This document shows positions 1 to 64,000 of a stretch of 64,000 nt of DNA, one piece after another; the first letter of the stretch is position 1; each line of letters opens with the position of its first letter. The DNA is from Burkholderia ambifaria (lineage in GTDB: Bacteria; Pseudomonadota; Gammaproteobacteria; Burkholderiales; Burkholderiaceae). Under the pieces are notes generated by a model. It was not told the origin of the DNA. It saw only the letters and a program-made list of their open reading frames with translations, and searched no databases. The translations under genes were made by a program, and so were the position numbers. The stretch is taken from positions 6,997 to 70,996 of the forward strand of contig NZ_LKPJ01000001.1 of the NCBI RefSeq assembly GCF_001443045.1, given 5' to 3'.

Positions 1-333
1 CACGATTTCCTGGCGGTGGTAGATGTCGTCGAGGAACGCGTTGAGTGCCATCACGCGCTGCTCGATGCCCAGCGACAGCCGGCTCCATTCGGCGCCCGAG
101 ATGATCCTCGGCACGATATCGAATGGAATCAGCCGCTCGGCGGCTTGCGCGTCGCCGTAGACGGCGAACGTGATGCCCGTCCTGCGGAACACACCTTCCG
201 CATCGTGGGCCTTCTGGGCGAGGCTCGCAGGGTTCTGCGTGTCGAGCCATTGCTTCAGGCGCGCGTAAGGCGCCCTCACCATCTCGCCGGATTGCAGCAT
301 TTCATCGAACGGTTTCATCGAATTGTTCTCCAT
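1..333 (-). CDS. Circularly permuted ATP-grasp protein, N-terminal part (cut by window edge)
   Basis: The reverse strand reads MENNSMKPFDEMLQSGE, then about 95 residues including a stretch close to FAVYGDAQAAERLIPFD and FLDDIYHRQEIV, and continues past the edge. This matches the start of the circularly permuted type 2 ATP-grasp family (COG2308, DUF404/DUF407). Family members are usually encoded beside an alpha-E domain protein and a transglutaminase-like protein. They are thought to ligate peptides, but the substrate is generally unknown. Two in-frame ATGs (333 and 318) could start it; the second begins MKPFDEM, which is the commoner family start. Only about a quarter of the protein is visible. 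Confidence 0.8.
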   Translation of the reverse strand, partial: MENNSMKPFDEMLQSGEMVRAPYARLKQWLDTQNPASLAQKAHDAEGVFRRTGITFAVYGDAQAAERLIPFDIVPRIISGAEWSRLSLGIEQRVMALNAFLDDIYHRQEIV

Positions 334-1002
334 CGTTCTTCCCCGGCATTGCGCATGCCGGACCGGCGTCACACCTTCTTTGCAAGGAACGTGCCTTGCG
401 CTATCCGCTCGATTCCCCCCTTTTTGCGCCGCGCCGCGCACGTTCGTGCGCCACGCCGCACCACGACGGTGCAGCGAAGGCCCTCTGGGCGGCGTCCGCG
501 CGCCACGATCGCGCGCGACCGATGCCGCGCCTGTCGAACATAGTTCCCCCGCGTGTCACGAATGTGCAATCTGCACCGCACCATATGCACGCGCGCACCG
601 ATCGTGCGCGTGATGGCGAATCGTGCCCCCGCACCGTCCGCCCTCGTCTCGGCTTCGCGATCCCCGACGCCCGCCTGCCGGCCGGGATGGCACGCTGCCT
701 GGCCGTCGCGATGGACTCGGGGAAAGGCGGGCCAGCCACGCAATCCGCGCGGCCGGCCCTGGGGAAGTACCGTCTGCGGCCGCACCGGCGTTCGACGCGG
801 TGAACTAACCGGTTAGCCGTGTTCGGCGCCTCAAACTTATGCAGCCGTAATGCCGCCGACAACGCTCATGCATATTTCGACTGACACCGATCGAAAAAAA
901 ACATCGGCTGTTTGCGCACGAGGCACGGTAGGCTAGAAGGTTCGTGCAGCGAAACGGCGCCGCCGCCCCGGTGGGCGCCGACCATAAAAAGCGAAGATCG
1001 AA
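334..1002. other. Intergenic region between divergent genes, no gene recognised
   Basis: About 670 bases lie between the divergently read ATP-grasp and HypT-like genes. Several overlapping open frames exist on both strands at 369-862. All are Arg/Ala/Pro-rich, compositionally simple products of GC-rich DNA without a good ribosome site, so I see no gene. The right-hand part is less GC-rich and must hold the promoter of the LysR gene. A perfect 12-base palindrome at 805-816 is the only clear regulatory candidate. Confidence 0.6.
805..816. promoter_or_regulatory. Perfect palindrome CTAACCGGTTAG, candidate operator
   Basis: A 12-base perfect inverted repeat, CTAACCGGTTAG, sits about 190 bases upstream of the HypT-like regulator. 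It lies where the sequence changes from GC-rich to mixed composition. It may bind a dimeric regulator. The protein that binds it is unknown, and a palindrome this short can occur by chance. Confidence 0.35.
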
Positions 1003-1995
1003 ATGGAAGCGAAGTGGCTGGAAGATTTCCTGAGCCTTGCGGATACCAAGAGCTTTTCCCGGGCCGCGCGTCATCGGCACCTCACGCAGTCGGCATTCAG
1101 CAGACGAATCGCCGCACTCGAAACGTGGATGGACGCGAAGCTGGTCGACCGCAGTATCAACCCGATCGCGCTGACGCCGGCCGGACAGATGTTCCGCGGG
1201 CTGGCGGCGGACATCCTGCGCAGCATGTATGCGGCACGCAACCTCGTGAACGGCTACGACCAGTTCGCGGCAAGCGACCAGGTCGTGCGCTTCGCGGTCG
1301 CGCATACGCTCGTGTTCACGCTGTTCCCCGAATGGCTCAAGCAGCTGAATGACGAAGTCGGCCACGTGACCGCGCGCGTCAACGCGGTGAACGTGCCCGA
1401 AGGCGTGCAGCAGCTCGTCGAAGGTGAATGCGACCTGCTGCTCGGCTATCACCATCCGCAGTTGCCGATCGTGCTCGATCCGAACCACTTCCCGTTCGTC
1501 ACGCTCGGCGTCGAACGGATCCTGCCGGTGTCGACGCCCGACTCGCGCGGCAAGCCGGTATTCGAACTGCCGGGCGCGCCGGACGCGCCGCTGCCGCTGC
1601 TCGCGTATTCGTCGGGCGCGTTCCTCGGGAACGTCGTCGAGATGCTGCTGCTGAACGCGTCGGAATCGTATGCGCTGCATCGGTGCTTCGAGACGCACAT
1701 GTCCGAGGCGCTGAAAGGCATGGTCGTGGCCGGGCACGGAATCGGCTGGCTGCCGGAAAGCTGCGTGGCGAAGGAGCTCGCGGAAGGTTCGCTCGTCTGC
1801 GCGGGTTCGGCGGACTGGATCACCGAACTCGAGATTCGCCTGTACCGGTCCGCGCGCAAGCGCGGGCTCGCGGCCGAACAGCTGTGGACCTACATCATGA
1901 ACCGGCCGCGCGCCGCGGCCGACAGCACGATCGCGGCCGATCCGATCGCGCCGGCCGTGCGCATTGCGCGCCGCAGTGCCAGCGGCGGCCGGTAA
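1003..1995 (+). CDS. LysR-family regulator, HypT (YjiE)-like
   Basis: A 330-residue LysR-type regulator. The winged helix-turn-helix occupies roughly residues 3-62 (EAKWLEDFLSLADTKSFSRA, then LTQSAFSRRIAALE). The effector domain follows from about residue 90. The start and the core motifs FSRRI.ALE, GIGWLPE and LPLLAYSSG resemble E. coli HypT (YjiE), a hypochlorite-responsive regulator. HypT is activated by methionine oxidation; whether this protein senses oxidants is inference. The final 30 residues (after YIMNRPRAAAD) extend beyond the usual family end. It has its own hairpin terminator at 2029-2064 and stands alone between the ATP-grasp gene and the PNAG locus. Confidence 0.85.
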   Translation: MEAKWLEDFLSLADTKSFSRAARHRHLTQSAFSRRIAALETWMDAKLVDRSINPIALTPAGQMFRGLAADILRSMYAARNLVNGYDQFAASDQVVRFAVAHTLVFTLFPEWLKQLNDEVGHVTARVNAVNVPEGVQQLVEGECDLLLGYHHPQLPIVLDPNHFPFVTLGVERILPVSTPDSRGKPVFELPGAPDAPLPLLAYSSGAFLGNVVEMLLLNASESYALHRCFETHMSEALKGMVVAGHGIGWLPESCVAKELAEGSLVCAGSADWITELEIRLYRSARKRGLAAEQLWTYIMNRPRAAADSTIAADPIAPAVRIARRSASGGR

Positions 1996-2690
1996 CGCGC
2001 CCTTACGTACTCACCCACGCAAGACAACGCCGGCGCGGCGCGGATTAAACCGCGTCGCGCCGGCCATTAACTAACTCGCTAACTCGCGCCTGCCCGCGGA
2101 GCATTTTTCGCTCCCGCTCCATATTGGAATCAATATCGCACGTTCGATCAACTGCGATTAAAAGCCAAACGTTTGCGCGTCCGCGTCGGATTTTTTTGCG
2201 TAACTCATCAACGGCCCCGAATAACTTTCCGATTTATAAGACGGAAATACCCTGTTACATAACAAATCAAAAGTTTCTGTTTGCATGTAATGCCGATTCT
2301 CACCAAAAACGTCGCACCCTCTTTTCGCATTTCCCGACCTGTGCACCGAGCCTCATCGTAATGCCTCGAGCACAGAGGCAAAAATTCCTTTTATCAGTCG
2401 TTATTTTTCGGCATGAATTCCGGTACCACTTCCGTCGGAAAATTTCCGTTCGGCCATCGCTACCGCTGAGCAATTATCATATTCGGCAATATCGACTTTA
2501 TTCAGCGTTAAACCAACCACCAAAATCTGCCGCAATCCTCCTTCAATAGGACGTTTAAAGTCCGTCCCATTCCAGCCACATACAGTTGTTTGTTCAAAAC
2601 CCTTCGTGTATCAATAGCGTGTCGCAAAAATAACGCGATTAATTCGACTCGGAATAAATGCGCTGTCATCGGTTCCGACTGGAGGTTGCA
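1996..2690 (+). other. AT-rich leader region upstream of the PNAG locus
   Basis: Apart from the hairpin at 2029-2064, this 695-base stretch has no convincing gene. The longest frame, 2124-2549, has no ribosome site and an unlikely composition. From about 2100 to 2660 the DNA is clearly AT-richer than its surroundings, with several T- and A-runs. Long AT-rich leaders before exopolysaccharide genes often bind nucleoid silencers such as H-NS/MvaT-type proteins and carry the promoter. This is the probable control region for 2691-14135. Confidence 0.55.
2029..2064 (+). terminator. Strong hairpin terminator after the LysR gene
   Basis: A 15-base stem (GCCGGCGCGGCGCGG, with one G-U pair in the partner arm) closes a six-base ATTAAA loop, 34 bases after the LysR stop codon. 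There is no proper U-tract afterwards, so it may work with Rho. It separates the regulator from the PNAG locus. Confidence 0.65.
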
Positions 2691-3122
2691 ATGTCTTCCT
2701 CGTCGTCTAAGCAGCATGCTTGCCCGCTCCTCGGCATCGCCGTATTCGCACTCTGCATGAATGCCCTGGCCCAGACCCAGACCCCAAACCCGACGCCCGC
2801 GTCCGGCGCGGGCCCCGGGCGATACGTGATTTCGTACATCTGCGGCGACGCGCGAATCGACGGGACGGCGCCGCTTCCCCCCGACGGCCGTCCGTACAAC
2901 CTCGGCGTGTCGTTCGTATCGGGCGGCACCGGGCAGCCGCTGTCGAACGTTCAGGTGCGGCTGCGGCGACATGGGCGCGTGCTCGTCGAGTTCAAGGCAA
3001 CGGGGCCACGCTGCCTGTTCAGCGTCCCCGATGCAAGTTACCGGGTCGAAGGAACCTACCAGGGGGCCACGCAATTCGCGATCGTCGAAACGGGCGCGCT
3101 GACCACGCAGCTGCGATGGTGA
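2691..3122 (+). CDS. Small secreted protein of unknown function at head of the PNAG locus
   Basis: A 143-residue protein beginning MSSSSSKQHACPLLG. It has a signal peptide of about 28 residues (hydrophobic LLGIAVFALCMNALAQ, cleavage after ALA), then a Pro/Thr linker. Its globular domain has the feel of a carboxypeptidase-regulatory or Ig-like beta-sandwich (NVQVRLRRHGRVLVEFKATG, then SYRVEGTYQG). This start was chosen because GGAGG lies six bases upstream; an upstream in-frame ATG at 2658 lacks such a site. It is co-directional with the next genes, 73 bases from its neighbour. A periplasmic role in PNAG handling is guessed only from position. Confidence 0.7.
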   Translation: MSSSSSKQHACPLLGIAVFALCMNALAQTQTPNPTPASGAGPGRYVISYICGDARIDGTAPLPPDGRPYNLGVSFVSGGTGQPLSNVQVRLRRHGRVLVEFKATGPRCLFSVPDASYRVEGTYQGATQFAIVETGALTTQLRW

Positions 3123-3195
3123 GCGCCGCCTGAATCCACATGCCGACAGCGCGATCGCGTCGATCACCGCCATCCATCGAATCGAGGAACATTGA

Positions 3196-3954
3196 ATGAC
3201 TCGTGCAGATCGACCGGACGGCTCGCCCGTCCGTCAGCCGAAACCCTCCTGGGGCCCCGGAAGGAGTGCGGCACTCAGCTTCGTCGCGTTTGCCGCGATC
3301 TTCGGCGCATTCGCGTATGTCGAGCGCGACGGGGGTGTCGGCCATGCAACCGTGACGCACGACATCGCCGGCATGATCGGCTCCGCCGTCGGGAAATATC
3401 GCCAGGCCATCGTGGCCGCGACGAGCAACGCCTCCGGCGCATCCGTGCCCACCGGCATGGCGTCGATGGTCGCGCAGGCCGAGCCGGTCATGCCGTCCGC
3501 GTCGGCAACGCCCACCGTGTCGGCTGCGGCCGAACCGACCGCGGCGCCGCACACGACTGCACGCTCCGCCGCGAAACACACGCGCCGCATGCACGTACCG
3601 TCCACGACGCTCGCGACCAATGCACACGCCGCATCGGCCAGCGCGCGCGCGGCACGCCACGGCGACGCGCACCGGACGTCGCGTTCGCAGGCGCTGGCGA
3701 GCACGAGAAAACACCCTGACCCCGCACCGAAGCGGCAGCCGCAATCGTATATCGCCGACACCGCGCACGTGGAGGCCACCAGCGTCACGCACGACGAGCT
3801 GGAAGGCGCCCGTGCACTGGCCAGGGCGCGCTGGTGTGCACGGATCGACGAATGGAACTGCGTGGAGGAGAACGCGAGTCGCGCGCTCGCCATCGACCCG
3901 AAGAACAGCGAATCGCGTGCGCTGCTTGGACAGGCGGTCCGCAACCGCCTGTAG
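3196..3954 (+). CDS. Membrane-anchored Ala-rich protein with TPR-like C-terminus
   Basis: A 252-residue protein. One transmembrane segment near residues 25-42 (ALSFVAFAAIFGAFAYVE) follows a short cytoplasmic N-terminus. A long Ala/Thr/His/Arg-rich low-complexity linker runs from about 75 to 200. The C-terminal 50 residues look like one tetratricopeptide-type helical hairpin (GARALARARWCARIDEWNC, then NASRALAIDPKNSESRALL). Two cysteines lie in that hairpin. It precedes pgaA by 108 bases. The function is unknown. The anchor-linker-TPR design suggests a spacer that reaches across the periplasm towards PgaA, which is inference. Confidence 0.65.
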   Translation: MTRADRPDGSPVRQPKPSWGPGRSAALSFVAFAAIFGAFAYVERDGGVGHATVTHDIAGMIGSAVGKYRQAIVAATSNASGASVPTGMASMVAQAEPVMPSASATPTVSAAAEPTAAPHTTARSAAKHTRRMHVPSTTLATNAHAASASARAARHGDAHRTSRSQALASTRKHPDPAPKRQPQSYIADTAHVEATSVTHDELEGARALARARWCARIDEWNCVEENASRALAIDPKNSESRALLGQAVRNRL

Positions 3955-4062
3955 ACCGGCCGGATGCCGCCGGGTCTCGCTGCCCGGCGGCGCGACGGCC
4001 GGCCGGCGCCGAGCGTCGTCGGGTGTGCAACCGATGTGATCGTTTCAGAGTGAGGACACACC

Positions 4063-7053
4063 GTGGCCAACAATCGGAAACAACAATGCACCACCGTCGC
4101 TCCGCCCAACCGGCGGATCCTCCTGCATGCGCCATTGCTGTTGCTGCTCGTCGCGTCCGGCCCCTGCTTTTCCGCCGAAGGCGACGCGGAACCGGGCGGC
4201 GCACGCGAGATCGCCGGGACCAGCGGCGCGCCGGATGCGCTGCCGCCCGACATGCGGCCGACGAGGGTGCCGATGCAGATCGCCCAGGGTTCGGATGCCC
4301 TGCCCCCCCATGCGCCGACGCCGATCGCGCAGGCATCGGATGCGTCGATGCAGATCGCGCAGGCATCGCCGCCGCAACCTCAGACGATGCCGACCACGGT
4401 CGTGGTGGAGCCGGATGCTTCGCAGCCGGGCGACCCGGCACCGGGCACGCGATCGCCGGCTGCTCCGGCACCGACCGAGCAGGCGTCGACTGCGACGCTG
4501 CAACTCGCCCAGGCGGCCGACACCGCAACGCCAAATGCGTCTGCACCAGCCACGCAGACCTCGGCCGCCCCGCCGCAGCTCACCCAGGTGTCCGACGCCC
4601 TGCCACCGCATACGCCTGCACCCACCGCCCAAACCTCGACTGCCCCGCCGCCGCCTGCGCAGGCGTCCGACACCGCAACGCCAAATGCGCCTGCACCAGC
4701 CACGCAGACCTCGGCCGCCCCGCCGCAGCTCACCCAGGTGTCCGACGCCCTGCCGCCGAATACGCTGCTACCGGCCACGCATGCATCGGGCGCACCGGTC
4801 CAGATCGATCAGACCGCGAATACCCAGCCGCCCGATACGCCGACGCAAAGTGCCACGACGACGTCCGGCCCTCCCGCATCCCGATCGCCGGCGCCGAGCG
4901 CACACACCTCGGACACCCCACTGCAGCTCGCGCAGGCCGCAACCGCCGCGCCGCCGAATCCGCCGACGCAAACCGCGCAGGCATCCGGCACCCCGATGCC
5001 GAACTCGCCCGCGCCCGTTACCCGGACGCCGGGCTCGGAACCGCCATCGTCCCAGGCGCCGAATTCACAGACACCCGGCGCCCAGCTCCCCGGCGAACCG
5101 ATCCAACGCTCGCAAGGCCCCGACGTCGAAGCACCGAATGCCCAGGCACCGAATCTCAGTACCGCCGACGTCGCGACCGTGCGCAACGACGTGTTCGGCC
5201 TCGCCGCGAGCGGCGGCGCAATCAAGGCGCTCGAGGAAGCGAAGGCGCGGCCCGATGCATTCTCGGCCGTCGACATCGCGCAACTGGAAGAACTGTCGAT
5301 TCGCCAGCAGGTGCGCGGCGGACGCGACAAGTCGCGCTCGATGACAAGTTCGGACCGTTTCGACGGACTCGACAGCGCACTGCGCGCGGCGGACGACCTC
5401 GACAAGCGAATGCCGGCCACGCCCGAGTACACGCCGGTCAGGACGGCGCTGGCGGGCGATCGCACGATCGCCTATGCGGCACGCGGCGACATGAAGACGG
5501 CCGTCGCGACGTTCGAGACGATTCCGTCCAACGCGGAGATCTCGATCGACGCGCTGGCGGCCGTCGGCGACGCCTACCTGTACCTGAGCGAACCGGCCAA
5601 GGCGAATGCCGTGTATCAGCGCGCGCTGAAACAGGCGACCGCATCGCCGACGGACCGCGCGACACGCGGCTTCCAGTACGGTGCGCGCACGCGCCCGATC
5701 GAACTGCGCGAAGGGCTGTTCTGGTCGTACGTCGACCAGGGACACGCGGCGGATGCGAAGCTGGTGCTCGACGACATGGGCAAGTCGCTGCCGCCGGCCA
5801 ATGAGGTGCGCAACTACGGCCCGGAGGAAAGCGACTATCTGCGCTACTACCGGCTGCGCGCGCAATACCTGATCTACACGGGTCACGTCGACGAAGGGAT
5901 CGCCGCGCTCGAAGCGCTCGAGAAACAGGTGCCGTTCAACGCGGAGATCCGTGCCGCGCACGCCGACGCGGTGTCGGGCCAGTCGCATCCCCGCCAGGCG
6001 ATCGCGATGTATCGCGCGTCGCTGACCGATCACCCGGACAGCGTCGAGATGCTCGCGGGCCTCGGCCGCGCGTCGCTCACGGCAGACGATTACGCGAGCG
6101 CGAAGTACGTCGACCAGACCCTGGGCAACACGTTCCCGGACAGCGGTGCCGTGCGCGGCTTCAAGCGCGACTACAAGGCGTACCGCAGCCCCGTGTTCAC
6201 GACAGACCTGAGCTACGAGCACGGCAACAGCGCGCTGGCCGACAACAGCTTCACGTCGGACAGCTATGTGTATTCGCAACCGTTCGGCGACAACTGGCGC
6301 GTCTTCTCGCACACGTTCTTCGGCTATGCGCAGACCGACTCCGGCAACGTCAGCCGCACGCGGACAGGCGTCGGTGGCGACTACCGGCACGGGCCGCTCA
6401 CCGTGCAGGGCGAAGTCACGCGCTCGTTCGGCTCGGACGGCCGAACCGGCGGACGCGGGTCGATCGCGTACGCGCTGAACGACTACTGGACGGTCAGCGG
6501 CGCGCTCGACACCAACGACAACTCGCTGCCGTGGAAGGCGTATGCCGCGCACATCTGGGGCCGCTCGGCGAACGTCTCGGTCGTGTATCGCCAGAACGAC
6601 CGTCGCGAGGTCAAGCTGAGCTACGGCGTGAGCCGCTACAGCGATTCGAACCTGCACCAGGAGATCTCGGCGACCGCCACGCAGCGCGTGTACACGTCCG
6701 CCAACCAGCTCGTCAACGTATCGCTCGATCTCGGCACCGACAGCAACACGCGCCAGGACGCGCCCTACTTCAGCCCGGGCCGCGACTACGCGGCCGCGGC
6801 GACCGTCATGCACCAGCTGATGCTGTGGAAGAAGGGCGACATGGGGCTGAAGCAGCGCATATCGGTGTCGGGCGGCGTATACAACGAGCGCGGTTTCGGC
6901 ACGAGCCCGCTGTGGAGCGCTCGCCTCGAGCACGCGTGGACGTTCAAGCACGACATCACGCTGAGCTATGGCGTCGAGATCAGCAGCCACGCGTACGACG
7001 GCGAGCGCGAACGCTCCGAAACCGGCTTCCTGTCGGTCAACCTGCCGTTCTAG
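4063..7053 (+). CDS. pgaA: PgaA, outer-membrane PNAG export porin with giant low-complexity insert
   Basis: A 996-residue outer-membrane exporter of poly-beta-1,6-N-acetylglucosamine; E. coli PgaA has about 807. It starts at GTG with GAGGA upstream. The signal peptide is residues 1-38 (LLLHAPLLLLLVAS-type core). Residues about 40-366 are a Pro/Ala/Thr/Gln-rich low-complexity region not found in E. coli PgaA. TPR repeats follow (about 367-700), which in the family bind de-N-acetylated PNAG. A predicted beta-barrel runs from about 705 and ends in the aromatic signature SVNLPF. The insert contains a recent internal duplication (see repeat entry). pgaB follows after 14 bases, so the genes are co-transcribed. 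Confidence 0.92.
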   Translation: MANNRKQQCTTVAPPNRRILLHAPLLLLLVASGPCFSAEGDAEPGGAREIAGTSGAPDALPPDMRPTRVPMQIAQGSDALPPHAPTPIAQASDASMQIAQASPPQPQTMPTTVVVEPDASQPGDPAPGTRSPAAPAPTEQASTATLQLAQAADTATPNASAPATQTSAAPPQLTQVSDALPPHTPAPTAQTSTAPPPPAQASDTATPNAPAPATQTSAAPPQLTQVSDALPPNTLLPATHASGAPVQIDQTANTQPPDTPTQSATTTSGPPASRSPAPSAHTSDTPLQLAQAATAAPPNPPTQTAQASGTPMPNSPAPVTRTPGSEPPSSQAPNSQTPGAQLPGEPIQRSQGPDVEAPNAQAPNLSTADVATVRNDVFGLAASGGAIKALEEAKARPDAFSAVDIAQLEELSIRQQVRGGRDKSRSMTSSDRFDGLDSALRAADDLDKRMPATPEYTPVRTALAGDRTIAYAARGDMKTAVATFETIPSNAEISIDALAAVGDAYLYLSEPAKANAVYQRALKQATASPTDRATRGFQYGARTRPIELREGLFWSYVDQGHAADAKLVLDDMGKSLPPANEVRNYGPEESDYLRYYRLRAQYLIYTGHVDEGIAALEALEKQVPFNAEIRAAHADAVSGQSHPRQAIAMYRASLTDHPDSVEMLAGLGRASLTADDYASAKYVDQTLGNTFPDSGAVRGFKRDYKAYRSPVFTTDLSYEHGNSALADNSFTSDSYVYSQPFGDNWRVFSHTFFGYAQTDSGNVSRTRTGVGGDYRHGPLTVQGEVTRSFGSDGRTGGRGSIAYALNDYWTVSGALDTNDNSLPWKAYAAHIWGRSANVSVVYRQNDRREVKLSYGVSRYSDSNLHQEISATATQRVYTSANQLVNVSLDLGTDSNTRQDAPYFSPGRDYAAAATVMHQLMLWKKGDMGLKQRISVSGGVYNERGFGTSPLWSARLEHAWTFKHDITLSYGVEISSHAYDGERERSETGFLSVNLPF
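4517..4758 (+). repeat. Direct repeat of about 90 bases, 150-base period, inside pgaA
   Basis: Bases 4517-4608 recur almost unchanged at 4667-4758, with one difference near the start (t/c at 4540/4690) and one near the end. The offset is exactly 150 bases or 50 codons, so reading frame is kept. Each copy encodes a unit of the form DTATPNAPAPATQTSAAPPQ. Weaker copies of the same A/T/P/Q motif fill the surrounding 300 residues. Such repeats can expand or contract by slippage and alter linker length. Confidence 0.9.
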
Positions 7054-7067
7054 CAAGGAGATCGCGA

Positions 7068-9161
7068 ATGCAAACCAGACGGACCTTCATGTGCGGATGC
7101 ATGGGCGCATTTGCCGCCTGTTCGCTGTTTCCGGGCGTGACCAATGCCAAGATGATCGACCTGCTGCCGCCGTCCGATCCGGCCGACGGCAAGACGTTTC
7201 GCATAATCTGCATGCATGACGTGCGTGACAACCTGATGGCGTCGTTCTCGTCACCTTCGGCTTTGGTGGACCCGTTCGCGGTCGATACCGGCACGCTGAC
7301 CGCGGTCTTCTCGTGGCTGCAGACCAACAACTACCACACCATCACGGTCAAGCAGATCGAGGAGTCGCGGCACGGCGGCAAGCCGCTGCCGCCGCGCGCG
7401 GTGCTGCTCACGTTCGACGACGGCTTTCGCAGCCACTACACGAAGGTGCTGCCGCTGCTCGAGCGCTTCAAGTATCCGGCCGTGATGGGCATCGTCACCG
7501 CGTGGATCGATACACCGCCGGATACGCCGATCCGCATCAGCGACAAGGTCCAGGTGCCGCGCGACTATTTCATGTCGTGGGACGAGGTGAAAAAGGTCGG
7601 CGAGTCGCACCTCGTCGAGCTTGGCTGCCACACCCACAATCTTCATCACGGCGCGGTCGCGAATCCGCAAGGCAACGAGTTGCCGGCAACCACATCGCAC
7701 CTCTATCTTCAAGACGAGAAACGCTATGAAACCGACGCCGAATTCCAGGCTCGCGTGCACGACGACCTGCAGACCTGCGTGCGGCAGATTCGCGAACATA
7801 CCGGCATCGTCGCACGCTCGATGGTGTGGCCATACGGCGCGGAAAACCAGCCCGTGCGCACGATATCGACGTCGCTCGGCATGGACATCCAGTTCAGCCT
7901 CGACGCCGGGCCGAATACGCCGGACGTGCCGCTGGACCGGCTGAGACGGATCCTGATGATGTACGACGTCGACATCGGCGGGTTCGAGCGCTCGATGCGC
8001 GAGCCGGCGTCCAACCGCGGCGACGTCGACGTGCCCGAGCGCACCGTGCAGGTCGATCTCGACCAGGTCTACGACCCGGATCCCGGGCGGCAGGAAGCGA
8101 ATCTCGGCAAGCTGGTCGAGCGCATCTACCGGATGCAGCCGAAATCGGTGTATCTCCAGGCGTATGCGGACCCGAAAGGCACCGGCGTGGCCGAAGCGGT
8201 GTATTTCCCGAACCGGCACCTGCCGATGCGCGCCGACCTGTTCTCGCGCGCCGCGTGGCAGCTCAACACGCGTTCCAACGTGCAGGTGTACGCGTGGATG
8301 CCGGTGCTCGCGTTCCGGCCGCCGGCCGACAAGCAGCGCGGGCTCGAGGCCGTGAGTGCATACGGCGGCGCACCAGCCCGCGAGAACGGTACGCGCATGT
8401 TCCGGCTGAGCCCGTTCGATCCGGACGCGCGGCTGATGATCCAGCAGATCTACGAGGATCTCAGCAAGCACGCGTCGTTCAGCGGCATCCTGTTCAGCGA
8501 CGACGCCGTGCTCGACGACTACGAGGATGCGGGCCGGCATGCGCTGCGCACCTATGCTCAGTGGGGGCTGCCGGCCGATGTCGGCAAGATCCGCGAGAAC
8601 CCCGACCTGATGAAGCGCTGGACGCGCCAGAAGTCGCGCTACCTGATCGACCTGACCCGCCAGCTCGAACAGATCGTGCTGGCCCACCAGAACGTGGGCG
8701 ACGTGCTGACCGTGCGCAACATCTTCGCGATGCCGGTGCTCAAGCCCGAATCGGAAGCGTGGTACGCGCAGAACTACGACGATTTCCTCGCCACCTACGA
8801 CTACGTCGCGCTGATGGCGATGCCGTACATGGAGCAGGCGAAGGATCCCAATGGCTGGCTGGACCAGCTCGTCAAAGCCGTGCGCGCGAAGCAGCGCGGG
8901 CTGCAGCGCACCGTGTTCGAACTGCAGTCGTACGACTGGCACGCGCAGAAGGCGGTGCCGGCCAGCACGCTGCTCACGCAGATGCGGCGGCTGCGCAGCG
9001 AAGGCGCGGTGAATTTCGGCTACTACCCGGACAACTTCCTGAACGGCCAGCCGGAGCTCGATGCGATGCGCGACGTGATGTCGCTGAAGAGCCGCCTCGA
9101 CCCCACCTCGATCAACGCGCTGATGCAGATGCAGCATACGCAGGGGACCAAGACACCATGA
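7068..9161 (+). CDS. pgaB: PgaB, PNAG de-N-acetylase / glycoside hydrolase lipoprotein
   Basis: A 697-residue protein that partly de-N-acetylates PNAG in the periplasm and so allows export through PgaA. The N-terminal deacetylase domain has the metal site intact: LTFDDGF with D117 and D118, and HTHNLHHG with H188 and H193. VWPYG supplies a further conserved loop. The C-terminal half (from about 310) is the PNAG-binding glycoside hydrolase domain, with ILFSDDAVLDDYED and YYPDNFL. The N-terminus is MQTRRTFMCGCMGAFAACS: it carries both a twin-arginine motif and a possible lipobox FAAC, unlike E. coli PgaB. The ATG was chosen because AAGGAG lies seven bases upstream. Its stop overlaps the pgaC start (ATGA). 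Confidence 0.93.
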   Translation: MQTRRTFMCGCMGAFAACSLFPGVTNAKMIDLLPPSDPADGKTFRIICMHDVRDNLMASFSSPSALVDPFAVDTGTLTAVFSWLQTNNYHTITVKQIEESRHGGKPLPPRAVLLTFDDGFRSHYTKVLPLLERFKYPAVMGIVTAWIDTPPDTPIRISDKVQVPRDYFMSWDEVKKVGESHLVELGCHTHNLHHGAVANPQGNELPATTSHLYLQDEKRYETDAEFQARVHDDLQTCVRQIREHTGIVARSMVWPYGAENQPVRTISTSLGMDIQFSLDAGPNTPDVPLDRLRRILMMYDVDIGGFERSMREPASNRGDVDVPERTVQVDLDQVYDPDPGRQEANLGKLVERIYRMQPKSVYLQAYADPKGTGVAEAVYFPNRHLPMRADLFSRAAWQLNTRSNVQVYAWMPVLAFRPPADKQRGLEAVSAYGGAPARENGTRMFRLSPFDPDARLMIQQIYEDLSKHASFSGILFSDDAVLDDYEDAGRHALRTYAQWGLPADVGKIRENPDLMKRWTRQKSRYLIDLTRQLEQIVLAHQNVGDVLTVRNIFAMPVLKPESEAWYAQNYDDFLATYDYVALMAMPYMEQAKDPNGWLDQLVKAVRAKQRGLQRTVFELQSYDWHAQKAVPASTLLTQMRRLRSEGAVNFGYYPDNFLNGQPELDAMRDVMSLKSRLDPTSINALMQMQHTQGTKTP

Positions 9162-10429
9162 CCACCCATAGCATCATCCAGCGCCTGCAGGACTTCGTCT
9201 TCTACTATCCGTTCTTCATGTCGTACCTGTGGATGATCGGCGGTGTCGTGCACTACTTCCTGCTCGAGGAAGGCCGCGAGCTGTCGATGCGCACGATCGC
9301 GTCGAGCGGCATCCCGAAGATCTCGATCGTCGTGCCGTGCTTCAACGAAGCGGCCAACGCGCGCAGCGTGATCCGTCACCTGGACGCAATGGACTACCCG
9401 AACTACGACATCATCGCGGTCAACGACGGCAGCAAGGACCGCACCGGCGAGATTCTCAACGAGCTGGCCGTCGAGATCCCGCGGCTGCTCGTGATCCATC
9501 ACGCGCGCAACGAGGGCAAGGCGGTCGGGCTCACCACCGCGGCAGCCGTATCGAACGCGGATTACCTGCTGTGCATCGACGGCGACGCGCTGCTCGCGCA
9601 CGATGCGATCGGCTGGATGCTCGAGCATTTCCTGACCGATCCGGGCGTCGGCGCAGTCACCGGCAACCCGCGCATCCGCACGCGCACGTCGCTGCTGGGG
9701 CGCATGCAGGTCGGCGAATTCTCGTCGATCGTCGGGCTGATCAAGCGCACGCAGCAGGTGTACGGCCGCATCTTCACGGTATCGGGCGTGATCACGATGT
9801 TCCGCAAGACCGCGCTCGCCGATGTCGGCTACTGGAGCTCGGACATGCTGACCGAGGACATCGACATCAGCTGGAAACTGCAGTGCCGCGACTGGCGCGT
9901 CGTGTACGAGCCGCACGCGCTCAGCTGGATCCTGATGCCCGAGACGCTGAAGGGGCTCTACCGGCAGCGGCTGCGCTGGTCGAAAGGCGGCATCCAGGTG
10001 CTGCTCAAGTACGCGGGCACGCTCGCGCGGCCGACGCAGATGATGATGTGGCCGCTGTTCGCCGAGTACCTGATCGGCATCGCGTGGGCGTACTCGATGT
10101 CGTTCATCCTGCTGCTCGCGCTGATCGACCTCGTCTACCCGCTTCCGCAGAGCTGGCATGTGTCCGTGGTGCCGCACTGGCACGGGATGCTGCTGGTCGC
10201 GACCTGCATCCTGCAGCTGATCATCGGCAGCATGATCGATCGTCGTTACGACGAGAAACTCCTGATGTACTTCCTTGACACCATCTGGTACCCCGTCGCG
10301 TTCTGGCTGATCAGCATGATCACCACCGTCGTCGCCCTGCCCGCCGTGTTACTGCGGGGCCGCGGCAAACGCGCCGTTTGGGTCAGTCCCGACCGAGGCA
10401 TTCAACATGAAGAACGCGCCGATTATTGA
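9158..10429 (+). CDS. pgaC: PgaC, PNAG synthase glycosyltransferase
   Basis: A 423-residue inner-membrane family 2 glycosyltransferase that polymerises UDP-GlcNAc into PNAG. The N-terminal transmembrane helix spans about 12-35. The catalytic domain has VNDGSKDRTG, the CIDGDA DXD-type motif, TEDIDISW, and the processivity motif RQRLRW. Three or more C-terminal transmembrane segments follow (about 300-400). Length agrees with E. coli PgaC (441). Translation is coupled to pgaB by ATGA overlap, and its 3' end overlaps pgaD by 23 bases. In other bacteria PgaC/PgaD activity needs c-di-GMP bound at their interface; the diguanylate cyclases at 53766-57120 are possible suppliers. Confidence 0.95.
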   Translation: MTTHSIIQRLQDFVFYYPFFMSYLWMIGGVVHYFLLEEGRELSMRTIASSGIPKISIVVPCFNEAANARSVIRHLDAMDYPNYDIIAVNDGSKDRTGEILNELAVEIPRLLVIHHARNEGKAVGLTTAAAVSNADYLLCIDGDALLAHDAIGWMLEHFLTDPGVGAVTGNPRIRTRTSLLGRMQVGEFSSIVGLIKRTQQVYGRIFTVSGVITMFRKTALADVGYWSSDMLTEDIDISWKLQCRDWRVVYEPHALSWILMPETLKGLYRQRLRWSKGGIQVLLKYAGTLARPTQMMMWPLFAEYLIGIAWAYSMSFILLLALIDLVYPLPQSWHVSVVPHWHGMLLVATCILQLIIGSMIDRRYDEKLLMYFLDTIWYPVAFWLISMITTVVALPAVLLRGRGKRAVWVSPDRGIQHEERADY

Positions 10430-10895
10430 CCTTTCCCTGCGCGCGCCGCGCGAACTGATCGCCGAGCGCGGCAACATCGCCGGACCCGTGCTCGTCGCGT
10501 GGTTCCGCCTCGTGCGGCCCGCGCTGGTCGGGGGTGTCTGGGCATCGATTTGCATCTATACGTATCGCTACCTGCTGCCGTTCAACCAGGCCGAGATGCC
10601 GATCGAGCAGATCGTGTTCTACGTGACGAGCATCGCGCTGATCGCCGGCACGATCGTCACATGGCTGATCGCCGGGCGTGTCGTGCATCCGCTCGCGTAC
10701 CGGTTGCGCGTGTCGAAAATGCTGCGGCGCTCGGCCGGCGTAAAGGCGCGCTCGGTGCCGGCAACCGCGCTCGCGGGTGCCCGCCGGCGCGGTGCGCGGC
10801 GCACGACGCGCATTCTCGTCGCGTCGCACGACGCGAACGGCTCGATCTCGGGCATCGAATGGGTCGCGCATGCGGGACCGCAGCCCCGCGAGTAG
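10407..10895 (+). CDS. pgaD: PgaD-like small membrane partner of PgaC
   Basis: A 162-residue protein with two transmembrane segments (about 34-54 and 68-88). In E. coli, PgaD is an essential small partner that together with PgaC forms the c-di-GMP receptor of the synthase. Similarity is in layout (short cytoplasmic N-terminus, two helices, basic cytoplasmic tail) more than in exact residues. The Arg-rich tail (RRGARRTTR) is unusual. The start overlaps the end of pgaC, with GAGG upstream, so translation is likely coupled. The glmS gene begins 118 bases later. Confidence 0.85.
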   Translation: MKNAPIIDLSLRAPRELIAERGNIAGPVLVAWFRLVRPALVGGVWASICIYTYRYLLPFNQAEMPIEQIVFYVTSIALIAGTIVTWLIAGRVVHPLAYRLRVSKMLRRSAGVKARSVPATALAGARRRGARRTTRILVASHDANGSISGIEWVAHAGPQPRE

Positions 10896-11013
10896 GTCAC
10901 CGGAAACGTGCCGCGCCGGGCGCGACGCATGCCGCACGGCGCGACACCGCTCCTGAAATCGTGCTGCCGCGCGTCGCGCGCCAGCCGGCAACTTCCTGTA
11001 GACGAGGTGAATC

Positions 11014-12837
11014 ATGTGCGGAATCGTCGGAGCAAGCGGCCTGAAGAATCAGGTGCCGCAACTGGTCAATGCGCTGAGCCGGCTCGAGTATCGCGGCTAC
11101 GATTCGTGCGGCATCGCCGTGCTGCGTGATGGCCGCCTGCGCAGCGAACGCACGTTGCGACGCGTGGCGGACCTGCAGGACCGCGTGCTGACGCTCGGTC
11201 TCGAAGCGCAGACCTGCATCGCGCACACGCGCTGGGCGACGCACGGCGCGCCGTCGGAAATGAACGCGCACCCGATCATGTCGGGCGACACGATCGCGGT
11301 CGTGCACAACGGGATCATCGAAAACCATGAGGCATTGCGCGCCGAACTGCGCGAGGGCGGCTATACGTTTCGCGGCGAAACCGACACCGAAGTGATCGCG
11401 CACCTGATCCACAGCGTGTATCGCGACGACCTGTTCGATGCCGTCATCCGCGCGGTCAAGCGGCTGCACGGCGCGTATGCGATCGCCGTGCTGAGCGCGC
11501 GCGAACCGCAGCGGCTCGTCGCCGCGCGCGCCGGCTCGCCGCTCGTGATCGGCATCGGCGCGGACCAGAACTATCTCGCGTCCGACTGCGCGGCACTCGG
11601 CGACCTGACCGACCGCTTCGTCTACCTGGAAGACGGCGACGTCGCGCTGATCACGCCGGAGCGCATCGACGTCGTCGACTCGGTCGGATGCGAAGCCAGG
11701 CGCCCGCTGTGCGAGGTCAAGGCGCGCGACGACGACGCCGCGCTCGGCCCGTACCAGCACTTCATGCAGAAGGAGATCTTCGAGCAGCCGAAGGCGATCG
11801 CCGCCACGATCGACGGCATCGACACGATCTCGCCCGCGCTGTTCGGCGGCAACGAAAGCACCCGTGCATTGTTGTCGAGAACCCGGAGCGTGCTGCTGCT
11901 CGGCTGCGGCACCAGCTACTACGCGGGCCTGACGGCGAAATACTGGCTCGAGGGCATCGCGGGCATCCCCGCACAAGTCGAGATCGCGAGCGAGTACCGC
12001 TATCGCGATACCGTGCCCGATCCGCGCACGCTCGTCGTCGGCATTTCGCAGTCCGGCGAGACCGCCGACACGATCGGCGCGATCGAGCGCGCGCGCGGGA
12101 TGGGACAGGACCTGTCGATGGCGATCTGCAACGTCGCGACCAGCTCGATCGCGCGCACGGCACCGCTCTGCTTCCTGACGCGCGCCGGCATCGAGCTCGG
12201 CGTCGCGTCGACCAAGGCGTTCACGACGCAGCTCGTCGCGCTGTTCCTGCTGACGCTGGCGCTTGCGCAGCAGCGCGGCCGGCTCGACGCGGCGCATGTG
12301 GCAATGCACCTGAAGAAGCTGCACGAACTGCCGGAGCGCATCGGCCACGCACTCGCGCTCGAAACGCAGATCATGGGCTGGGCCGCAAAGTTCGCGCGCA
12401 CCGAGAACGCGCTGTTCCTCGGCCGCGGCATTCACTATCCGATCGCGCTGGAAGGTGCGCTGAAGCTCAAGGAAGTGTCGTACATCCATGCGGAAGGCTA
12501 TCCGGCCGGCGAGCTGAAGCATGGCCCGCTCGCGCTCGTCACGAGCGCGATGCCGGTCGTCACGATCGCACCGGACGACCGCCTGTTCCAGAAGCTGAAG
12601 TCCAACATGGCCGAGGTGCGCGCACGCGGCGGACGGCTGTACGTGCTCGCGGGCAATCATCTCGAGATCGACACCGACCGCGACACGCACCTGATCCGCG
12701 TGCGCGAATCGGGCGACGCGCTGTCGCCGATCGTCAACGTGATCCCGCTGCAGTTGCTCGCGTATCACGTCGGCTGCGCGCGCGGCGCCGACGTCGACAA
12801 GCCGCGCAACCTCGCGAAATCGGTCACCGTCGAATGA
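11014..12837 (+). CDS. glmS: GlmS, glutamine-fructose-6-phosphate aminotransferase
   Basis: A 607-residue enzyme, the usual family length. It makes glucosamine-6-phosphate from fructose-6-phosphate and glutamine, the first step to UDP-GlcNAc, the PNAG precursor. The N-terminal class II glutaminase domain begins MCGIVGA, with the nucleophile Cys exposed after Met removal; HTRWATHG and EYRGYDS are typical. Two SIS sugar-isomerase domains follow, with LGCGTSYYAG and SQSGETADT, and the C-terminus AKSVTVE is family-typical. Its place after pgaD suggests a second copy, besides the housekeeping one, that feeds polymer synthesis. No glmS ribozyme was seen upstream. Confidence 0.95.
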   Translation: MCGIVGASGLKNQVPQLVNALSRLEYRGYDSCGIAVLRDGRLRSERTLRRVADLQDRVLTLGLEAQTCIAHTRWATHGAPSEMNAHPIMSGDTIAVVHNGIIENHEALRAELREGGYTFRGETDTEVIAHLIHSVYRDDLFDAVIRAVKRLHGAYAIAVLSAREPQRLVAARAGSPLVIGIGADQNYLASDCAALGDLTDRFVYLEDGDVALITPERIDVVDSVGCEARRPLCEVKARDDDAALGPYQHFMQKEIFEQPKAIAATIDGIDTISPALFGGNESTRALLSRTRSVLLLGCGTSYYAGLTAKYWLEGIAGIPAQVEIASEYRYRDTVPDPRTLVVGISQSGETADTIGAIERARGMGQDLSMAICNVATSSIARTAPLCFLTRAGIELGVASTKAFTTQLVALFLLTLALAQQRGRLDAAHVAMHLKKLHELPERIGHALALETQIMGWAAKFARTENALFLGRGIHYPIALEGALKLKEVSYIHAEGYPAGELKHGPLALVTSAMPVVTIAPDDRLFQKLKSNMAEVRARGGRLYVLAGNHLEIDTDRDTHLIRVRESGDALSPIVNVIPLQLLAYHVGCARGADVDKPRNLAKSVTVE

Positions 12838-14135
12838 TGCGACGGCCGTTCGTGGCGCACGCATTTTCCATGCGCACACACGCGGCCCGGCGTGCCGCCG
12901 CGTGGCGCGTCGCAACCGCGCTGTGCGGCGCGTGCGGTGCCGTCGCCACGCCGTCGTACACGTGCGCCGGCGCACCGGTCGTGCATACGGTCGCCGTGCA
13001 GGAACCCGCGGCGCCACCGGAAAGCGGCGACCCGCGGCGCTTCATGCACGGGATCGGCGTGGCCGACGCCGGCGGCGGGCGGCGCTGGGTGTTCTTCAGC
13101 AGTTCGGGCATCGTGCCGCACGGCGCGCTGCGCAACGGCAACTGGCCGCATGACGTGTATGTCGGCCAGTGGCTGCCGGGCAAGCCGCGCTTGCTGCGCG
13201 TCCATACGTTCATCAGCCGCCCGGAAGCGCAGGAACCCGTATCGATCGCGCAGAATCCGCGCGGCGACATCTTCGTCACGTTCGAGGACGGCTGGAACAC
13301 GCCGCAGGTGGTCAGCCAGCGATACGGCGTCTATCGGCGCGACCTGAAGCCGATCAAGCCCTACCCGAACGATGTCGAGGCGGGCGGCCACTCGGGGCAC
13401 GTCGCCGCGGTGGGCGAACGCTTCGTCGTGTTCTATTCCGCAGACTGGATCGACGGCGGCGGCGTCGACAACCTCGGCACCGGCGACGGCGTCTACGTGA
13501 AAACCTACGATGCCGAAGGACGCGTGCTGAACCATGTGTCGGTCGCGCCGCACCGCCGCGAGTGGTGGCCCGTGGTCGCGGGCTCGCCGCACCGCGCGCT
13601 GCTGGTCTGGCAGAAATACATCGAAGGCAGCACGGACGCGACGCTCGAATACGCGATGTTCGATCCGGTCACGGCGAAGCTCGACACGCTCGGGCCGCTG
13701 AACGACGCGATCCAGTACTACGTGTATTCGGCGGCCTATGTGCCGGCGGTCGACCGTTTCATCGTCGTCGCGACGACCGCTGACCATCATGGCGTCGCGA
13801 TGCTGATCGATCCGGACGGGCGTCGCCTCGCCACGCTCGACTGCCTGCCGGCGTCGGTGCGCGAGTCCGGGATCGGCGTCGACGGCACGCATGCGTATGT
13901 GCCGACCCGCGACGGGCGGCTTCTGACGCTGGCGCTTTCGCCAACGGGCATGTCGGTGAGCGGCGTGCAGCGCTCGCCGGTTCCGTGGGGCGCGACCGGC
14001 ATCGCCGGGTTCCCGGCACGCGACGGGGCGATGCATTTCGTATCGCTGACACCGTCCGGGACGCGCGAAGCGGATTTTGACACCGCACGGGAAGCGCCAT
14101 TGCCGAAGGCCGACGCGCAGTGTCCGACACATTGA
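12834..14135 (+). CDS. Predicted secreted protein of unknown function, last gene of PNAG locus
   Basis: A 433-residue protein whose ATG overlaps the glmS stop (ATGA), so it belongs to the same transcript. Candidate starts are 12834, 12837 and 12870. From the third, the sequence reads MRTHAARRAAAWRVATALCG, a plausible signal peptide. The mature part is rich in Trp, Gly and beta-type blades (HGIGVADAGGGRRWVFFSSSG, DIFVTFEDGW, ALLVWQKY). It looks like a beta-propeller or sialidase-like fold, but I do not recognise a family or catalytic residues. Position suggests a role in binding or modifying the polymer outside the cytoplasm. Confidence 0.75.
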   Translation: MMRRPFVAHAFSMRTHAARRAAAWRVATALCGACGAVATPSYTCAGAPVVHTVAVQEPAAPPESGDPRRFMHGIGVADAGGGRRWVFFSSSGIVPHGALRNGNWPHDVYVGQWLPGKPRLLRVHTFISRPEAQEPVSIAQNPRGDIFVTFEDGWNTPQVVSQRYGVYRRDLKPIKPYPNDVEAGGHSGHVAAVGERFVVFYSADWIDGGGVDNLGTGDGVYVKTYDAEGRVLNHVSVAPHRREWWPVVAGSPHRALLVWQKYIEGSTDATLEYAMFDPVTAKLDTLGPLNDAIQYYVYSAAYVPAVDRFIVVATTADHHGVAMLIDPDGRRLATLDCLPASVRESGIGVDGTHAYVPTRDGRLLTLALSPTGMSVSGVQRSPVPWGATGIAGFPARDGAMHFVSLTPSGTREADFDTAREAPLPKADAQCPTH

Positions 14136-14144
14136 GATCGTGGC

Positions 14145-14166
14145 GCGTCGATCCGGATCGACGCGA
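14145..14166 (+). terminator. Perfect 22-base palindrome after the PNAG locus
   Basis: Ten bases after the last PNAG-locus stop codon, the 11-base CGCGTCGATCC is followed directly by its reverse complement. It would fold into a strong hairpin and most likely terminates the locus transcript, though no U-tract follows. The rest of 14136-14405 shows nothing further except the GGAG ribosome site of the next gene. Confidence 0.55.
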
Positions 14167-14405
14167 TTCGCCCGCGCATTTGCGCCGCTGCCCGAATCGT
14201 ACGGCGCGATCGCTCCGCACGCATTCGGCGGCCGGGTAGCCGGACACGCTGCTGCCTGCCGGCCGGCCCGCTCCCGGCCACGCCCATGCTTTCGCGCCGC
14301 AGTCGCCAGCGCCGCCCGTAGCGGATAGACTGTCGCCCGATTCCTTCATCGGCCGCGGCGCACGCGTCCTATGCCGCCGCCAGAACGCCCCGCCACGGAG
14401 AACGA

Positions 14406-15242
14406 ATGCTGAAGCGCCAGTGGTTTTCGCTGTTGCTGCTGACGGTGTGCCTGATCGCCACGCGCGCGTCAGCACAGGGCTCGCTCGAGCTCGAGACCGG
14501 CGGCACGCCGCGCGTCCTGACGCGCCAGGCGCTGCTCGCGCGCACCGACGCGACGGACATCCACGTGCCGCGCGACATTGCGTACGGCCGGCCGATGACG
14601 TTCCGCGCGGTGCCGTTCGCCGCCCTGCTCGGCGACACGCCATTGCCTGCCGACGGCGTGCTCGAAACACGCGCGGCCGACGGTTTCGCCGCACAATTGC
14701 CGCTGGATCTCGCGCGCCGCCGCACACCGGCCGGCGCCGTCGCATGGCTCGCGATCGAGGATCCTGCGCACCCGTGGCCGAAGCTGCCGGGCAAGCAGGT
14801 CAGCGCAGGGCCGTTCTATCTCGTGTGGTTGGGACCGGACGCGTCGTCGGTACGGGGCGAACAGTGGCCGTATCAGATCGTGCGCATCACGATCGAATCG
14901 TCGCCGCTCGCGCGCTGGCCGTCGCTCGCCGTCGATCCGGCGCTGCCTGCGAACGATCCGGCCCGCGCGGGCCAGCGGCTATTCGTCACGCAATGCCTCG
15001 CATGCCATCGTCTCGACGGCGCGGGCAGCAGCCAGGCCGGCCCCGACCTGAACGCGCCGATGAATCCGGTCGACTACTTCCAGCCCGCCGCGCTGCGCCG
15101 CTACATCCGCAATCCGGCATCGGTGCGCGACTGGCCGGGCCGCGCGATGCCGGCGTTTCCGCCCGATCAGCTGAGCGACCGGGAGCTCGACCAGGTCGTC
15201 GCGTACCTCACGTACATGGCGCGGCGCAAGGCCGGCAAGTAA
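14406..15242 (+). CDS. Secreted c-type cytochrome with N-terminal molybdopterin-oxidase-like domain
   Basis: A 278-residue exported protein; the signal peptide is about 1-23, ending ATRASA. Residues about 27-165 resemble the beta-rich substrate-binding part of sulfite-oxidase/molybdopterin-type proteins (GTPRVLTRQALLAR, then PVAFAALLGD-like and YQIVRI). The C-terminal 95 residues are a mono-haem cytochrome c: CLACH with C197, C200 and H201, and a likely axial Met at 248 in GRAMPAFP. It probably passes electrons in the periplasm; the donor enzyme is not encoded here. The gene stands alone, with GGAG upstream of the ATG, and converges on the amidase gene 21 bases away. Confidence 0.82.
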   Translation: MLKRQWFSLLLLTVCLIATRASAQGSLELETGGTPRVLTRQALLARTDATDIHVPRDIAYGRPMTFRAVPFAALLGDTPLPADGVLETRAADGFAAQLPLDLARRRTPAGAVAWLAIEDPAHPWPKLPGKQVSAGPFYLVWLGPDASSVRGEQWPYQIVRITIESSPLARWPSLAVDPALPANDPARAGQRLFVTQCLACHRLDGAGSSQAGPDLNAPMNPVDYFQPAALRRYIRNPASVRDWPGRAMPAFPPDQLSDRELDQVVAYLTYMARRKAGK

Positions 15243-15263
15243 GCCGCGCCTGTCACGTGCCCA

Positions 15264-16520
15264 TCAGGCGCCCGCTTCCTGCGCGCTCTGCAGCACCGCG
15301 CGCAGCAGCACGTCGGCGCCTGCCGCCGACCATTCCGGCGTGATCGCCTCGGCCTCGTTGTGGCTCAGTCCGTCGACGCAGGGCACGAAGATCATGCCGG
15401 TCGGCGCGACGCGCGCGACATAGCACGCGTCATGGCCCGCACCGGACACGATGTCCATGTGCGACAGCCCGAGTGCCTGCGCAGCGTCGCGCACCGCGTC
15501 GATGCAGCGTGGCGCGAACGGCACCGGCGGATATGTGAAAATCTGCTCGATCTGCGCGCCGAGGCCGGCGTCGGCCGCCACGCGCGCCAGCTCCGCACGC
15601 AGCGCCGCATCGAGTTCATCGAGCACCGCATCGTCGGGATGGCGGAACTCGACCGTGAAGAAGCAGCCGCCCGGTACCGTGTTGCGCGAATTCGGCCGCG
15701 CCTCGATCATCCCGACCGTCGCGCGCGCGTGCGGCGCATGGCGACGGCCGAGCGCATCGACGAACTCGATCATCCGCGCGGCACCCACCAGCGTGTCGCG
15801 CCGGAACTCCATCGGCGTCGTGCCCGCGTGCGCATCGACGCCCGTCAGCGTCACCTCGTACCAACGCTGCCCCTGCCCGGCCGTCACGACGCCGATCGTC
15901 TTGCCCGCGCGTTCGAGAATCGCGCCCTGTTCGATATGCAGTTCGTATGCGGCATGCACCGGATAGCCGCCGACGGGCTCGGCGCCCGCGTAGCCGATCC
16001 GCGCGAGTTCCTCGCCGATCGTCTTGCCTGCGCCGTCGGTGCGGGACAACCCGTATTCGAGCGGATAGACGCCCGAGAATACACCGGCCGAGATCATCGC
16101 CGGCGCGAAGCGCGAGCCTTCCTCGTTGGTCCAGATCACGACGTCGATCGGGCGCTCGGTCTCGATGCCCGCATCGTTGAGCGCACGCACGACCTCGAGG
16201 CCGCCGAGCACGCCGTAGATGCCGTCGTAGCGGCCGCCGGTCGGCTGCGAATCGGCGTGCGAGCCCGTCATCACCGGTGCGGCGTCGGGATTGCGGCCCG
16301 CGCGTCGTGCGAACACGTTGCCCATCTGGTCCACCCGCACCGTGCAGCCGGCGTCGCGCGCCCACTGCACGAACAGGTCGCGCGACTCGCGGTCGAGATC
16401 GGTCAGCGCGAGACGGCAGACGCCGCCCTTCGGCGTCGCGCCGATCTGCGCCATCCGTTCGAGCGATGCCCACAGCCGCGCGCCGTCGACGCGCAGTGCG
16501 CCCGCGAGGTCGTCATGCAT
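15264..16520 (-). CDS. M20-family N-carbamoyl-L-amino-acid amidohydrolase (AtcC-like)
   Basis: A 418-residue zinc-dependent amidase of the hydantoinase/carbamoylase family. Metal and catalytic motifs are present: GSHADSQPTGGRYDG, NEEGSRFAP and HIEQG. The family hydrolyses N-carbamoyl amino acids, allantoate or beta-ureidopropionate. Its ATG overlaps the stop of the upstream ATC-hydrolase-type gene by 8 bases. In Pseudomonas, ATC hydrolase opens 2-aminothiazoline-4-carboxylate and an amidase of this family releases L-cysteine from the carbamoyl product. The pairing here makes that, or a related ring-opening pathway, the best guess. The start at 16520 was preferred to an upstream ATG at 16565 that would bury the neighbour's end. 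Confidence 0.85.
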   Translation of the reverse strand: MHDDLAGALRVDGARLWASLERMAQIGATPKGGVCRLALTDLDRESRDLFVQWARDAGCTVRVDQMGNVFARRAGRNPDAAPVMTGSHADSQPTGGRYDGIYGVLGGLEVVRALNDAGIETERPIDVVIWTNEEGSRFAPAMISAGVFSGVYPLEYGLSRTDGAGKTIGEELARIGYAGAEPVGGYPVHAAYELHIEQGAILERAGKTIGVVTAGQGQRWYEVTLTGVDAHAGTTPMEFRRDTLVGAARMIEFVDALGRRHAPHARATVGMIEARPNSRNTVPGGCFFTVEFRHPDDAVLDELDAALRAELARVAADAGLGAQIEQIFTYPPVPFAPRCIDAVRDAAQALGLSHMDIVSGAGHDACYVARVAPTGMIFVPCVDGLSHNEAEAITPEWSAAGADVLLRAVLQSAQEAGA

Positions 16521-17052
16521 TGCCGGCCTCCGCTGCATCGTCGCGCGGCGCGGCCTGCAGCGCATAGCGGAAATCGCAGCGCTTGCCGCCCTGCATGATC
16601 GTGCTCGTGCGCGTCAGCGCGATGCGCGGGTCGTAACCCTCGATGAAGTAGCTGTCGCGCGCGCAGCTCAGCAGGTGGCCGATCTCGCCGAGCCCCATCG
16701 CGTGATACATCTCCGCATAGCTGCAGCGATGCACGTCGTAGTCGTAGTGCGCGTCGTCCGCGCGATGCACCTCGACGTCGAGCGCGTCGTCCTTCTCCCA
16801 CAGCACCTGCAGCGCGATGAACGACTGCACGCTCGTGCCGTCGGGCTCCTGCGCGGCGAACGTGCGGCCTGCGTCGACAGCCGCGCCGCGCACGGCTTCG
16901 GCGATCACGGCCTGCGCGCGCTCGGTGCCGAACTCGCGCTTCATGATCTCGTAGATCGGCTTGATGATTTCCGCTTCGATGCGGCGCCGCGCGAGGATAC
17001 CGAGGCGCGTGTCCTCGGGTGCCGCCGCGGATGCATGGGTCGTGTCGGTCAT
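16513..17052 (-). CDS. L-2-amino-thiazoline-4-carboxylate (ATC) hydrolase family protein
   Basis: A 179-residue protein of the ATC hydrolase family; the core is RRRIEAEIIKPIYEIMKREF and a Cys/His-containing C-terminal half (DVHRCSYAEMYHAMGLGEIG, LSCARDSYFIEGYDP). Known members open the thiazoline ring of ATC to N-carbamoyl-L-cysteine, but the family is broad. Three Met codons are possible (17073, 17067, 17052). The last is preferred because GGAG stands nine bases upstream; the first would give an ATGA overlap with the binding-protein gene. Tight overlaps on both sides show one operon: binding protein, this enzyme, amidase. Confidence 0.8.
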   Translation of the reverse strand: MTDTTHASAAAPEDTRLGILARRRIEAEIIKPIYEIMKREFGTERAQAVIAEAVRGAAVDAGRTFAAQEPDGTSVQSFIALQVLWEKDDALDVEVHRADDAHYDYDVHRCSYAEMYHAMGLGEIGHLLSCARDSYFIEGYDPRIALTRTSTIMQGGKRCDFRYALQAAPRDDAAEAGNA

Positions 17053-17069
17053 GGGGTTCGTCTCCATCG

Positions 17070-18236
17070 TCATTTCGTTGCGGTGCGCGCGCCGCCGAGC
17101 ACGTCGACGACGGCCCACTTGCCGCCGCGTACCTGGTAGATCGTGAACGCAGGGTCCTTCAGGTTGCCTTGCTGATCGAACGCGACCCGGCCGGTCACGC
17201 CGGGCCGGTCGATCGCGCGCACCGCCGCGACCAGCTTCGCGGGCTGCGTCGTGCCGGCCTTCTGCGCGGCCGCGATCAGCGTGGCGGCCGCGTCGTACGC
17301 GAACGGCGCATGCAGTTCGATCGGCGCGTGGAAGCGTGCGCGGTATTGCGTATCGAATGCCTTGCCGCCCGGCATCCGGTCGAGCGGCAGGCCCGGCTCG
17401 AGCGCCGTCACGCCGTCGCCGTCCTTGCCCGCGAGCGACAGGAAGGTCTGGCTCACGAAACCGCCGGCGCCGAGCAGCGGCGCGCTCACGCCGAGCTGGC
17501 GCATCCGGCGCGCGATCGGCGCGGCCTGCGCGTCGAGCCCGCCGAAGAACACGAGATCCGCGCGCTTGCCCTTGATCGCGGTCAGCACGCCGCTGAAATC
17601 GGTCGTCTTGTCGTTCACGTACTGGCGATCGACGATCGTGCCGCCGTTCGCCTGCACGCCCTTGATGAACTGGTCGGCCAGCCCCGCGCCGAACGACGTG
17701 CGATCGTCGATCACCGCGATGCGCTTCGCCTTCAGCGTCTTCACCGCATAGGCACCGGTGAAGTTGCCGCCCGCATCGTCGTGACCCATGATGCGGAACG
17801 CCGTCGCATAGCCCTGCTGCGTGTACGGGTGGCCGGTGGATGCCGGCGCGATCTGCGGGATGCCCGCATCGCGATAGACGCGCGACGCCGGCACGCTGCA
17901 GCCCGTATTCCAGTGACCGACGACGCCGATCACGTGCTGGTCGACCAGTTGCTGCGCGACCGCGACGGCCGTGCGCGGATCGGATTGGTCGTCGGCCGCG
18001 ACGAGCTTGTAGACGACCGGCTTGCCGCCGATGCTCGGATGCTTCGCGTTCGCGTCGTCGATCGCGAGCTGCGCGCCGTTCTGCAGGTCCTTGCCGATCC
18101 GCGCGGACGGGCCGGTGAGCGGCGCGGCAAGACCGATCAGGATCGTCTGCGGCGCGGACTGCGCGAAGGCGGGAACGGCAGCGATCAGCGTGGCCACGGA
18201 GAATGCGAGGCTGGCGGGAAGAAAAGCGATTTTCAT
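17070..18236 (-). CDS. Periplasmic branched-chain-type amino-acid binding protein (LivJ-like)
   Basis: A 388-residue type I periplasmic binding protein. The signal peptide is about 1-25 (FSVATLIAAVPAFA). Typical motifs are GLAAPLTGPSARIGKD, a GVVGHWNTGCSVPAS ligand loop and ASTGHPYTQQGY. Family members deliver branched-chain amino acids, amides or urea-like compounds to Liv-type ABC transporters. No permease or ATPase genes lie beside it, so it must use a transporter encoded elsewhere or act as a sensor. It heads the operon with the two hydrolases, so its ligand is probably their substrate. The divergent LysR gene starts 177 bases away. Confidence 0.88.
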   Translation of the reverse strand: MKIAFLPASLAFSVATLIAAVPAFAQSAPQTILIGLAAPLTGPSARIGKDLQNGAQLAIDDANAKHPSIGGKPVVYKLVAADDQSDPRTAVAVAQQLVDQHVIGVVGHWNTGCSVPASRVYRDAGIPQIAPASTGHPYTQQGYATAFRIMGHDDAGGNFTGAYAVKTLKAKRIAVIDDRTSFGAGLADQFIKGVQANGGTIVDRQYVNDKTTDFSGVLTAIKGKRADLVFFGGLDAQAAPIARRMRQLGVSAPLLGAGGFVSQTFLSLAGKDGDGVTALEPGLPLDRMPGGKAFDTQYRARFHAPIELHAPFAYDAAATLIAAAQKAGTTQPAKLVAAVRAIDRPGVTGRVAFDQQGNLKDPAFTIYQVRGGKWAVVDVLGGARTATK

Positions 18237-18351
18237 GTGCGGGGATCAGAGATTCGGATCAAAACATGAAAAATATTAAATATTCAGCATCTGCGCCCCA
18301 AATACTCAATTGTTGGATGCTTATGCCATTCCCGACACAATAACGTAATTA

Positions 18352-18365
18352 CCTGTAAATACAGG
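18352..18365. promoter_or_regulatory. Inverted repeat CCTGTA-AA-TACAGG, candidate LysR-controlled operator
   Basis: Six-base arms separated by two bases lie 49 bases before the LysR start, in the AT-rich divergent spacer 18237-18413. This is the normal place for a LysR regulator to bind and control both itself and the opposite operon. The binding protein is inferred from position only. Confidence 0.45.
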
Positions 18366-18413
18366 GTATTTTCACGTTGTCACTTACCCTGATTTTTCGA
18401 TAAAATTCGATAC

Positions 18414-19307
18414 ATGAAAAATATCGAACAATTGCCGCAGGATCCGCCGCTGCGTGCCGTCCGCGCGTTCGAGGCATTCGCGCGCCTCGGGTCGGTCACC
18501 GCGGCCGCGCGCGAGCTCGACATCACGCCATCCGCGGTCAGCCACCAGTTGCAACTGCTCGAAGCGTTCATCCAGACGCCGCTGACCGTGCGCGAAGGCC
18601 GGCTGCTCGCACTCACCGACGAGGGGCGCGACTATTACCGCTCGATCAGCGCCGCGTTCTCGGTGCTGCGCAGCGCGACGCGCTTCGTGCGCGACCGGTC
18701 GTCGTTGCGGCAGATCACGATCAGCCTGATTCCGCTGCTCGGCATCGGCTGGTTCATCCCCCGGCTGCATGCGTTCCTCGCCGACAACACCGACGTCGAC
18801 GTGACCGTGCTGTATGCGCATCACCGCAACTATCGAAGCGACGCGTCGGACCTGTCGATCCGCTTCGGCACCGGCGACTGGCCCGGCTATCGCTGCGAAC
18901 GGCTTCTGCCGGGCGCGATGGTGCCGATGTGCAGCCCGACATTCCTGAAACGCCACGGGCCGTTCCGCACTCCGGCCGATCTCGCGCACGCGCCGCTCGT
19001 ACACGACGAGGATCGCAGCACCTGGGTCAACTGGCTGCAGGGCGCCGGCGTGCGGCACGTGTCGCACGCGGTGGGGCCGATGTTCGAGGACGGGCAACTG
19101 ACGCTGAGCGCCGCGCGCGCGGATCTCGGCGCGGCGCTGCTGCGCCCGCGGCTGGTCGAGCGCGAACTGGCGAGCGGCGAACTCGTGAAGCTGTTCGACC
19201 ATGCGCTCGACGACGGGCGCGACTACTACCTGTGCGCGCGCGAGGATGCGGACATGCCGGACGGGGCGAGACGGCTCGCCGACTGGCTGAGAAAGATCGC
19301 CGCCTGA
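18414..19307 (+). CDS. LysR-family regulator (GcvA-like)
   Basis: A 297-residue LysR regulator. The DNA-binding helix-turn-helix is at about 13-70 (PLRAVRAFEAFARLGSVTAA, then LDITPSAVSHQLQLLE), and the effector domain extends from about 95 to the end. The opening LRAVRAFEAFARLGS and the body with IRFGTGDWPGYRCERLL are typical of the GcvA subgroup. It is divergent from the binding protein/ATC hydrolase/amidase operon and probably regulates it, with the effector likely being substrate or product. The start codon has no strong purine site. Confidence 0.87.
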   Translation: MKNIEQLPQDPPLRAVRAFEAFARLGSVTAAARELDITPSAVSHQLQLLEAFIQTPLTVREGRLLALTDEGRDYYRSISAAFSVLRSATRFVRDRSSLRQITISLIPLLGIGWFIPRLHAFLADNTDVDVTVLYAHHRNYRSDASDLSIRFGTGDWPGYRCERLLPGAMVPMCSPTFLKRHGPFRTPADLAHAPLVHDEDRSTWVNWLQGAGVRHVSHAVGPMFEDGQLTLSAARADLGAALLRPRLVERELASGELVKLFDHALDDGRDYYLCAREDADMPDGARRLADWLRKIAA

Positions 19308-19383
19308 GCGCCCGCGCCGCCGGCTGCCGGCGAGCCGTCATGCTTGCCGGGCGAGCCGGCGCCTTGCGGACGGCCGCATGCAT

Positions 19384-19407
19384 ATATATGATATGCATAT
19401 CATATAT
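19384..19407. promoter_or_regulatory. Perfect 24-base AT palindrome, toxin-antitoxin operator
   Basis: The 12-base half-site ATATATGATATG is followed at once by its exact reverse complement. The palindrome ends 12 bases before the antitoxin ATG and two bases before its GGAGG site, and it overlaps the probable -10 region. Ribbon-helix-helix antitoxins bind this type of operator to repress their own operon, so this is very likely the autoregulation site of the following pair. Confidence 0.8.
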
Positions 19408-19418
19408 CGGAGGCTGCA

Positions 19419-19637
19419 ATGAGCCGTATCCTGATCGATCTGTCGAATGGCCAGCTCGACGAACTGGCCGCCATCGTCGAGACTGAGCAACGCCCTCGCG
19501 CCGCGATCATTCGCGACGCGATCGACGCGTATATCGCGCAACACAAGCGAGCGCATGCCGATAACGTATTCGGCCTGTGGAAGGATCGCGCGGTCGACGG
19601 GCTCACCTATCAGGAGGCACTGCGTTCAGAATGGTAA
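19419..19637 (+). CDS. Ribbon-helix-helix (CopG-type) antitoxin
   Basis: A 72-residue antitoxin. The N-terminal ribbon-helix-helix domain reads SRILIDLSNGQLDELAAIVE, then RAAIIRDAIDAYI. The C-terminal part ends FGLWKDRAVDGLTYQEALRSEW and is expected to wrap the toxin. GGAGG precedes the ATG by five bases, and a perfect operator palindrome lies just upstream. Normally the toxin would follow with overlapping ATG/TAA. Here that junction is present but leads into a truncated copy, and the full toxin starts 164 bases after the antitoxin stop. Confidence 0.88.
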   Translation: MSRILIDLSNGQLDELAAIVETEQRPRAAIIRDAIDAYIAQHKRAHADNVFGLWKDRAVDGLTYQEALRSEW

Positions 19638-19825
19638 AAGCACTCTTCGACATCCGCGGCACGGCCACGCATTCGGGCCGCGCGCTTGCGGCCCACGCAT
19701 GCGTCGTGCCGCACCGGCCGCCGCATGCCTGCACCGTGTTCGGTCTCTGGAAAGCGCGTGCGCTCGACGGGCTCGCCTATCAGGAGGCACTGCGCGCGGA
19801 ATGGTAAAGGCACTCTTCGACACCA
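19566..19825 (+). repeat. Direct repeat spanning the antitoxin/toxin junction
   Basis: About 90 bases at 19566-19655 recur at 19736-19825, offset 170 bases, roughly 84% identical by eye. Each copy holds the antitoxin's last 23 codons, the AGGAGG ribosome site, the overlapping ATGGTAA and the first codons of the toxin. The divergence shows the duplication is not recent. Confidence 0.85.
19631..19807 (+). pseudogene. Duplicated toxin-start/antitoxin-end remnant between antitoxin and toxin
   Basis: At 19631 a toxin-like start, MVKALFDI, overlaps the antitoxin stop exactly as the real toxin start does. It then departs after eight residues into unrelated sequence (RGTATHSGRALAAHACVVPH) and runs in frame into a second antitoxin C-terminus, VFGLWKARALDGLAYQEALRAEW. 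It is thus a scar of a tandem duplication followed by an internal deletion. If translated, it would give a 58-residue peptide carrying the toxin-binding tail of the antitoxin, which could in principle still bind toxin. Confidence 0.75.
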
Positions 19826-20166
19826 ACATCCTGATCGACTATCTCGGCGGCGTGGAGTCCGCGCGCGCGGAGCTGGCCCGCTACGACTATCGGGCGATCA
19901 GCATCGTGACCTGGATGGAAGTCCTGGTCGGCACGACGGCCGGCGACGATGCGCCGATCCGCGCGTGGCTTTCGTCGTTCGACATCATCCCGCTCGACAG
20001 CACGGTGGCCAATCGCGCCGTAACGATTCGCAAGGAACGTCGCATTCGTCTGCCCGATGCAATCGTCTGGGCATCGGCGCAAGTGAACGGCCTGCTGCTC
20101 GTTTCGCGCAACACGAAGGATTTTCCGCTCACCGAGCCGGGCGTGCGGGCACCCTATCGGATCTAG
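19801..20166 (+). CDS. VapC-type PIN-domain toxin
   Basis: A 121-residue PIN-domain endoribonuclease. The acidic residues are in place: D8 in FDTNILIDYL, the Glu of TWMEVLVG, the Asp of RLPDAIVWA and the Asp of NTKDFPL. VapC toxins cut tRNA or rRNA when their antitoxin is lost. The ATG overlaps the stop of the duplicated antitoxin tail (ATGGTAA), with AGGAGG 13 bases upstream, so it is probably translated by coupling to that remnant rather than to the real antitoxin. It converges on the racemase gene 57 bases away. Confidence 0.88.
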   Translation: MVKALFDTNILIDYLGGVESARAELARYDYRAISIVTWMEVLVGTTAGDDAPIRAWLSSFDIIPLDSTVANRAVTIRKERRIRLPDAIVWASAQVNGLLLVSRNTKDFPLTEPGVRAPYRI

Positions 20167-20223
20167 CGCGAGCGAAGTCCGTCATGCATGCCGGAGGTCC
20201 GCGCATCGCGCCGTCGCCGCGCA

Positions 20224-20925
20224 TCATACTGCCCGCCCCCATCCTCGCTCGGCCGCATAGGCGACCGTCGCGCGCGCCAGCTCCTGCGTGCTGTCGACCA
20301 ACGCGAACGGCGCATCGCGCAACGCCCGCGCGGCGATCGGAATCTCCGTGCAGCCCATCACCGCGACACCCGCGTCGCGTCGCGCCAGCGTCGCGAGCGC
20401 GCGTGACAGGCACCGCACCGACGCATCGATCTTCCCCGCCTTGACGGCCGCGATGCATGCGGCGATATCGCGCTGCGCGGCCACGCCCGGCATCACCGGC
20501 TCGAATCCGCGCGCACGCAGCGCTGCCTGGTAGAAGCCCGATACCAGCGTGCCGCCGGTGGCGAGCACCGCGACACGCCGCACGCCGGCCGGCAACGCGG
20601 CCACCGATGCCTCGACGATATGCAGGATCGGCACCGCGCTGCGTTCGCGCAGCGGCGCATACCAGTGATGCGCCGAGTTGCACGGAATCGCGATCACGTC
20701 GACACCGCAGCGGTTCAGCAGCGCGACGCCGTCGAGCAGTGCCGGCAGCGGATCGGCCCCGCCGCCGATGATCGCGCGCGAGCGATCGGGCGTCTGCGTC
20801 AGGTTCGCGACGATCATCGGCAGGTGCTCCTGATCGCAGCGCGCGCGCGTCAAGCGAATCACGCGATGCATGAAGTCGACCGTGGCCAGCGGCCCCATTC
20901 CGCCCAATACGCCGACGAGCGCCAT
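20224..20925 (-). CDS. Aspartate/glutamate racemase family protein
   Basis: A 233-residue cofactor-independent racemase. Both catalytic cysteines are seen, in IPCNSAHHWY and GCTEIPI, and the N-terminus has GVLGGMGPLATVDF. The family interconverts L- and D-aspartate or glutamate, or related amino acids. AAGGAG stands six bases before the ATG. It follows the symporter gene by 10 bases in a minus-strand operon with a binding protein, which suggests uptake and racemisation of an acidic amino acid. Confidence 0.9.
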   Translation of the reverse strand: MALVGVLGGMGPLATVDFMHRVIRLTRARCDQEHLPMIVANLTQTPDRSRAIIGGGADPLPALLDGVALLNRCGVDVIAIPCNSAHHWYAPLRERSAVPILHIVEASVAALPAGVRRVAVLATGGTLVSGFYQAALRARGFEPVMPGVAAQRDIAACIAAVKAGKIDASVRCLSRALATLARRDAGVAVMGCTEIPIAARALRDAPFALVDSTQELARATVAYAAERGWGRAV

Positions 20926-20935
20926 GATGTCTCCT

Positions 20936-22240
20936 TCACGCGCGCGGCGGCCGCGCGCAGATCGCGGATACGACGGCCGAGTTGCCGATCACCAGCAACA
21001 ACGTGCGCAATATCTCGCAGAACGGATCGACCGCCGCGAACAGCACGAACGCGGCCTCGAAAGGCAGGTGCAGCGCCGCGCATGCCATTCCGGCGAGCGA
21101 CACCGTCACGACGCCCGACGTGCCGGTCGACGCAAACCCGGCCAGCACCGATGCGACCAGCACGACACAAAGCTCGCCCGGGCCGAGCGAGCGTTCGTAG
21201 AGTTGCGCGACGAACAGCGTCGCGCTTGCGTAATAGACCATCGGCCCGACGCGCAGCAGCGACACGGCGAGCGGCACGACCAGCTCGACGCGCGCGCGTG
21301 CAAAGCCGAAGCCGTCGGCCAGGCACTCGATCATGCTCGGCATGCAGGCCACGCTGCTGCGCGTGGCGAGCGCCATCGCGAACGGCGTGCGCAACCCGGC
21401 GAGCGTCTCGGCCAGCGTCGCGCCCGAGCGCTTCCAGATCACGGCGATCGCCGCCGCGATCAGCACGAGGGTGACGACGACGAACGCCGCGACGAAGCGG
21501 ACCATCGCCTCGAGCGGCCCGAACCCGGACGTGCCGATCTGCGCGGCGCCGCCGCAGAACAGCACGATCGGCGTCGGATACGCGAGCCAGTGCATGATTT
21601 TCTGGCACGTGAAATACACGGTCTCCAGCGTCTGGCTCAGCGCCGCCGAGATGCTCGCCGGCACGCGCCCCGACGCGAAGCCGAAGAACAGCGAGAACAC
21701 CAGCGCCTTCAGCGTGTCGCCGCTCGCGAGCGCCGCGAAAAAGTTGCCGGGCACCAGCGCGATCAGCATGTCGGCGAGACCCGACGACTTCTCCGCGGGG
21801 TCGGTGCCGTACAGCGTCATCACGGTATCGCTCGCCGCGCCGTCGCTGCCGACGAGCGCGCCGAACGCCTTCAGCGTCGCAGTCGACAGATGCTCGCCCG
21901 GGCGCATCGCGATCAGCACGACCGCGCCGACCACCACGACGAACACCGACACGCAGCCGAAGATCGTGATCACGCGCATCACGAGATCCGACGCGTTGCC
22001 GTCGCGCAGCAGCCGCTGCAGGCTGAAGATCACGGCGGCGGTCATGAACGGCAGCGCCGTCATCTTGAGCAGGCCGACGTACACCTGGCCCACGTAGTCG
22101 AACTTCGGCGCGGCCGCCGGCCACAGCGCGCCCGCCACGATCCCGAGCGCGAGGCTGCCGAATACCGTCAGCGGATGGATCGCGAACGCATGCAGCCGCT
22201 CGATGCGGGGTGTGATCCGGATGTTCTCGTTCATGTTCAT
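20936..22240 (-). CDS. Dicarboxylate/amino acid:cation symporter (DAACS, GltP-like)
   Basis: A 434-residue inner-membrane symporter of the DAACS family, which carries glutamate, aspartate or C4-dicarboxylates with protons or sodium. About eight transmembrane segments are visible, plus family motifs in TPIVLFCGGAAQIGTSG (serine-rich re-entrant loop region changed), LATRSSVACMPSMIE and ASTGTSGVVTVSLAGM. The ATG at 22240 lies one base after the stop of the binding-protein gene; 22234 is an alternative. Co-transcription with a racemase points to acidic amino acids. Confidence 0.87.
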   Translation of the reverse strand: MNMNENIRITPRIERLHAFAIHPLTVFGSLALGIVAGALWPAAAPKFDYVGQVYVGLLKMTALPFMTAAVIFSLQRLLRDGNASDLVMRVITIFGCVSVFVVVVGAVVLIAMRPGEHLSTATLKAFGALVGSDGAASDTVMTLYGTDPAEKSSGLADMLIALVPGNFFAALASGDTLKALVFSLFFGFASGRVPASISAALSQTLETVYFTCQKIMHWLAYPTPIVLFCGGAAQIGTSGFGPLEAMVRFVAAFVVVTLVLIAAAIAVIWKRSGATLAETLAGLRTPFAMALATRSSVACMPSMIECLADGFGFARARVELVVPLAVSLLRVGPMVYYASATLFVAQLYERSLGPGELCVVLVASVLAGFASTGTSGVVTVSLAGMACAALHLPFEAAFVLFAAVDPFCEILRTLLLVIGNSAVVSAICARPPRA

Positions 22241-22241
22241 G

Positions 22242-23198
22242 CTAGTGACCCATCGCATCGAGCAGGGATTTCACGTCGAGCCGCTTGTTGCGCTCGGCCA
22301 GGAACTGGTTGACGAACGCGAGCAGCGTCGGCGCGGACACCGGCACGCCGACGGCGAGCGCATCGGTCAGGTCGTCGAAGGTCGCGACGCGCAGCCGGAT
22401 CGGCGCGGACGGGTCGTCCTGCATCACGACCTTGATCGCGAGCTCGTCGCGATACACGGCCGTGACCGCGCCGGCGTTCAGCGCGTCGAGCGTCGCCTGC
22501 CAACTCGGATAGCTGCGCACCTGCGCGGCCGGGAAGTCGCTGCGCACGTATTCGGCGTAGGCCGAGCCCGCGACGACACCGATCGTGCCGCGGTAGTCGC
22601 GCACGACTTCGGGCAGCGGCCGCCCTTTCGCGAGTTCCGCGAAGCGGACGCGGTTGATCAGCAGCGCGCGCCGCAGGCTGATATACGGCGCGCTGAAGCG
22701 GATCACCTGCGCCCGCGGCAACGTGCGCGACAGCTTGCTGATCGCGACGTCGGCCTGCCCCGTTGCGAGCAGTTGAACGACGTCGTCGAACGTGCGCGCA
22801 TCGCGGTCGAACTGCACGGACACGCCGAGCTTCTTCGCGAGTTCGTCGGCGAGGTCGATGTCGACGCCCGCCAATGCGCCGCTGCGCGACATGAAGAACG
22901 GCGGCTGATCGACGCCGAGCACCGCGACGACGAGCGTGCCGCGCGTGACGATCCGCGCGAACTCGGGCGCGAGCAGCCGGCCGTCGGGCATCTGCACGAG
23001 CCCGGTCGCCGTGGTGGCGGGCGCCGCCGGCACAGCCGGCGCGGCGGTATCGACGGCCAGCGCCGGCGCGGCGCACGACACGGCGACGATTGCCCAGAGC
23101 GTGCCGCGCAAATGCCGACGCAGGCATCGGCGCTCGAGAAGGATGGCGCGAAACCACGCAAGCAGCGCGCGTGCGGCGCGTCCGGAAAAGAGGTTCAT
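22242..23198 (-). CDS. Family 3 extracellular amino-acid binding protein
   Basis: A 318-residue periplasmic binding protein of the His/Glu/Gln family. A long N-region precedes the hydrophobic WAIVAVSCAAPALA, with cleavage near residue 48. The binding domain has GVDIDLADELAKKLGVSVQF and ADVAISKLSRTLPRAQVIRF. It starts the operon binding protein, symporter, racemase. Such proteins normally serve ABC transporters, yet no ABC genes are adjacent and the next gene is a secondary symporter. The start at 23198 was chosen as the last Met before a plausible signal peptide. Confidence 0.82.
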   Translation of the reverse strand: MNLFSGRAARALLAWFRAILLERRCLRRHLRGTLWAIVAVSCAAPALAVDTAAPAVPAAPATTATGLVQMPDGRLLAPEFARIVTRGTLVVAVLGVDQPPFFMSRSGALAGVDIDLADELAKKLGVSVQFDRDARTFDDVVQLLATGQADVAISKLSRTLPRAQVIRFSAPYISLRRALLINRVRFAELAKGRPLPEVVRDYRGTIGVVAGSAYAEYVRSDFPAAQVRSYPSWQATLDALNAGAVTAVYRDELAIKVVMQDDPSAPIRLRVATFDDLTDALAVGVPVSAPTLLAFVNQFLAERNKRLDVKSLLDAMGH

Positions 23199-23412
23199 GG
23201 CGAAGTGGGACGGAGCGTGTCGAACGACCGCGCAGCCGTTCGTGCCGAACGGGCGCCGGGCCCTGGCGCGGAGCGCGTGGCCGTTGCTCGGCGCCGCCCG
23301 CTCCCGCACGCCCAATGTGTCAGAAGCGCCAACTGGCCGAAATCCGCCGGAAGGCCCGGCCCGGACGGCACGGGCCGTCCGGATGGCCCGCCGGAACGAG
23401 GGCCGGAAGCAG

Positions 23413-23449
23413 ATAGAAATTCCCGATGCCGTGGATTAAAACAAGCAAT
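23413..23449 (+). promoter_or_regulatory. OxyR-like binding site upstream of ahpC
   Basis: Four tetranucleotides are spaced by exactly seven bases: ATAG-N7-CGAT-N7-ATTA-N7-CAAT. The OxyR consensus is ATAG-N7-CTAT-N7-ATAG-N7-CTAT, so 12 of 16 positions agree and the spacing is perfect. It ends 69 bases before the ahpC ATG, a good distance for activation. In many proteobacteria OxyR activates ahpCF when peroxide is present. The rest of 23199-23518 shows no gene. Confidence 0.6.
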
Positions 23450-23518
23450 TTCACAAACCCAGGGTGAACCCGGATACTGGCAACACTTCATCAACACCAC
23501 CGCAAAGGAACTCGCAAG

Positions 23519-24082
23519 ATGCCGATCATCAACACCCAAATCAAACCGTTCAAGGCAACCGCATATCACAACGGCGATTTCGTGCCCGTGTCCGAAGAGA
23601 ACTTCAAGGGCAAGTGGTCCGTCGTCGTGTTCTACCCGGCCGACTTCACGTTCGTCTGCCCGACCGAGCTGGGCGACCTCGCCGACCGCTACGCGGAATT
23701 CCAGAAGCTGGGGGTCGAGATCTACGGCGTGTCGACCGATACGCACTTCACGCACAAGGCATGGCACGACACGTCGGACACGATCGGCAAGATCAAGTAC
23801 CCGATGATCGGCGACCCGACGCTCACGCTGTCGCGCAACTTCGACGTGCTGATCGAGGAAGAAGGGATGGCGCTGCGCGGCACGTTCGTGATCAACCCGG
23901 AAGGCGAGATCAAGCTGTGCGAAATCCACGACAACGGCATCGGCCGCGACGCAGGCGAACTCCTGCGCAAGGTGCAGGCTGCGCAGTACATCGCGGCGCA
24001 CCCGGGTGAAGTGTGCCCGGCCAAGTGGACGCCAGGTGCGGAAACGCTGACCCCGTCGCTCGACCTGATCGGCAAGATCTGA
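23519..24082 (+). CDS. ahpC: AhpC, alkyl hydroperoxide reductase peroxiredoxin
   Basis: A 187-residue typical 2-Cys peroxiredoxin that reduces hydrogen peroxide, organic peroxides and peroxynitrite in the cytoplasm. The peroxidatic C47 is in [12 protein letters not shown] and the resolving C166 in GEVCPAKW; both match E. coli (46 and 165). Full length. AAAGGAACT precedes the ATG. AhpF, its flavoprotein reductase, follows after 122 bases holding two hairpins. An OxyR-like site lies upstream, so induction by peroxide is likely. Confidence 0.97.
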
Positions 24083-24092
24083 CGATCGCGCC

Positions 24093-24145
24093 GCGCGCCT
24101 CGCACGAGGCGCGCGTCATGCAAGACGGGCCGCCTCGTGCGGCCC
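24093..24145 (+). terminator. Two tandem hairpins between ahpC and ahpF
   Basis: The first hairpin has a perfect nine-base stem GCGCGCCTC/GAGGCGCGC with a GCAC loop (24093-24114). The second has a perfect seven-base stem GGGCCGC/GCGGCCC with a CTCGT loop (24127-24145). Neither is followed by a U-run. They probably act as partial terminators or as 3' end stabilisers of the ahpC message, giving more AhpC than AhpF. Confidence 0.55.
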
Positions 24146-24204
24146 GCGCCCTCCTCCGGCACGACGTGCCCGACCAGCATCATCAATACGGAATCCGAAA
24201 CGCC

Positions 24205-25803
24205 ATGCTCGACGCCAATCTCAAGAATCAACTGAAAGCGTACCTCGAAAAGATCACGCGCCCGATCGAACTCGTCGCGTCGCTCGACGACAGCGCGAAG
24301 TCACAGGAACTGCTTGCGCTGCTGAACGAGATTGCGTCGCTGACGTCGCGCGTGGCGGTGACCGAACGCCGCGACGACGCCGAGCGCAAGCCGTCGTTCT
24401 CGATCGGCGAACCCGGCAAGCCGGCCGGCATTCGCTTCGCCGGCATCCCGATGGGCCACGAATTCACGTCGCTCGTGCTCGCGCTGCTGCAGACGGGCGG
24501 CCATCCGATCAAGCTCGACGACGACGTGATCGAACAGATCCGCGCGCTCGACGGCGACTACGCGTTCGAAACGTATTTCTCGCTGTCGTGCCAGAACTGC
24601 CCGGAAGTCGTGCAGGCGCTGAACGTGATGTCGCTGATCAACCCGCGCATTCGCCACGTTGCGATCGACGGCGCGCTGTTCCAGAACGAAGTCGAAGCGC
24701 GCCAGGTCATGGCCGTGCCGACGATGTTCCTGAACGGCGAATCGTTCGGCCAGGGCCGCAGCAGCGTGAAGGAAATCCTCGCGAAGCTCGATACGGGCGC
24801 GAGCGAGCGGGCCGCGAAGTCGCTGGAAAACAAGCCGGTATTCGACACGCTGATCGTCGGCGGCGGCCCGGCCGGTGCGGCCGCCGCGATCTACTCGGCG
24901 CGCAAGGGCATCGCGACGGGCGTCGTCGCCGAGCGTTTCGGCGGCCAGGTACTCGACACGATGGCAATCGAGAACTTCGTGTCGGTGCAGGAAACCGAAG
25001 GGCCGAAGTTCGCCGTCGCGCTCGAGCAGCACGTGAAGCAGTACGACGTCGACATCATGGACGTGCAGCGCGCCGACGCGCTGATTCCGGGCGACGTGCA
25101 CCAGATCCGCCTCGCGAACGGCGCGGTGCTGAAGGCGAAGACGATCATTCTCGCGACCGGTGCGCGCTGGCGCGAAATCAACGTGCCGGGCGAGCGCGAA
25201 TACCGCAACCGCGGTGTCGCTTACTGCCCGCACTGCGACGGCCCGCTGTTCAAGGGCAAGCGCGTCGCGGTGGTCGGCGGCGGCAACTCGGGCGTCGAGG
25301 CCGCGATCGACCTGGCCGGCATCGTGAAGGAAGTCACGCTGATCGAATACGGCGCGCAACTGCGCGCGGACGAAGTGCTGCAGCGCAAGCTGCGCAGCCT
25401 GCCGAACGTGACGATCGTCACGCAGGCGCAGACGACCGAGCTGACCGGCGACGGCAGCAAGCTGAACGGGCTCGTCTACAAGGATTTGCGCTCGGGTGAC
25501 ACGAAGCGCGTCGATCTCGAAGGCGTGTTCGTGCAGATCGGTCTCGTGCCGAACACCGAATGGCTGAAGGGCACGATCGAACTGTCGAAGCACGGCGAGA
25601 TCGTCGTCGATGCGCGCGGTGCAACGTCAGTGCCGGGCGTGTTCGCGGCCGGCGACGTGACGACGGTGCCATTCAAGCAGATCGTGATCGCGGTCGGCGA
25701 AGGTGCGAAGGCATCGCTCGGCGCGTTCGATCACCTGATCCGGCAAGACGTGTCGCCGGCTACAGCCGACGCGCCGCAGGCCGAAGAAGCGATCGCCGCG
25801 TAA
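24205..25803 (+). CDS. ahpF: AhpF, alkyl hydroperoxide reductase flavoprotein subunit
   Basis: A 532-residue FAD/NADH enzyme that re-reduces AhpC. The N-terminal thioredoxin-like double domain has the disulfide SCQNC (C129, C132). The C-terminal thioredoxin-reductase-like part has [17 protein letters not shown] (FAD), YCPHCDGP (C341, C344), [17 protein letters not shown] (NADH) and GVFAAGDVT. Length agrees with E. coli (521). The start at [10 protein letters not shown] fits the family; a longer upstream frame is not used. A terminator follows at 25836. Confidence 0.97.
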
Positions 25804-25835
25804 CGCGCGCCGCGCCGCACCGATTCGTCTCTCTT

Positions 25836-25873
25836 GGCCCCGCATGCCCTGGTCGGCGTGCGGGGCCCTTTTT
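25836..25873 (+). terminator. Rho-independent terminator of ahpCF
   Basis: A 13-base stem (GGCCCCGCATGCC with one G-U pair in its partner) with a six-base loop is followed directly by CTTTTT, 33 bases after the ahpF stop. It is a textbook terminator. Confidence 0.9.
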
Positions 25874-25917
25874 CATCCGGTGTCGAGCGGCGCTGCGCGA
25901 GCGCGGCGGCTCCCTTC

Positions 25918-26730
25918 TCACTGGCTTACGCCGGGTCCGGCATTCGCCGGTGCAGACGCCTTGAAGCTGCTCGACTGCCTGACCAGCTGGTCGGTCATCG
26001 CGGCGCCCACCGCATTCGCGCCCGCCGACGCATGCGGTCGGTCGCCACTCGGCGTCGCCACGTATTGCGGCGGCGGCAACGACGGGTCGAGCTTCGCCGA
26101 TTCACGCACGAGCGCAGCGGTTTCAGGCGTTTCGGATTTCATGACGGGCGCCGCTGCCGCGTGCCGTTCGAGCCCGTCGCGCTTGCGCGCCGCGCGTTGA
26201 GTCGGCTGACTCGGGGGGCTCGCTTGCGCGGCCTGAACCGGGGGTGACGATTGCGCCGGCTGCGCCGCTTGCACCGGTGCTTGTACCGGTGCTTGCACTG
26301 CTTGCGCGGGCTTGGCCTTCGCCGGGGTCGAATCCTCCGGCTCGACCGTCACGACGTGAACGGTCGGCGGCGGCGCACTCGGCTTCGCCGGTGGCGCCTG
26401 CGCGGCGACGACCGGCGCGACGGGGGCGGATGGTGGCGCCGCGCTCGTGCGCGCGGGAGCCGCGGCTGGCGGCCGCACGGCCGCTTGTTGCGGCACGGCC
26501 TCGTCCACATGCGCGGACGGGACGGCAACCGCCGCAGGCGGCGCGATCGTGCCTTGTGCGGTATGGCCGTCGTTCGCCGTTGTCACGGCGGCGACAGGTG
26601 CTGCGGAATCGCCGATGCCGGCCTCCGCGATCGCGCGATGGTCCGCACGCAGGAGCATCACGTAGCCGGAGCCTGCCGCAGCAACCAGCAATCCGCCGGC
26701 GATCATCAATGTCTTTCGGGTACTAGTCAT
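25918..26730 (-). CDS. Pro/Ala-rich membrane-anchored protein of unknown function
   Basis: A 270-residue protein. One N-terminal transmembrane segment (about 8-26, LMIAGGLLVAAAGSGYVML) comes before a long Pro/Ala/Gln/Val-rich region (about 45-190) containing short VQAP repeats. A slightly more ordered C-terminus (ETAALVRESAKLDPSLPPPQ) follows. This is like periplasm-spanning linkers of secretion or pilus proteins, but no such genes are near. A 12-base tandem repeat at 26271-26300 encodes the VQAP copies. It is alone, flanked by the ahpF terminator and the lpxO remnant. No function can be assigned. Confidence 0.65.
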   Translation of the reverse strand: MTSTRKTLMIAGGLLVAAAGSGYVMLLRADHRAIAEAGIGDSAAPVAAVTTANDGHTAQGTIAPPAAVAVPSAHVDEAVPQQAAVRPPAAAPARTSAAPPSAPVAPVVAAQAPPAKPSAPPPTVHVVTVEPEDSTPAKAKPAQAVQAPVQAPVQAAQPAQSSPPVQAAQASPPSQPTQRAARKRDGLERHAAAAPVMKSETPETAALVRESAKLDPSLPPPQYVATPSGDRPHASAGANAVGAAMTDQLVRQSSSFKASAPANAGPGVSQ

Positions 26731-26899
26731 GCTTGCTCACCGATCTTATCGACGTGAACAAGCCATCATACGCGTGCGTTCGCGCGAGATCCCGCATGAA
26801 TACATTTGGTTGCATTGATGCCGACGCAGAGCCGGCGGGACCGTACTACGCTGCGTCGCTCTATCGTCAGACGGTTCGACACCGGCTGCCTTCCGCCCG

Positions 26900-27318
26900 T
26901 CAGATGCAGAAGATCGCGACCGCCATCCCGCCGAACAGCGCCCACTTGACGACGTAGTACACGGTGCGGTTCCCCGCCTTCAGCCGCTTGCCGGCGCGGC
27001 GAATCGCATACAGATACTTGAACGCATGATTGAGCCCGCCCGTGCGGTCGCCCGTTTCGTTCGGCGATGCGGCCGCGCGCATCGGCAGTTGCCCGAAAAA
27101 GTCTGCCATTCGCGCTGCAGCACTGCGAGTTCCGGAAAGTGCCGCGTGTCGAGAAACGGTGTGGTCGGCACCGACGAGAACGCGTACGAAAAACAGTTCA
27201 GCGGCGCGGTGAAGGTCGAGTGATCGGATAGTTGCCTGAACAACCTGTGCCGAATCTTGCCGCGTCGGTGCGTATGCACGACGCACGCAATGAACACGAT
27301 CAACAGGACCCAGCGCAT
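26900..27318 (-). pseudogene. Internally deleted remnant of lpxO (lipid A hydroxylase)
   Basis: Reading from ATG 27318, with GGGGAAA upstream, the first 72 residues, MRWVLLIVFIACVVHT then RHRLFRQLSDHSTFTAPLNC and TPFLDTRHFPELAVLQREWQ, match the start of LpxO-type aspartyl/asparaginyl beta-hydroxylases. Near 27105 the match breaks. In another frame, residues NETGDRTGGLNHAFKYLYAI through NRTVYYVVKWALFGGMAVAI up to the stop at 26900 match the LpxO C-terminus. The catalytic middle, about 160 residues with the iron-binding His and Asp, is missing and the frame is shifted. LpxO normally adds a 2-hydroxyl to a lipid A acyl chain; this copy cannot. Confidence 0.8.
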
Positions 27319-27446
27319 CGATATTTCCCCGTAACTTGTTTGCCGGAATTCCAGGTACGGGGAAAATTGCCTGCGCTGACGCGCTGGTAATGCGATGTGC
27401 TTCAGCAAGACGCGGCGAGGATGTCGATCGGCGCATGCCAAAACGC

Positions 27447-27474
27447 CGAAAAGCCCGTGCGAACGGGCTTTTCG
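27447..27474 (-). terminator. Hairpin terminator of the 27526-32726 operon
   Basis: A 12-base perfect stem (CGAAAAGCCCGT and its partner) with a GCGA loop carries A-runs on the left arm and T-runs on the right, so it can end transcription from either side. It lies 52 bases downstream of the minus-strand operon's last stop codon. Confidence 0.85.
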
Positions 27475-27525
27475 AGGCCATCGGAACGCGCGCGCGGCAT
27501 ATACCGAAGCGTGCGCATGCGGCAA

Positions 27526-28080
27526 TTATTCCGGAAACGGCAAATCAGTTTGTCCGTCCGCGCGCATACCGAACGTGTTGAGCGTCATCGCCACGAGTGC
27601 GTAATAGCCGAGCAGGGCGACGAGATTCACGACGGTCTCGTGGCCGAAACGTGCCTGTGCGCGCGCGAACGTCGCATCGCTCACGCGCTGTGTGTCGTAC
27701 AGCTCGGTCGCGAATGCATGGATCAGCGCATCGTCGTCCGATTCGAACGCCGGTGCGACGCCACGCCGGATCGCGTCGGCCGTCGCGGCCGGCACACCGG
27801 CATCGAGCGCGATCGGATGGTGGATGTGCCACTCGGCCTGCGAGCGCCAGCGCGCGGCGGTCACGAGGATCGCGAGCTCCGACAGGCGCAGCGACAGACC
27901 CGTGCGATAGCGGCAGAACGCGCCGAGCCGCTGCGCGTGCTGCGCGAGCTCGGGGCTCGCGATCCAGCCGAGGAACGGCCCGTTCAGGTTGCCGCGCGGG
28001 CCGCTGAGGATCTCGGCGAGCACGGCCTTCTGTTCGTCGGTGGCCGATGCGGGATCGAAGGGAGGCAGTCTGTCAGTCAT
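27526..28080 (-). CDS. Carboxymuconolactone decarboxylase (CMD)-family protein
   Basis: A 184-residue all-helical CMD/AhpD-fold protein: RTGLSLRLSELAILVTAARW, then AEWHIHHPIALDAGVPAA. The CXXC of AhpD-type peroxidases is absent, and the EWHIHH motif resembles the gamma-carboxymuconolactone decarboxylase side of the fold. Enzymatic activity is therefore uncertain. It is the last gene of the operon, 25 bases after the aminotransferase, followed by a strong terminator. A role in the same catabolic route as the aminotransferase and acyltransferase is inferred from position. Confidence 0.82.
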   Translation of the reverse strand: MTDRLPPFDPASATDEQKAVLAEILSGPRGNLNGPFLGWIASPELAQHAQRLGAFCRYRTGLSLRLSELAILVTAARWRSQAEWHIHHPIALDAGVPAATADAIRRGVAPAFESDDDALIHAFATELYDTQRVSDATFARAQARFGHETVVNLVALLGYYALVAMTLNTFGMRADGQTDLPFPE

Positions 28081-28105
28081 GGTGAGGGTTCGATGAGGTC
28101 GGGGT

Positions 28106-29440
28106 TCACGCGCCGGCCGATGCGAGCGCCGCATCGATCGCGCCGGACAGCCGTTCGACGATCGTGTCGATCTGCTGCGCGGTACAGACGAACGGCGGTG
28201 CGACCAGGATGTGATCGCCGTGCACGCCGTCAATCGTGCCGCCCATCGGATACACCATCAGGCCGCGCTGCATCGCCTCGCGCTTGACTGCCGCATGCAG
28301 CTTCAGCGCGGGATCGAACGTCGCCTTGCTGTCACGATCGCGCACGAGTTCGACGCCGACGAACAGCCCGCGGCCGCGCACGTCGCCGATATGCGGATGC
28401 GCACCGTAATGCGCGCGCAGCGAAGCACGCAGTTGCTCGCCGCGCGCCTTCACGTTGTCGAGCAGCTTCTCTTCGGCGATCACGCGCTGCACTTCGAGCG
28501 CGGCCGCGCAGGCGGTCGCATGGCCGAGATACGTGTGGCCGTGCTGGAAAAAACCCGAGCCGTCGACGATCGTCCGGTAGATGCGATCGCTCACCAGCGT
28601 TGCGCCGATCGGCTGGTAACCCGCGCCGAGCCCCTTCGCGATCGTCAGCAGGTCGGGCGCGACTCCGTCTTCGTCGCATGCGAACAGATAACCGGTGCGC
28701 CCCATCCCCGACATGATTTCATCGAGAATCAACAGTACACCGTACTTGTCGCACACCGCGCGAATCTTCTTCAGGTAGGTACGCACCGGCGGCACGGCAC
28801 CGGCCGTCGCGCCGACCACCGTTTCCGCGACGAACGCCGCGACGTTTTCCGCACCGAGTTCGACGATCTTCTGCTCGAGCTCGTCAGCCAGGCGCTGCGC
28901 ATACGCTTCGTCGGTTTCGCCCGCCTGCTGGTCGCGATACGCATAGCACGGGCTCACGTGATGCGCTTCGATCAACAGCGGCAGGAACGGCTCGCGCCGC
29001 CATGCGTTGCCGCCGATCGCGAGCGCGCCGAGCGTGTTGCCGTGATAGCTCTGGCGGCGTGCGATGAAATAGCGGCGCTGCGGCTCGCCCTTCTCGACGA
29101 AATACTGGCGCGCGAGCTTCAAGGCGGCTTCGATCGCCTCGGACCCGCCCGACACGAAATACACGTGTTCGAGACCGGCCGGCGCGGCTTCGACGAGCCG
29201 GTCGGCCAGTTCCTCGGCCACGTCGGTCGTGAAGAACGACGTATGCGCGTACGGCAGCTGCTGCGCCTGCCGCTTGATCGCGTCGATCACGCGCTGGTTG
29301 CTGTGGCCGAGACACGAAACGGCCGCCCCGCCGCATGCGTCGATATAGCGTTTGCCGGTCGAATCGATGATCTCGATGCCGTCGCCTGCGACAGCGACGG
29401 GCAAGGTGGTGCGCGGAGCGCGATGGAAAACGGTCGTCAT
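28106..29440 (-). CDS. Class III pyridoxal-phosphate aminotransferase
   Basis: A 444-residue class III (omega-amino) aminotransferase. Family motifs are YIDACGGAAVSCLGHSN, FVSGGSEAIEAALKLARQY, SYHGNTLGALAIGG, LILDEIMSGMGRTG and the PLP lysine in TIAKGLGAGYQPIGA. Substrates in this family include GABA, putrescine, beta-alanine, diamines and taurine. The start at 29440 is favoured over 29452 because GAGG lies six bases upstream. It is flanked closely by an AAT-type acyltransferase and a CMD protein, downstream of glnHPQ, so the amine is probably produced from a transported amide or N-acyl compound. Confidence 0.92.
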   Translation of the reverse strand: MTTVFHRAPRTTLPVAVAGDGIEIIDSTGKRYIDACGGAAVSCLGHSNQRVIDAIKRQAQQLPYAHTSFFTTDVAEELADRLVEAAPAGLEHVYFVSGGSEAIEAALKLARQYFVEKGEPQRRYFIARRQSYHGNTLGALAIGGNAWRREPFLPLLIEAHHVSPCYAYRDQQAGETDEAYAQRLADELEQKIVELGAENVAAFVAETVVGATAGAVPPVRTYLKKIRAVCDKYGVLLILDEIMSGMGRTGYLFACDEDGVAPDLLTIAKGLGAGYQPIGATLVSDRIYRTIVDGSGFFQHGHTYLGHATACAAALEVQRVIAEEKLLDNVKARGEQLRASLRAHYGAHPHIGDVRGRGLFVGVELVRDRDSKATFDPALKLHAAVKREAMQRGLMVYPMGGTIDGVHGDHILVAPPFVCTAQQIDTIVERLSGAIDAALASAGA

Positions 29441-29455
29441 GCGTTGCCTCATGGA

Positions 29456-30505
29456 TCAGGACGCGCCGGGCGCGGGCGCTAACGGCACGATGCGCGTCGC
29501 GAAGCGCTGCGTGCCGTGTTGATGGATGGTGAGATCGATCGCCGTGTCGCGAATCGCGAACACCGCGGTCGCCAGCGTGTTTTCGTCGTCGGGGTCGGCC
29601 GGATCGTCGCGATAGATCGGCAGCCCTTCCGGTGCGCGGTCGCCGAGCACGCGCAGCAGCGCGGCTTCGTCGATCGCGTCGATGCCCGGCGTGAGCGCAT
29701 CGACGCGGCGCTGACGATCGCCGGACGACTGCGTGACGATCTGCGCTTCCGCGTCGCACCCCGGATGCACGAGATGATTCGCGTGACCGGCAAGACCCGC
29801 GACTTCGACGACCGAACAGCGCGCGACGCTCGCCTCGATACTCAGGAGCCGCGCATCGCCGGTCGCGCCGAGCGTGTGATGAAAGCCGCTGGCACGCGCA
29901 TGCGTGCGCAGCACGTCGGCGGCCGCATCGAGCGACGTCGCGTCGAGCACCGCGCGTGCGAGGATCATCCGCGGCACGCCGGGCGCCGGCGTACGGATCC
30001 GCAGGTTGTTGATCGCCTGCACGATGCCCGCGCGGTTCGCGGCGAACGTATGCCCGGGCAGCGAGCCCGGGTAATAGAAGCTGATGAAGCCCGGCTTGCC
30101 CTGTGGCTGCACGTCGACGAGCAGGCAGCGCTCGCGCAGGTACGGATCGCCGTCCTCGTTGTGCGCGATCCAGCGTGTGCCGTGCGCGTCGCGCGCGGCG
30201 AGCGTCGTGCAGCCGTCCGGCGCGTTGTGGATCAGTTCGCCGCGGCAGTTCCACAGGAAGATGTCCTCGGACGGCCAGCCGACGCCTGCCGCGATCCCGT
30301 CCAGTTCCGCGACGAGATCGGGGTACGCGGCGAGCGCCGCCTGCCGCAGCGCGGCGACGAACGGATGGCCGCGCCAGCGGCGCACGGCCTGCCATGCGCT
30401 GCTTTGCTGCATGTACGTATCGAACACGGGGCGGGCAAGCTCGCCGAGGCGCACGCCGATGTCGAACGGCGTGCCGGCGATGACGGGAGTAAGGGAAAGC
30501 GGCAT
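29456..30505 (-). CDS. C45-type autoproteolytic acyltransferase/hydrolase (AAT family)
   Basis: A 349-residue Ntn-hydrolase related to acyl-CoA:6-aminopenicillanate acyltransferase (peptidase C45). The expected self-cleavage nucleophile is C99 in NAPDGCTTLAARDAHG, followed by the typical WIAHNEDGDP. The N-terminal part has LGELARPVFDTYM and YPDLVAELDGIAAG. Known members split amides or transfer acyl groups. Bacterial ones have few defined substrates. It lies 20 bases after glnQ and 15 bases before the aminotransferase. It probably cleaves an imported amide inside the cell, as no signal peptide is visible. Confidence 0.85.
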   Translation of the reverse strand: MPLSLTPVIAGTPFDIGVRLGELARPVFDTYMQQSSAWQAVRRWRGHPFVAALRQAALAAYPDLVAELDGIAAGVGWPSEDIFLWNCRGELIHNAPDGCTTLAARDAHGTRWIAHNEDGDPYLRERCLLVDVQPQGKPGFISFYYPGSLPGHTFAANRAGIVQAINNLRIRTPAPGVPRMILARAVLDATSLDAAADVLRTHARASGFHHTLGATGDARLLSIEASVARCSVVEVAGLAGHANHLVHPGCDAEAQIVTQSSGDRQRRVDALTPGIDAIDEAALLRVLGDRAPEGLPIYRDDPADPDDENTLATAVFAIRDTAIDLTIHQHGTQRFATRIVPLAPAPGAS

Positions 30506-30525
30506 GTCAGGTGATTCGGTTTCGT

Positions 30526-31254
30526 TCAGGACACGTGTTTCAGGAATTCCTTCAGGCGCGGTGTCGGCGGCCGGTCGATCAGGTCGACCGGATGGCCGTC
30601 CTCGGCGATACCGCCCTGATCCATGAACAGCAGCCGCGTGCCGACCCGCTTCGCGAAGCCGATCTCGTGCGTGACGACGATCATCGTCATCCCTTCGGTC
30701 GCGAGATCCTGCATCACCTTCAGCACTTCGTGGCGCAATTCGGGATCGAGCGCCGACGTCGGCTCGTCGAACAGCATCAGCCGCGGCCGGATCGCAAGCG
30801 CACGCGCGATCGCGACGCGCTGCTGCTGGCCGCCCGACAGCTCGGACGGGTAATGATTCGCGCGCGATTCGAGGCCAACCTTGTCGAGCAGCGCCATCGC
30901 CTGATCGCGCGCATCGGCACGCGACGCGCCGCGCACCTGGATCGGACCGAACATCACGTTCTCGAGCGCGGTCATTTGCGGAAACAGGTTGAACTGCTGG
31001 AACACCATGCCGGCTTCGAGCCGGATGTTGCGAATCGTCGACGCGTTGCCGCGCACGCTCTGGCCATCGACCAGCAGCTCGCCGCCGGTGATTTTCTCGA
31101 GCGCATTGATACAGCGCAGCATCGTCGACTTGCCCGAGCCCGACGGGCCGATCACGACCACGACCTCGCCCGCGTCGATCTTCAGGTCGATATGCTTCAG
31201 CACCGGTACATGGCCGAAGCTCTTCGACACGTTCTGGAATTCGATCATGCTCAT
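30526..31254 (-). CDS. glnQ: Polar amino-acid ABC transporter ATPase (GlnQ-like)
   Basis: A 242-residue ABC ATPase. Walker A is GPSGSGKST, the Q-loop is in [10 protein letters not shown], the signature is LSGGQQQR, Walker B is [13 protein letters not shown] and the H-loop is [10 protein letters not shown]. These are the features of the polar amino-acid subfamily. Its ATG overlaps the permease stop by four bases (ATGA). It works with the permease at 31251 and binding protein at 31974; glutamine specificity is inferred from the binding protein. Confidence 0.93.
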
Positions 31255-31907
31255 AGGATCCTCATCCGCTTTTCGACGAGCCGAAGCGTCAGCGTCATTG
31301 CGCCGGTCAGCATCAGGTAGATGACAGCCACCGCGCTCCAGATCTCGACCGCCTGGAAATTGCCCGCAATGATTTCCTGCCCCTTGCGCGTCAGCTCGCC
31401 GACGCCGATCACGATGAACAACGACGTGTCCTTGAGGCTCACGATGCACTGGTTGCCGAGCGGCGGAATCAGCCGCCGGAACGCGAGCGGCCCGACCACC
31501 TTCAGCAGCACGCGCGGCATCGACAGGCCCATCGCGAGGCCGGCTTCCGTCAGCCCCTTCGGGATCGACAGCAGCGCGCCGCGCACCACTTCCGCGAGAT
31601 ACGCACCCGAATTCACCGTGATCGCGATGATCGCGGCCGTCAGGCCGTCGATGCGGATATGCGCGAGCAGCGGCAGCGCGAAGTACAGGAACATCACCTG
31701 CACGACGATCGGCGTGCCGCGGATCAGTTCAATATAAACCTGAGCGAGCACGTTCATCGCCTTCGGTCCGTATGCGCGGAACATGCCCGCGATCATCCCG
31801 ACGATGAACCCGCCCACCAGCCCGAAAAACGCGATGAACACCGTCAACCGGACCCCGTCCATCAGGTCCGGCAACGCCACCCAGATCGCCGACCAATCGA
31901 AATTCAC
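31251..31907 (-). CDS. glnP: Polar amino-acid ABC transporter permease (GlnP-like)
   Basis: A 218-residue membrane permease of the His/Glu/Gln family. Around five transmembrane segments are visible, with the EAA loop region [34 protein letters not shown] at 31907 is the start, since GGGAG stands six bases upstream; an upstream in-frame ATG has no such site and would add Arg-rich sequence. E. coli GlnP has 219 residues. It is encoded between glnH (66 bases away) and glnQ (overlapping). Confidence 0.92.
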
Positions 31908-31973
31908 GTGTTGCTCCCCGTTCGATTCAAGACCGGCGCGGCCGCGCGGCCGCACCATGTTGTGCCGTCACGC

Positions 31974-32726
31974 TCACATCTTCGGCGGCTCGGCGCCGAA
32001 CCACTTCTTGTAGATCTGCGCGTAGCGTCCGTCGGCCTTGATCTTCACGAGCGACGCGTTGACCTTCGGCACGAGCGGGCTGCCCTTCGGGAAGCCGATC
32101 CCGTACTTGTCGCCGCTGACCGGCTGGCCCGCGACCTTCACCTTGCCCTTGCCTTCGTTGTTCACGAAGAACAGCACGTTCGGCGTGTCGTGCATCGCCG
32201 CGTCCACGCGGCCGGCCTCGAGCGCGAGGTAAGCCTGGTCGATGTTCGGGAACTGGCGGATCTCCTTCGGCTTCAGGTGCGCCTTGATCCAGTCGATTGT
32301 CGCCGTGCCTGTTTTCGCGGCGATCACCTTGCCGTTCAGGTCGTCGATCGACTTGATCGACGTATTGTCGACCTGCACCATCGCCGCGAGCCCGCTGTCG
32401 TAGTACGGCGCGGAGAAGTCGATCGCCTTCTTGCGCTCTTCCTTGATGGTCATCCCCGACAGCGCGACGTCGATGTTCTGCGTCTGCAGCGCCGGAATCA
32501 GGCCCGCGAAATCCATCGGCTGGATCGTGTATTTCCAGCCCTGGTCCTTCGCGATCTCCGCCCACAGGTCGAGATCGAAGCCGACGTACTTGTCGCCCTG
32601 CTTGAATTCGAACGGCATGAACGACGTATCGGTCCCGACGACGAGCGTCTTGGTATCCGCGTGCGCAATGCTGGCGCCGAGCGCGGCGACCACCGCGACG
32701 GCTTTCAGGAAGGAACGGCGACTCAT
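31974..32726 (-). CDS. glnH: Glutamine-type periplasmic binding protein (GlnH-like) with Tat-like signal
   Basis: A 250-residue binding protein very close to E. coli GlnH in key stretches: FMPFEFKQGDKYVGFDLDLW, MDFAGLIPALQTQNIDVALS, ERKKAIDFSAPYYDSGL, RQFPNIDQAY, MHDTPNVLFFV and YKKWFG. It should bind glutamine or a similar polar amino acid. The signal peptide begins MSRRSFLK, a perfect twin-arginine motif, followed by AVAVVAALGASIAHA; E. coli GlnH uses Sec. GGAGAG precedes the ATG. It is the first gene of the operon, and two inverted repeats lie in the region upstream. Confidence 0.92.
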   Translation of the reverse strand: MSRRSFLKAVAVVAALGASIAHADTKTLVVGTDTSFMPFEFKQGDKYVGFDLDLWAEIAKDQGWKYTIQPMDFAGLIPALQTQNIDVALSGMTIKEERKKAIDFSAPYYDSGLAAMVQVDNTSIKSIDDLNGKVIAAKTGTATIDWIKAHLKPKEIRQFPNIDQAYLALEAGRVDAAMHDTPNVLFFVNNEGKGKVKVAGQPVSGDKYGIGFPKGSPLVPKVNASLVKIKADGRYAQIYKKWFGAEPPKM

Positions 32727-32797
32727 GGTTTCTCTCCGCATGATTGAGCGATGTAACCGGCCGGCTGGCCGGGGAACGACGACATCAAGCCGCACCG

Positions 32798-32846
32798 CAA
32801 CATGCGATGTTGAATTAGACAGTAGTGCAACAAGTGTTGTCAACAC
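32798..32846. promoter_or_regulatory. Two inverted repeats upstream of glnH
   Basis: CAACAT-GCG-ATGTTG (32798-32812) and GTGTTG-T-CAACAC (32834-32846) share the CAAC/GTTG core and are spaced about 35 bases centre to centre. They lie 72 and 108 bases before the glnH start. This pattern suits a dimeric repressor (GntR- or LacI-type) covering the promoter. No regulator gene is adjacent. Confidence 0.5.
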
Positions 32847-33245
32847 GGATAGTACGACACCAAAAAAAATACTCAATGGGTAAATGCATCGAGACAAACC
32901 CGAGCCGGACGGACGGGATAGATCGGAGGAAAAGGAAGCGCGGTGCAGGTGGGAAGCAATGGCGGCGGAAGCGCCCGGGGGTGCGGCGGCGCCTGAAGTC
33001 GGGCATGTTGTGGTGCGCGCGACCGCCGTTGCCGCGCACTGGCGTGTTGCCGCGGCGATCCGCGAGCCCGGATCGCCGCGATGTGCCCCGCCGCATGGGC
33101 GGGCGTTTGGTGTCGGGTGCCTGGTGCTTCGATGCGGCACTGCGCACCGGACTTGTGGCCCCCTGATGCCGGCAACCGCCGGCGCGGCTCAACGAGCGGG
33201 CTGAGCCCCGAACGGCAACGCCATCCGGCGTGACCTCAAGGCGGC

Positions 33246-33305
33246 GCCGTGTGCGCCGTGTGCGCCGTGTGCGGCGCGGGCGGTGCGGGCGGTGCGGGCG
33301 GCGCG
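33246..33305. repeat. 9-base tandem repeat (VNTR-like)
   Basis: Three copies of GCCGTGTGC are followed by three and a half copies of the related unit GGTGCGGGC/GGCGCGGGC, 60 bases in all. It starts five bases after a run of non-repetitive DNA and ends before the MAPEG gene stop. It looks like a variable-number repeat in a non-coding position. Confidence 0.8.
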
Positions 33306-33356
33306 TAGCGTGCCCGCCTCCGAAGCCCGCGCGGGCGTCGGTGGTTCATTCCCTCG

Positions 33357-33728
33357 TCACGGTGCGGCAAAGAACAGCGCGACGACGCAGGCCATCCCCG
33401 CGAACCATACGAGCGAGCGCAGCGACGCCCAGTTCAGCAGGTACATCAGCGCATAAACGATGCGAATCGCGACGAACCCCATCGCGAGCTGGTCGACGTG
33501 GTGCGCGTTCGCGCCGTTGTGCCAGGCGACGACCAATCCGGCCGTAAACAGCGCCAGCGCCTCCCACGCGTTCTGGTGCGCGGCCTGTGCCCGCGCGCGC
33601 CAGCCTTCGAGCTTCGCCAGGTACTCGCGCGGCACGTGATTGTCGTACCCCTTGCGGGCCTTGGCCAGAAACGTCATCGGGAACGGCAGCAGCGCGACGA
33701 TGAACAGGCACAGCTGGGACGTCGTCAT
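33357..33728 (-). CDS. MAPEG-family small membrane protein
   Basis: A 123-residue protein with four predicted transmembrane helices: LCLFIVALLPFPMTFL, EALALFTAGLVVAW, VAIRIVYALMYLLNW, SLVWFAGMACVVALFF. The RARAQAAHQNAWEALALF motif is characteristic of bacterial MAPEG proteins. Eukaryotic relatives act in glutathione and eicosanoid metabolism; bacterial members of this short type have no defined role. GAGGAG precedes the ATG. It is divergent from the alanine racemase gene. Confidence 0.88.
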   Translation of the reverse strand: MTTSQLCLFIVALLPFPMTFLAKARKGYDNHVPREYLAKLEGWRARAQAAHQNAWEALALFTAGLVVAWHNGANAHHVDQLAMGFVAIRIVYALMYLLNWASLRSLVWFAGMACVVALFFAAP

Positions 33729-34030
33729 CAAAGTCTCCTCTTTTATGATTACATTGATCAATGACACGGTGGCGCAGAGCTTAGCATTGCGCCAGCGGTT
33801 CGCGCACCGGTTTTCTAGACGGGAGACTCGGCAGCGGTGCCTCTGGAGGTTGCGACGGCAGTGGCCCATCGCCAAAAATTCAACCAAATCCCGGACAAAT
33901 ACGTTAATTAAAACTGGTCGATCACCAATAAGATAGCGCTCAACACTGGCTCGATGCGTTGTCGCGCCAGCAGCCTGCCGAACCCGCGCCGCCACGTGCG
34001 CCGAACGACACTCCGACCCGAGACATCGTC
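33729..34030. other. Divergent promoter region, MAPEG gene / alanine racemase
   Basis: This 302-base spacer is AT-rich near 33740-33770 and 33880-33930. Both promoters must lie here. I see no convincing operator palindrome and no small gene. Confidence 0.5.
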
Positions 34031-35152
34031 ATGCCCCGTCCCATCGTCGCCCATATTCGTCCTGACGCCGTCCGCCACAACCTCGATTTCATCCGCCGCA
34101 CCGCCGCGCAATCGCGCGTGTGGGCGGTGGTCAAGGCCAATGCCTATGGCCACGGGATCGAGCGGATCTATCCGGGCCTCGCGGCCGCCGACGGCATCGC
34201 GCTGCTCGATCTCGACGAAGCCGTACGCGTGCGCGAGCTCGGCTGGGACAAGCCGGTGCTGCTGCTCGAAGGGATCTTCGAGCCGGCCGACGTCAAATTG
34301 GCCGACCGCCACCGGCTGACGGTAGCCGTGCACTGCGACGAGCAGCTCGACCTGCTGATCGCCGCGAAGCCGCAGCAGCCGATTGATATCCAGCTGAAGA
34401 TGAACTCCGGGATGAACCGGCTCGGCTACCGGCCGCACGCCTTCCGCGCCGCGTGGGAACGCGCGGCGGCCGCGCCGTCGATCGGCAAGATCACGCTGAT
34501 GATGCATTTCGCAAATGCGGACGAAGGCGAAGTCGACTGGCAGCTCGAGCAGTTCGATGCGGCCACGGCCGGGATTCCGGGCGAGCGCTCGGCGTCGAAC
34601 TCGGCGGCCGTGCTGTGGCATCCGCGCGCGCACCGCGACTGGGTGCGGCCCGGTACGATCCTGTACGGCGCGTCGCCGACGGGCGCGTCGCGGCACATCG
34701 CCGACACGCCGCTGATGGCCGCGATGACGCTGACCAGCAGGATCATCGGCGTGCAGACGCTCGCGCCCGAGGAAACGGTCGGTTACGGCCGCCGCTTCAC
34801 GGCCGACCAGCCGATGCGGATCGGCGTCGTCGCGTGCGGCTACGCGGACGGCTATCCGCGCCACGCGCCGACCGGTACGCCGATCGCGGTGGACGGCGCG
34901 ATGACGCGCGTCGTCGGCCGCGTGTCGATGGACATGCTGACCGTCGACCTGACGCCGTGCCCGAACGCGGGCATCGGCTCGAGCGTCGAGCTGTGGGGCG
35001 ATCAGGTGAAGGTCGACGACGTCGCGGAAGCCAGCGGCACGATCGGCTACGAGCTGATGTGCGCGCTTGCACCGCGCGTGCCGGTCGTGATCGTGCCGTC
35101 CGGCGCGTCGACGGCGCAGCCGGGGCTGCGCACGGGCAGCTACGGGCGATAA
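34031..35152 (+). CDS. Alanine racemase (DadX/Alr type)
   Basis: A 373-residue fold-type III PLP enzyme that interconverts L- and D-alanine. The PLP lysine is in [10 protein letters not shown]; other motifs are [19 protein letters not shown]-like [17 protein letters not shown] and VDGRVSMDM-like [13 protein letters not shown]. It is full length. The ATG lacks a strong purine site; the first in-frame Met near 33959 would add 24 unusual residues and is rejected. It stands alone, so whether it is the biosynthetic or catabolic racemase cannot be told. A terminator follows. Confidence 0.93.
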
Positions 35153-35209
35153 CGCCGGTCGCCGATGCGGCGGCACGATCGCGTGTCGCCTCGCATCCGG
35201 ATCCGATCG

Positions 35210-35241
35210 CGGGCCGCCTTGCCAGCGGCCCGTTTGCTTTT
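35210..35241 (+). terminator. Terminator after alanine racemase
   Basis: An eight-base stem CGGGCCGC/GCGGCCCG with a seven-base loop is followed by TTTGCTTTT, 58 bases after the stop codon. A good rho-independent terminator. Confidence 0.8.
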
Positions 35242-35303
35242 GCGGCGTGTGAAAAGGACGCACGCATCGTGCGACGCGCACGCGCTACCGCTATTGCCCC
35301 GCG

Positions 35304-36098
35304 CTAGGAACGCCACGCCGGCTTGCGCTTCTCCAGGAACGCGTCGATCCCCTCGCCGGCATCTTCTTCCATCATGTTGCGCGCCATCACGTCGCCCGCA
35401 TACGCATACGCTTCGTCGAGCGGCAGTTCGCGCTGCCGGTAGAACATCTGCTTGCCGTAGCGCACCGCCGCCGGGCTCTTCGCAACGATCTCCGCGACCT
35501 TGCGCGCGACGGCCGCGTCGAGTGCATCCTCGGGCACCGCTTCGTTGACGAGCCCCCACGCAGCCGCCGTCGCCGCATCGACGAAACGCCCGGTGACGAG
35601 CATGTCGAACGCGCGCTTCGCCGACACGTTGCGGCTCAACGCGACAGCAGGCGTCGAACAGAACAGCCCGACGTTGATGCCCGACACCGCGAAGCGCACG
35701 GTGTCGGCCGCGATGGCGAGGTCGCACGCGGCGACGAGCTGGCAGCCGGCCGCCGTCGCGACCCCTTGCACGCGCGCGATCACCGGCACCGGCAATGCGC
35801 GCATCGCGAGCATCACGCGGGTGCATTGCGCGAACAGCGTGCGGTAGTAGTCGAGAGCGGGCTTGCCGCGCATCTCGCGCAGGTCGTGGCCTGCGCAGAA
35901 CGCCTTGCCTTCCGCGGCCAGCACGACGCAGCGCACGCGCGGATCGGTGGCCAGCGAATCGAACGCATCCTGCAGGCTCGCCAGCATCGCCTCCGACAAT
36001 GCGTTGAACTGTTGCGGCCGGTTCAGCCGCAGCGTGACGACGCCGTCGCGCACGTCGCGCAACAGGATGGGTTCTGCTGAAGCGGGATTCGAGTCCAT
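35304..36098 (-). CDS. Enoyl-CoA hydratase/isomerase family protein
   Basis: A 264-residue crotonase-fold protein. The oxyanion-hole loops are AFCAGHDLREM and VQGVATAAGCQLVAACDLAIA. The usual catalytic Glu of classical enoyl-CoA hydratases in the second loop is not clearly present, so it may act on another acyl-CoA. LNRPQQFNALSEAM is a good family start. It converges with the alanine racemase gene. The upstream region (36099-36205) also holds the end of the chemosensory operon's cheY. The true reaction is unknown. Confidence 0.88.
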   Translation of the reverse strand: MDSNPASAEPILLRDVRDGVVTLRLNRPQQFNALSEAMLASLQDAFDSLATDPRVRCVVLAAEGKAFCAGHDLREMRGKPALDYYRTLFAQCTRVMLAMRALPVPVIARVQGVATAAGCQLVAACDLAIAADTVRFAVSGINVGLFCSTPAVALSRNVSAKRAFDMLVTGRFVDAATAAAWGLVNEAVPEDALDAAVARKVAEIVAKSPAAVRYGKQMFYRQRELPLDEAYAYAGDVMARNMMEEDAGEGIDAFLEKRKPAWRS

Positions 36099-36205
36099 GA
36101 CGTCCCCAATTCGAAAGCGATCGTGATGCGGATCGTGATGCGATACCGCATCAATATAGTCCAACGGGGAAGTCTGTGGATGCCGGCACCATGCCGGCCG
36201 CGCCG

Positions 36206-36571
36206 TCAGCCCGCGAGCTTCTTCAGCGCGTCGAGCACCGCGTCGCCCTTGAACGGCTTCACGATCCAGCCCTTCACGCCGGCGGCCTTGCCGCGCTCCT
36301 TCATCGCCGGGCTGCTTTCGGTCGTCAGCATCACGACGTTGACCGACGTGTTCGCCAGTTCCCCGCGGATCTTCTCGACCATCGTCAGGCCGTCCATGTT
36401 CGGCATGTTCACGTCGCTGATCACGAGGCGCACGCCGGGCGTCGCCTTGAGCTTCGCGAGCCCGTCCTTGCCGTCCACCGCCGTCGCGACGTCGAGCCCG
36501 TGATTGCGCAGGAAACCCGCGACTTCATCGCGCACCGTGCCCGAATCGTCGACCACCAGAATCTTTGCCAT
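36206..36571 (-). CDS. CheY-type single-domain response regulator
   Basis: A 121-residue receiver domain. Acidic pocket and phospho-site are MAKILVVDDSGTVR and VISDVNMPNMDG; the switch Thr is in VVMLTTESS and the Lys in GWIVKPFKGD. It has no output domain, so it works like CheY, by binding a partner. The start MAKILVV is used, with GGGGAAG upstream; an ATG 12 codons earlier runs into the previous gene's stop. It is the last gene of a five-gene operon with a membrane kinase and two CheX/CheC-type phosphatases, which presumably phosphorylate and dephosphorylate it. Confidence 0.9.
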   Translation of the reverse strand: MAKILVVDDSGTVRDEVAGFLRNHGLDVATAVDGKDGLAKLKATPGVRLVISDVNMPNMDGLTMVEKIRGELANTSVNVVMLTTESSPAMKERGKAAGVKGWIVKPFKGDAVLDALKKLAG

Positions 36572-36607
36572 GCCATCTTCCCCTTTCGTTGTTGCTGACT
36601 TCAACAT

Positions 36608-37567
36608 TCAAAACAGTTCGAGTTCGCCCGATTCGACCATCGGCCCCACGTCCTGCACCGATTCGCGGAAATCCTCCGGCGACCAGCTCAGGCTGAACAC
36701 GAAACGCTGGTCGATCCGCACCGACCGCCCCGATGCCGGGTCGGTCATCCGGTACTTGAAACAGAGCTGCGGACAGTCGCCGCCGAACGAAATGAACTTC
36801 TGCTTGTGATTGACGACGAGCGGCACCTGCACCGGATGGCGTGCAAGCGCCTCGGCGTCGCCGAGATAGCGGTTCTTGAACGCGCCCCACACGAGATTGG
36901 TCAACTCGCCGAGCACGCTGTTCACGTCGCGGAAATCGGCTGCGCGCGCGTCGTCGCGCGTGCCGCCGATCATGTCGAGCAGCGGCTGCTCGCTCGTCTG
37001 CAGCAGCATGTAGCCGCGGCACCAGGCGCTTTCCAGCGCGATCAGGCTGAACACCTCGCCGAAGATGATCTGGTCGCGGACGATGCACGGCGTGTCCCGC
37101 TCGATCGCGAGGCCCGGGAACAGGCTGTCGAGCCGCGCCTCGGTGATCTCCGCGATGCCGCGCACCAGCGCGTTCGGGTAGTCGCGGCCGAACAGGTATT
37201 CATCGATCGCGTGCTTGAGCGGCGTCAGGTCGTCGGCGACGTAGGCCGCGCATGCGACGCGCGCGAGCGCATCGGGCAGCCCGTCGCGCGACGCGTCGGA
37301 CGCGCGGCGCAGGATGATCGGCAGCTCCGGCCGCAGCGCATCGATCTGCGTCGCGATGATCGCGCTCTCGTCCGGCGAGCCGCCGTAGTCCTCGGCGAGC
37401 AGGATCGCGCCGAGATCGATGTTCGAGCGCAGCACCTTCAGCAGCCGGTTGCGCCGCACGGTCAGCCCGACCAGGTTGTGCTCGTCGCAGAAGCGCTTGA
37501 TCGTCGCGGCGTGCGCACGGCTGTCGTCGAGCACGAGCACCTTGCTGACGGGTTGGTCTACGGTCAT
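36608..37567 (-). CDS. Receiver-like plus CheX/CheC-type phosphatase protein, GELELF tail
   Basis: A 319-residue protein. The first 125 residues resemble a receiver domain (KVLVLDDSRAHAATIKRF) with a poorly conserved phospho-acceptor region (AILLAEDYGG). The C-terminal half (about 150-310) is CheX/CheC-like: NSVLGELTNLVWGAF carries the phosphatase pattern S-x3-E-x2-N with E221 and N224. Proteins of this type dephosphorylate CheY. It ends in SGELELF, the same tail as the neighbouring CheX-like protein. It sits 36 bases before cheY and 22 bases after the next gene. Its probable partner is that CheY. Confidence 0.78.
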   Translation of the reverse strand: MTVDQPVSKVLVLDDSRAHAATIKRFCDEHNLVGLTVRRNRLLKVLRSNIDLGAILLAEDYGGSPDESAIIATQIDALRPELPIILRRASDASRDGLPDALARVACAAYVADDLTPLKHAIDEYLFGRDYPNALVRGIAEITEARLDSLFPGLAIERDTPCIVRDQIIFGEVFSLIALESAWCRGYMLLQTSEQPLLDMIGGTRDDARAADFRDVNSVLGELTNLVWGAFKNRYLGDAEALARHPVQVPLVVNHKQKFISFGGDCPQLCFKYRMTDPASGRSVRIDQRFVFSLSWSPEDFRESVQDVGPMVESGELELF

Positions 37568-37589
37568 CTCGGGAAGTCCTCGGAATCGG

Positions 37590-38186
37590 TCAAAACAGTT
37601 CGAGCTCGCCGCCCGTGTCCACGCTCGCCACTTCCGGCACGTGGAAATCGACCGGCGCGTTCGCGCACACGCACAGCGTCGCGCCGATCCGCACGTCGCC
37701 GCCGAGCGTCACGTCGTATGCGGCCACGTGATCGGGGTTCAGCGCCGGCAGGTAGTCGATGCTCGCGCCGCGCAGCAGGTAAGGCGTCGACATCCCGAGA
37801 TCGGGAAACGGCGCGGTCAGCGCCTGGTTGATCGCGCCGCAGCACAGGTTCGCGACTTCCATGAACGCTTCGGGCAGCGGCCGCTGCGTGCTCGCGCGAG
37901 GCGCCGCCGCGGCGACATGACGGCGCGTCGGCTCGTCGTCACGAAAGCGCAGCGCGAGCAGCAGCCGGAAATGCAGTGCCGAGATCGTCAGTACCGCGAC
38001 GTGCTCGGGCACCTTCGGCGCCGTGTACGACTTCGTGCGCGACTGCATGCGTGACGGGTCGTGCGACGCGTCGTGCGCATCGCCCGCGGCCGGCCGGATC
38101 TCGCACGCGCCGCCGGACGCGAGCCGCGTGCGCGCCGCATCGAAGAAGATCCGCTCGAAACCAGCCCGGGCCTGAGCACTGATCAC
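37590..38186 (-). CDS. CheX/CheC-type phosphatase-like protein, GELELF tail
   Basis: A 198-residue protein that starts at GTG (VISAQARAGFERIFF). The GTGA overlaps the MCP-tip gene stop, with GAAGGAG upstream. The phosphatase-like motif is AFMEVANLCCGAIN: E110 and N113 match the E-x2-N of CheX/CheC, while the Ser/Asp that precedes it is replaced. The rest is a CheC-like alpha/beta fold with PDHVAAYDVTLGGDVRIGAT. It ends TGGELELF. It may act on CheY or bind the same partner as the 36608 protein through the common tail. Confidence 0.75.
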   Translation of the reverse strand: MISAQARAGFERIFFDAARTRLASGGACEIRPAAGDAHDASHDPSRMQSRTKSYTAPKVPEHVAVLTISALHFRLLLALRFRDDEPTRRHVAAAAPRASTQRPLPEAFMEVANLCCGAINQALTAPFPDLGMSTPYLLRGASIDYLPALNPDHVAAYDVTLGGDVRIGATLCVCANAPVDFHVPEVASVDTGGELELF

Positions 38187-38929
38187 GCCGCCGCTCCTTC
38201 GAGCCGCGCGTGCAGCTGCCCGGCCAGCGTTTCGACCGTCGCCAGCGCGGCCGTGATCATCTTGCCGCCGGCCTGGATGTCCTGGAACGTCGCGGCCGTC
38301 ACGAGATCGTTGCGGTTCAGGCTGTCGCGATAGCTGTTCGACAGTTGCTGCGAGCGCGCGGCGAGCCCGCGCACCTCGCTCGCGACGATCGAGAAGCCGC
38401 GGCCGGCCGTGCCCGCGCGCGCGGCTTCGATCGACGCATTCAGCGACACGATCGACACGTGCGCGACGATCGCCGATAGCTCCTGGTTCTTCGTGCGCAT
38501 GTCCTGGTTCTGCGTGGTCAGCGAGATCATCTGCTCGTGCCAGCGCTCGAACGTGCCGGCCAGCCCGCGCAACCGCGCCGCTTCGCCGGCGAGCTTCGTC
38601 GCATGCTGCGACAATGCGGCGCGCTCGGTCGCGAGCGCCTGCAGCGCGTCGCGCTGCTCGCCCGTGCCGGCCGCCTCGCGCGCCAGCGTTTCCTCGAGCT
38701 CCGCTTCGCGGCGCGCCCATGCCTGCGCCGCTTCGGCAAGCGCGGCGACGGCTTCGTCGGCCCGCGCATCGGCCGTGCCGAGCGCATCGCGCAACGCATC
38801 CGCTTCGCGCATCATCGCGGCGACGAGCCGCGCTCGCGCGACGCGACACACGATCGCGGCGATCGCCGCAACCACCAGGCCGCCCGCCAGCGCGGCGCCG
38901 ATCGGAATCATCCACGCCTGCACGATCAC
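38183..38929 (-). CDS. Membrane-anchored MCP signalling-tip protein, no sensor domain
   Basis: A 248-residue protein starting at GTG within a GTGA overlap with the kinase gene. One transmembrane segment (about 7-30) is followed by a long Ala/Glu/Arg coiled coil (35-150). A methyl-accepting-chemotaxis-protein hairpin tip follows at about 152-195: VSLNASIEAARAGTAGRGFS then EVRGLAARS. There is no periplasmic or PAS sensor, no HAMP, and only a short return arm, so it is not an ordinary receptor. The tip normally binds CheW and CheA P5, neither of which is encoded in this operon. Confidence 0.82.
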   Translation of the reverse strand: MIVQAWMIPIGAALAGGLVVAAIAAIVCRVARARLVAAMMREADALRDALGTADARADEAVAALAEAAQAWARREAELEETLAREAAGTGEQRDALQALATERAALSQHATKLAGEAARLRGLAGTFERWHEQMISLTTQNQDMRTKNQELSAIVAHVSIVSLNASIEAARAGTAGRGFSIVASEVRGLAARSQQLSNSYRDSLNRNDLVTAATFQDIQAGGKMITAALATVETLAGQLHARLEGAAA

Positions 38930-41316
38930 ACCACCGCGTCGACGTTCGCGATGCCGGCGCGTGCGTGCGGCTCGGCGTCGTGCGCGGTACCGTTCGCAGC
39001 GAAACGCACGGGCAACGACACGATCGTCTCGAACGCGCGATACGGCGAGCCGACGCGATCGTCGGTGAAGCGCAGCGCGATGTCGCCGCCGTCGCGCTTC
39101 AGGAAGTTGCGCACCGCGTCCATCCCGACGCCGCGCCCCGACACCTCGGTCACCGCACGCGCGGTCGAGAAGCCCGGACGGAAGATCAGCTCGGCCACCG
39201 CCTCGTCGGTCAGCGCGGCTTCGTTGCCTGCGTCGATCCAGCCGCGCTCGCGCGCGATCCCGCGAATCCGGTCGAGCGCGAGGCCGCGGCCGTCGTCGCC
39301 GAGCACGAAGCGCAGCGCACCATCCTCGACGTCGACCGCGATGTCGATCTTGCCGGCCGGCGCCTTGCCGGCCGCGCGACGCTCGTCGGACGTCTCGATC
39401 CCGTGGTCGATCGCGTTGCGCAGCAGGTGCATGAACACGTTCTTCAGCGTCGCGCCGATCTCGCTGCGCACGCGATGACCGTTGCTGTCGATATGCACGA
39501 CGGGCGCCGGCTTGCCGAGTTCGGCCGCGAGCGACGGCAGCGACTCGATCACGCCGCCCAGCGCATCGCCGATGCCCTGCGTGCCGAACTGGCTCAGCAG
39601 GCGGCGCACCGAGTCGCGTGCCGCGTGCCAGTCGCCCGCGTTCGCCGGATCGGCGCCATCGAGCATGCGCAGGCCCTCGCTGATATGCACGCGCTCGACC
39701 ATCAGGTAGTCGGCGCCGCCGTGCTGCGCAGGCTCGCCGTGGCGGCCGAGCGTGACCGCATTGATCGTCGCATAGTGATCGACCGCCTCGCGCACGCGGG
39801 CCAGGTCGTCCATCAGCGCATCGCGGTTCCACTCGGGGCCGCCGTCCGCGCGGCGCAGCGCTTCGTACGCCTGCTCCGCTTCATGCACGATGTTGGTCAG
39901 ATACTGCAGGCTGTACGTGCGCGCATTGCCCTTGATCGTGTGCATGTTGCGGAACAGCGCCGCGACGATCGAATGATCCGCGCGTTCGTGCTGGCGGATC
40001 ATCCGCTCGTTCTCGCTGAGAAAGCCCTTCGCGCTGTGCACGAAATCGTGGAACTTGTCCTGGCTGATCGACAAGATCTCGCCGATCATCTCGAGGCGGC
40101 GCTGCTGCTCCCCGGCCTGCGCGGTCAGCTCACGGATCTCGGTCACGTCGCGCACGCACAGCATCAGGCGCACGACCGTGTCGGTCTCGTCGGTGATCGC
40201 CGACCAGCTCAGGTCGAGCCACTTCTCGCGGCCGTCCGGCATGCGCTTCGCGACTTCGTTGACGAGCAGGTGCTCGTTGAACGCGAAGTTCATGCTGTCC
40301 TCGCCGAGGCACGCATGCACGGCCGCATCGACCTGCGAGCGCGCGTCGGCGCCGATGCTCGAATCGTCGAACACGAGCGTCATCAGGTCGCGCCCGGCGA
40401 TGTCGCTCGTCTCGAAGATGCGCTCGAGGTAAGCCGAGTACTCCGCATGCACGACGCCGCCCTCGACGACGGTCAGGATCCCCTGCTGCATGTTCTGCAG
40501 CATCGCCTGGATGTCGGCCGTCTTCTGCTTCAGTTGCGCGGCGTTCTCCTGGATCTTCTCGATCATCCCGTTGAACGCGACGATCGAATGGCCGATCTCG
40601 TCCATCCGGCCCACCGGCACGCGACGCGTGAAATCCTGGCTCGCCGCGATCTCGCTCATCGCCGTCTGCATCCCGATCAGCGGGCGCGTGATCTGCCGGT
40701 ACAGCACAAAACCGAGCGCGGTCAGCAGCACGACGACCGTGCCCGCGACAGCCGCGATCGCGGTCGCCGTCGTTGCGAGCATGCCGTTCAGCGCGCCGAT
40801 CGCGTCGTCCTTCTGGCGGTTCTTCTCGACGCGCAGCGTATCGACGATGCTCTCGAGTTCGTCGCGATACTGCGCGACGTTCGCGAACAGGTACGCCTGC
40901 GCCATCTCCGGCTTCCCGTCAGCCTTCATCTTCACGGTATCGTCGATCGCCGCGAAGTAGTTCGCGGCGCTGTCCTTCGCCTGCGCGACGAGGCCCTGCT
41001 GCGCCTGCCCGACCGCCGATCCGGCCTGCGCGTCGAGCGCCGCGCGCAGGGCGGCCTGTTTTGCCTTCAGCTCGTCGCGCGCCTGCGCGGCGGTGTTCGC
41101 GTCGGGCGCGTACACCAGCGTCATCGTCGCGATCTGGATGTTCTTCACGTCGGCGACGAGATCGGCGGACGCGAGCGCGCTCGGCACGATTCCCTGGGTA
41201 ACCTGACGCACCTCGGTCGCGCTCTTGCGCGTCTGGTACACGGCGTACACGCCGATCGCGGACAGCGCGAAAAACGTCAGGACGACTAGCAGCGTAATGC
41301 GATGACGGATGGTCAT
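38926..41316 (-). CDS. Receptor-kinase fusion: 4HB sensor, HAMP, PAS, Hpt, HATPase (CheA-like without P5)
   Basis: A 796-residue membrane protein. TM1 is about 8-26; a periplasmic four-helix-bundle sensor is about 30-180; TM2 is about 184-206; HAMP is 207-260; a PAS domain is about 270-395. An Hpt domain has H459 in NMHTIKGNARTYS. The CheA-type ATPase domain has the N-box HLLRNAIDHGIE (N634, H638), G1 DDGRGL (674-679) and G2 GRGVGMDAV (727-735). The CheA P5/CheW-like domain is missing; the protein ends soon after the ATPase. It thus joins receptor and kinase in one chain. It is the first operon gene; GGGGAG precedes the ATG. Confidence 0.88.
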   Translation of the reverse strand: MTIRHRITLLVVLTFFALSAIGVYAVYQTRKSATEVRQVTQGIVPSALASADLVADVKNIQIATMTLVYAPDANTAAQARDELKAKQAALRAALDAQAGSAVGQAQQGLVAQAKDSAANYFAAIDDTVKMKADGKPEMAQAYLFANVAQYRDELESIVDTLRVEKNRQKDDAIGALNGMLATTATAIAAVAGTVVVLLTALGFVLYRQITRPLIGMQTAMSEIAASQDFTRRVPVGRMDEIGHSIVAFNGMIEKIQENAAQLKQKTADIQAMLQNMQQGILTVVEGGVVHAEYSAYLERIFETSDIAGRDLMTLVFDDSSIGADARSQVDAAVHACLGEDSMNFAFNEHLLVNEVAKRMPDGREKWLDLSWSAITDETDTVVRLMLCVRDVTEIRELTAQAGEQQRRLEMIGEILSISQDKFHDFVHSAKGFLSENERMIRQHERADHSIVAALFRNMHTIKGNARTYSLQYLTNIVHEAEQAYEALRRADGGPEWNRDALMDDLARVREAVDHYATINAVTLGRHGEPAQHGGADYLMVERVHISEGLRMLDGADPANAGDWHAARDSVRRLLSQFGTQGIGDALGGVIESLPSLAAELGKPAPVVHIDSNGHRVRSEIGATLKNVFMHLLRNAIDHGIETSDERRAAGKAPAGKIDIAVDVEDGALRFVLGDDGRGLALDRIRGIARERGWIDAGNEAALTDEAVAELIFRPGFSTARAVTEVSGRGVGMDAVRNFLKRDGGDIALRFTDDRVGSPYRAFETIVSLPVRFAANGTAHDAEPHARAGIANVDAVV

Positions 41317-41799
41317 GAGTACAGCTCCCCGCAGCGATCCGGCTTCGATCGCCGTTTGGCCGATTGAAAGAATATGAGCGCCGAATTATCGGGGATGGTG
41401 TATGACCGTCCGATGACTGAAAATCAATCGGTCATTGAGGAAATCGCAATGGTTTATTGCGATGGGAAAATCCTAAAGTTTTTCTCGAATCGGCCGTTAA
41501 CCCTTGGCCCATGCGGTTCGGCTGGGCTTGCCGGCAGCCTGCAACAAACGAATCCGGATATTCATTCTTTTAATCATGATCCGGCCATTCAATCCGGTCG
41601 AATACCGGTAAAACGTTTGCGCATTATCTTTGAAGCGGATCGGTCATGCAGCCCTTTACGCACGATAGCGAATTCAATGACGCGCGACGTCTCACCGGCC
41701 CGGTCATCGCCGCTCACGGATCGAGCGCGATACCGCCCCTGCGAGACCAGCCGCTCGCGATTGCCATCCGCGCCGATTGCCACATGACTTGCACTGCGG
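41317..41799. other. AT-rich intergenic region, promoter of the chemosensory operon
   Basis: About 480 bases between the receptor-kinase and vapC. Composition is mixed and AT-rich at 41360-41480 and 41560-41640. No gene, tRNA or clear terminator was recognised. The chemosensory operon promoter must lie in the left half. Confidence 0.5.
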
Positions 41800-42207
41800 T
41801 CAGTTGTCGCGCGCCGCCGCGAGCCAATCCTCGACCTGTAGCTCCGAGACCCGCTCAAACTCGCGCGTGTTGTGCGTGACAAGCACCAGGCGCCGCGCTC
41901 GCGCCTGTCCTGCGATCAATGCATCGTATGGCCCGATCGGTGTTCCCACCGCGGCCAGTTGCGCACGAATTTCACCGGCATGCTGCGCATCTTCCGCATC
42001 GAACGACACGACCTCGAACTGAAGCCCCTCGACGCGTGCCAGATTCGCTGCCGCTCTCTGACTCTTGTACGCCCCGGAATAGAGTTCATGCGCGACGATC
42101 GCGGGAATTCCGAAATCCGCAGGTTGATGTCTACGCAATCGGGCCAACATGGCCTGTTCGCCTTTCAGAATGGCGATTACCGCATGGGTATCCAGCAGAA
42201 ACTTCAT
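41800..42207 (-). CDS. vapC: VapC PIN-domain toxin
   Basis: A 135-residue PIN-domain endoribonuclease: D6 in FLLDTHAVIAIL, the Glu in VAHELYSG, Asp in IGPYDALIAGQA and the late THNTREF segment. All core acidic residues are present. VapC toxins cleave specific tRNAs or rRNA. Its ATG overlaps the antitoxin stop (ATGA), the usual coupling. It is unlike the PIN toxin at 19801 in sequence and in partner type. Confidence 0.9.
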   Translation of the reverse strand: MKFLLDTHAVIAILKGEQAMLARLRRHQPADFGIPAIVAHELYSGAYKSQRAAANLARVEGLQFEVVSFDAEDAQHAGEIRAQLAAVGTPIGPYDALIAGQARARRLVLVTHNTREFERVSELQVEDWLAAARDN

Positions 42208-42446
42208 TCAAACACGTCCAGTCCCGGACGCTCTTGAGCGGCAGGCTCGGTTGCCGCGGCGGCCTCGAAATCGGCGTCAACCGGGCCGATCAACGGTGTC
42301 AGCCATGCCCAGTCTTGCGGCACCGGTTCGAGAATGACAGACGCGCCGTGCCGACGAATCCGGACCTCCGTTGTATCGAAGCGGAAATCCTTCGGCAAGC
42401 GCACGGCCTGCGATCCACCATGCTTGAAAAGCTTGGCAGTCTCCAT
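42204..42446 (-). CDS. vapB: VapB antitoxin (AbrB/SpoVT-like)
   Basis: An 80-residue antitoxin. The swapped-hairpin DNA-binding domain is KLFKHGGSQAVRLPKDFRF, then EVRIRRHGASVILEP. The C-terminal 35 residues (acidic, Ala-rich) should bind VapC. The ribosome site GGGAG lies almost against the ATG, an unusually short spacing that may keep expression low. Two TATCTA repeats upstream at 42461 and 42474 are candidate operator half-sites. Confidence 0.88.
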   Translation of the reverse strand: METAKLFKHGGSQAVRLPKDFRFDTTEVRIRRHGASVILEPVPQDWAWLTPLIGPVDADFEAAAATEPAAQERPGLDVFE

Positions 42447-42459
42447 CTCCCAACGCCAT

Positions 42460-42479
42460 GTATCTACAAAACGTATCTA
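42460..42479. promoter_or_regulatory. Direct repeats GTATCTA upstream of vapB
   Basis: GTATCTA occurs at 42460-42466 and 42473-42479, 13 bases apart, 14 bases before the vapB start. Direct or inverted repeats in this position serve VapBC autorepression. The rest of 42447-42709 shows no gene. Confidence 0.4.
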
Positions 42480-42709
42480 TTTTATCAACCATGGGTTGCG
42501 ATCACGAGTCATCCGGCCGGCATATTGACCATAACCAGTCGCCCTACCGGCAAATTTCCTCGTACATGACACAACTCGCTGCCCCCAATATCCGACACTG
42601 CGGGCCCTGCATTCATACCTGACAGGAAACAATCAATCACCATCCGGCGATTCACCTCCCCGCCCGCGCGTTCTAGACTGTCGGATCATTCCCCCACCGG
42701 ACCCCTGCA

Positions 42710-43399
42710 ATGACCAACGTCCTGCCGCTGACCACCGACTCCGAATCCGGCCTCCAGTACCGGCTGCGCCCGGCCGACGGCCGCCCCGCGGCCCGCCTGT
42801 TGCTGCTGCACGGCGTGGGCGGCAACGAAACCAACCTGCTGAACCTGGCCGGCACGATCGATCCGCGCATCGAAATCGCTTTCGTGCGCGGCCCGCTGAC
42901 GTTCGGCCCCGGCCAGCACGCGTGGTTTCCGGTGCGCTTCGGCCCGAACGGCCCCGAAATCGATGCGGCCCGCGCGGATGCGAGCCGCGTGCAGCTGATT
43001 GCGCTGCTGCGTGCGTTGTGCGCCCGGGATGATGCAAGCGCAAGCCCCGCGTTGCCGGCCGTGATCGCCGGTTTCAGCCAGGGCGGCATCATGAGCGCGA
43101 GCGTTGCGCTCACGTCGCCGGCCGACGTCGCCGCATTCGCGGTGCTGTGCGGGCGCATCCTGCCGGAGATCGACCCGCTGATCGCGCCGCGCGATGCCTT
43201 GAGCACGCTGCACGCGCTGGTGATGCACGGCCGCTTCGACGACAAGCTGCCCGTCGCGTGGGCCGATACGGCCGACGCGAAGCTGACGGGGCTCGGCGTT
43301 GCGCACGATACGCGGCTCTACGATGCCGGCCACGAACTCACGTCGCAGATGGCCGGCGACTTCAGCCGCTGGGTCGGCGCACGCGCCGGATTGAACTGA
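42710..43399 (+). CDS. Alpha/beta hydrolase (phospholipase/carboxylesterase family)
   Basis: A 229-residue serine hydrolase. The nucleophile elbow is AGFSQGGIMSAS, an oxyanion region is LLHGVGGNETNLL, the Asp lies in HGRFDDKLPV and the His in DAGHELTSQ. Members hydrolyse short acyl esters or lysophospholipids. No signal peptide, so cytoplasmic. It converges on ansP with a 6-base GC hairpin at 43407-43423 between them, too weak for a sure terminator. Confidence 0.88.
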   Translation: MTNVLPLTTDSESGLQYRLRPADGRPAARLLLLHGVGGNETNLLNLAGTIDPRIEIAFVRGPLTFGPGQHAWFPVRFGPNGPEIDAARADASRVQLIALLRALCARDDASASPALPAVIAGFSQGGIMSASVALTSPADVAAFAVLCGRILPEIDPLIAPRDALSTLHALVMHGRFDDKLPVAWADTADAKLTGLGVAHDTRLYDAGHELTSQMAGDFSRWVGARAGLN

Positions 43400-43433
43400 G
43401 CGCACCGGGCGGTCGACCCGCCCTGGCATAGCG

Positions 43434-44933
43434 TCAGACGTTGCCCGCCGGATCGGCAGCGATTGGCGTGGCGGCAGCAGCAGCGGCCTCCCGCGCGGCA
43501 CCGCGCTTCGCGAGCTTCCAGCCGACTACCAGCGCGAGCACGACGACGGGAATCATCGCGACGGTCCACGTGCCGCCCGGGTAATCGAACGCCATCAGCA
43601 CCAGCACGCTGACGAGGAACCCGAGCGTGAGCCACGACGTGAACGGCGCGCCGGGCATCCGGAACGACACGGGGCTCAGCTCGCCGCGATTGACCGCGCG
43701 GCGGAACAGGATCTGGCACATCACGATGAAGCCCCAGGTTGAGATGATCCCGAGCGACGCCATGTTCAGCACGATCTCGAACGCCTGGGACGGCACGATG
43801 TAGTTCAGCGGCACGCCGATCGCATTGATCGCGACCGTGACGAGGATCCCGCCGTACGGCACGCCGCGCGCATTCATCCGCGACACGAAGCGCGGCGCCG
43901 AGCCGCCCATCGCGAGCGAGCGCAGCACGCGCCCGGTCGAATAGAGGCCGGAATTCAGGCTCGACAGCGCGGCGGTCAGCACCACGATGTTCATCACCGT
44001 GCCGACGTACGGCACGCCGAGCTTGCTGAAGAACGTCACGAACGGGCTTTCGTGCGCGCTGTACGCGGTCCATGGCAGCAGCATGGTCAGCAGCACGACC
44101 GAGCCGACGTAGAACAGCGCGATACGCCACATCACGCTGTTGATCGCCTTCGGCAGCACCTTGCGCGCATCGGCGGTCTCGCCCGCCGCGACGCCGACGA
44201 GCTCGATGCTCGCATACGCGAACACGACGCCCTGCACGATCAGCACCGCCGGCAGGATGCCGTGCGGGAAGATCCCGCCGTGATCCGCGATCAGGTGCAG
44301 CCCCGTCATCTGCCCGGCGACCGGATGGCCGCTCGCGAGAAACACGGCGCCGACCGCGAGGAACAGCGCGAGCGTCCCCACCTTGACGATCGAGAACCAG
44401 AACTCCATCTCGCCGAACACCTTCACGCCGATCATGTTCATCACCGACACGATCCCCAGCGCGCCGAGCGCGAACACCCACTGCGGCACGTCGGTGAACA
44501 CGGCCCAGTACTTCATGTAGATCGCGACCGCGGTGATGTCGACGATGCCGGTGGTCGCCCAGTTCAGGTAGTACATCCAGCCCGCGACGAACGACGCGCG
44601 CTCGCCCATGAACTCCCGCGCGTACGACACGAACGAGCCGCTGGTCGGCCGATGCATCACGAGTTCGCCGAGCGCGCGCATGATCAGGAACGCGAATACG
44701 CCGCACACGAGATACACGACCGCCAGCGCGGGCCCCGCGCTCTGCAGGCGGCCGCCCGCGCCGAGAAAGAGGCCGGTGCCGATCGCACCGCCCATGGCGA
44801 TCATCTGCACGTGTCGCGGCTTCAACTGTTTCTCATAGCCGGATTCGTGCGACGCGAACATCGCATCCCGGTCGGCATGACGGGGATCCGCGCCGCCGGC
44901 CGTCTCGGCCGGGCGCTCGCTGGCGTGCTTCAT
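43434..44933 (-). CDS. ansP: Amino-acid permease, L-asparagine permease (AnsP)-like
   Basis: A 499-residue APC-family permease with about 12 transmembrane segments. The opening [24 protein letters not shown] is the amino-acid/GABA transporter signature. [22 protein letters not shown] and [17 protein letters not shown] are common in AnsP/CycA. Asparagine is inferred from the neighbours aspA and asparaginase; GABA or others are possible. It lies 103 bases downstream of aspA with GGAGA before the ATG, so the two may share a message. Confidence 0.85.
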
Positions 44934-45036
44934 GGTATGTCTCCGTTTCTTGATGTGTGGCGTCCGTCGACAGGACGCTGCGGGAACGGCAGCGCGAGGG
45001 TCGCCGGCGGCATGCGCCGGCGCCGCGCGGCCGGTA

Positions 45037-46443
45037 TCAGTACGCGCGCGGGCGGATCAGCGCTTCAGGCTGCAGCGCTTCGTCCAGTTGCGCGTCGGTC
45101 ATCAGCTGGTGATCCAGCACGACCTCGCGGATCGACTTGCCGCTCTCGTGGGCCTCGGCGGCCACGGCGGTCGCGCGCTTGTAGCCGATGTACGGGTTCA
45201 ACGCAGTTGCAAGCGCGACCGAACGCTCCATCGTTTCGCGCAGCCGCTCGGGGTTCGCGGTGATTCCGCTCACGCAGCGGTCCGCGAGCGTCGTGCACGC
45301 GGCCGTCAGGTGGCTGAAGCTGCGGAACAGCGCGCTCGCGATCACCGGCTCGAATGCGTTGAGCTGGAGCTGTCCGGCCTCGGCGGCGAAGGTCACGGTC
45401 AGGTCGTTGCCGAACACTTCGAACGCGACCTGGTTCACGACTTCCGGAATCACCGGGTTCACCTTGCCCGGCATGATCGACGAGCCGGCCTGCACCGGCG
45501 GCAGGTTGATCTCGCCAAAACCCGCGCGCGGGCCGCTCGACAGCAGCCGCAAGTCGTTGCAGATCTTCGACAGCTTGACCGCGATCCGCTTCAGCACGCC
45601 GGAGATCTGCACGAACGCGCCGCAATCCTGCGTCGCTTCGATCAGGTTCGGCGCGGTGCTCAGGTCGAGGCCGGTAATGCGTTGCAGCGCGGCCAGCGCC
45701 TTCTCCGCGTACTGCGGATGCGCGGTAATGCCGGTGCCGATCGCGGTCGCGCCGAGATTGATCTCGCGCATCAGCCGGCCGGCTTCCTGCAGGCGCGCGA
45801 TGTCTTCCGTCATCATCACCGCGTAGGTCGAGAACTCCTGGCCGAGCGTCATCGGCACGGCGTCCTGCAGTTGCGTGCGGCCGAGCTTCAGGAGGCCCGA
45901 GAACGCATCGGCCTTCTCCGCGAACGCATCGCGCAGGCGCGCCATCGCCTCGAGCAGATGCTCGACCGCGAAGCAGGTCGCGATCCGGATCGCGGTCGGA
46001 TAGACGTCGTTCGTGCTCTGCGCGAGATTGACGTGCTCGTTCGGATGCAGGAATTCGTACTGCCCGCGTGCATGCCCCATGATTTCGAGCGCGCGGTTGC
46101 AGATCACCTCGTTCGCGTTCATGTTGGTCGACGTGCCGGCCCCGCCCTGGATGATGTCGACCACGAAGTGGTCGTGCAGCCGGCCTTCACGGATCTCGAC
46201 ACAGGCGGCGGCGATCGCATCGCGATACGCGGCCGGCAGCAGCCCGAGCTCGCAGTTCGCATCGGCCGCGGCTTCCTTCACGGCCGCGAGCGCCATGACG
46301 AGGTACGGCAGCGACGCGATCGTCCGCCCCGAAATGTCGAAGTTCTCCTTCGCGCGCAGCGTGTGGACGCCGTAGTACGCCGAATCCGGAACGCTTCGTT
46401 TCCCTAAAAGATCCGCTTCGACGCGGAAGCCGTTTTCCGTCAT
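45037..46443 (-). CDS. aspA: Aspartate ammonia-lyase
   Basis: A 468-residue fumarase/aspartase-superfamily enzyme that splits L-aspartate into fumarate and ammonia. The signature loop is [34 protein letters not shown] and [19 protein letters not shown] are the other two conserved regions. It is full length. AGGAGGGG lies four bases before the ATG. A divergent LysR gene starts 154 bases upstream and probably regulates it. Together with asparaginase at 47678 and ansP it degrades asparagine to fumarate. Confidence 0.95.
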
Positions 46444-46522
46444 GGTGCCCCTCCTGAATTGTCTCGTGCCGCCGCAGGAAACCGGCTGCGTGCGCCGCTT
46501 CCCGGTACGACGGGTCGCATTC

Positions 46523-46551
46523 TATGCCTTTGCATAAAGAAGCTCGCTTCT
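46523..46551. promoter_or_regulatory. Inverted repeats between aspA and the LysR gene
   Basis: TATGC-CTTT-GCATA (46523-46536) and AGAAGC-TC-GCTTCT (46538-46551) stand side by side in the 154-base divergent spacer. They lie 47-75 bases from the LysR start. This is a normal layout for LysR recognition and activation sites. Confidence 0.5.
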
Positions 46552-46597
46552 GTATTATCGAAAGCGGTTTTGCGCGGGACGCAACAGCGAGAGACGA

Positions 46598-47572
46598 ATG
46601 AAAACAATGGCGAGAGACACCGGCATCGATCACCTCGGCGCGATGCGCGCGTTTGTGCGAGTCGTCGAAATGGGAAGCTTTTCCGCGGTCGCCAAGGAGA
46701 TGCACGTGTCGACGTCGACGGTCGCGCGCAAGATCACGGCGATCGAGGATGCGCTCGGCGTCGCGCTGCTGCATCGCTCGACGCACAGCGTGACGCTGAC
46801 CGAGGCCGGCCACATCTACCTGGAACGCGCGGTCACGCTGATCGCCGACCTCGACGACACGCTGCGCGTCGTCGCCGAGCTCAATAGCCAGCCGAGCGGC
46901 CCGCTGAAGCTCACCGCGCCGGTCGCGTTCGGCCGCCGCCATCTCGCGCCGCTGATCGCGCCGTTTCTCGCGCGCTACCCGACGATCCAGCTCGACGTGC
47001 GGCTCACCGACAACCACAACGACCTCGTCGCCGGCGGTTTCGATCTCGACATTCACGAGGGCGAGAACTACCTGGACAACCTGGTCGTCCACCGGCTGTC
47101 GCGCAACGACAGCATTCTGTGCGCGACGCCCGGTTATCTCGACCGCTGCGGGCGCCCCGCGACGCCGGACCACCTGCAGCATCACAACTGCCTGCGCTAC
47201 GTGCATCCCGAAGGCGATCCGCGCTGGGAACTCGTGCGCGGCGACGCGCGGCACAGCGTACTGCCGGCCGGCAACCTCGTCACCGATCATTCGGAGCTGC
47301 TGCTGGATGCGACCTGCGCGGGGCTCGGCATCGCCGAGTTCGAGATCTGGCTGGTGCGCGACCTGCTCGCGAGCGGCCGGCTCGAAGCCGTGCTGCCGCG
47401 CTATCGGCTGCAGAACAAGCTGACGGGCGACTACATCTACATCGCGTATCTGGCGAACCGGCGCAGCTCGGCGAAGCTGCGCGTGCTGAAAGACTTTCTC
47501 GCGGAACATCTCGCGCACATCGGCGAGCTGTCGGAAGTCGAGTTGATGAAGATTCGCGACGCGCTCGCGTAG
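46598..47572 (+). CDS. LysR-family regulator of the Asn/Asp locus
   Basis: A 324-residue LysR regulator. The helix-turn-helix is at about 14-72 (AMRAFVRVVEMGSFSAVAKE, then STSTVARKITAIEDALGV) and the effector domain (GPLKLTAPVAFGRRHLAPLI) follows. It resembles the CrgA/DsdC-like subgroup. It is divergent from aspA and flanked by the asparaginase gene, so asparagine or aspartate is the likely signal. GAGAG lies before the ATG; a second ATG nine bases later is possible. Confidence 0.87.
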   Translation: MKTMARDTGIDHLGAMRAFVRVVEMGSFSAVAKEMHVSTSTVARKITAIEDALGVALLHRSTHSVTLTEAGHIYLERAVTLIADLDDTLRVVAELNSQPSGPLKLTAPVAFGRRHLAPLIAPFLARYPTIQLDVRLTDNHNDLVAGGFDLDIHEGENYLDNLVVHRLSRNDSILCATPGYLDRCGRPATPDHLQHHNCLRYVHPEGDPRWELVRGDARHSVLPAGNLVTDHSELLLDATCAGLGIAEFEIWLVRDLLASGRLEAVLPRYRLQNKLTGDYIYIAYLANRRSSAKLRVLKDFLAEHLAHIGELSEVELMKIRDALA

Positions 47573-47677
47573 CGGCTGCGAGGGCAGCCGCCGCCGCGGT
47601 CACGCCGGTCGGCAATCAGGCGCCGATGCGCGCCGCCCTTGCCGCCACGGCGCACGGCATCGACGCGCTGCCGCCCT

Positions 47678-48742
47678 TCAGGCAGGCTGCAATTCGAACG
47701 GGAATGTCGCGTGCCCGATCTCGACACCCTGCGTGTTCAGCATCCGCGGCCGGTGGAACGCGGCGAGCCGCGCGCGCTGCGCGTCCGTGCCGATCTGCAG
47801 CCGTTCCAGCAGTTCGCTGACCATCATGTACAGCACGTCGATGTTGCCGTCCTCGATCTTCACCGAGATGCCGAGCGCGCCGTCGGCACCGAGCGCCCGC
47901 GTGCGCGCCGACGCGCGTACGCCGATCCCGTAGCACGCATCCGCGCCGAGCTTGCCGACGACCCGCCCTTCGAACGCGTCCATCAGCACCGTGCAGTAGC
48001 GCCCCTCTCCGGCAACCAGCTCCGGATGGGCCGTCATCGCATGATGAATCCGCGCCAGCGCGCGCACGCGATCGGTCGTCGCGGCGCCGCCGGCTTCCAG
48101 CGTATCCGCGCCGTCGGCCAACGATGCGTACAGACGCGCAAGGCGGTCGAGCGGGAACGCCGGTGTCGGCAGGTTGCAGCCGTCGATCGCCCAGTCGACC
48201 TCGTCGTCGCGCAGGCCGCACGCATCGGCGACCACATGCTTGACGCGCACCTGCATCGGATGCTCCGGCAGATGGTAGTCGGCGATCGCGGCGCCGATCG
48301 ACCGCGCGCCGGCCAGCATCCCGACGTGCTTGCCCGAACAGTTGCTGCAGACGCCGGTCGGCGTGTAGTCGCGCTTGATCCACGCCCGGTACACCGCGTC
48401 CGACAGCGGCGCATGGCCGCCGCATCGCAAATCCGACTCCTGCGCATCGACCTTCGCCAGCATCGCCCGCGTGCGCGCGATGTGCCGCTCCTCGCTGCTG
48501 TGCGACGCGCACATCAGCGCGATATCGGCATCGTCGAAGCCGAACTGCTCGGGCGCACCCGTCTCGATCACGGACAGCGCCTGAGCCGGCTTCGCCGCCG
48601 AGCGCGCGAGCGTCGTCCGGAACGGATCGCCGAGCCGGAACAGCAGCTTGCCGCGGGCGTCCACCACCGCCACATCGGCGACGTGCGTGTTCTCGATCGC
48701 ATTGCCGCGGTACGTGACGACCGCTGCGCGTTGGGTGTCCAT
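47678..48742 (-). CDS. Rhizobial-type (asparaginase II family) L-asparaginase
   Basis: A 354-residue protein of the asparaginase II family (pfam06089), known from Rhizobium etli AnsA. Motifs are DPFRTTLARSAAKPAQAL, CASHSSEERHIA, RCGGHAPLSD, NCSGKHVGMLA and DGCNLPTPAFPL. Several conserved Cys and Ser-Lys residues match the family catalytic Ser-Lys tandems. It should hydrolyse L-asparagine to aspartate and ammonia. MDTQRAAV is used as the start because AAGGAG is upstream. It is convergent with the LysR gene. Confidence 0.88.
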   Translation of the reverse strand: MDTQRAAVVTYRGNAIENTHVADVAVVDARGKLLFRLGDPFRTTLARSAAKPAQALSVIETGAPEQFGFDDADIALMCASHSSEERHIARTRAMLAKVDAQESDLRCGGHAPLSDAVYRAWIKRDYTPTGVCSNCSGKHVGMLAGARSIGAAIADYHLPEHPMQVRVKHVVADACGLRDDEVDWAIDGCNLPTPAFPLDRLARLYASLADGADTLEAGGAATTDRVRALARIHHAMTAHPELVAGEGRYCTVLMDAFEGRVVGKLGADACYGIGVRASARTRALGADGALGISVKIEDGNIDVLYMMVSELLERLQIGTDAQRARLAAFHRPRMLNTQGVEIGHATFPFELQPA

Positions 48743-49121
48743 CTTGCTGTCTCCTTCGTCGGGGCCTGATTGCCGGGGCCCGTGCAACCGGTACGGCAGT
48801 GTATCGACTCGCCACCGGGTCGCGCCGGTCGACCGATGGAAAGCGGTATTGCGCCCGATGCAAAGGCGTCGCGCCAATCACGAAAACCCGACGGATTTCG
48901 TACAAAGACCATTCGATCGTTTACATGTTCAGTCATGGTTCGTAGAAGCGCGATCGCTGACGGCACGTGTTCGCCGGTTGCGCGTACCCGAACGCGATCA
49001 CGATCGACGCGGGCCCAGGCAGCCCGGGCGCACCCGCCTGCCGATGGGGACGCGATCGAAGCACACTTTCACGCTATGGCCGCCACCCCGCCCGGCGGTC
49101 GCCCGATCTCCAGCGAATCGA
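48743..49121. other. Intergenic region with promoter of the asparaginase gene
   Basis: About 380 bases. An AT-rich patch at 48890-48940 may hold the asparaginase promoter (minus strand). No gene, terminator or repeat was recognised; frames here are shadows of the neighbours. Confidence 0.45.
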
Positions 49122-50144
49122 CTACGCGTCGATCGCCAGCAGCGCGAACGTCGCGAGCCAGTGCTCGCCCATGTAGTCGCCGGCCACATGCGCGAGCGCG
49201 CTCGCGAGATGCCGGTCGGCCGCATCGAGCAGCTTCGCGCGCCGCGCATCGCCTTCCGGCAGCGCGCCGGCCAGCGAGCGCTGACACCACGCGCGGCTCA
49301 GATTCAACCCGTCCAGATGCGCGATCTTGCCGTCGCTGCGATCGCTGACCGTCGCCGGCACGAACAGCGTCGCCGGCTCGCCGCGCGCGAGATCCGGCAG
49401 GAAGCGCGCGAACCAGCCGTCGAATTCGCCGGCCGGCAGCACGCGCCGCATCAGCTCCGCCTCCATCAGCGCGGGCGACAGGAACTCGTCGCCCGACGGC
49501 TCCCACGCCTGGCACGCGACATCGTTCAGGTGCCAGCGCTTTGCCGTATCGACGACCAGCGCCGCGAGCCCGTCGCGCTGCGTCGCGCGCGCGAAGTCGA
49601 GCGTGAGCGCAAGCGCGAACGCGGTGTTGAAGTGCGTGCCGACGCGCAGCGGATAGGTCGCCTTCGGCAGGAAGGTCTCGAAGCGCGCGACGAACAGGTC
49701 GGTGAGCGGCGCCATCGACTTCGCCCAGCGGGCGGCCTGCGGCGCCACGCCCTTCAGCGCGAGCCGTTCCAGCTGCGCGGACAGCGCAAGCAGCCACGCC
49801 CATCCGTAAGGCCGCTCGAAGCCGCTGTTGTGCGGCAGCGCGAGATACGCGCGTTCGCCGGCGACGTTCAAGTCGGTGAAGTGCGCGTCGACGACGGCGA
49901 TGATCCGTTCGGCCTCCGGCAGCGCCGGATGGCGTTCGAGCACACGCAGCACGAGCCAGTAGCCGTGCACGCACGAATGCCAGTCGTAGCTGCCGTAGAA
50001 GATCGGGTGCAGCGCGCGCGGCCCCTGCACGTCGTGCGGGCCTTCGAGCGAATGCGTGAGCTTGTTCGGATATTCGCGGGTCAGGTGCGCGAGCGCGAGC
50101 GACGCGAATTTCGATGCGAGTTCGGGAGTCAGTCGGTCGGTCAT
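49122..50144 (-). CDS. DUF2891 family protein
   Basis: A 340-residue soluble protein of the DUF2891 family: HPIFYGSYDWHSCVHGYWLV is its opening motif, with NSGFERPYGWAWLL, GTHFNTAFALAL and WCQRSLAGALPE following. The Trp/His-rich helical repeats resemble an (alpha/alpha) toroid, as in some glycosidases, but the activity is unknown. It follows the DUF979 gene by about 15 bases in the same operon and may process the transported compound. ATGs at 50150 and 50144 are possible; the second has better GAG spacing. Confidence 0.82.
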   Translation of the reverse strand: MTDRLTPELASKFASLALAHLTREYPNKLTHSLEGPHDVQGPRALHPIFYGSYDWHSCVHGYWLVLRVLERHPALPEAERIIAVVDAHFTDLNVAGERAYLALPHNSGFERPYGWAWLLALSAQLERLALKGVAPQAARWAKSMAPLTDLFVARFETFLPKATYPLRVGTHFNTAFALALTLDFARATQRDGLAALVVDTAKRWHLNDVACQAWEPSGDEFLSPALMEAELMRRVLPAGEFDGWFARFLPDLARGEPATLFVPATVSDRSDGKIAHLDGLNLSRAWCQRSLAGALPEGDARRAKLLDAADRHLASALAHVAGDYMGEHWLATFALLAIDA

Positions 50145-50159
50145 GGGCATCTCATCTCG

Positions 50160-51110
50160 TCAGAAGCGGAATACGAACGCGTACATCAGCAGCGTGTTCA
50201 CGGCCAGCAGCAGCAGGGCGGTCGGCCACTGCGCCTTGATCACGCCGTTCTTGTCCTTCAGTTCGAGCAGCGCCGCGGGGACGATGTTGAAGTTCGCGGC
50301 CATCGGCGTCATCAGCGTACCGCAGAAGCCGCTCAGCATCCCGATCGCGCCGAGGATCGCCGGGTTGCCGTGAAATTGATGGACGATCAGCGGCAGGCCG
50401 ATGCCGGCCGTCATCACGGGGAACGCGGCGAACCCGTTGCCCATGATCATCGTGAACAGCGCCATGCCGACCGTATAGGCGGCAACGACCGCGAACGGCG
50501 AGTCGATCGGCACCCAGTCCTTCACGAGCCCCGATACCACGCCGCCGACGCCCGCGACCGCGAACAGCGCGCCGAGCGCCGCGAGCATCTGCGGCAGGAT
50601 CGCGGCCCAGCCGACCGCGTCCATCGTGTGGCGCGCCTCCTTCAGCGCGTGCACGGGCGAATCGCGCAACATCGCGAGCGCGACGGCGAACGCGACGAGC
50701 GTGCCGAGCACGAGCGAGATCAGCGTCACGCTCTTCGGATCGACGAACGGCACGCGCTTCAGCGCGAACGTGCCGATCAGCGTGACGACGGGAATCAGCA
50801 GCGCCGGCAGGAACAGCCGGTTGCCGAAGCGCAGCGCCTTCGCGTCGCGCCGCGCGGCCGCCGCAACGCCTGCTTCATCCGACTTGCCGCGTCCGAGCTT
50901 GCCCGAGCCCGCGATCAGCGCGAGCGCGATCGCGAGGCAGCCCGTCACGAAATGCGGCAGCAGCGCGCCGAACAGGAACGTGAGCGCGTAGATCGCCCAG
51001 AACGCGAAATTGACGACGCGGCGCGGATTCGTGCGGTCGGTCAGGTTGAAGCACGCGAACGCGGCGAACATCAGCCCGGCGAGCGTATAGAGCGGTTCGA
51101 GGCCGATCAT
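50160..51110 (-). CDS. 5-oxoproline transporter, DUF979-family subunit
   Basis: A 316-residue membrane protein of the DUF979 family with about eight or nine transmembrane segments (IGLEPLYTLAGLMFAAFACF, VAAYTVGMALFTMIMGNGFA, GFCGTLMTPMAANFNIVPAA). DUF969 and DUF979 proteins occur as pairs and are annotated as subunits of a 5-oxoproline transporter because they cluster with 5-oxoprolinase genes. No pxpABC genes are in this window. The ATG overlaps the DUF969 stop (ATGA). Confidence 0.88.
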   Translation of the reverse strand: MIGLEPLYTLAGLMFAAFACFNLTDRTNPRRVVNFAFWAIYALTFLFGALLPHFVTGCLAIALALIAGSGKLGRGKSDEAGVAAAARRDAKALRFGNRLFLPALLIPVVTLIGTFALKRVPFVDPKSVTLISLVLGTLVAFAVALAMLRDSPVHALKEARHTMDAVGWAAILPQMLAALGALFAVAGVGGVVSGLVKDWVPIDSPFAVVAAYTVGMALFTMIMGNGFAAFPVMTAGIGLPLIVHQFHGNPAILGAIGMLSGFCGTLMTPMAANFNIVPAALLELKDKNGVIKAQWPTALLLLAVNTLLMYAFVFRF

Positions 51111-51796
51111 CGCGCGCCCTCCCGCCCGAAGGCGCCGAAGCCGCGCGACAGCCGGCGGTCGAGCAGCGCGAGCCGCGTGCAGTGGATCAGCAGCGCGGCG
51201 ATCGCGGTCGGGATCGCCCAGACCGACAGGTGCAGCGGCTCGATCGCGATCCCGTTCTGTTCGAGAAAGCCCTTGATCAGCAGGATCGACTGGATCGCGA
51301 TGAAGATGTCCTCGCCGAAGAACACGGCGACGTTGTCGGCGGCCGACGCGTGCGCGCGGATCTGCTGGCGCACCGACTCGGGCAGGTCGCCGTGCTGGCT
51401 GACGGCCGCGGCCTCGGCCATCGGCGCGATCAGCGGCCGCACCATCTGCGCGTGTCCGCCGAGCGACGTGAGGCCGAGCGCGGCGCTCACCTGGCGCAGC
51501 ACGAAATACAGCATCAGCACGCGGCCGGTGGTCGCCGCGTGCACGCGCGAGATCATCCGCTTCGCCTGTTCCTTGAGGCCGTTGCGCTCGAGCAGCGCGA
51601 TCACCGGCAGCGTCAGCCAGATCAGCCCCATGTAGCGGTTGTCGGTGAACGCCTTGCCGAATGCGCTCACGATGTCGACGAGATTCATCCCGCCCGCCAG
51701 CCCCGTCGCGAGGCCCGCGATCGTGACCACCAGCAGCGCATTGAAGCGCAGCGCGAAACCGATCACGACGATCGGCACCCCAATCAGCACCAGCAT
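51107..51796 (-). CDS. 5-oxoproline transporter, DUF969-family subunit
   Basis: A 229-residue DUF969 membrane protein: MLVLIGVPIVVIGFALRFNA, NRYMGLIWLTLPVIALLERN and SLGGHAQMVRPLIAPMAEAA. It is paired with DUF979 by a four-base overlap. AAGGAGG precedes the ATG. As first gene of the operon its promoter lies in 51797-52088, where the plus strand carries an AT-rich patch at about 51870-51920. Substrate is inferred from family naming only. Confidence 0.88.
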   Translation of the reverse strand: MLVLIGVPIVVIGFALRFNALLVVTIAGLATGLAGGMNLVDIVSAFGKAFTDNRYMGLIWLTLPVIALLERNGLKEQAKRMISRVHAATTGRVLMLYFVLRQVSAALGLTSLGGHAQMVRPLIAPMAEAAAVSQHGDLPESVRQQIRAHASAADNVAVFFGEDIFIAIQSILLIKGFLEQNGIAIEPLHLSVWAIPTAIAALLIHCTRLALLDRRLSRGFGAFGREGAR

Positions 51797-52088
51797 TGCC
51801 CCTCCTTGTGTCGGATGTGCGGCGTCGCGAAGACGCGCCGCCTGCCCGGTTTCGACCGGGTTCAGGCCGCAAAATCTAACACGAGACTTTATCGATAAAA
51901 AGTCGATAATTTGAAGCTTCGGGTAAACGTTGAAACCGGTACTACGTTGCGCCGGCCGTGTGTCCGTGGTGTTTCTTCGATGTCGAACCGGCGCGGTCCG
52001 CGGCGTGCGCCCCGCTCCCGCCACGCATGGCGGAGCGCCGGTGCGCCGACTAAACTGGAAGGCATCGGCAACGTTCGGGAGAGCCGCC

Positions 52089-52313
52089 ATGATTGACGTA
52101 TTCCAGACCATCGGCAGCCGCGCGTTCTCCGCTCATCTGGCGAAGGACGGGATGGTGACGCTGATGGAGCAACGCCAGGAAGTCGACCGCGTGACGCTCG
52201 CGACCGCCTATGCCGCGCTCGTCGAGGAATCGGAGCAGGAAACCGATCTGCTCGACGCGACTGTCGAAGGGATGATGCGCGCGCTGATCCAGGGGTACGC
52301 GCGCAGCCATTGA
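52089..52313 (+). CDS. Small helical protein of unknown function
   Basis: A 74-residue acidic protein: MIDVFQTIGSRAFSAHLAKD, then a likely coiled or helical bundle with LVEESEQETDLLDATVEGMM. GGGAGA stands six bases before the ATG. No family recognised. It is the nearest upstream gene to wspF but 388 bases away, and is divergent from the DUF969 operon. Confidence 0.6.
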   Translation: MIDVFQTIGSRAFSAHLAKDGMVTLMEQRQEVDRVTLATAYAALVEESEQETDLLDATVEGMMRALIQGYARSH

Positions 52314-52701
52314 ACGACTGAACGCGTGCCTGCCGTCGTACGGCCGGCACGCAAGCGCCGCGCACGCGCCCCCGGGCGCTCGTCCCTTCCTGTCGAAACG
52401 AACGCACCGGCATGGCGCGCCGGCGGCTTTTTCCGCACCGCCGCATGGCCGCGTGCGCGGTTTTTCGCCGCGCGGACGGCAAGAATGCCGCCCGGCCATC
52501 GAAGAAAGGGGCGGAAACGACACGATGCGCAATTTTTTCGATTGCCGCCGCTCGCGCCGCATGACAGCATGCGGGCGTCGCCAATCGAAAAGAATTCCGT
52601 GCCGTCCCGGCCGCCGATGCCATTCGGCGGCGCCGCCCGGCACTGCCTTCCATGAACCCGGCCCACCTCCAACACTACGAACCGACCGGAGTATCCCGCT
52701 T
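52314..52701. other. Intergenic region upstream of wspF
   Basis: About 390 bases. A T/A-rich stretch near 52530-52560 may be the promoter for wspF. Frames here lack ribosome sites. There is no visible remnant of other Wsp genes. Confidence 0.5.
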
Positions 52702-53706
52702 GTGAACATCGGCATCGTCAACGACCTCCCGCTTGCCGTCGAGGCGATGCGCCGTGTGATCGCGCGCCGGCCCGAGCACCGCGTGCTGTGGGTCGCGACC
52801 GACGGCGCGCAGGCCGTCGAACTGTGCGCCGCGCAACCGCCCGACGTCGTGCTGATGGACCTGATCATGCCGAAGTTCGACGGGATCGAGGCAACGCGGC
52901 GGATCATGCGTTCGAGCCGCCCGTGCGCGATCCTGATCGTGACGAGCTGCATCGGCATGAACGCATGGCGCGTGTTCGAAGCGATGGGCGCCGGCGCGCT
53001 CGACGCGGTCGACACGCCGCGCCTCGGCGAAGGCGAAGCAGGCGACACCGCCCGGCTGCTGCTCGCGAAGATCGACCAGATCGGCCGGCTGCTCGAGGCG
53101 CCCGGCGGCATGCGCGCGGCCGGCACGACTGCACGCGCGGGCGGCGGCCCGCTGATCGCGATCGGCGCGTCTGCCGGCGGCCCCGGCGCGCTCGCGTCGA
53201 TCCTCGGCAGCCTGCCGGCCGACTTCAGCGCGCCGATCGTGATCGTCCAGCACGTCGATCGCGCATTCGCCGAAGGCATGGCGCAATGGCTCGACGGCCA
53301 GACGCCGCTGAGCGTGCGCGTCGCGCGCGAAGGCGACCGTCCGCAGCCGGGCGTCGCGCTGCTCGCGGCGACCGACGATCACCTGCGCATCACGCGCGCC
53401 GGCACGCTCGAATACACGCGCGAGCCGGCCGCCACGCCGTACCGGCCGTCGGTCGACGTGTTCTTCAACAGCCTGACCGAGCACTGGCCGGGCCGCGTGA
53501 TCGGCGTGCTGCTGACCGGCATGGGACGCGACGGCGCGATCGGCCTGAAGGCCCTGCGGATGAAGGGCTACCACACGATCGCGCAGGACGAGGCGACCAG
53601 CGCCGTCTACGGGATGCCGAAAGCCGCCGCGACGCTCGGCGCGGCACGCGCGATCCTGCCGCTCGAGCGCATCGCGGGCGAACTGGCGGCGCTCGCACGG
53701 ATCTGA
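52702..53706 (+). CDS. wspF: WspF/CheB-type methylesterase
   Basis: A 334-residue CheB-family protein that starts at GTG (VNIGIVNDLPLAVEAMRRVI). The receiver has phospho-D53 in VVLMDLIMPKFDG. The methylesterase domain has the triad S157 in GASAGGPGAL, H184 in QHVD and D277 in GMGRDGA. The N-terminus and FEAMGAGALDAVDTP match Wsp-type WspF rather than flagellar CheB. WspF demethylates the WspA receptor and turns the Wsp system down. Here wspR follows after 59 bases, but wspABCDE are absent from the window. Confidence 0.9.
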   Translation: MNIGIVNDLPLAVEAMRRVIARRPEHRVLWVATDGAQAVELCAAQPPDVVLMDLIMPKFDGIEATRRIMRSSRPCAILIVTSCIGMNAWRVFEAMGAGALDAVDTPRLGEGEAGDTARLLLAKIDQIGRLLEAPGGMRAAGTTARAGGGPLIAIGASAGGPGALASILGSLPADFSAPIVIVQHVDRAFAEGMAQWLDGQTPLSVRVAREGDRPQPGVALLAATDDHLRITRAGTLEYTREPAATPYRPSVDVFFNSLTEHWPGRVIGVLLTGMGRDGAIGLKALRMKGYHTIAQDEATSAVYGMPKAAATLGAARAILPLERIAGELAALARI

Positions 53707-53765
53707 CCCAGCCCGATGAAACCCCGTTACACCCCTCGCAGCCATGGCGCAACCTGGCATCAATC

Positions 53766-54866
53766 ATGACTAGCGATCTCACCCGGCCGCCCGGCGGCCT
53801 GCATGCGGCGTTCGACGCCGCACACGTCCGGCCCACGCCGCACGCCGACGCCCCCGCGATGGTCCTGCTGGTCGACGACCAGACGATCGTCGCGGAAGCC
53901 GTCCGGCGCGCGCTCGTCGACGAAGACGGCATCGACTTCCACTACTGTCCGCGCTCGGACGACGCGCTGGCAACCGCGATCGAGACGCGGCCGACCGTCA
54001 TCCTGCAGGATCTCGTGATGCCCGGCACCGACGGGCTGAGCCTCGTGAAGACGTACCGCGCCAATCCGGCGACGCGCGACGTGCCGATCATCGTGCTGTC
54101 GACGCAGGAGGAGCCGGTGATCAAGAGCGCCGCATTCGCGGCCGGCGCGAACGACTACCTCGTGAAACTGCCCGACCGCATCGAACTGGTCGCGCGGATC
54201 CGCTATCACTCGCGCTCGTACATGAACCTGCTGCAGCGCGACGAGGCCTATCGCGCGCTGCGGCAATCGCAGCAGCAACTGCTCGAAGCCAATCTCGAAC
54301 TGCGGCGCCTCACGCATTCGGACGGCCTGACCGGGCTGTCGAACCGGCGCTATCTCGACGAATACCTGGCCGCCGAGTGGCGGCGCGCCACGCGCGAGCG
54401 CAGCGAGCTGTCGCTGCTGATGATCGACGTCGACAACTTCAAGCTGTACAACGACACGTACGGCCACGTGTCGGGCGACAGCGTGCTCAAGCAGGTCGCG
54501 GCGACCATCGAGCGCTGTCTCGGGCAGTCCGGCGATCTCGCCGCGCGTTTCGGCGGCGAGGAGTTCGCCGTCGTGATGCCGACCACGTCGCCGGGCGCCG
54601 CGCGGCTGCTCGGCGAGAAGATCCGCCTCGCGATCGAGACGCTGCGGCTCGAGCACATGCACTCGTCGACCGGTCGCTACGTGACGATCAGCATCGGCGG
54701 CGCGAGCATCGTGCCGGCCCACGGCCTGCCGACGACATCGCTGATCGAGGCGGCCGATCGTGCGCTGTATCGCGCGAAGCACGACGGCAAGAATCGTGTC
54801 GAGATCGATGCGCCGCCCGCGCCAACCGTCCCGCCCGCCCCGCCGGCCGGCGGCGGTTTCGCCTGA
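53766..54866 (+). CDS. wspR: WspR-type response regulator diguanylate cyclase
   Basis: A 366-residue protein: receiver with phospho-D82 in VILQDLVMPGTDG, a coiled-coil linker (YRALRQSQQQLLEANLELRR), then a GGDEF domain with active site GGEEF at 263-267. It makes c-di-GMP from two GTP when phosphorylated. The inhibitory I-site, normally RxxD six residues before the GG, reads QSGD (254-257), so its Arg is lost. It directly follows wspF. Its product may act on PgaC/PgaD. A Pro/Ala tail ends the protein. Confidence 0.92.
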   Translation: MTSDLTRPPGGLHAAFDAAHVRPTPHADAPAMVLLVDDQTIVAEAVRRALVDEDGIDFHYCPRSDDALATAIETRPTVILQDLVMPGTDGLSLVKTYRANPATRDVPIIVLSTQEEPVIKSAAFAAGANDYLVKLPDRIELVARIRYHSRSYMNLLQRDEAYRALRQSQQQLLEANLELRRLTHSDGLTGLSNRRYLDEYLAAEWRRATRERSELSLLMIDVDNFKLYNDTYGHVSGDSVLKQVAATIERCLGQSGDLAARFGGEEFAVVMPTTSPGAARLLGEKIRLAIETLRLEHMHSSTGRYVTISIGGASIVPAHGLPTTSLIEAADRALYRAKHDGKNRVEIDAPPAPTVPPAPPAGGGFA

Positions 54867-54870
54867 GCGT

Positions 54871-57120
54871 CTACACGGCGACGAGCCGGCGCGCGTAGTC
54901 GGTCGGATCGAGCGGCCGGCCGAACAGGTAGCCCTGCTGCATGTCGCAGCCGATCTGCTGCAGGAACCACGACTGCGCCTGCGTCTCGACGCCTTCCGCG
55001 GTCACCTTCATCCCGAGCGAATGCGCCATCGCGACGACGGCCTGCGTGATCGCGACCGAGTCGCGATTATCGGGCACACCCGACACGAACGACCGGTCGA
55101 CCTTCAGGTTGTGCAGCGGAAACCGCTTCAGGTACGCGAGCGACGAATAGCCGGTGCCGAAATCGTCGACCGAGATCCGCACGTTCATGTCCGTGAGCGC
55201 CTCGAGCATCGGCAGCACGGTGTCCGTGTCGTTCATCAGCAATCCTTCGGTAATTTCCAGCTCGAGCGCGCCCGGATCGAGTCGCGTCTGCGCAAGGCAG
55301 CGGTCGACCGACTCGACGAGCCCTTCGTGGAACTGCCGCGGCGACAGGTTGACCGCAAGCATCAGGTCGGGCGCGATCGTGCGGCGCCATTCGGCGGCCT
55401 GCCGGCAGGCCGTTTCGAGCACCCACTGGCCGATCGCGACGATGAGCCCCGTATCTTCCGCGACCGGGATGAATTCCGCGGGCGACATCGGCCCGAGCTC
55501 GGGGCTCGTCCAGCGCAGCAGTGCTTCGGCGCCCACCGTCCGGCCGCTGCGCGCGTCGACGACCGGCTGGTAGGCGAGCCGCAGCGCATCCGAGGAGATC
55601 GCGCGCCGCAACGACTGCTCGATCGCGAAGCGGCGCTGCAGGCGCAGATTCAGTTGCGCGGTGAAGAACGTGAAGTGATTGCGGCCGCGCTGCTTCGCGT
55701 CGTACATCGCGGAGTCGGCATTGCGCATCAGCGTGACCGCATCGTCGCCGTCGCGCGGCGCAACGCTGATCCCGATCGACACGCCGAGCCAGTACTCGTT
55801 GTTCGCGATCGCGAACGGCTTCGCGATCGTGTCGATCACCTCGCGTGCGAGCACGGCCAGCTCGTCGGGATCATCGCAGTGGTCGACGAGGATCACGAAT
55901 TCGTCGCCGCCGACGCGCGTGAGCGCATGGCGCCCGCCCGCGCAGGCCGCGAGGCGCGCCGCGACGCTGCGCAGCAGCGCGTCGCCGGCGTCGTGGCCGG
56001 CCGTGTCGTTGACCTTCTTGAAACCGACGAGATCGATGAACAGGATCGCGACGCGCGCGGGCCCGTCCGCCGCATCGCGCGTGCCGAACAGCTCGCGCAT
56101 CCGCTCGGAGAGCCAGCGCCGGTTGTAGAGCCCCGTCAGCGCGTCACGCGTCGCCAGGTAGCGCAGCTGCTGCTGCGCTTCGCGCACGGGGCCGATGTCG
56201 TGAAACGACACGAGCACCGATTCGGGCTGCGTCTCGCCCGGCTTCACGATCGGCACCGCGTTGCCGCGCACCCAGATGATGTCGCCGTCCGCGAGCCCGA
56301 AGCCGACCGAGTAGTCGAGCAGCGGCATGGCCGTGACGAATGCGCGCCGGGTCGGCCATTCGTCGGGCGCGATCGGCGTGCCGTCCTCGTGCAGCTTGTA
56401 CAGGACCACCGTCGACAGCCGGCGTCCGACGAGGTCGCCCTTCACGCGCATCATCCGGTTCGCGCTCGGATTGCTTGCGACCACCACGCCGTCGGGCGAC
56501 ACGACGAGAATCCCCTCGTTCAGGCTGTTGACGACCAGGCGGTGATGTTCCTCGCTGCGTGCGAGCTGCCGCGCGATCCAGTCCTGGTGCACCGCAAGGC
56601 CGACGCTGTTGCCGATATCGCGCAGCAGGTCGGTTTCCGCGTCGCTGGGCCGCCGCGGCATACGGTGATAGACGGCGAACGCGCCGAGCACGGTACCCGT
56701 ATCGTCCAGGAACGGCACCGACCAGCACGCGCGCAGGCCGAGCGGCAGCGCGAACGCACGATAGTCGGCCCACAGCGGATCGGTTTCGATATCCTCGACG
56801 GCGATCATCCGGCGCTCGTACATCGCCGTGCCGCACGAGCCCGCGGCGGGCCCGATCGATGCGCCTTCGATCGCGGTGCTGTACTGCGCGGGCAGCGACG
56901 GCGCGGCGCCGACGTGCACATGCACGCCGTCCGCGTCGAGCAGCAGGATCGTGCACGACGCGCCGTCGCCGAGCAGCGCCTCGGCGCGCCGGCAAACCTC
57001 GACGAGCAGTTCCGGCAGCGGTGTGTTGCGCGTGATCAGCCTCAGCACGCTTTGCTCGGACGCGAGGACTTCCGCCGCAAGACCGAGGCTGTAGCGAGAA
57101 CTTTGCGGTTCGGTATTCAA
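54871..57120 (-). CDS. GAF-PAS-GGDEF-EAL c-di-GMP regulator
   Basis: A 749-residue cytoplasmic protein. A GAF domain is at about 25-185 (GPAAGSCGTAMYERRMI), a PAS domain at about 190-320 (NSLNEGILVVSPDGVVVASN), a GGDEF domain at about 325-490 with the motif VGGDEFVIL, and an EAL domain at about 495-745 with AEALLRW, NLSPRQFHE, DDFGTGYSSLAYLKRFP and EGVET. Catalytic motifs of both domains look intact, so it could make or break c-di-GMP. It starts at TTG, with AGGA upstream. It converges on wspR with only four bases between the stops. Confidence 0.92.
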   Translation of the reverse strand: MNTEPQSSRYSLGLAAEVLASEQSVLRLITRNTPLPELLVEVCRRAEALLGDGASCTILLLDADGVHVHVGAAPSLPAQYSTAIEGASIGPAAGSCGTAMYERRMIAVEDIETDPLWADYRAFALPLGLRACWSVPFLDDTGTVLGAFAVYHRMPRRPSDAETDLLRDIGNSVGLAVHQDWIARQLARSEEHHRLVVNSLNEGILVVSPDGVVVASNPSANRMMRVKGDLVGRRLSTVVLYKLHEDGTPIAPDEWPTRRAFVTAMPLLDYSVGFGLADGDIIWVRGNAVPIVKPGETQPESVLVSFHDIGPVREAQQQLRYLATRDALTGLYNRRWLSERMRELFGTRDAADGPARVAILFIDLVGFKKVNDTAGHDAGDALLRSVAARLAACAGGRHALTRVGGDEFVILVDHCDDPDELAVLAREVIDTIAKPFAIANNEYWLGVSIGISVAPRDGDDAVTLMRNADSAMYDAKQRGRNHFTFFTAQLNLRLQRRFAIEQSLRRAISSDALRLAYQPVVDARSGRTVGAEALLRWTSPELGPMSPAEFIPVAEDTGLIVAIGQWVLETACRQAAEWRRTIAPDLMLAVNLSPRQFHEGLVESVDRCLAQTRLDPGALELEITEGLLMNDTDTVLPMLEALTDMNVRISVDDFGTGYSSLAYLKRFPLHNLKVDRSFVSGVPDNRDSVAITQAVVAMAHSLGMKVTAEGVETQAQSWFLQQIGCDMQQGYLFGRPLDPTDYARRLVAV

Positions 57121-57376
57121 GATGAATCCTGCCGTCAGTTCGACCGGGTTCTGATGCGCCCGATTCGTTAGCGATCCTTCGTGCCGTTTTTTGTCGCCCC
57201 GGGTTTACGCTAGCCCGGGGCGTCCCCATGCGTGCGCGCCGCAACGCGCACCAAGTTACATTTAACACCAATCCACGCCGCCCCGCGCATCCGCGCGCAT
57301 CAGGGCTTACGCGCGGTTGCGGCCGCCATGCGTGCCGCAGCGCGATTCATCAGACGGTTGCCGCGCGTCGCACCGC

Positions 57377-57826
57377 TCACGCATTCGCGCCGGGCGGCTC
57401 GCGCGTGACGGCCTTCAGCGCGTCGATCGCGGCCGTCACCGACCCGCTCGCGGGCGCCGCGTACAGCGCGCCGACCGTGTCGGGCATCGTCGACGGCTTC
57501 AGCGGCAGGCGGCGAACGCGCGGGCCGACGGCGCGAACAGGCACGGCGTCTGTTCGGCGACCGCACGGTTGGTCTGCCATGACACCGATTCCATCAGCAC
57601 GGCCGGCGGCGGCAGGCATGCCTTCGCGAACTCGGCGTCGAGCGCCGCGTGCGCCGGCGAACCGAGCGGCGGCGCGATCCACGGAAACGCCGCCGCGTCT
57701 CGCCATCTGACGCGCGGGCGCAGCAGCAGCGGATGACGCGGCGCGCACACGACGATCATGTCGTCGCGATAGAGCGGCGTGATGCCGATCCGCGACGGGA
57801 AAGTTCAAGTGCGGATCCGCAAGCAT
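57377..57826 (-). pseudogene. Truncated and frameshifted LysR effector-domain remnant
   Basis: In one frame, 57499-57800 reads RIGITPLYRDDMIVVCAPRH, FPWIAPPLGSPAHAALDAEF and ESVSWQTNRAVAEQT, typical of a LysR substrate-binding domain. In another frame, 57377-57500 reads RRLPLKPSTMPDTVGALYAA and IDALKAVTREPPGANA, the matching C-terminus. Near 57800 another frame supplies ADPHLNFP. So at least one and probably two frameshifts are present, and the DNA-binding N-terminus is gone. It cannot regulate. Confidence 0.75.
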
Positions 57827-57830
57827 CACT

Positions 57831-57850
57831 GAGCGCCCCGGCGGGCGCTC
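57831..57850 (-). terminator. Hairpin between small gene and LysR remnant
   Basis: A perfect eight-base stem GAGCGCCC/GGGCGCTC with a CGGC loop starts six bases after the stop of the minus-strand small gene. It has no U-run but is a probable terminator for it. Confidence 0.55.
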
Positions 57851-57856
57851 GTGAAG

Positions 57857-58084
57857 CTAGACCACGTGGTAGCTCGCCGACGGGTAAGCCGTCTCCAGCG
57901 CGGCCCTGAGATCCGCGTCGGACGCCGTGGCCGACGTGAACGCAGCCGTCGTGGTGCTCGCCGTATAGGCCAGCGTCACGGCCCACGTCGGATGGTCCTG
58001 GTTGAGGTTGTCGCGCGTGGCTTGCGCGCTGAGCTGGCTCGGGCCGCCGTCCGGCCTGAACCCGTAGACTGAAATGGTTGGCAT
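57857..58084 (-). CDS. Small protein of unknown function
   Basis: A 75-residue protein beginning MPTISVYGFRPDGGPSQLSA and ending DADLRAALETAYPSASYHVV, with a Thr/Ala/Ser-rich middle. AAGGA lies eight bases before the ATG and a hairpin follows the stop, which support it as a real gene. No family, signal peptide or membrane segment is recognised. Confidence 0.6.
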   Translation of the reverse strand: MPTISVYGFRPDGGPSQLSAQATRDNLNQDHPTWAVTLAYTASTTTAAFTSATASDADLRAALETAYPSASYHVV

Positions 58085-58396
58085 GGCATGTCCTTCCCGG
58101 TTGGTTGAGGGGCGCCGCCGGCACGCACCGGCAACGAGGCCAGCGTAGGCGCCGCACACGCGAGCGAGAATGTGCCGAAGGTCAGTGCCGAAGGCCCGTG
58201 ACTTGCGTTGCCGCACCGGCTTCCCCAACCCGCCTTCCCAACGCGGCGCGACGCGCTCCAGCCACCCCCGGGGTTCATCGCGACGCCGCGGCCAGCCGCG
58301 TTGGCGGAACCGTGCTTCAATGTCGTTAGAACCGGCGTCGCGCGCTGCCGCCGCGCAGCGCATTGCACCCCTTCCACCGACCTGCACGGAAATCCC
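58085..58396. other. GC-rich intergenic region
   Basis: About 310 bases between the small gene and the dehalogenase. A minus-strand frame reads VGKAGWGSRCGNASHGPSAL, which has no ribosome site. I regard it as non-coding, possibly part of a dispersed repeat. The short direct repeat GTGCCGAAGG occurs twice near 58172 and 58185. Confidence 0.4.
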
Positions 58397-59119
58397 ATGA
58401 CGAACCCTGCCGACATCAAGGCGCTCGTTTTCGACGTGTTCGGAACGATCGTCGACTGGAGAAACGGCGTCGCGCGCGAAGCCGCCACGTTCCTGGCACG
58501 CCATGCGCCGGATCTCGATCCGTTCGAATTCGCCGATGCGTGGCGCCGCGAATATTCGCCGTCGATGGAGGAAATCCGCAGCGGGCGCAGGCGCTACGTG
58601 CGGCTCGACGTGCTGCATCGCGAGAACCTCGTGCGCACCCTCGATCGCTACGGCATCGACGGTGCGCCCGATGAAGAGATCGACGCGCTCAACCTCGCGT
58701 GGCACCGACTCGATCCGTGGCCCGATTCCGTCGCGGCGCTGCAGCGGCTCAAGCAGCGCTACGTGATCGCGCCGCTGTCGAACGGCAACATCCGGCTGAT
58801 GATCGACGTCGCGAAGCACGGCGGCCTGCCGTGGGACGCGATCCTCGGCGCGGAAGTCGCGCACGCGTACAAGCCGTCGCCGAAGGTCTATACCGATGCG
58901 GTCGAGATTCTCGGCGTCGCGCCGGCCGAGCTGTGCCTGGTCGCCGCGCACAACGGCGACCTCGCCGCCGCGCGGCAACTCGGACTGTCGACCGCGTTCG
59001 TGCTGCGGCCGACCGAACACGGGCCCCATCAGACGACGGACCTGAAAGCCGACGATGCGTGGGACTTCGACGTCAAGGACCTGAATGAGCTCGCGGATCG
59101 GCTCGGTTGTCCGGGTTGA
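58397..59119 (+). CDS. Haloacid dehalogenase, type II (HAD superfamily)
   Basis: A 240-residue HAD hydrolase: nucleophile Asp in LVFDVFGTIVDWR, then SNGNIRLM, the Lys in AYKPSPKVY and the acidic loop in VAAHNGDLAAARQLG. These are motifs of L-2-haloacid dehalogenases, which remove halide from 2-haloacids, but many close relatives act on phosphates. The residues that set haloacid specificity cannot be judged with certainty by eye. It stands alone, with no strong ribosome site (the sequence before the ATG is GGAAATCCC). Confidence 0.88.
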   Translation: MTNPADIKALVFDVFGTIVDWRNGVAREAATFLARHAPDLDPFEFADAWRREYSPSMEEIRSGRRRYVRLDVLHRENLVRTLDRYGIDGAPDEEIDALNLAWHRLDPWPDSVAALQRLKQRYVIAPLSNGNIRLMIDVAKHGGLPWDAILGAEVAHAYKPSPKVYTDAVEILGVAPAELCLVAAHNGDLAAARQLGLSTAFVLRPTEHGPHQTTDLKADDAWDFDVKDLNELADRLGCPG

Positions 59120-59206
59120 GGGCCGGCCAGCCGCCTGATCGCCACGCGTCGGCCCGCCGGGCGAATCACCGCCGCCGCGCCGGTCGTCCGTCAAACCGCC
59201 GATCCG

Positions 59207-60166
59207 TTATTCCGGATCCCCGACGAACCGAAGCCGCTCCGACTCCCCCATCAGCAACGCGCGGTTCGCGTCCGCCGCCGCGCGCAGGTAGTCCCACAGG
59301 GCCGTCACGCGCCGCAGCTTGCGCAGATCCTCGCGACAGGTCAGCCAGAAGCACCGCGTGACCATCACGTCGTCCGGCAGCACCGGCACCAGCGCCGGCT
59401 GCGTGGCCGCCATGAAGCACGGCAGGATCGCGAGCGCGCCGCCCTGCAGCGCCGCGAACACCTGCGCGATCACGCTCGTCGTGCGCAACCCGGCCGTCGC
59501 GCCCGGCACCGCGCGCTCCAGGTACAGCAGTTCGCTGCTGAACGCGAGATCGTCGACGTAGCTGATGAACGCATGCTGCGCGAGATCGGCGGTGCAGGCG
59601 ATCGGCGGATGGTTCGCCAGATAGTCGCGCGTCGCATAAAGCCGCAACTGGTAGTCGCACAGCTTCGTGACCACGTAAGGTCCGCGCTCGGGGCGCTCGA
59701 GCGTGATCGCGAGATCGGCCTCGCGCTTCGGCAGGTTGACGAAATGCGGGACCGGCAGCAGGTCGACCGTCACGTGCGGATGCGCGACGCGAAACTGCGC
59801 AAGCTGCGGCGCGAGGAAAAAGCAGCCGAACCCTTCGGTCGACCCGATCCGCACGTGGCCCGACAGCGCCTCGCCGGTGTTCGCGACCTGGTCGCACGCG
59901 GACTGCACGGTCGTCTCCATCGCATCCGCATACGCGACGAGCCGCTGCCCCTCGGCCGTCAGCGTGAAGCCGCCGGAGCGCGACTTGTCGAACAGCAGCG
60001 TGCCCATCGCGGCCTCGAGCGCGCGAATGCGCCGCGCGACGGTCGTGTAGTCGACGCCGAGCCGCTTCGCCGCGCCGCTCGCGCGCTGCGTGCGTGCGAC
60101 TTCGAGGAAAAAGCGCAGGTCGTCCCAGTTCAGGTTGCCGGAAACCGGCTCGGTGGCGTGTCGCAT
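59207..60166 (-). CDS. LysR-family regulator of the mmsAB-type cluster
   Basis: A 319-residue LysR regulator. The helix-turn-helix is at about 12-70 (LRFFLEVARTQRASGAAKRL, then VDYTTVARRIRALEAAMG), followed by the effector domain (GFGCFFLAPQLAQFRVAHPH). MRHATEPV is taken as the start; an upstream ATG adds only basic residues. It is divergent from the MFS/mmsA/mmsB operon, with a 20-base palindrome between, so it probably regulates that operon. Confidence 0.87.
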   Translation of the reverse strand: MRHATEPVSGNLNWDDLRFFLEVARTQRASGAAKRLGVDYTTVARRIRALEAAMGTLLFDKSRSGGFTLTAEGQRLVAYADAMETTVQSACDQVANTGEALSGHVRIGSTEGFGCFFLAPQLAQFRVAHPHVTVDLLPVPHFVNLPKREADLAITLERPERGPYVVTKLCDYQLRLYATRDYLANHPPIACTADLAQHAFISYVDDLAFSSELLYLERAVPGATAGLRTTSVIAQVFAALQGGALAILPCFMAATQPALVPVLPDDVMVTRCFWLTCREDLRKLRRVTALWDYLRAAADANRALLMGESERLRFVGDPE

Positions 60167-60204
60167 CGGCGGGAAAAAGGGCAGGAGTCTCCGGGCCGGC
60201 AATC

Positions 60205-60224
60205 GATATGCATAAATGCATATC
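60205..60224. promoter_or_regulatory. 20-base inverted repeat, candidate LysR operator
   Basis: GATATGCAT-AA-ATGCATATC has perfect nine-base arms around two bases, in the AT-rich spacer between the LysR gene and the MFS gene. It lies 98 bases from the MFS start and 38 from the LysR start. This is a strong candidate for the regulator's own site. Confidence 0.65.
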
Positions 60225-60322
60225 CAACCGGTTTTCTTGTCGGTACATCATGGATTCGCGCATAACTATACTCGACCCTGACCTGCGGACCATGAGCCGC
60301 GGGCAATAAATTCGGAGACACC

Positions 60323-61642
60323 ATGCAGACGCGATCCACCCTCGATGAGCATGCGACAGTCGCGGCGCCGGCACCCGCCCGCACCGCGAAGCATTACCTG
60401 CTGGCCGGCTGGGCCAGCATGGCCGGCACCACGATCGAGTGGTACGACTTCTTCCTCTACGGCACCGCCGCCGCGCTCGTATTCAACCGCATCTTCTTCC
60501 CGTCGCTGGACCCCGTCGTCGGCACGCTCGCCGCGTTCGGCACGTTCGCGGTCGGCTTCATCGGCCGTCCGATGGGCGGCATCGTGTTCGGCCACTTCGG
60601 CGACCGCATCGGCCGCAAGTCGATGCTGATGATCACGTTGCTGCTGATGGGCGTGCCGAGCATGATCATCGGGCTGATCCCGTCGTACGACCGCATCGGC
60701 TATTGGGCCGCCGCACTCCTGATCGCGATGCGCTTCCTGCAGGGGATGGCGGTCGGCGGCGAATGGGGCGGCGCGGTGCTGATGGCCGTCGAACACGCGC
60801 CGAAGGGCCGCAAGGGGCTGTTCGGCAGCCTGCCGCAGACGGGCGTCGGGCTCGGCCTGATCCTGTCGTCGGTCGCGATGGCCGCGGTGGCTGCGCTACC
60901 GGACGCCGACATGCTGTCGTGGGGCTGGCGCGTGCCGTTCCTCGCGAGCATCGCGCTCGTCGGCCTCGGCTGGTTCATCCGCGCGAAGGTGCCGGAGTCG
61001 CCTGACTTCGAGAAGATGCAGCGCCAGGGCAAGGCCGAGAAGTCGCCGGTGACGGCCGCGCTGCGCCGCCATCCGCGCGAGGTGCTGACGATCGTCGGCG
61101 CGCGCGCCGCCGAGAACACGTGGTTCTATATGGTCGTCACGTTCGCGCTCGCTTACGCGACGCAGCAGCTGCATCTGCCGAAGGCCGAGATGCTGCACGC
61201 GATCACGGCCGGCGCGGCGCTGTCGCTCGTCACGATGCCGCTGTGCGGACACCTCAGCGACCGCATCGGCCAGCGCCGGATGTTCGCGATCGGCCTCGTG
61301 CTGATGTGCGCGTTCGCCGCGCCGTTCTTCATGATGCTCGGCACGCAGCAGACGTCGTATGCATGGTGGGCGATCGTGCTCGGCCTCGGCGTCGTGTTCC
61401 CGATCCTCTATGCGCCGGAATCGCTGTTGTTCGCGCAGCAGTTCCCGGCGGAAATCCGCTACAGCGGCATCTCGCTGTCGGTGCAGCTCGCCGGCGTGAT
61501 CGGCGGCGGCTTCGCGCCGATGATCGCGACGTCGCTGCTCAAGGCCGGCGGCGGCCAGCCGCACTATGTGATCGCGTATCTCGTCGGTTTCGGCGTGTTC
61601 GCGCTCGCGTGTACCGCACTGATGCGTCCGCCGCGCCCGTAA
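60323..61642 (+). CDS. MFS transporter, metabolite:H+ symporter (MHS) family
   Basis: A 439-residue transporter with 12 transmembrane segments. The MHS signature GTTIEWYDFFLYGTAAALVF is at about 35-54; GRPMGGIVFGHFGDRIGRKS is the loop 2-3 motif and FLQGMAVGGEWGGAVLMAVE marks TM4-5. Relatives carry short organic acids, such as alpha-ketoglutarate, proline or shikimate. It heads the operon with mmsA and mmsB, so an organic acid from valine catabolism (for example 3-hydroxyisobutyrate) is the best guess. GGAG lies before the ATG. Confidence 0.9.
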   Translation: MQTRSTLDEHATVAAPAPARTAKHYLLAGWASMAGTTIEWYDFFLYGTAAALVFNRIFFPSLDPVVGTLAAFGTFAVGFIGRPMGGIVFGHFGDRIGRKSMLMITLLLMGVPSMIIGLIPSYDRIGYWAAALLIAMRFLQGMAVGGEWGGAVLMAVEHAPKGRKGLFGSLPQTGVGLGLILSSVAMAAVAALPDADMLSWGWRVPFLASIALVGLGWFIRAKVPESPDFEKMQRQGKAEKSPVTAALRRHPREVLTIVGARAAENTWFYMVVTFALAYATQQLHLPKAEMLHAITAGAALSLVTMPLCGHLSDRIGQRRMFAIGLVLMCAFAAPFFMMLGTQQTSYAWWAIVLGLGVVFPILYAPESLLFAQQFPAEIRYSGISLSVQLAGVIGGGFAPMIATSLLKAGGGQPHYVIAYLVGFGVFALACTALMRPPRP

Positions 61643-61764
61643 GCGCTCCGAAGTACCGGCCCGCATCGCCCCGATTCCCGTTTGACCTGCCGTTCGCCGT
61701 GGCTGCACGCGCGACGGACGCAGGCCGCCCTTTTTCTTCGCACCACCGTTTCCCGGAGACATCC

Positions 61765-63132
61765 ATGAACGCCGCAGTTCCCCAGACCACCCTCGCCCTG
61801 CCCACCGCCAAGCTGCTGATCGACGGCGCGTTCGTCGAATCGCAAAGTGCCGAATGGGGCGACATCGTCAACCCCGCGACGCAGGAAGTGATCGGCCGCG
61901 TGCCGTATGCGACGCTCGACGAGGTCGATGCCGCGATCGCGTCCGCGCAGCGCGCATTCCAGACCTGGAAGACGACGCCGATCGGCGCGCGGCTGCGCAT
62001 CATGCTGAAGTTCCAGGATCTCGTGCGCCGCAATCTCGAACGGATCGCGCACACGCTGACGGCCGAGCAAGGCAAGACGCTGCCCGACGCGCAGGGCGAT
62101 ATCTTCCGCGGCCTCGAAGTGGTCGAGCACGCGTGCTCGATCGGTACGCTGCAGCAAGGCGAATTCGCGGAGAACGTCGCGGGCGGCGTCGACACCTACA
62201 CGCTGCGCCAGCCGATCGGCGTGTGCGCGGGCATCACGCCGTTCAACTTCCCCGGGATGATCCCGCTTTGGATGTTCCCGATGGCGATCGTGTGCGGCAA
62301 CACGTTCGTGCTGAAGCCGTCCGAACAGGATCCGCTGTCGACGATGCAGCTCGTCGAGCTCGCGATCGAGGCCGGCGTGCCGCAGGGCGTGCTGAACGTG
62401 GTGCACGGCGGCAAGACGGTGGTCGACCGTCTCTGCACGCACCCGGACATCAAGGCGATCTCGTTCGTCGGCTCGACGCGCGTCGGCACGCACGTGTACA
62501 ACCTCGGCAGCCAGCACGGCAAGCGCGTGCAGTCGATGATGGGCGCGAAGAACCACGCGGTGGTGCTGCCCGATGCGCACCGCGAGCAGGCGATCAACGC
62601 GCTGGTCGGCGCGGGCTTCGGCGCGGCGGGCCAGCGCTGCATGGCGACCTCGGTCGTCGTGCTGGTCGGCCGTGCGCGCGACTGGCTGCCCGATCTGGTC
62701 GAGAAGGCCAAGGCGCTGAAGGTCAACGCGGGCGCCGAAGCCGGCACGGACGTCGGCCCGGTCGTATCAAAGGCCGCGAAGGCACGCGTCCTGTCGCTGA
62801 TCGACGCCGGCGTGAAGGAAGGCGCGACGCTGCTGCTCGACGGCCGCGACGTGAAGGTGCCCGGCTACGAGCAGGGCAACTTCGTCGGCCCGACGATCTT
62901 CTCGGGCGTGACGACCGACATGTCGATCTATACGGAAGAAATCTTCGGGCCGGTGGTGGTCGTGCTCGAAGCCGACACGCTCACCGGTTCGCGCGGCTCG
63001 AAGCTTGGCGATCTCGGCCCGTACGGCAAGCAGGTCGTGCAGTTCTACACGCAGACGAAGACGATCACCGCGCGCTGGTTCGACGACGACGCGACGGCCG
63101 GCGGCGTGAACACGACGATCGCGCTGCGCTGA
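61765..63132 (+). CDS. mmsA: Methylmalonate-semialdehyde dehydrogenase with in-frame deletion
   Basis: A 455-residue CoA-acylating aldehyde dehydrogenase of the MmsA type; relatives have about 500 to 510. It would turn (methyl)malonate semialdehyde into propionyl- or acetyl-CoA. The catalytic Cys is C292 in GQRCMATS; TPFNFPGMIPLWMFP and EEIFGPVVVV are intact. After EADTL (L406) the chain jumps directly to TGSRGSKLGDLGPYG. The segment normally between, about 50 residues with the YGNGT..FT and VGIN.P.PVP motifs, is missing at 62982/62983, in frame. Activity is doubtful. The C-terminus is otherwise complete. mmsB follows after 14 bases. Confidence 0.88.
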   Translation: MNAAVPQTTLALPTAKLLIDGAFVESQSAEWGDIVNPATQEVIGRVPYATLDEVDAAIASAQRAFQTWKTTPIGARLRIMLKFQDLVRRNLERIAHTLTAEQGKTLPDAQGDIFRGLEVVEHACSIGTLQQGEFAENVAGGVDTYTLRQPIGVCAGITPFNFPGMIPLWMFPMAIVCGNTFVLKPSEQDPLSTMQLVELAIEAGVPQGVLNVVHGGKTVVDRLCTHPDIKAISFVGSTRVGTHVYNLGSQHGKRVQSMMGAKNHAVVLPDAHREQAINALVGAGFGAAGQRCMATSVVVLVGRARDWLPDLVEKAKALKVNAGAEAGTDVGPVVSKAAKARVLSLIDAGVKEGATLLLDGRDVKVPGYEQGNFVGPTIFSGVTTDMSIYTEEIFGPVVVVLEADTLTGSRGSKLGDLGPYGKQVVQFYTQTKTITARWFDDDATAGGVNTTIALR

Positions 63133-63146
63133 AGGGGAGCCTGTAC

Positions 63147-64000
63147 ATGGAAATCGCATTCATCGGACTCGGCAACATGGGCGGCCCCATGGCCGCCAAC
63201 CTGCTCAAGGCCGGCCACGCACTGACGGTGTTCGACCTCGACGCGAACGCAGTCGACGCCGCGGTGCGCGCGGGCGCAACGGCGGCCGCCTCGCCGCGCG
63301 ACGCGGCCGCCCGCGCGGCGCTGGTGATCACGATGCTGCCGGCCGCGCAGCACGTGCGCGCGGTCTATCTCGGCGACGACGGCGTGCTGGCCGGCGCGCG
63401 TGCCGGCGCGACGCTGGTCGACTGCAGCACGATCGATCCGGGCACCGTGCGCACGGTGGCCGACGCCGCCGCGCAGCGCGACTTCCCGCTCGCGGACGCG
63501 CCGGTGTCGGGCGGCACCGGCGGCGCGCAGGCCGGCACGCTGACCTTCATGGTCGGCGCGCAAGGCGCGCTGTTCGAGCGCATCCGCCCGGTGCTGCTCG
63601 ACATGGGGAAGAACGTCGTGCACTGCGGCGGCACCGGCACCGGGCAGATTGCGAAGATCTGCAACAACCTGCTGCTCGGGATCTCGATGATGGGCGTATC
63701 GGAAGCGATGGCGCTCGGCGCCGCGCTCGGCATCGATCCGGCCGTGCTGGCCGGCATCATCAACACGTCGACCGGCCGCTGCTGGAGCTCGGATACGTAC
63801 AACCCGTACCCGGGCGTGAACGACGCGGCGCCCGCCGCGCGCGGCTATGCGGGCGGTTTTGCCGCGAACCTGATGCTGAAGGATCTCGGGCTCGCGACCG
63901 AAGCCGCGCGCAGCGCGCGGCAGCCGGTGTGGATGGGCGCGCTCGCGCAGCAGCTCTATCAGTCGATGAGCCAGCAGGGGCTCGGCACGCTCGACTTCTC
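63147..64000 (+). CDS. mmsB: 3-Hydroxyisobutyrate dehydrogenase, cut by window edge
   Basis: The first 284 residues of an NAD-dependent beta-hydroxyacid dehydrogenase. The Rossmann motif is IGLGNMGGPMAANLLKAGH, the substrate loop is DAPVSGGTGGAQAGTL, and the catalytic Lys is in GQIAKICNNLLLG. NPYPGV and KDLGLATEAA are typical of 3-hydroxyisobutyrate dehydrogenase. It oxidises 3-hydroxyisobutyrate to methylmalonate semialdehyde, the substrate of MmsA. AAGGGGAG lies before the ATG. Almost the whole protein is present; the last residues are off the edge. Confidence 0.95.
   Translation, partial: MEIAFIGLGNMGGPMAANLLKAGHALTVFDLDANAVDAAVRAGATAAASPRDAAARAALVITMLPAAQHVRAVYLGDDGVLAGARAGATLVDCSTIDPGTVRTVADAAAQRDFPLADAPVSGGTGGAQAGTLTFMVGAQGALFERIRPVLLDMGKNVVHCGGTGTGQIAKICNNLLLGISMMGVSEAMALGAALGIDPAVLAGIINTSTGRCWSSDTYNPYPGVNDAAPAARGYAGGFAANLMLKDLGLATEAARSARQPVWMGALAQQLYQSMSQQGLGTLDF

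Follow-up and report, generated by a model that had tools for sequence, protein, structure and literature searches.

What kind of signalling system carries a receptor covalently joined to its kinase, together with an isolated chemoreceptor tip, and how might such parts work as one? The genes concerned lie at 36206–41316 of the window (the whole 64,000-nucleotide stretch of DNA analysed), five on the minus strand in the order receptor kinase (KIN), MCP tip, CX1, RCX and CheY (Table 1). The first-pass annotation had taken them for a compact operon of chemosensory origin, which holds, the five genes being present at that position with both 4 nt GTGA overlaps, KIN/MCP tip at 38929–38926 and MCP tip/CX1 at 38186–38183. 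It had also matched them to no named system, and when we sought a published account of this exact gene order in the open PMC literature, no paper was recognisable as a description of the five-gene operon.

The module is not confined to one locality: all five genes were present in 86 of 103 loci, a scan of species genomes found RCX relatives coded in 310 stretches, and the five-gene cassette is kept in many swimming Beta- and Gammaproteobacteria. RCX is dispensable, as it was absent from 9 of 23 loci chosen without RCX as a criterion. The earlier word 'reduced' is doubtful, as this is a constant gene set with fixed neighbour pairs and not a decayed array.

Table 1 Features of the operon and of the DNA upstream of it, in window positions.
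Feature	Position	Strand	Length	Basis or remark
Receptor kinase KIN	38926–41316	−	796 aa	Pfam and CheA profile
MCP tip	38183–38929	−	248 aa	MCPsignal E 2e-15, alignments
CX1, CheX-like	37590–38186	−	198 aa	Weak CheX matches, ExxN, tail
RCX	36608–37567	−	319 aa	CheX above Pfam cut-off, tail
CheY	36206–36607	−	133 aa	Response_reg E 2e-23; conserved part 36571–36206
ELELF-stop coding 18-mer, CX1 end	37590–37607	−		Genome search
ELELF-stop coding 18-mer, RCX end	36608–36625	−		Genome search
Conserved block GTCAT-N6-GTCAT then CCCCGATAAT	41385–41420 (approximate)	−		Upstream of KIN
Sigma-28 (FliA)-type promoter sequence TAAAGTTT-N11-GCCGTTA	41474–41499	+		Points away from operon

The receptor kinase and its place in the module

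KIN consists of a 4HB sensor between two TM helices (assigned by eye, as is that of the MCP tip), a HAMP domain, a PAS-like region, Hpt (P1), a P3-like region and a CheA-type ATPase (P4); 4HB_MCP_1, HAMP, Hpt and HATPase_c matched above the Pfam cut-off, PAS below it. Against E. coli CheA the KIN profile (E 9e-56) covers CheA residues 9–107 and 281–494, the second block starting at a residue which we take to fall within P3, with H-kinase_dim not among the Pfam matches. The alignment ends at KIN residue 748, the end of P4 and ahead of P5, leaving 48 residues, and the distance from the GRGVGM motif to the C-terminus is 48–99 aa in 95 of 98 kinases versus 190 in the genome's own CheA (the three without an exact motif were not measured). 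Neither Pfam nor the genome search gave a CheW match to the kinase, and P2 found no match in KIN; the annotated fusion of a receptor to a kinase without P5 is thus borne out, a detectable CheW/P5 domain having been looked for in the 38926–41316 protein and none found. The P1 histidine, H459, is invariant in kinase alignments of 24 and of 43, and the catalytic motifs are well kept (MHT[IV]KGN in 90, RNxxDHG in 98, DDG[RK]G in 90 and GRGVGM in 95 of 98).

KIN has P1 Hpt, P3-like and P4 ATPase regions in the same order as CheA of classes F1–F17, Tfp and ACF, but differs in having no P5/CheW domain or P2 match and in the N-terminal fusion of a receptor (4HB or 7TM, HAMP, PAS-like). In a survey of CheA, the CheW domain is reported in 100% of CheA and used for CheA recognition (PMC10782961); by that criterion KIN is not a CheA, and its family falls outside the survey.

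Pfam searches of 43 kinases (a selection from 75 of named loci, the window's KIN included) returned Hpt and HATPase_c in all 43, HAMP in 33, 4HB in 15, 7TM-DISM in five and GAF in one, and this variation of sensor domains on a constant Hpt and ATPase points to sensor exchange. The MCP tip, CX1, RCX and CheY co-diverge, with correlations of 0.64–0.75 (86 loci), whilst the kinase correlates only weakly with these four, at 0.14–0.26 over its whole length (86 loci), yet above nearly all permutations (0–2 of 200 reach these values), and at 0.09–0.35 over P1-P3-P4 (83 loci). MCP-CX1 and RCX-CheY are neighbours among the module genes at every locus where both were detected; the kinase may stand upstream, downstream or reversed, and two kinases are present at L103 and L112. 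Given its weak co-divergence, the kinase looks like an input that can be exchanged while the output unit stays nearly constant; the co-divergence of the other four suggests that the MCP tip is to be grouped with the phosphatases.

The MCP tip, the CheX-like proteins and CheY

The description of a membrane-anchored MCP tip without a sensor also stands: MCPsignal is above cut-off, and the protein has one N-terminal TM helix, a coiled coil and the hairpin NASIEAARAG, with the sensor absent. Its profile matches solved MCPs (E 4e-20). Common to it and the methyl-accepting chemotaxis proteins are the hairpin tip and the MCPsignal match, but besides the missing sensor it has a shorter coiled coil and a strongly conserved C-terminal stretch, NDLxTxxTFQDxQA, and has lost FQTN, which is replaced in the trimer-contact tip FQTNxLALNA of array-forming MCPs (numbering follows Tsr; we presume FQTN to be the trimer contact, and take other residue roles likewise). 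None of 100 MCP rows has Phe at the F373 position (R 33, K 32, N 14, Q 10, A 6, S 3, E 1, G 1); at the N376 position 81 rows have V or I and one, an ordinary receptor beside L073, has Asn. N381, E385 and G390 are kept in 100 of 100 rows, as is V or I at 398, and R388 in 99. We considered and dropped a CheZ-like activity of the tip, FQDxQA resembling the FQDLTGQ motif, which has catalytic roles in CheZ and is present in the genome's own CheZ (pattern search); it is not claimed, since four residues after the Asp no row has Gln and 91 of 100 have Gly or Ser.

Of the two CheX/CheC-type phosphatase-like proteins in the first-pass annotation, RCX stands firmly, with CheX above the Pfam cut-off in 14/14 members and a match to solved CheC/CheX structures (E 6e-8), whilst CX1 is weak by sequence: the window's protein matches CheX below cut-off (E 0.028) and its relatives at E ≤ 0.1 in 17 of 24 (best 4.4e-5). 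As in CheX/CheC-type CheY phosphatases, both carry ExxN (94/94 RCX, 93/99 CX1), with E110 and N113 of CX1 invariant in the alignments, and both probably switch off CheY by dephosphorylation. They differ from those phosphatases in being two diverged copies within one operon, one with a receiver-like half, and in a common C-terminal tail. The receiver-like half of RCX is an extra ~150 residues ahead of the CheX domain, which we infer to be a degenerate receiver; Pfam matched a receiver there in 0/14 members.

The tail pattern is present in 95 of 99 CX1 and 94 of 94 RCX proteins, with exact GELELF in 59 and 71, respectively. Within the 8.1-Mb genome ELELF-stop is coded only at CX1 and RCX, and a GELELF-type tail is absent from the CheC-like protein coded elsewhere. 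The C-terminal peptide of CheZ docks on CheY and so tethers phosphatase to substrate; the same idea may apply here, with a putative binding of GELELF to CheY, but in proteins of another fold and with another peptide (the genome's CheZ ends LLASLGF). Being simple and open to mutation, the tail could be used to trace whatever brings the phosphatases together.

The conserved part of CheY starts with MAKILVVDD at 36571, inside its open-reading frame. The protein shares 41% identity with the genome's chemotaxis CheY, has D[VW]NMP in 97 of 98 sequences, and has Trp where the canonical CheY of the genome has a Tyr that presumably corresponds to Tyr106 of E. coli CheY. Among the five proteins it shows the highest conservation (median pairwise identity 0.76 vs 0.34–0.51), with mean conservation of 0.96 in beta5 and 0.90 in alpha4.

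Flagella, neighbouring genes and upstream DNA

FliM was found in 92/92 kinase-positive genomes of the family draw (152/200 of all drawn), in 15/15 of the order draw (199/300) and in 48/49 other module genomes, an association that is confounded by phylogeny, FliM being common in general; module genomes nearly always having FliM, the earlier suggestion of a 'perhaps non-motility' role is not supported. CheW is coded elsewhere in 49/49 module genomes searched, so that canonical arrays might assist the module in trans. Searches of the window and loci agree with the annotated lack of CheW, CheR and CheB in the operon: CheW has five matches in the genome, none of them within the window span, and the genome's own CheW (E ≤ 1e-5) matched nothing in the flanks of 103 loci; CheR gave 0 matches in 103 loci, and the genome's CheR query finds none in the window. 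The CheB query, which contains a receiver, matched ten module CheYs and five other ORFs across 103 loci. A receiver-CheB gene (52453–53706) is outside the operon, 11 kb away, and a receiver-GGDEF gene in the window is also 11 kb or more distant.

No sixth conserved gene was seen, the largest neighbour cluster covering 10 of 103 loci; an EAL-type gene recurs at five. A motif search found 20 GGDEF/EAL ORFs in 1.04 Mb of flank, five overlapping the module in other frames, and c-di-GMP linkage via neighbours is not supported as a rule, GGDEF/EAL not being regular neighbours by this search, which used motifs only and no formal background.

Upstream of KIN, the conserved block is a candidate promoter or regulatory site of the operon, with GTCAT-N6-GTCAT and CGATAAT in 20/20 footprint loci. 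A CCGATAA/T box lies ≤300 nt upstream of the kinase at 7 of 71 other loci, against 2.5% of random stretches (binomial p 0.002); these boxes, though above background, are scattered in position and have no −35 box. A sigma-28-type site near the kinase is conserved in 25/30 loci, and the genome holds three exact matches to its pattern, one of them at flgM, against ten for a reversed-pattern control; the site is credible because of its conservation and the flgM match, and on these alone. FliA control of the operon was rejected, the site being conserved but directed away from it.

A proposed CheW-independent phosphorelay and its rivals

We give an even chance to a CheW-independent phosphorelay of chemosensory type, in which an exchangeable sensor kinase would signal to CheY, with two tail-tagged CheX-like off-switches and the MCP tip as scaffold. 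For sensing, the membrane kinase would use a periplasmic or 7TM domain of its own, and the HAMP/PAS relay would control the CheA-like P1-P3-P4 unit, an architecture that is observed and through which the signal may flow; P5 and CheW would not be needed because the receptor-kinase link is covalent. His459, once phosphorylated, would pass its phosphate to the Asp of the module CheY, as the conserved sites suggest, and the target of CheY~P would probably be the flagellar motor or something else linked to the flagellum, as FliM co-occurrence suggests. The two CheX-like proteins would dephosphorylate CheY through their ExxN sites, and their GELELF-type tail may dock on a single partner common to both, for which CheY and the MCP tip are the simplest candidates. 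The tip would no longer be a kinase receptor and may scaffold the CheX/CheY unit at the membrane or regulate it, a role suggested by co-divergence, the fixed MCP-CX1 adjacency and FQTN loss. The kinase would be the exchangeable input and the output unit nearly constant. Against this phosphorelay stand the presence of CheW in all 49 searched genomes, the retention of N381, E385 and R388 in the tip, a kinase correlation still above nearly all permutations, a FliM link confounded by phylogeny, the Trp for Tyr in CheY, the outward sigma-28 site, the weak CheX match of CX1 and the dispensability of RCX.

That same ubiquity of CheW would suit an MCP tip that joins the canonical array through CheW in trans, the module modulating ordinary chemotaxis from inside it, as would the retained N381, E385, R388, G390 and V/I398 and the match to solved MCPs (E 4e-20); we consider this unlikely, however, as the FQTN motif, presumably the trimer contact, is replaced (no Phe at the F373 position in any of 100 rows), the tip has no sensor domain, and the flanks of 103 loci hold no CheR or CheW homologue. 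That CheY differs from motor CheY, with 41% identity and a Trp in place of Tyr, would fit a non-motility output (biofilm, c-di-GMP or gene control) reached, as in ACF-type systems, by contacts of CheY with other proteins, and GGDEF/EAL genes do occur near some loci (EAL-type at five), with CheB and receiver-GGDEF genes in the window at 11 kb and more; near-complete FliM co-occurrence, the irregularity of GGDEF/EAL neighbours and the lack of a widely recurring sixth gene (maximum 10/103) make such an output a rather doubtful, though not negligible, prospect.

Least probable of these is a phosphate sink, in which the module CheY and CheX-like proteins would do no more than draw off phosphate or adjust the pool of canonical CheY, without a target of their own. 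A single-domain CheY flanked by two phosphatase-like proteins would suit such a role, and there is precedent in Comamonas CheY1, described as a phosphate-sink CheY (PMC6600141); the module CheY has its own kinase, however, and its conservation, the highest among the five proteins (0.76; beta5 0.96, alpha4 0.90), is what a protein with a conserved partner face would be expected to show.

Returning to the CheW-independent phosphorelay, we tentatively propose, as a possibility short of an even chance, an unnamed class in which exchangeable receptor-kinases feed an output unit that varies little, with an ex-receptor tip turned membrane scaffold that would gather the two tail-tagged CheX phosphatases round a flagellum-directed CheY of their own. 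The module resembles Wsp, Pil-Chp and other ACF/Tfp systems in that a single operon brings chemosensory parts together and has a response regulator as its output, but those systems retain CheA with P5, CheW and mostly CheR and CheB, and the module has none of P5, CheW, CheR or CheB. New here are the common tail of CX1 and RCX, the co-divergence of the MCP tip, CX1, RCX and CheY beside a kinase that looks exchangeable, and the FliM association. Until now CheA and its CheW-like P5 have been regarded as inseparable, and the tips of chemoreceptors as components of arrays with CheA and CheW. Here the catalytic unit of CheA and a receptor tip persist in a widespread operon that has neither P5 nor CheW, which suggests a path by which signalling through arrays could become direct signalling by a sensor kinase.

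Architecture of the module

The five genes of the operon have the position and the two GTGA overlaps reported in the first-pass annotation, and they lie on the minus strand. In the plasmid collection the named records that match best, B. arboris and B. cenocepacia, do so at 91.6% protein identity, and the genome is probably that of a Burkholderia. Pfam assigns 4HB, HAMP, Hpt and HATPase_c domains to the 796-residue receptor kinase (KIN), MCPsignal to the membrane-anchored 248-residue MCP tip, CheX to the 319-residue protein RCX and a receiver to the last gene product, CheY. The 198-residue protein CX1 matched CheX weakly (17 of 24 relatives at E ≤ 0.1), its profile matched a solved CheX at E 0.04, and its ExxN residues E110 and N113 were invariant in two alignments.

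A profile of 43 kinases aligned with E. coli CheA in two segments, residues 9–107 (P1, the Hpt domain) and 281–494, which would correspond to most of P3 together with P4, and stopped short of P5. The stretch from the GRGVGM box to the C-terminus is 48–99 residues long in 95 of the 98 kinases, the other three lacking the exact motif, against 190 in the chemotaxis CheA of the same genome. The profile end and the short C-terminal stretch thus bear out the earlier claim that KIN has no P5/CheW domain. PMC10782961 gives the CheW domain as present in 100% of CheA sequences, and the CheW domain with the ATPase as the criterion for recognising CheA; KIN, though assembled from CheA parts, is not a CheA by that criterion.

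Distribution and gene order

Kinase-positive genomes numbered at least 92 of 200 in the family, 15 of 300 in the order and 5 of 398 in the phylum, lower bounds because E-value limits were strict and only 2–5 candidates were scored in most genomes. Two RCX peptide patterns, run against the species genomes of GTDB, picked out 310 stretches coding for an RCX relative, and the best 80 of these, several being close kin, came from Herbaspirillum, Chromobacterium, Aquabacterium, Rhodoferax, Propionivibrio, Methylococcales and others. Together with 23 loci chosen by kinase (20 genomes, three plasmid records) they made 103 loci, of which 86 held the complete five-gene set, eight lacked RCX alone and nine lacked other or more module genes, some being truncated by contig ends. 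RCX occurred in 14 of the 23 kinase-chosen loci and, by construction, in all 80 scan loci. Two loci (L090 and L121) carry an RCX-like gene alone, the other four module genes being absent from about 17 kb of sequence. In Ideonella dechloratans (L055) cheY is broken, apparently split by an integrase-bearing element, near which lies a diversity-generating retroelement.

The order KIN-MCP-CX1-RCX-CheY was found in 60 loci and KIN-RCX-CheY-MCP-CX1 in 16, the remainder having rarer orders. Counting module genes, MCP adjoins CX1 and RCX adjoins CheY in every locus where both were detected, and the kinase varies in position: downstream, reversed, or in two copies (L103, L112). There was no widespread sixth gene, the biggest cluster of flanking ORFs covering 10 of 103 loci, and no CheW, CheR or CheZ homologues occurred in the available flanks of the 103 loci (own-genome queries, ORFs ≥60 aa, E ≤ 1e-5), in agreement with the annotated absence of CheW and CheR from the operon. 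In the window, where no CheW was found, a receiver-GGDEF gene comes after a receiver-CheB gene, and the two resemble a wspF-wspR pair.

Coordinates of the module and of other features mentioned in the text
Feature	Sequence	Position	Strand
Five-gene operon	window	36206–41316	-
Sigma-28 (FliA)-type site	window	41474–41499	+
Putative VapC/VapB-type pair	window	41800–42446	-
Receiver-CheB gene	window	52453–53706	+
Receiver-GGDEF gene	window	about 53.7–54.9 kb	+
Canonical CheA gene	L161 (same genome)	6449–8719	+
Apparent cheY interruption by an integrase-bearing element	L055	about 11590–13333	

Co-divergence, receptor tip and common tail

Pairwise divergences of MCP, CX1, RCX and CheY correlated with one another at 0.64–0.75 (86 loci), but with the kinase at only 0.14–0.26, and with its P1-P3-P4 part alone at 0.09–0.35 (83 loci); where a locus had two kinases the better-scoring copy was taken. 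Since relatedness of the loci inflates every value, the result is the contrast and not the level. The kinase is not wholly independent of the other four genes, because its correlations, though weak, were reached by just 0–2 of 200 permutations. Given this weak co-divergence the kinase looks exchangeable, consistent with varied sensors, and the MCP tip groups with the phosphatase-like proteins and CheY. The FQTN motif that array receptors carry is gone from the tip across 100 rows (Tsr numbering: Phe at position 373 in none, T375 in three, N376 in one, an ordinary receptor gene beside L073), but N381 (100), E385 (100) and R388 (99) have been kept.

CX1 and RCX are little alike (hhalign probability 48%, E 2e-4, to which the tail itself contributes), and in the window both end in GELELF. 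The terminal pattern G-x-[LMI]-[ED]-[LMF]-F was present in 95 of 99 CX1 and 94 of 94 RCX sequences (exactly GELELF in 59 and 71), the four exceptional CX1 ends being GELQML (twice), GELEFL and ELELFQ. Sequence coding for ELELF-stop occurs at two sites in the 8.1-Mb genome, the ends of the CX1 and RCX genes; the reversed control occurs nowhere in it. That two proteins which differ so much elsewhere keep a common terminal peptide points to a single candidate docking partner. Elsewhere in the genome (L164, contig C56) a receiver gene, a CheC-like gene and a PAS-GGDEF-like gene follow one another, the CheC-like product matching CheX weakly and having a different C-terminal end without the tail. 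The canonical CheA ends in AELAIF, faintly GELELF-like, and CheZ in LLASLGF.

Upstream region and flagellar context

Upstream of the kinase, in the operon direction, GTCAT-N6-GTCAT and CGATAAT are common to 20 loci. Of 30 Burkholderiaceae loci, 25 have a sigma-28-type site, TAAAGTTT-N11-GCCGTTA, 155–168 nt from the kinase start but in the opposite orientation, directed away from the operon; all 20 loci from the window's genus are among them, the window copy counted. The genome has three exact sites, the window's included, against ten for the reversed pattern; the other two precede a flgM-like gene (followed, by eye, by flgN) and a PAS-GGDEF-like gene. These sites place the upstream region near the flagellar regulon; FliA control of the operon does not follow. 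Just upstream of the kinase region, two small overlapping genes resemble, by eye, a VapC/VapB-type toxin-antitoxin pair.

FliM was present in 152 of 200 genomes of the family draw and in all 92 kinase-positive ones (p 3e-16, strongly confounded by phylogeny), in 199 of 300 of the order draw and 15 of 15 kinase-positive (hypergeometric p 0.0018), and in 12 of 12 kinase-positive genomes of the order draw outside the family (p 0.007). Among 49 GTDB-scan module genomes, a sample from 50 of the 80 loci, 48 had FliM, the exception (L154) being a metagenome assembly that may be incomplete. CheW was found in 49 of 49, and the usual chemosensory genes therefore coexist with the module. CheY evolves slowest of the five proteins, with beta5 and alpha4 well conserved, and carries Trp at the position of Tyr in the canonical CheY of the genome.

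Searches of open PMC papers gave no earlier description of the module. It is genuine and conserved, a variant form of chemosensory signalling. The data establish its architecture, conservation, common tail and co-divergence, whereas phosphate flow, phosphatase action, the tail partner, a scaffold role and a motor output are inferred.
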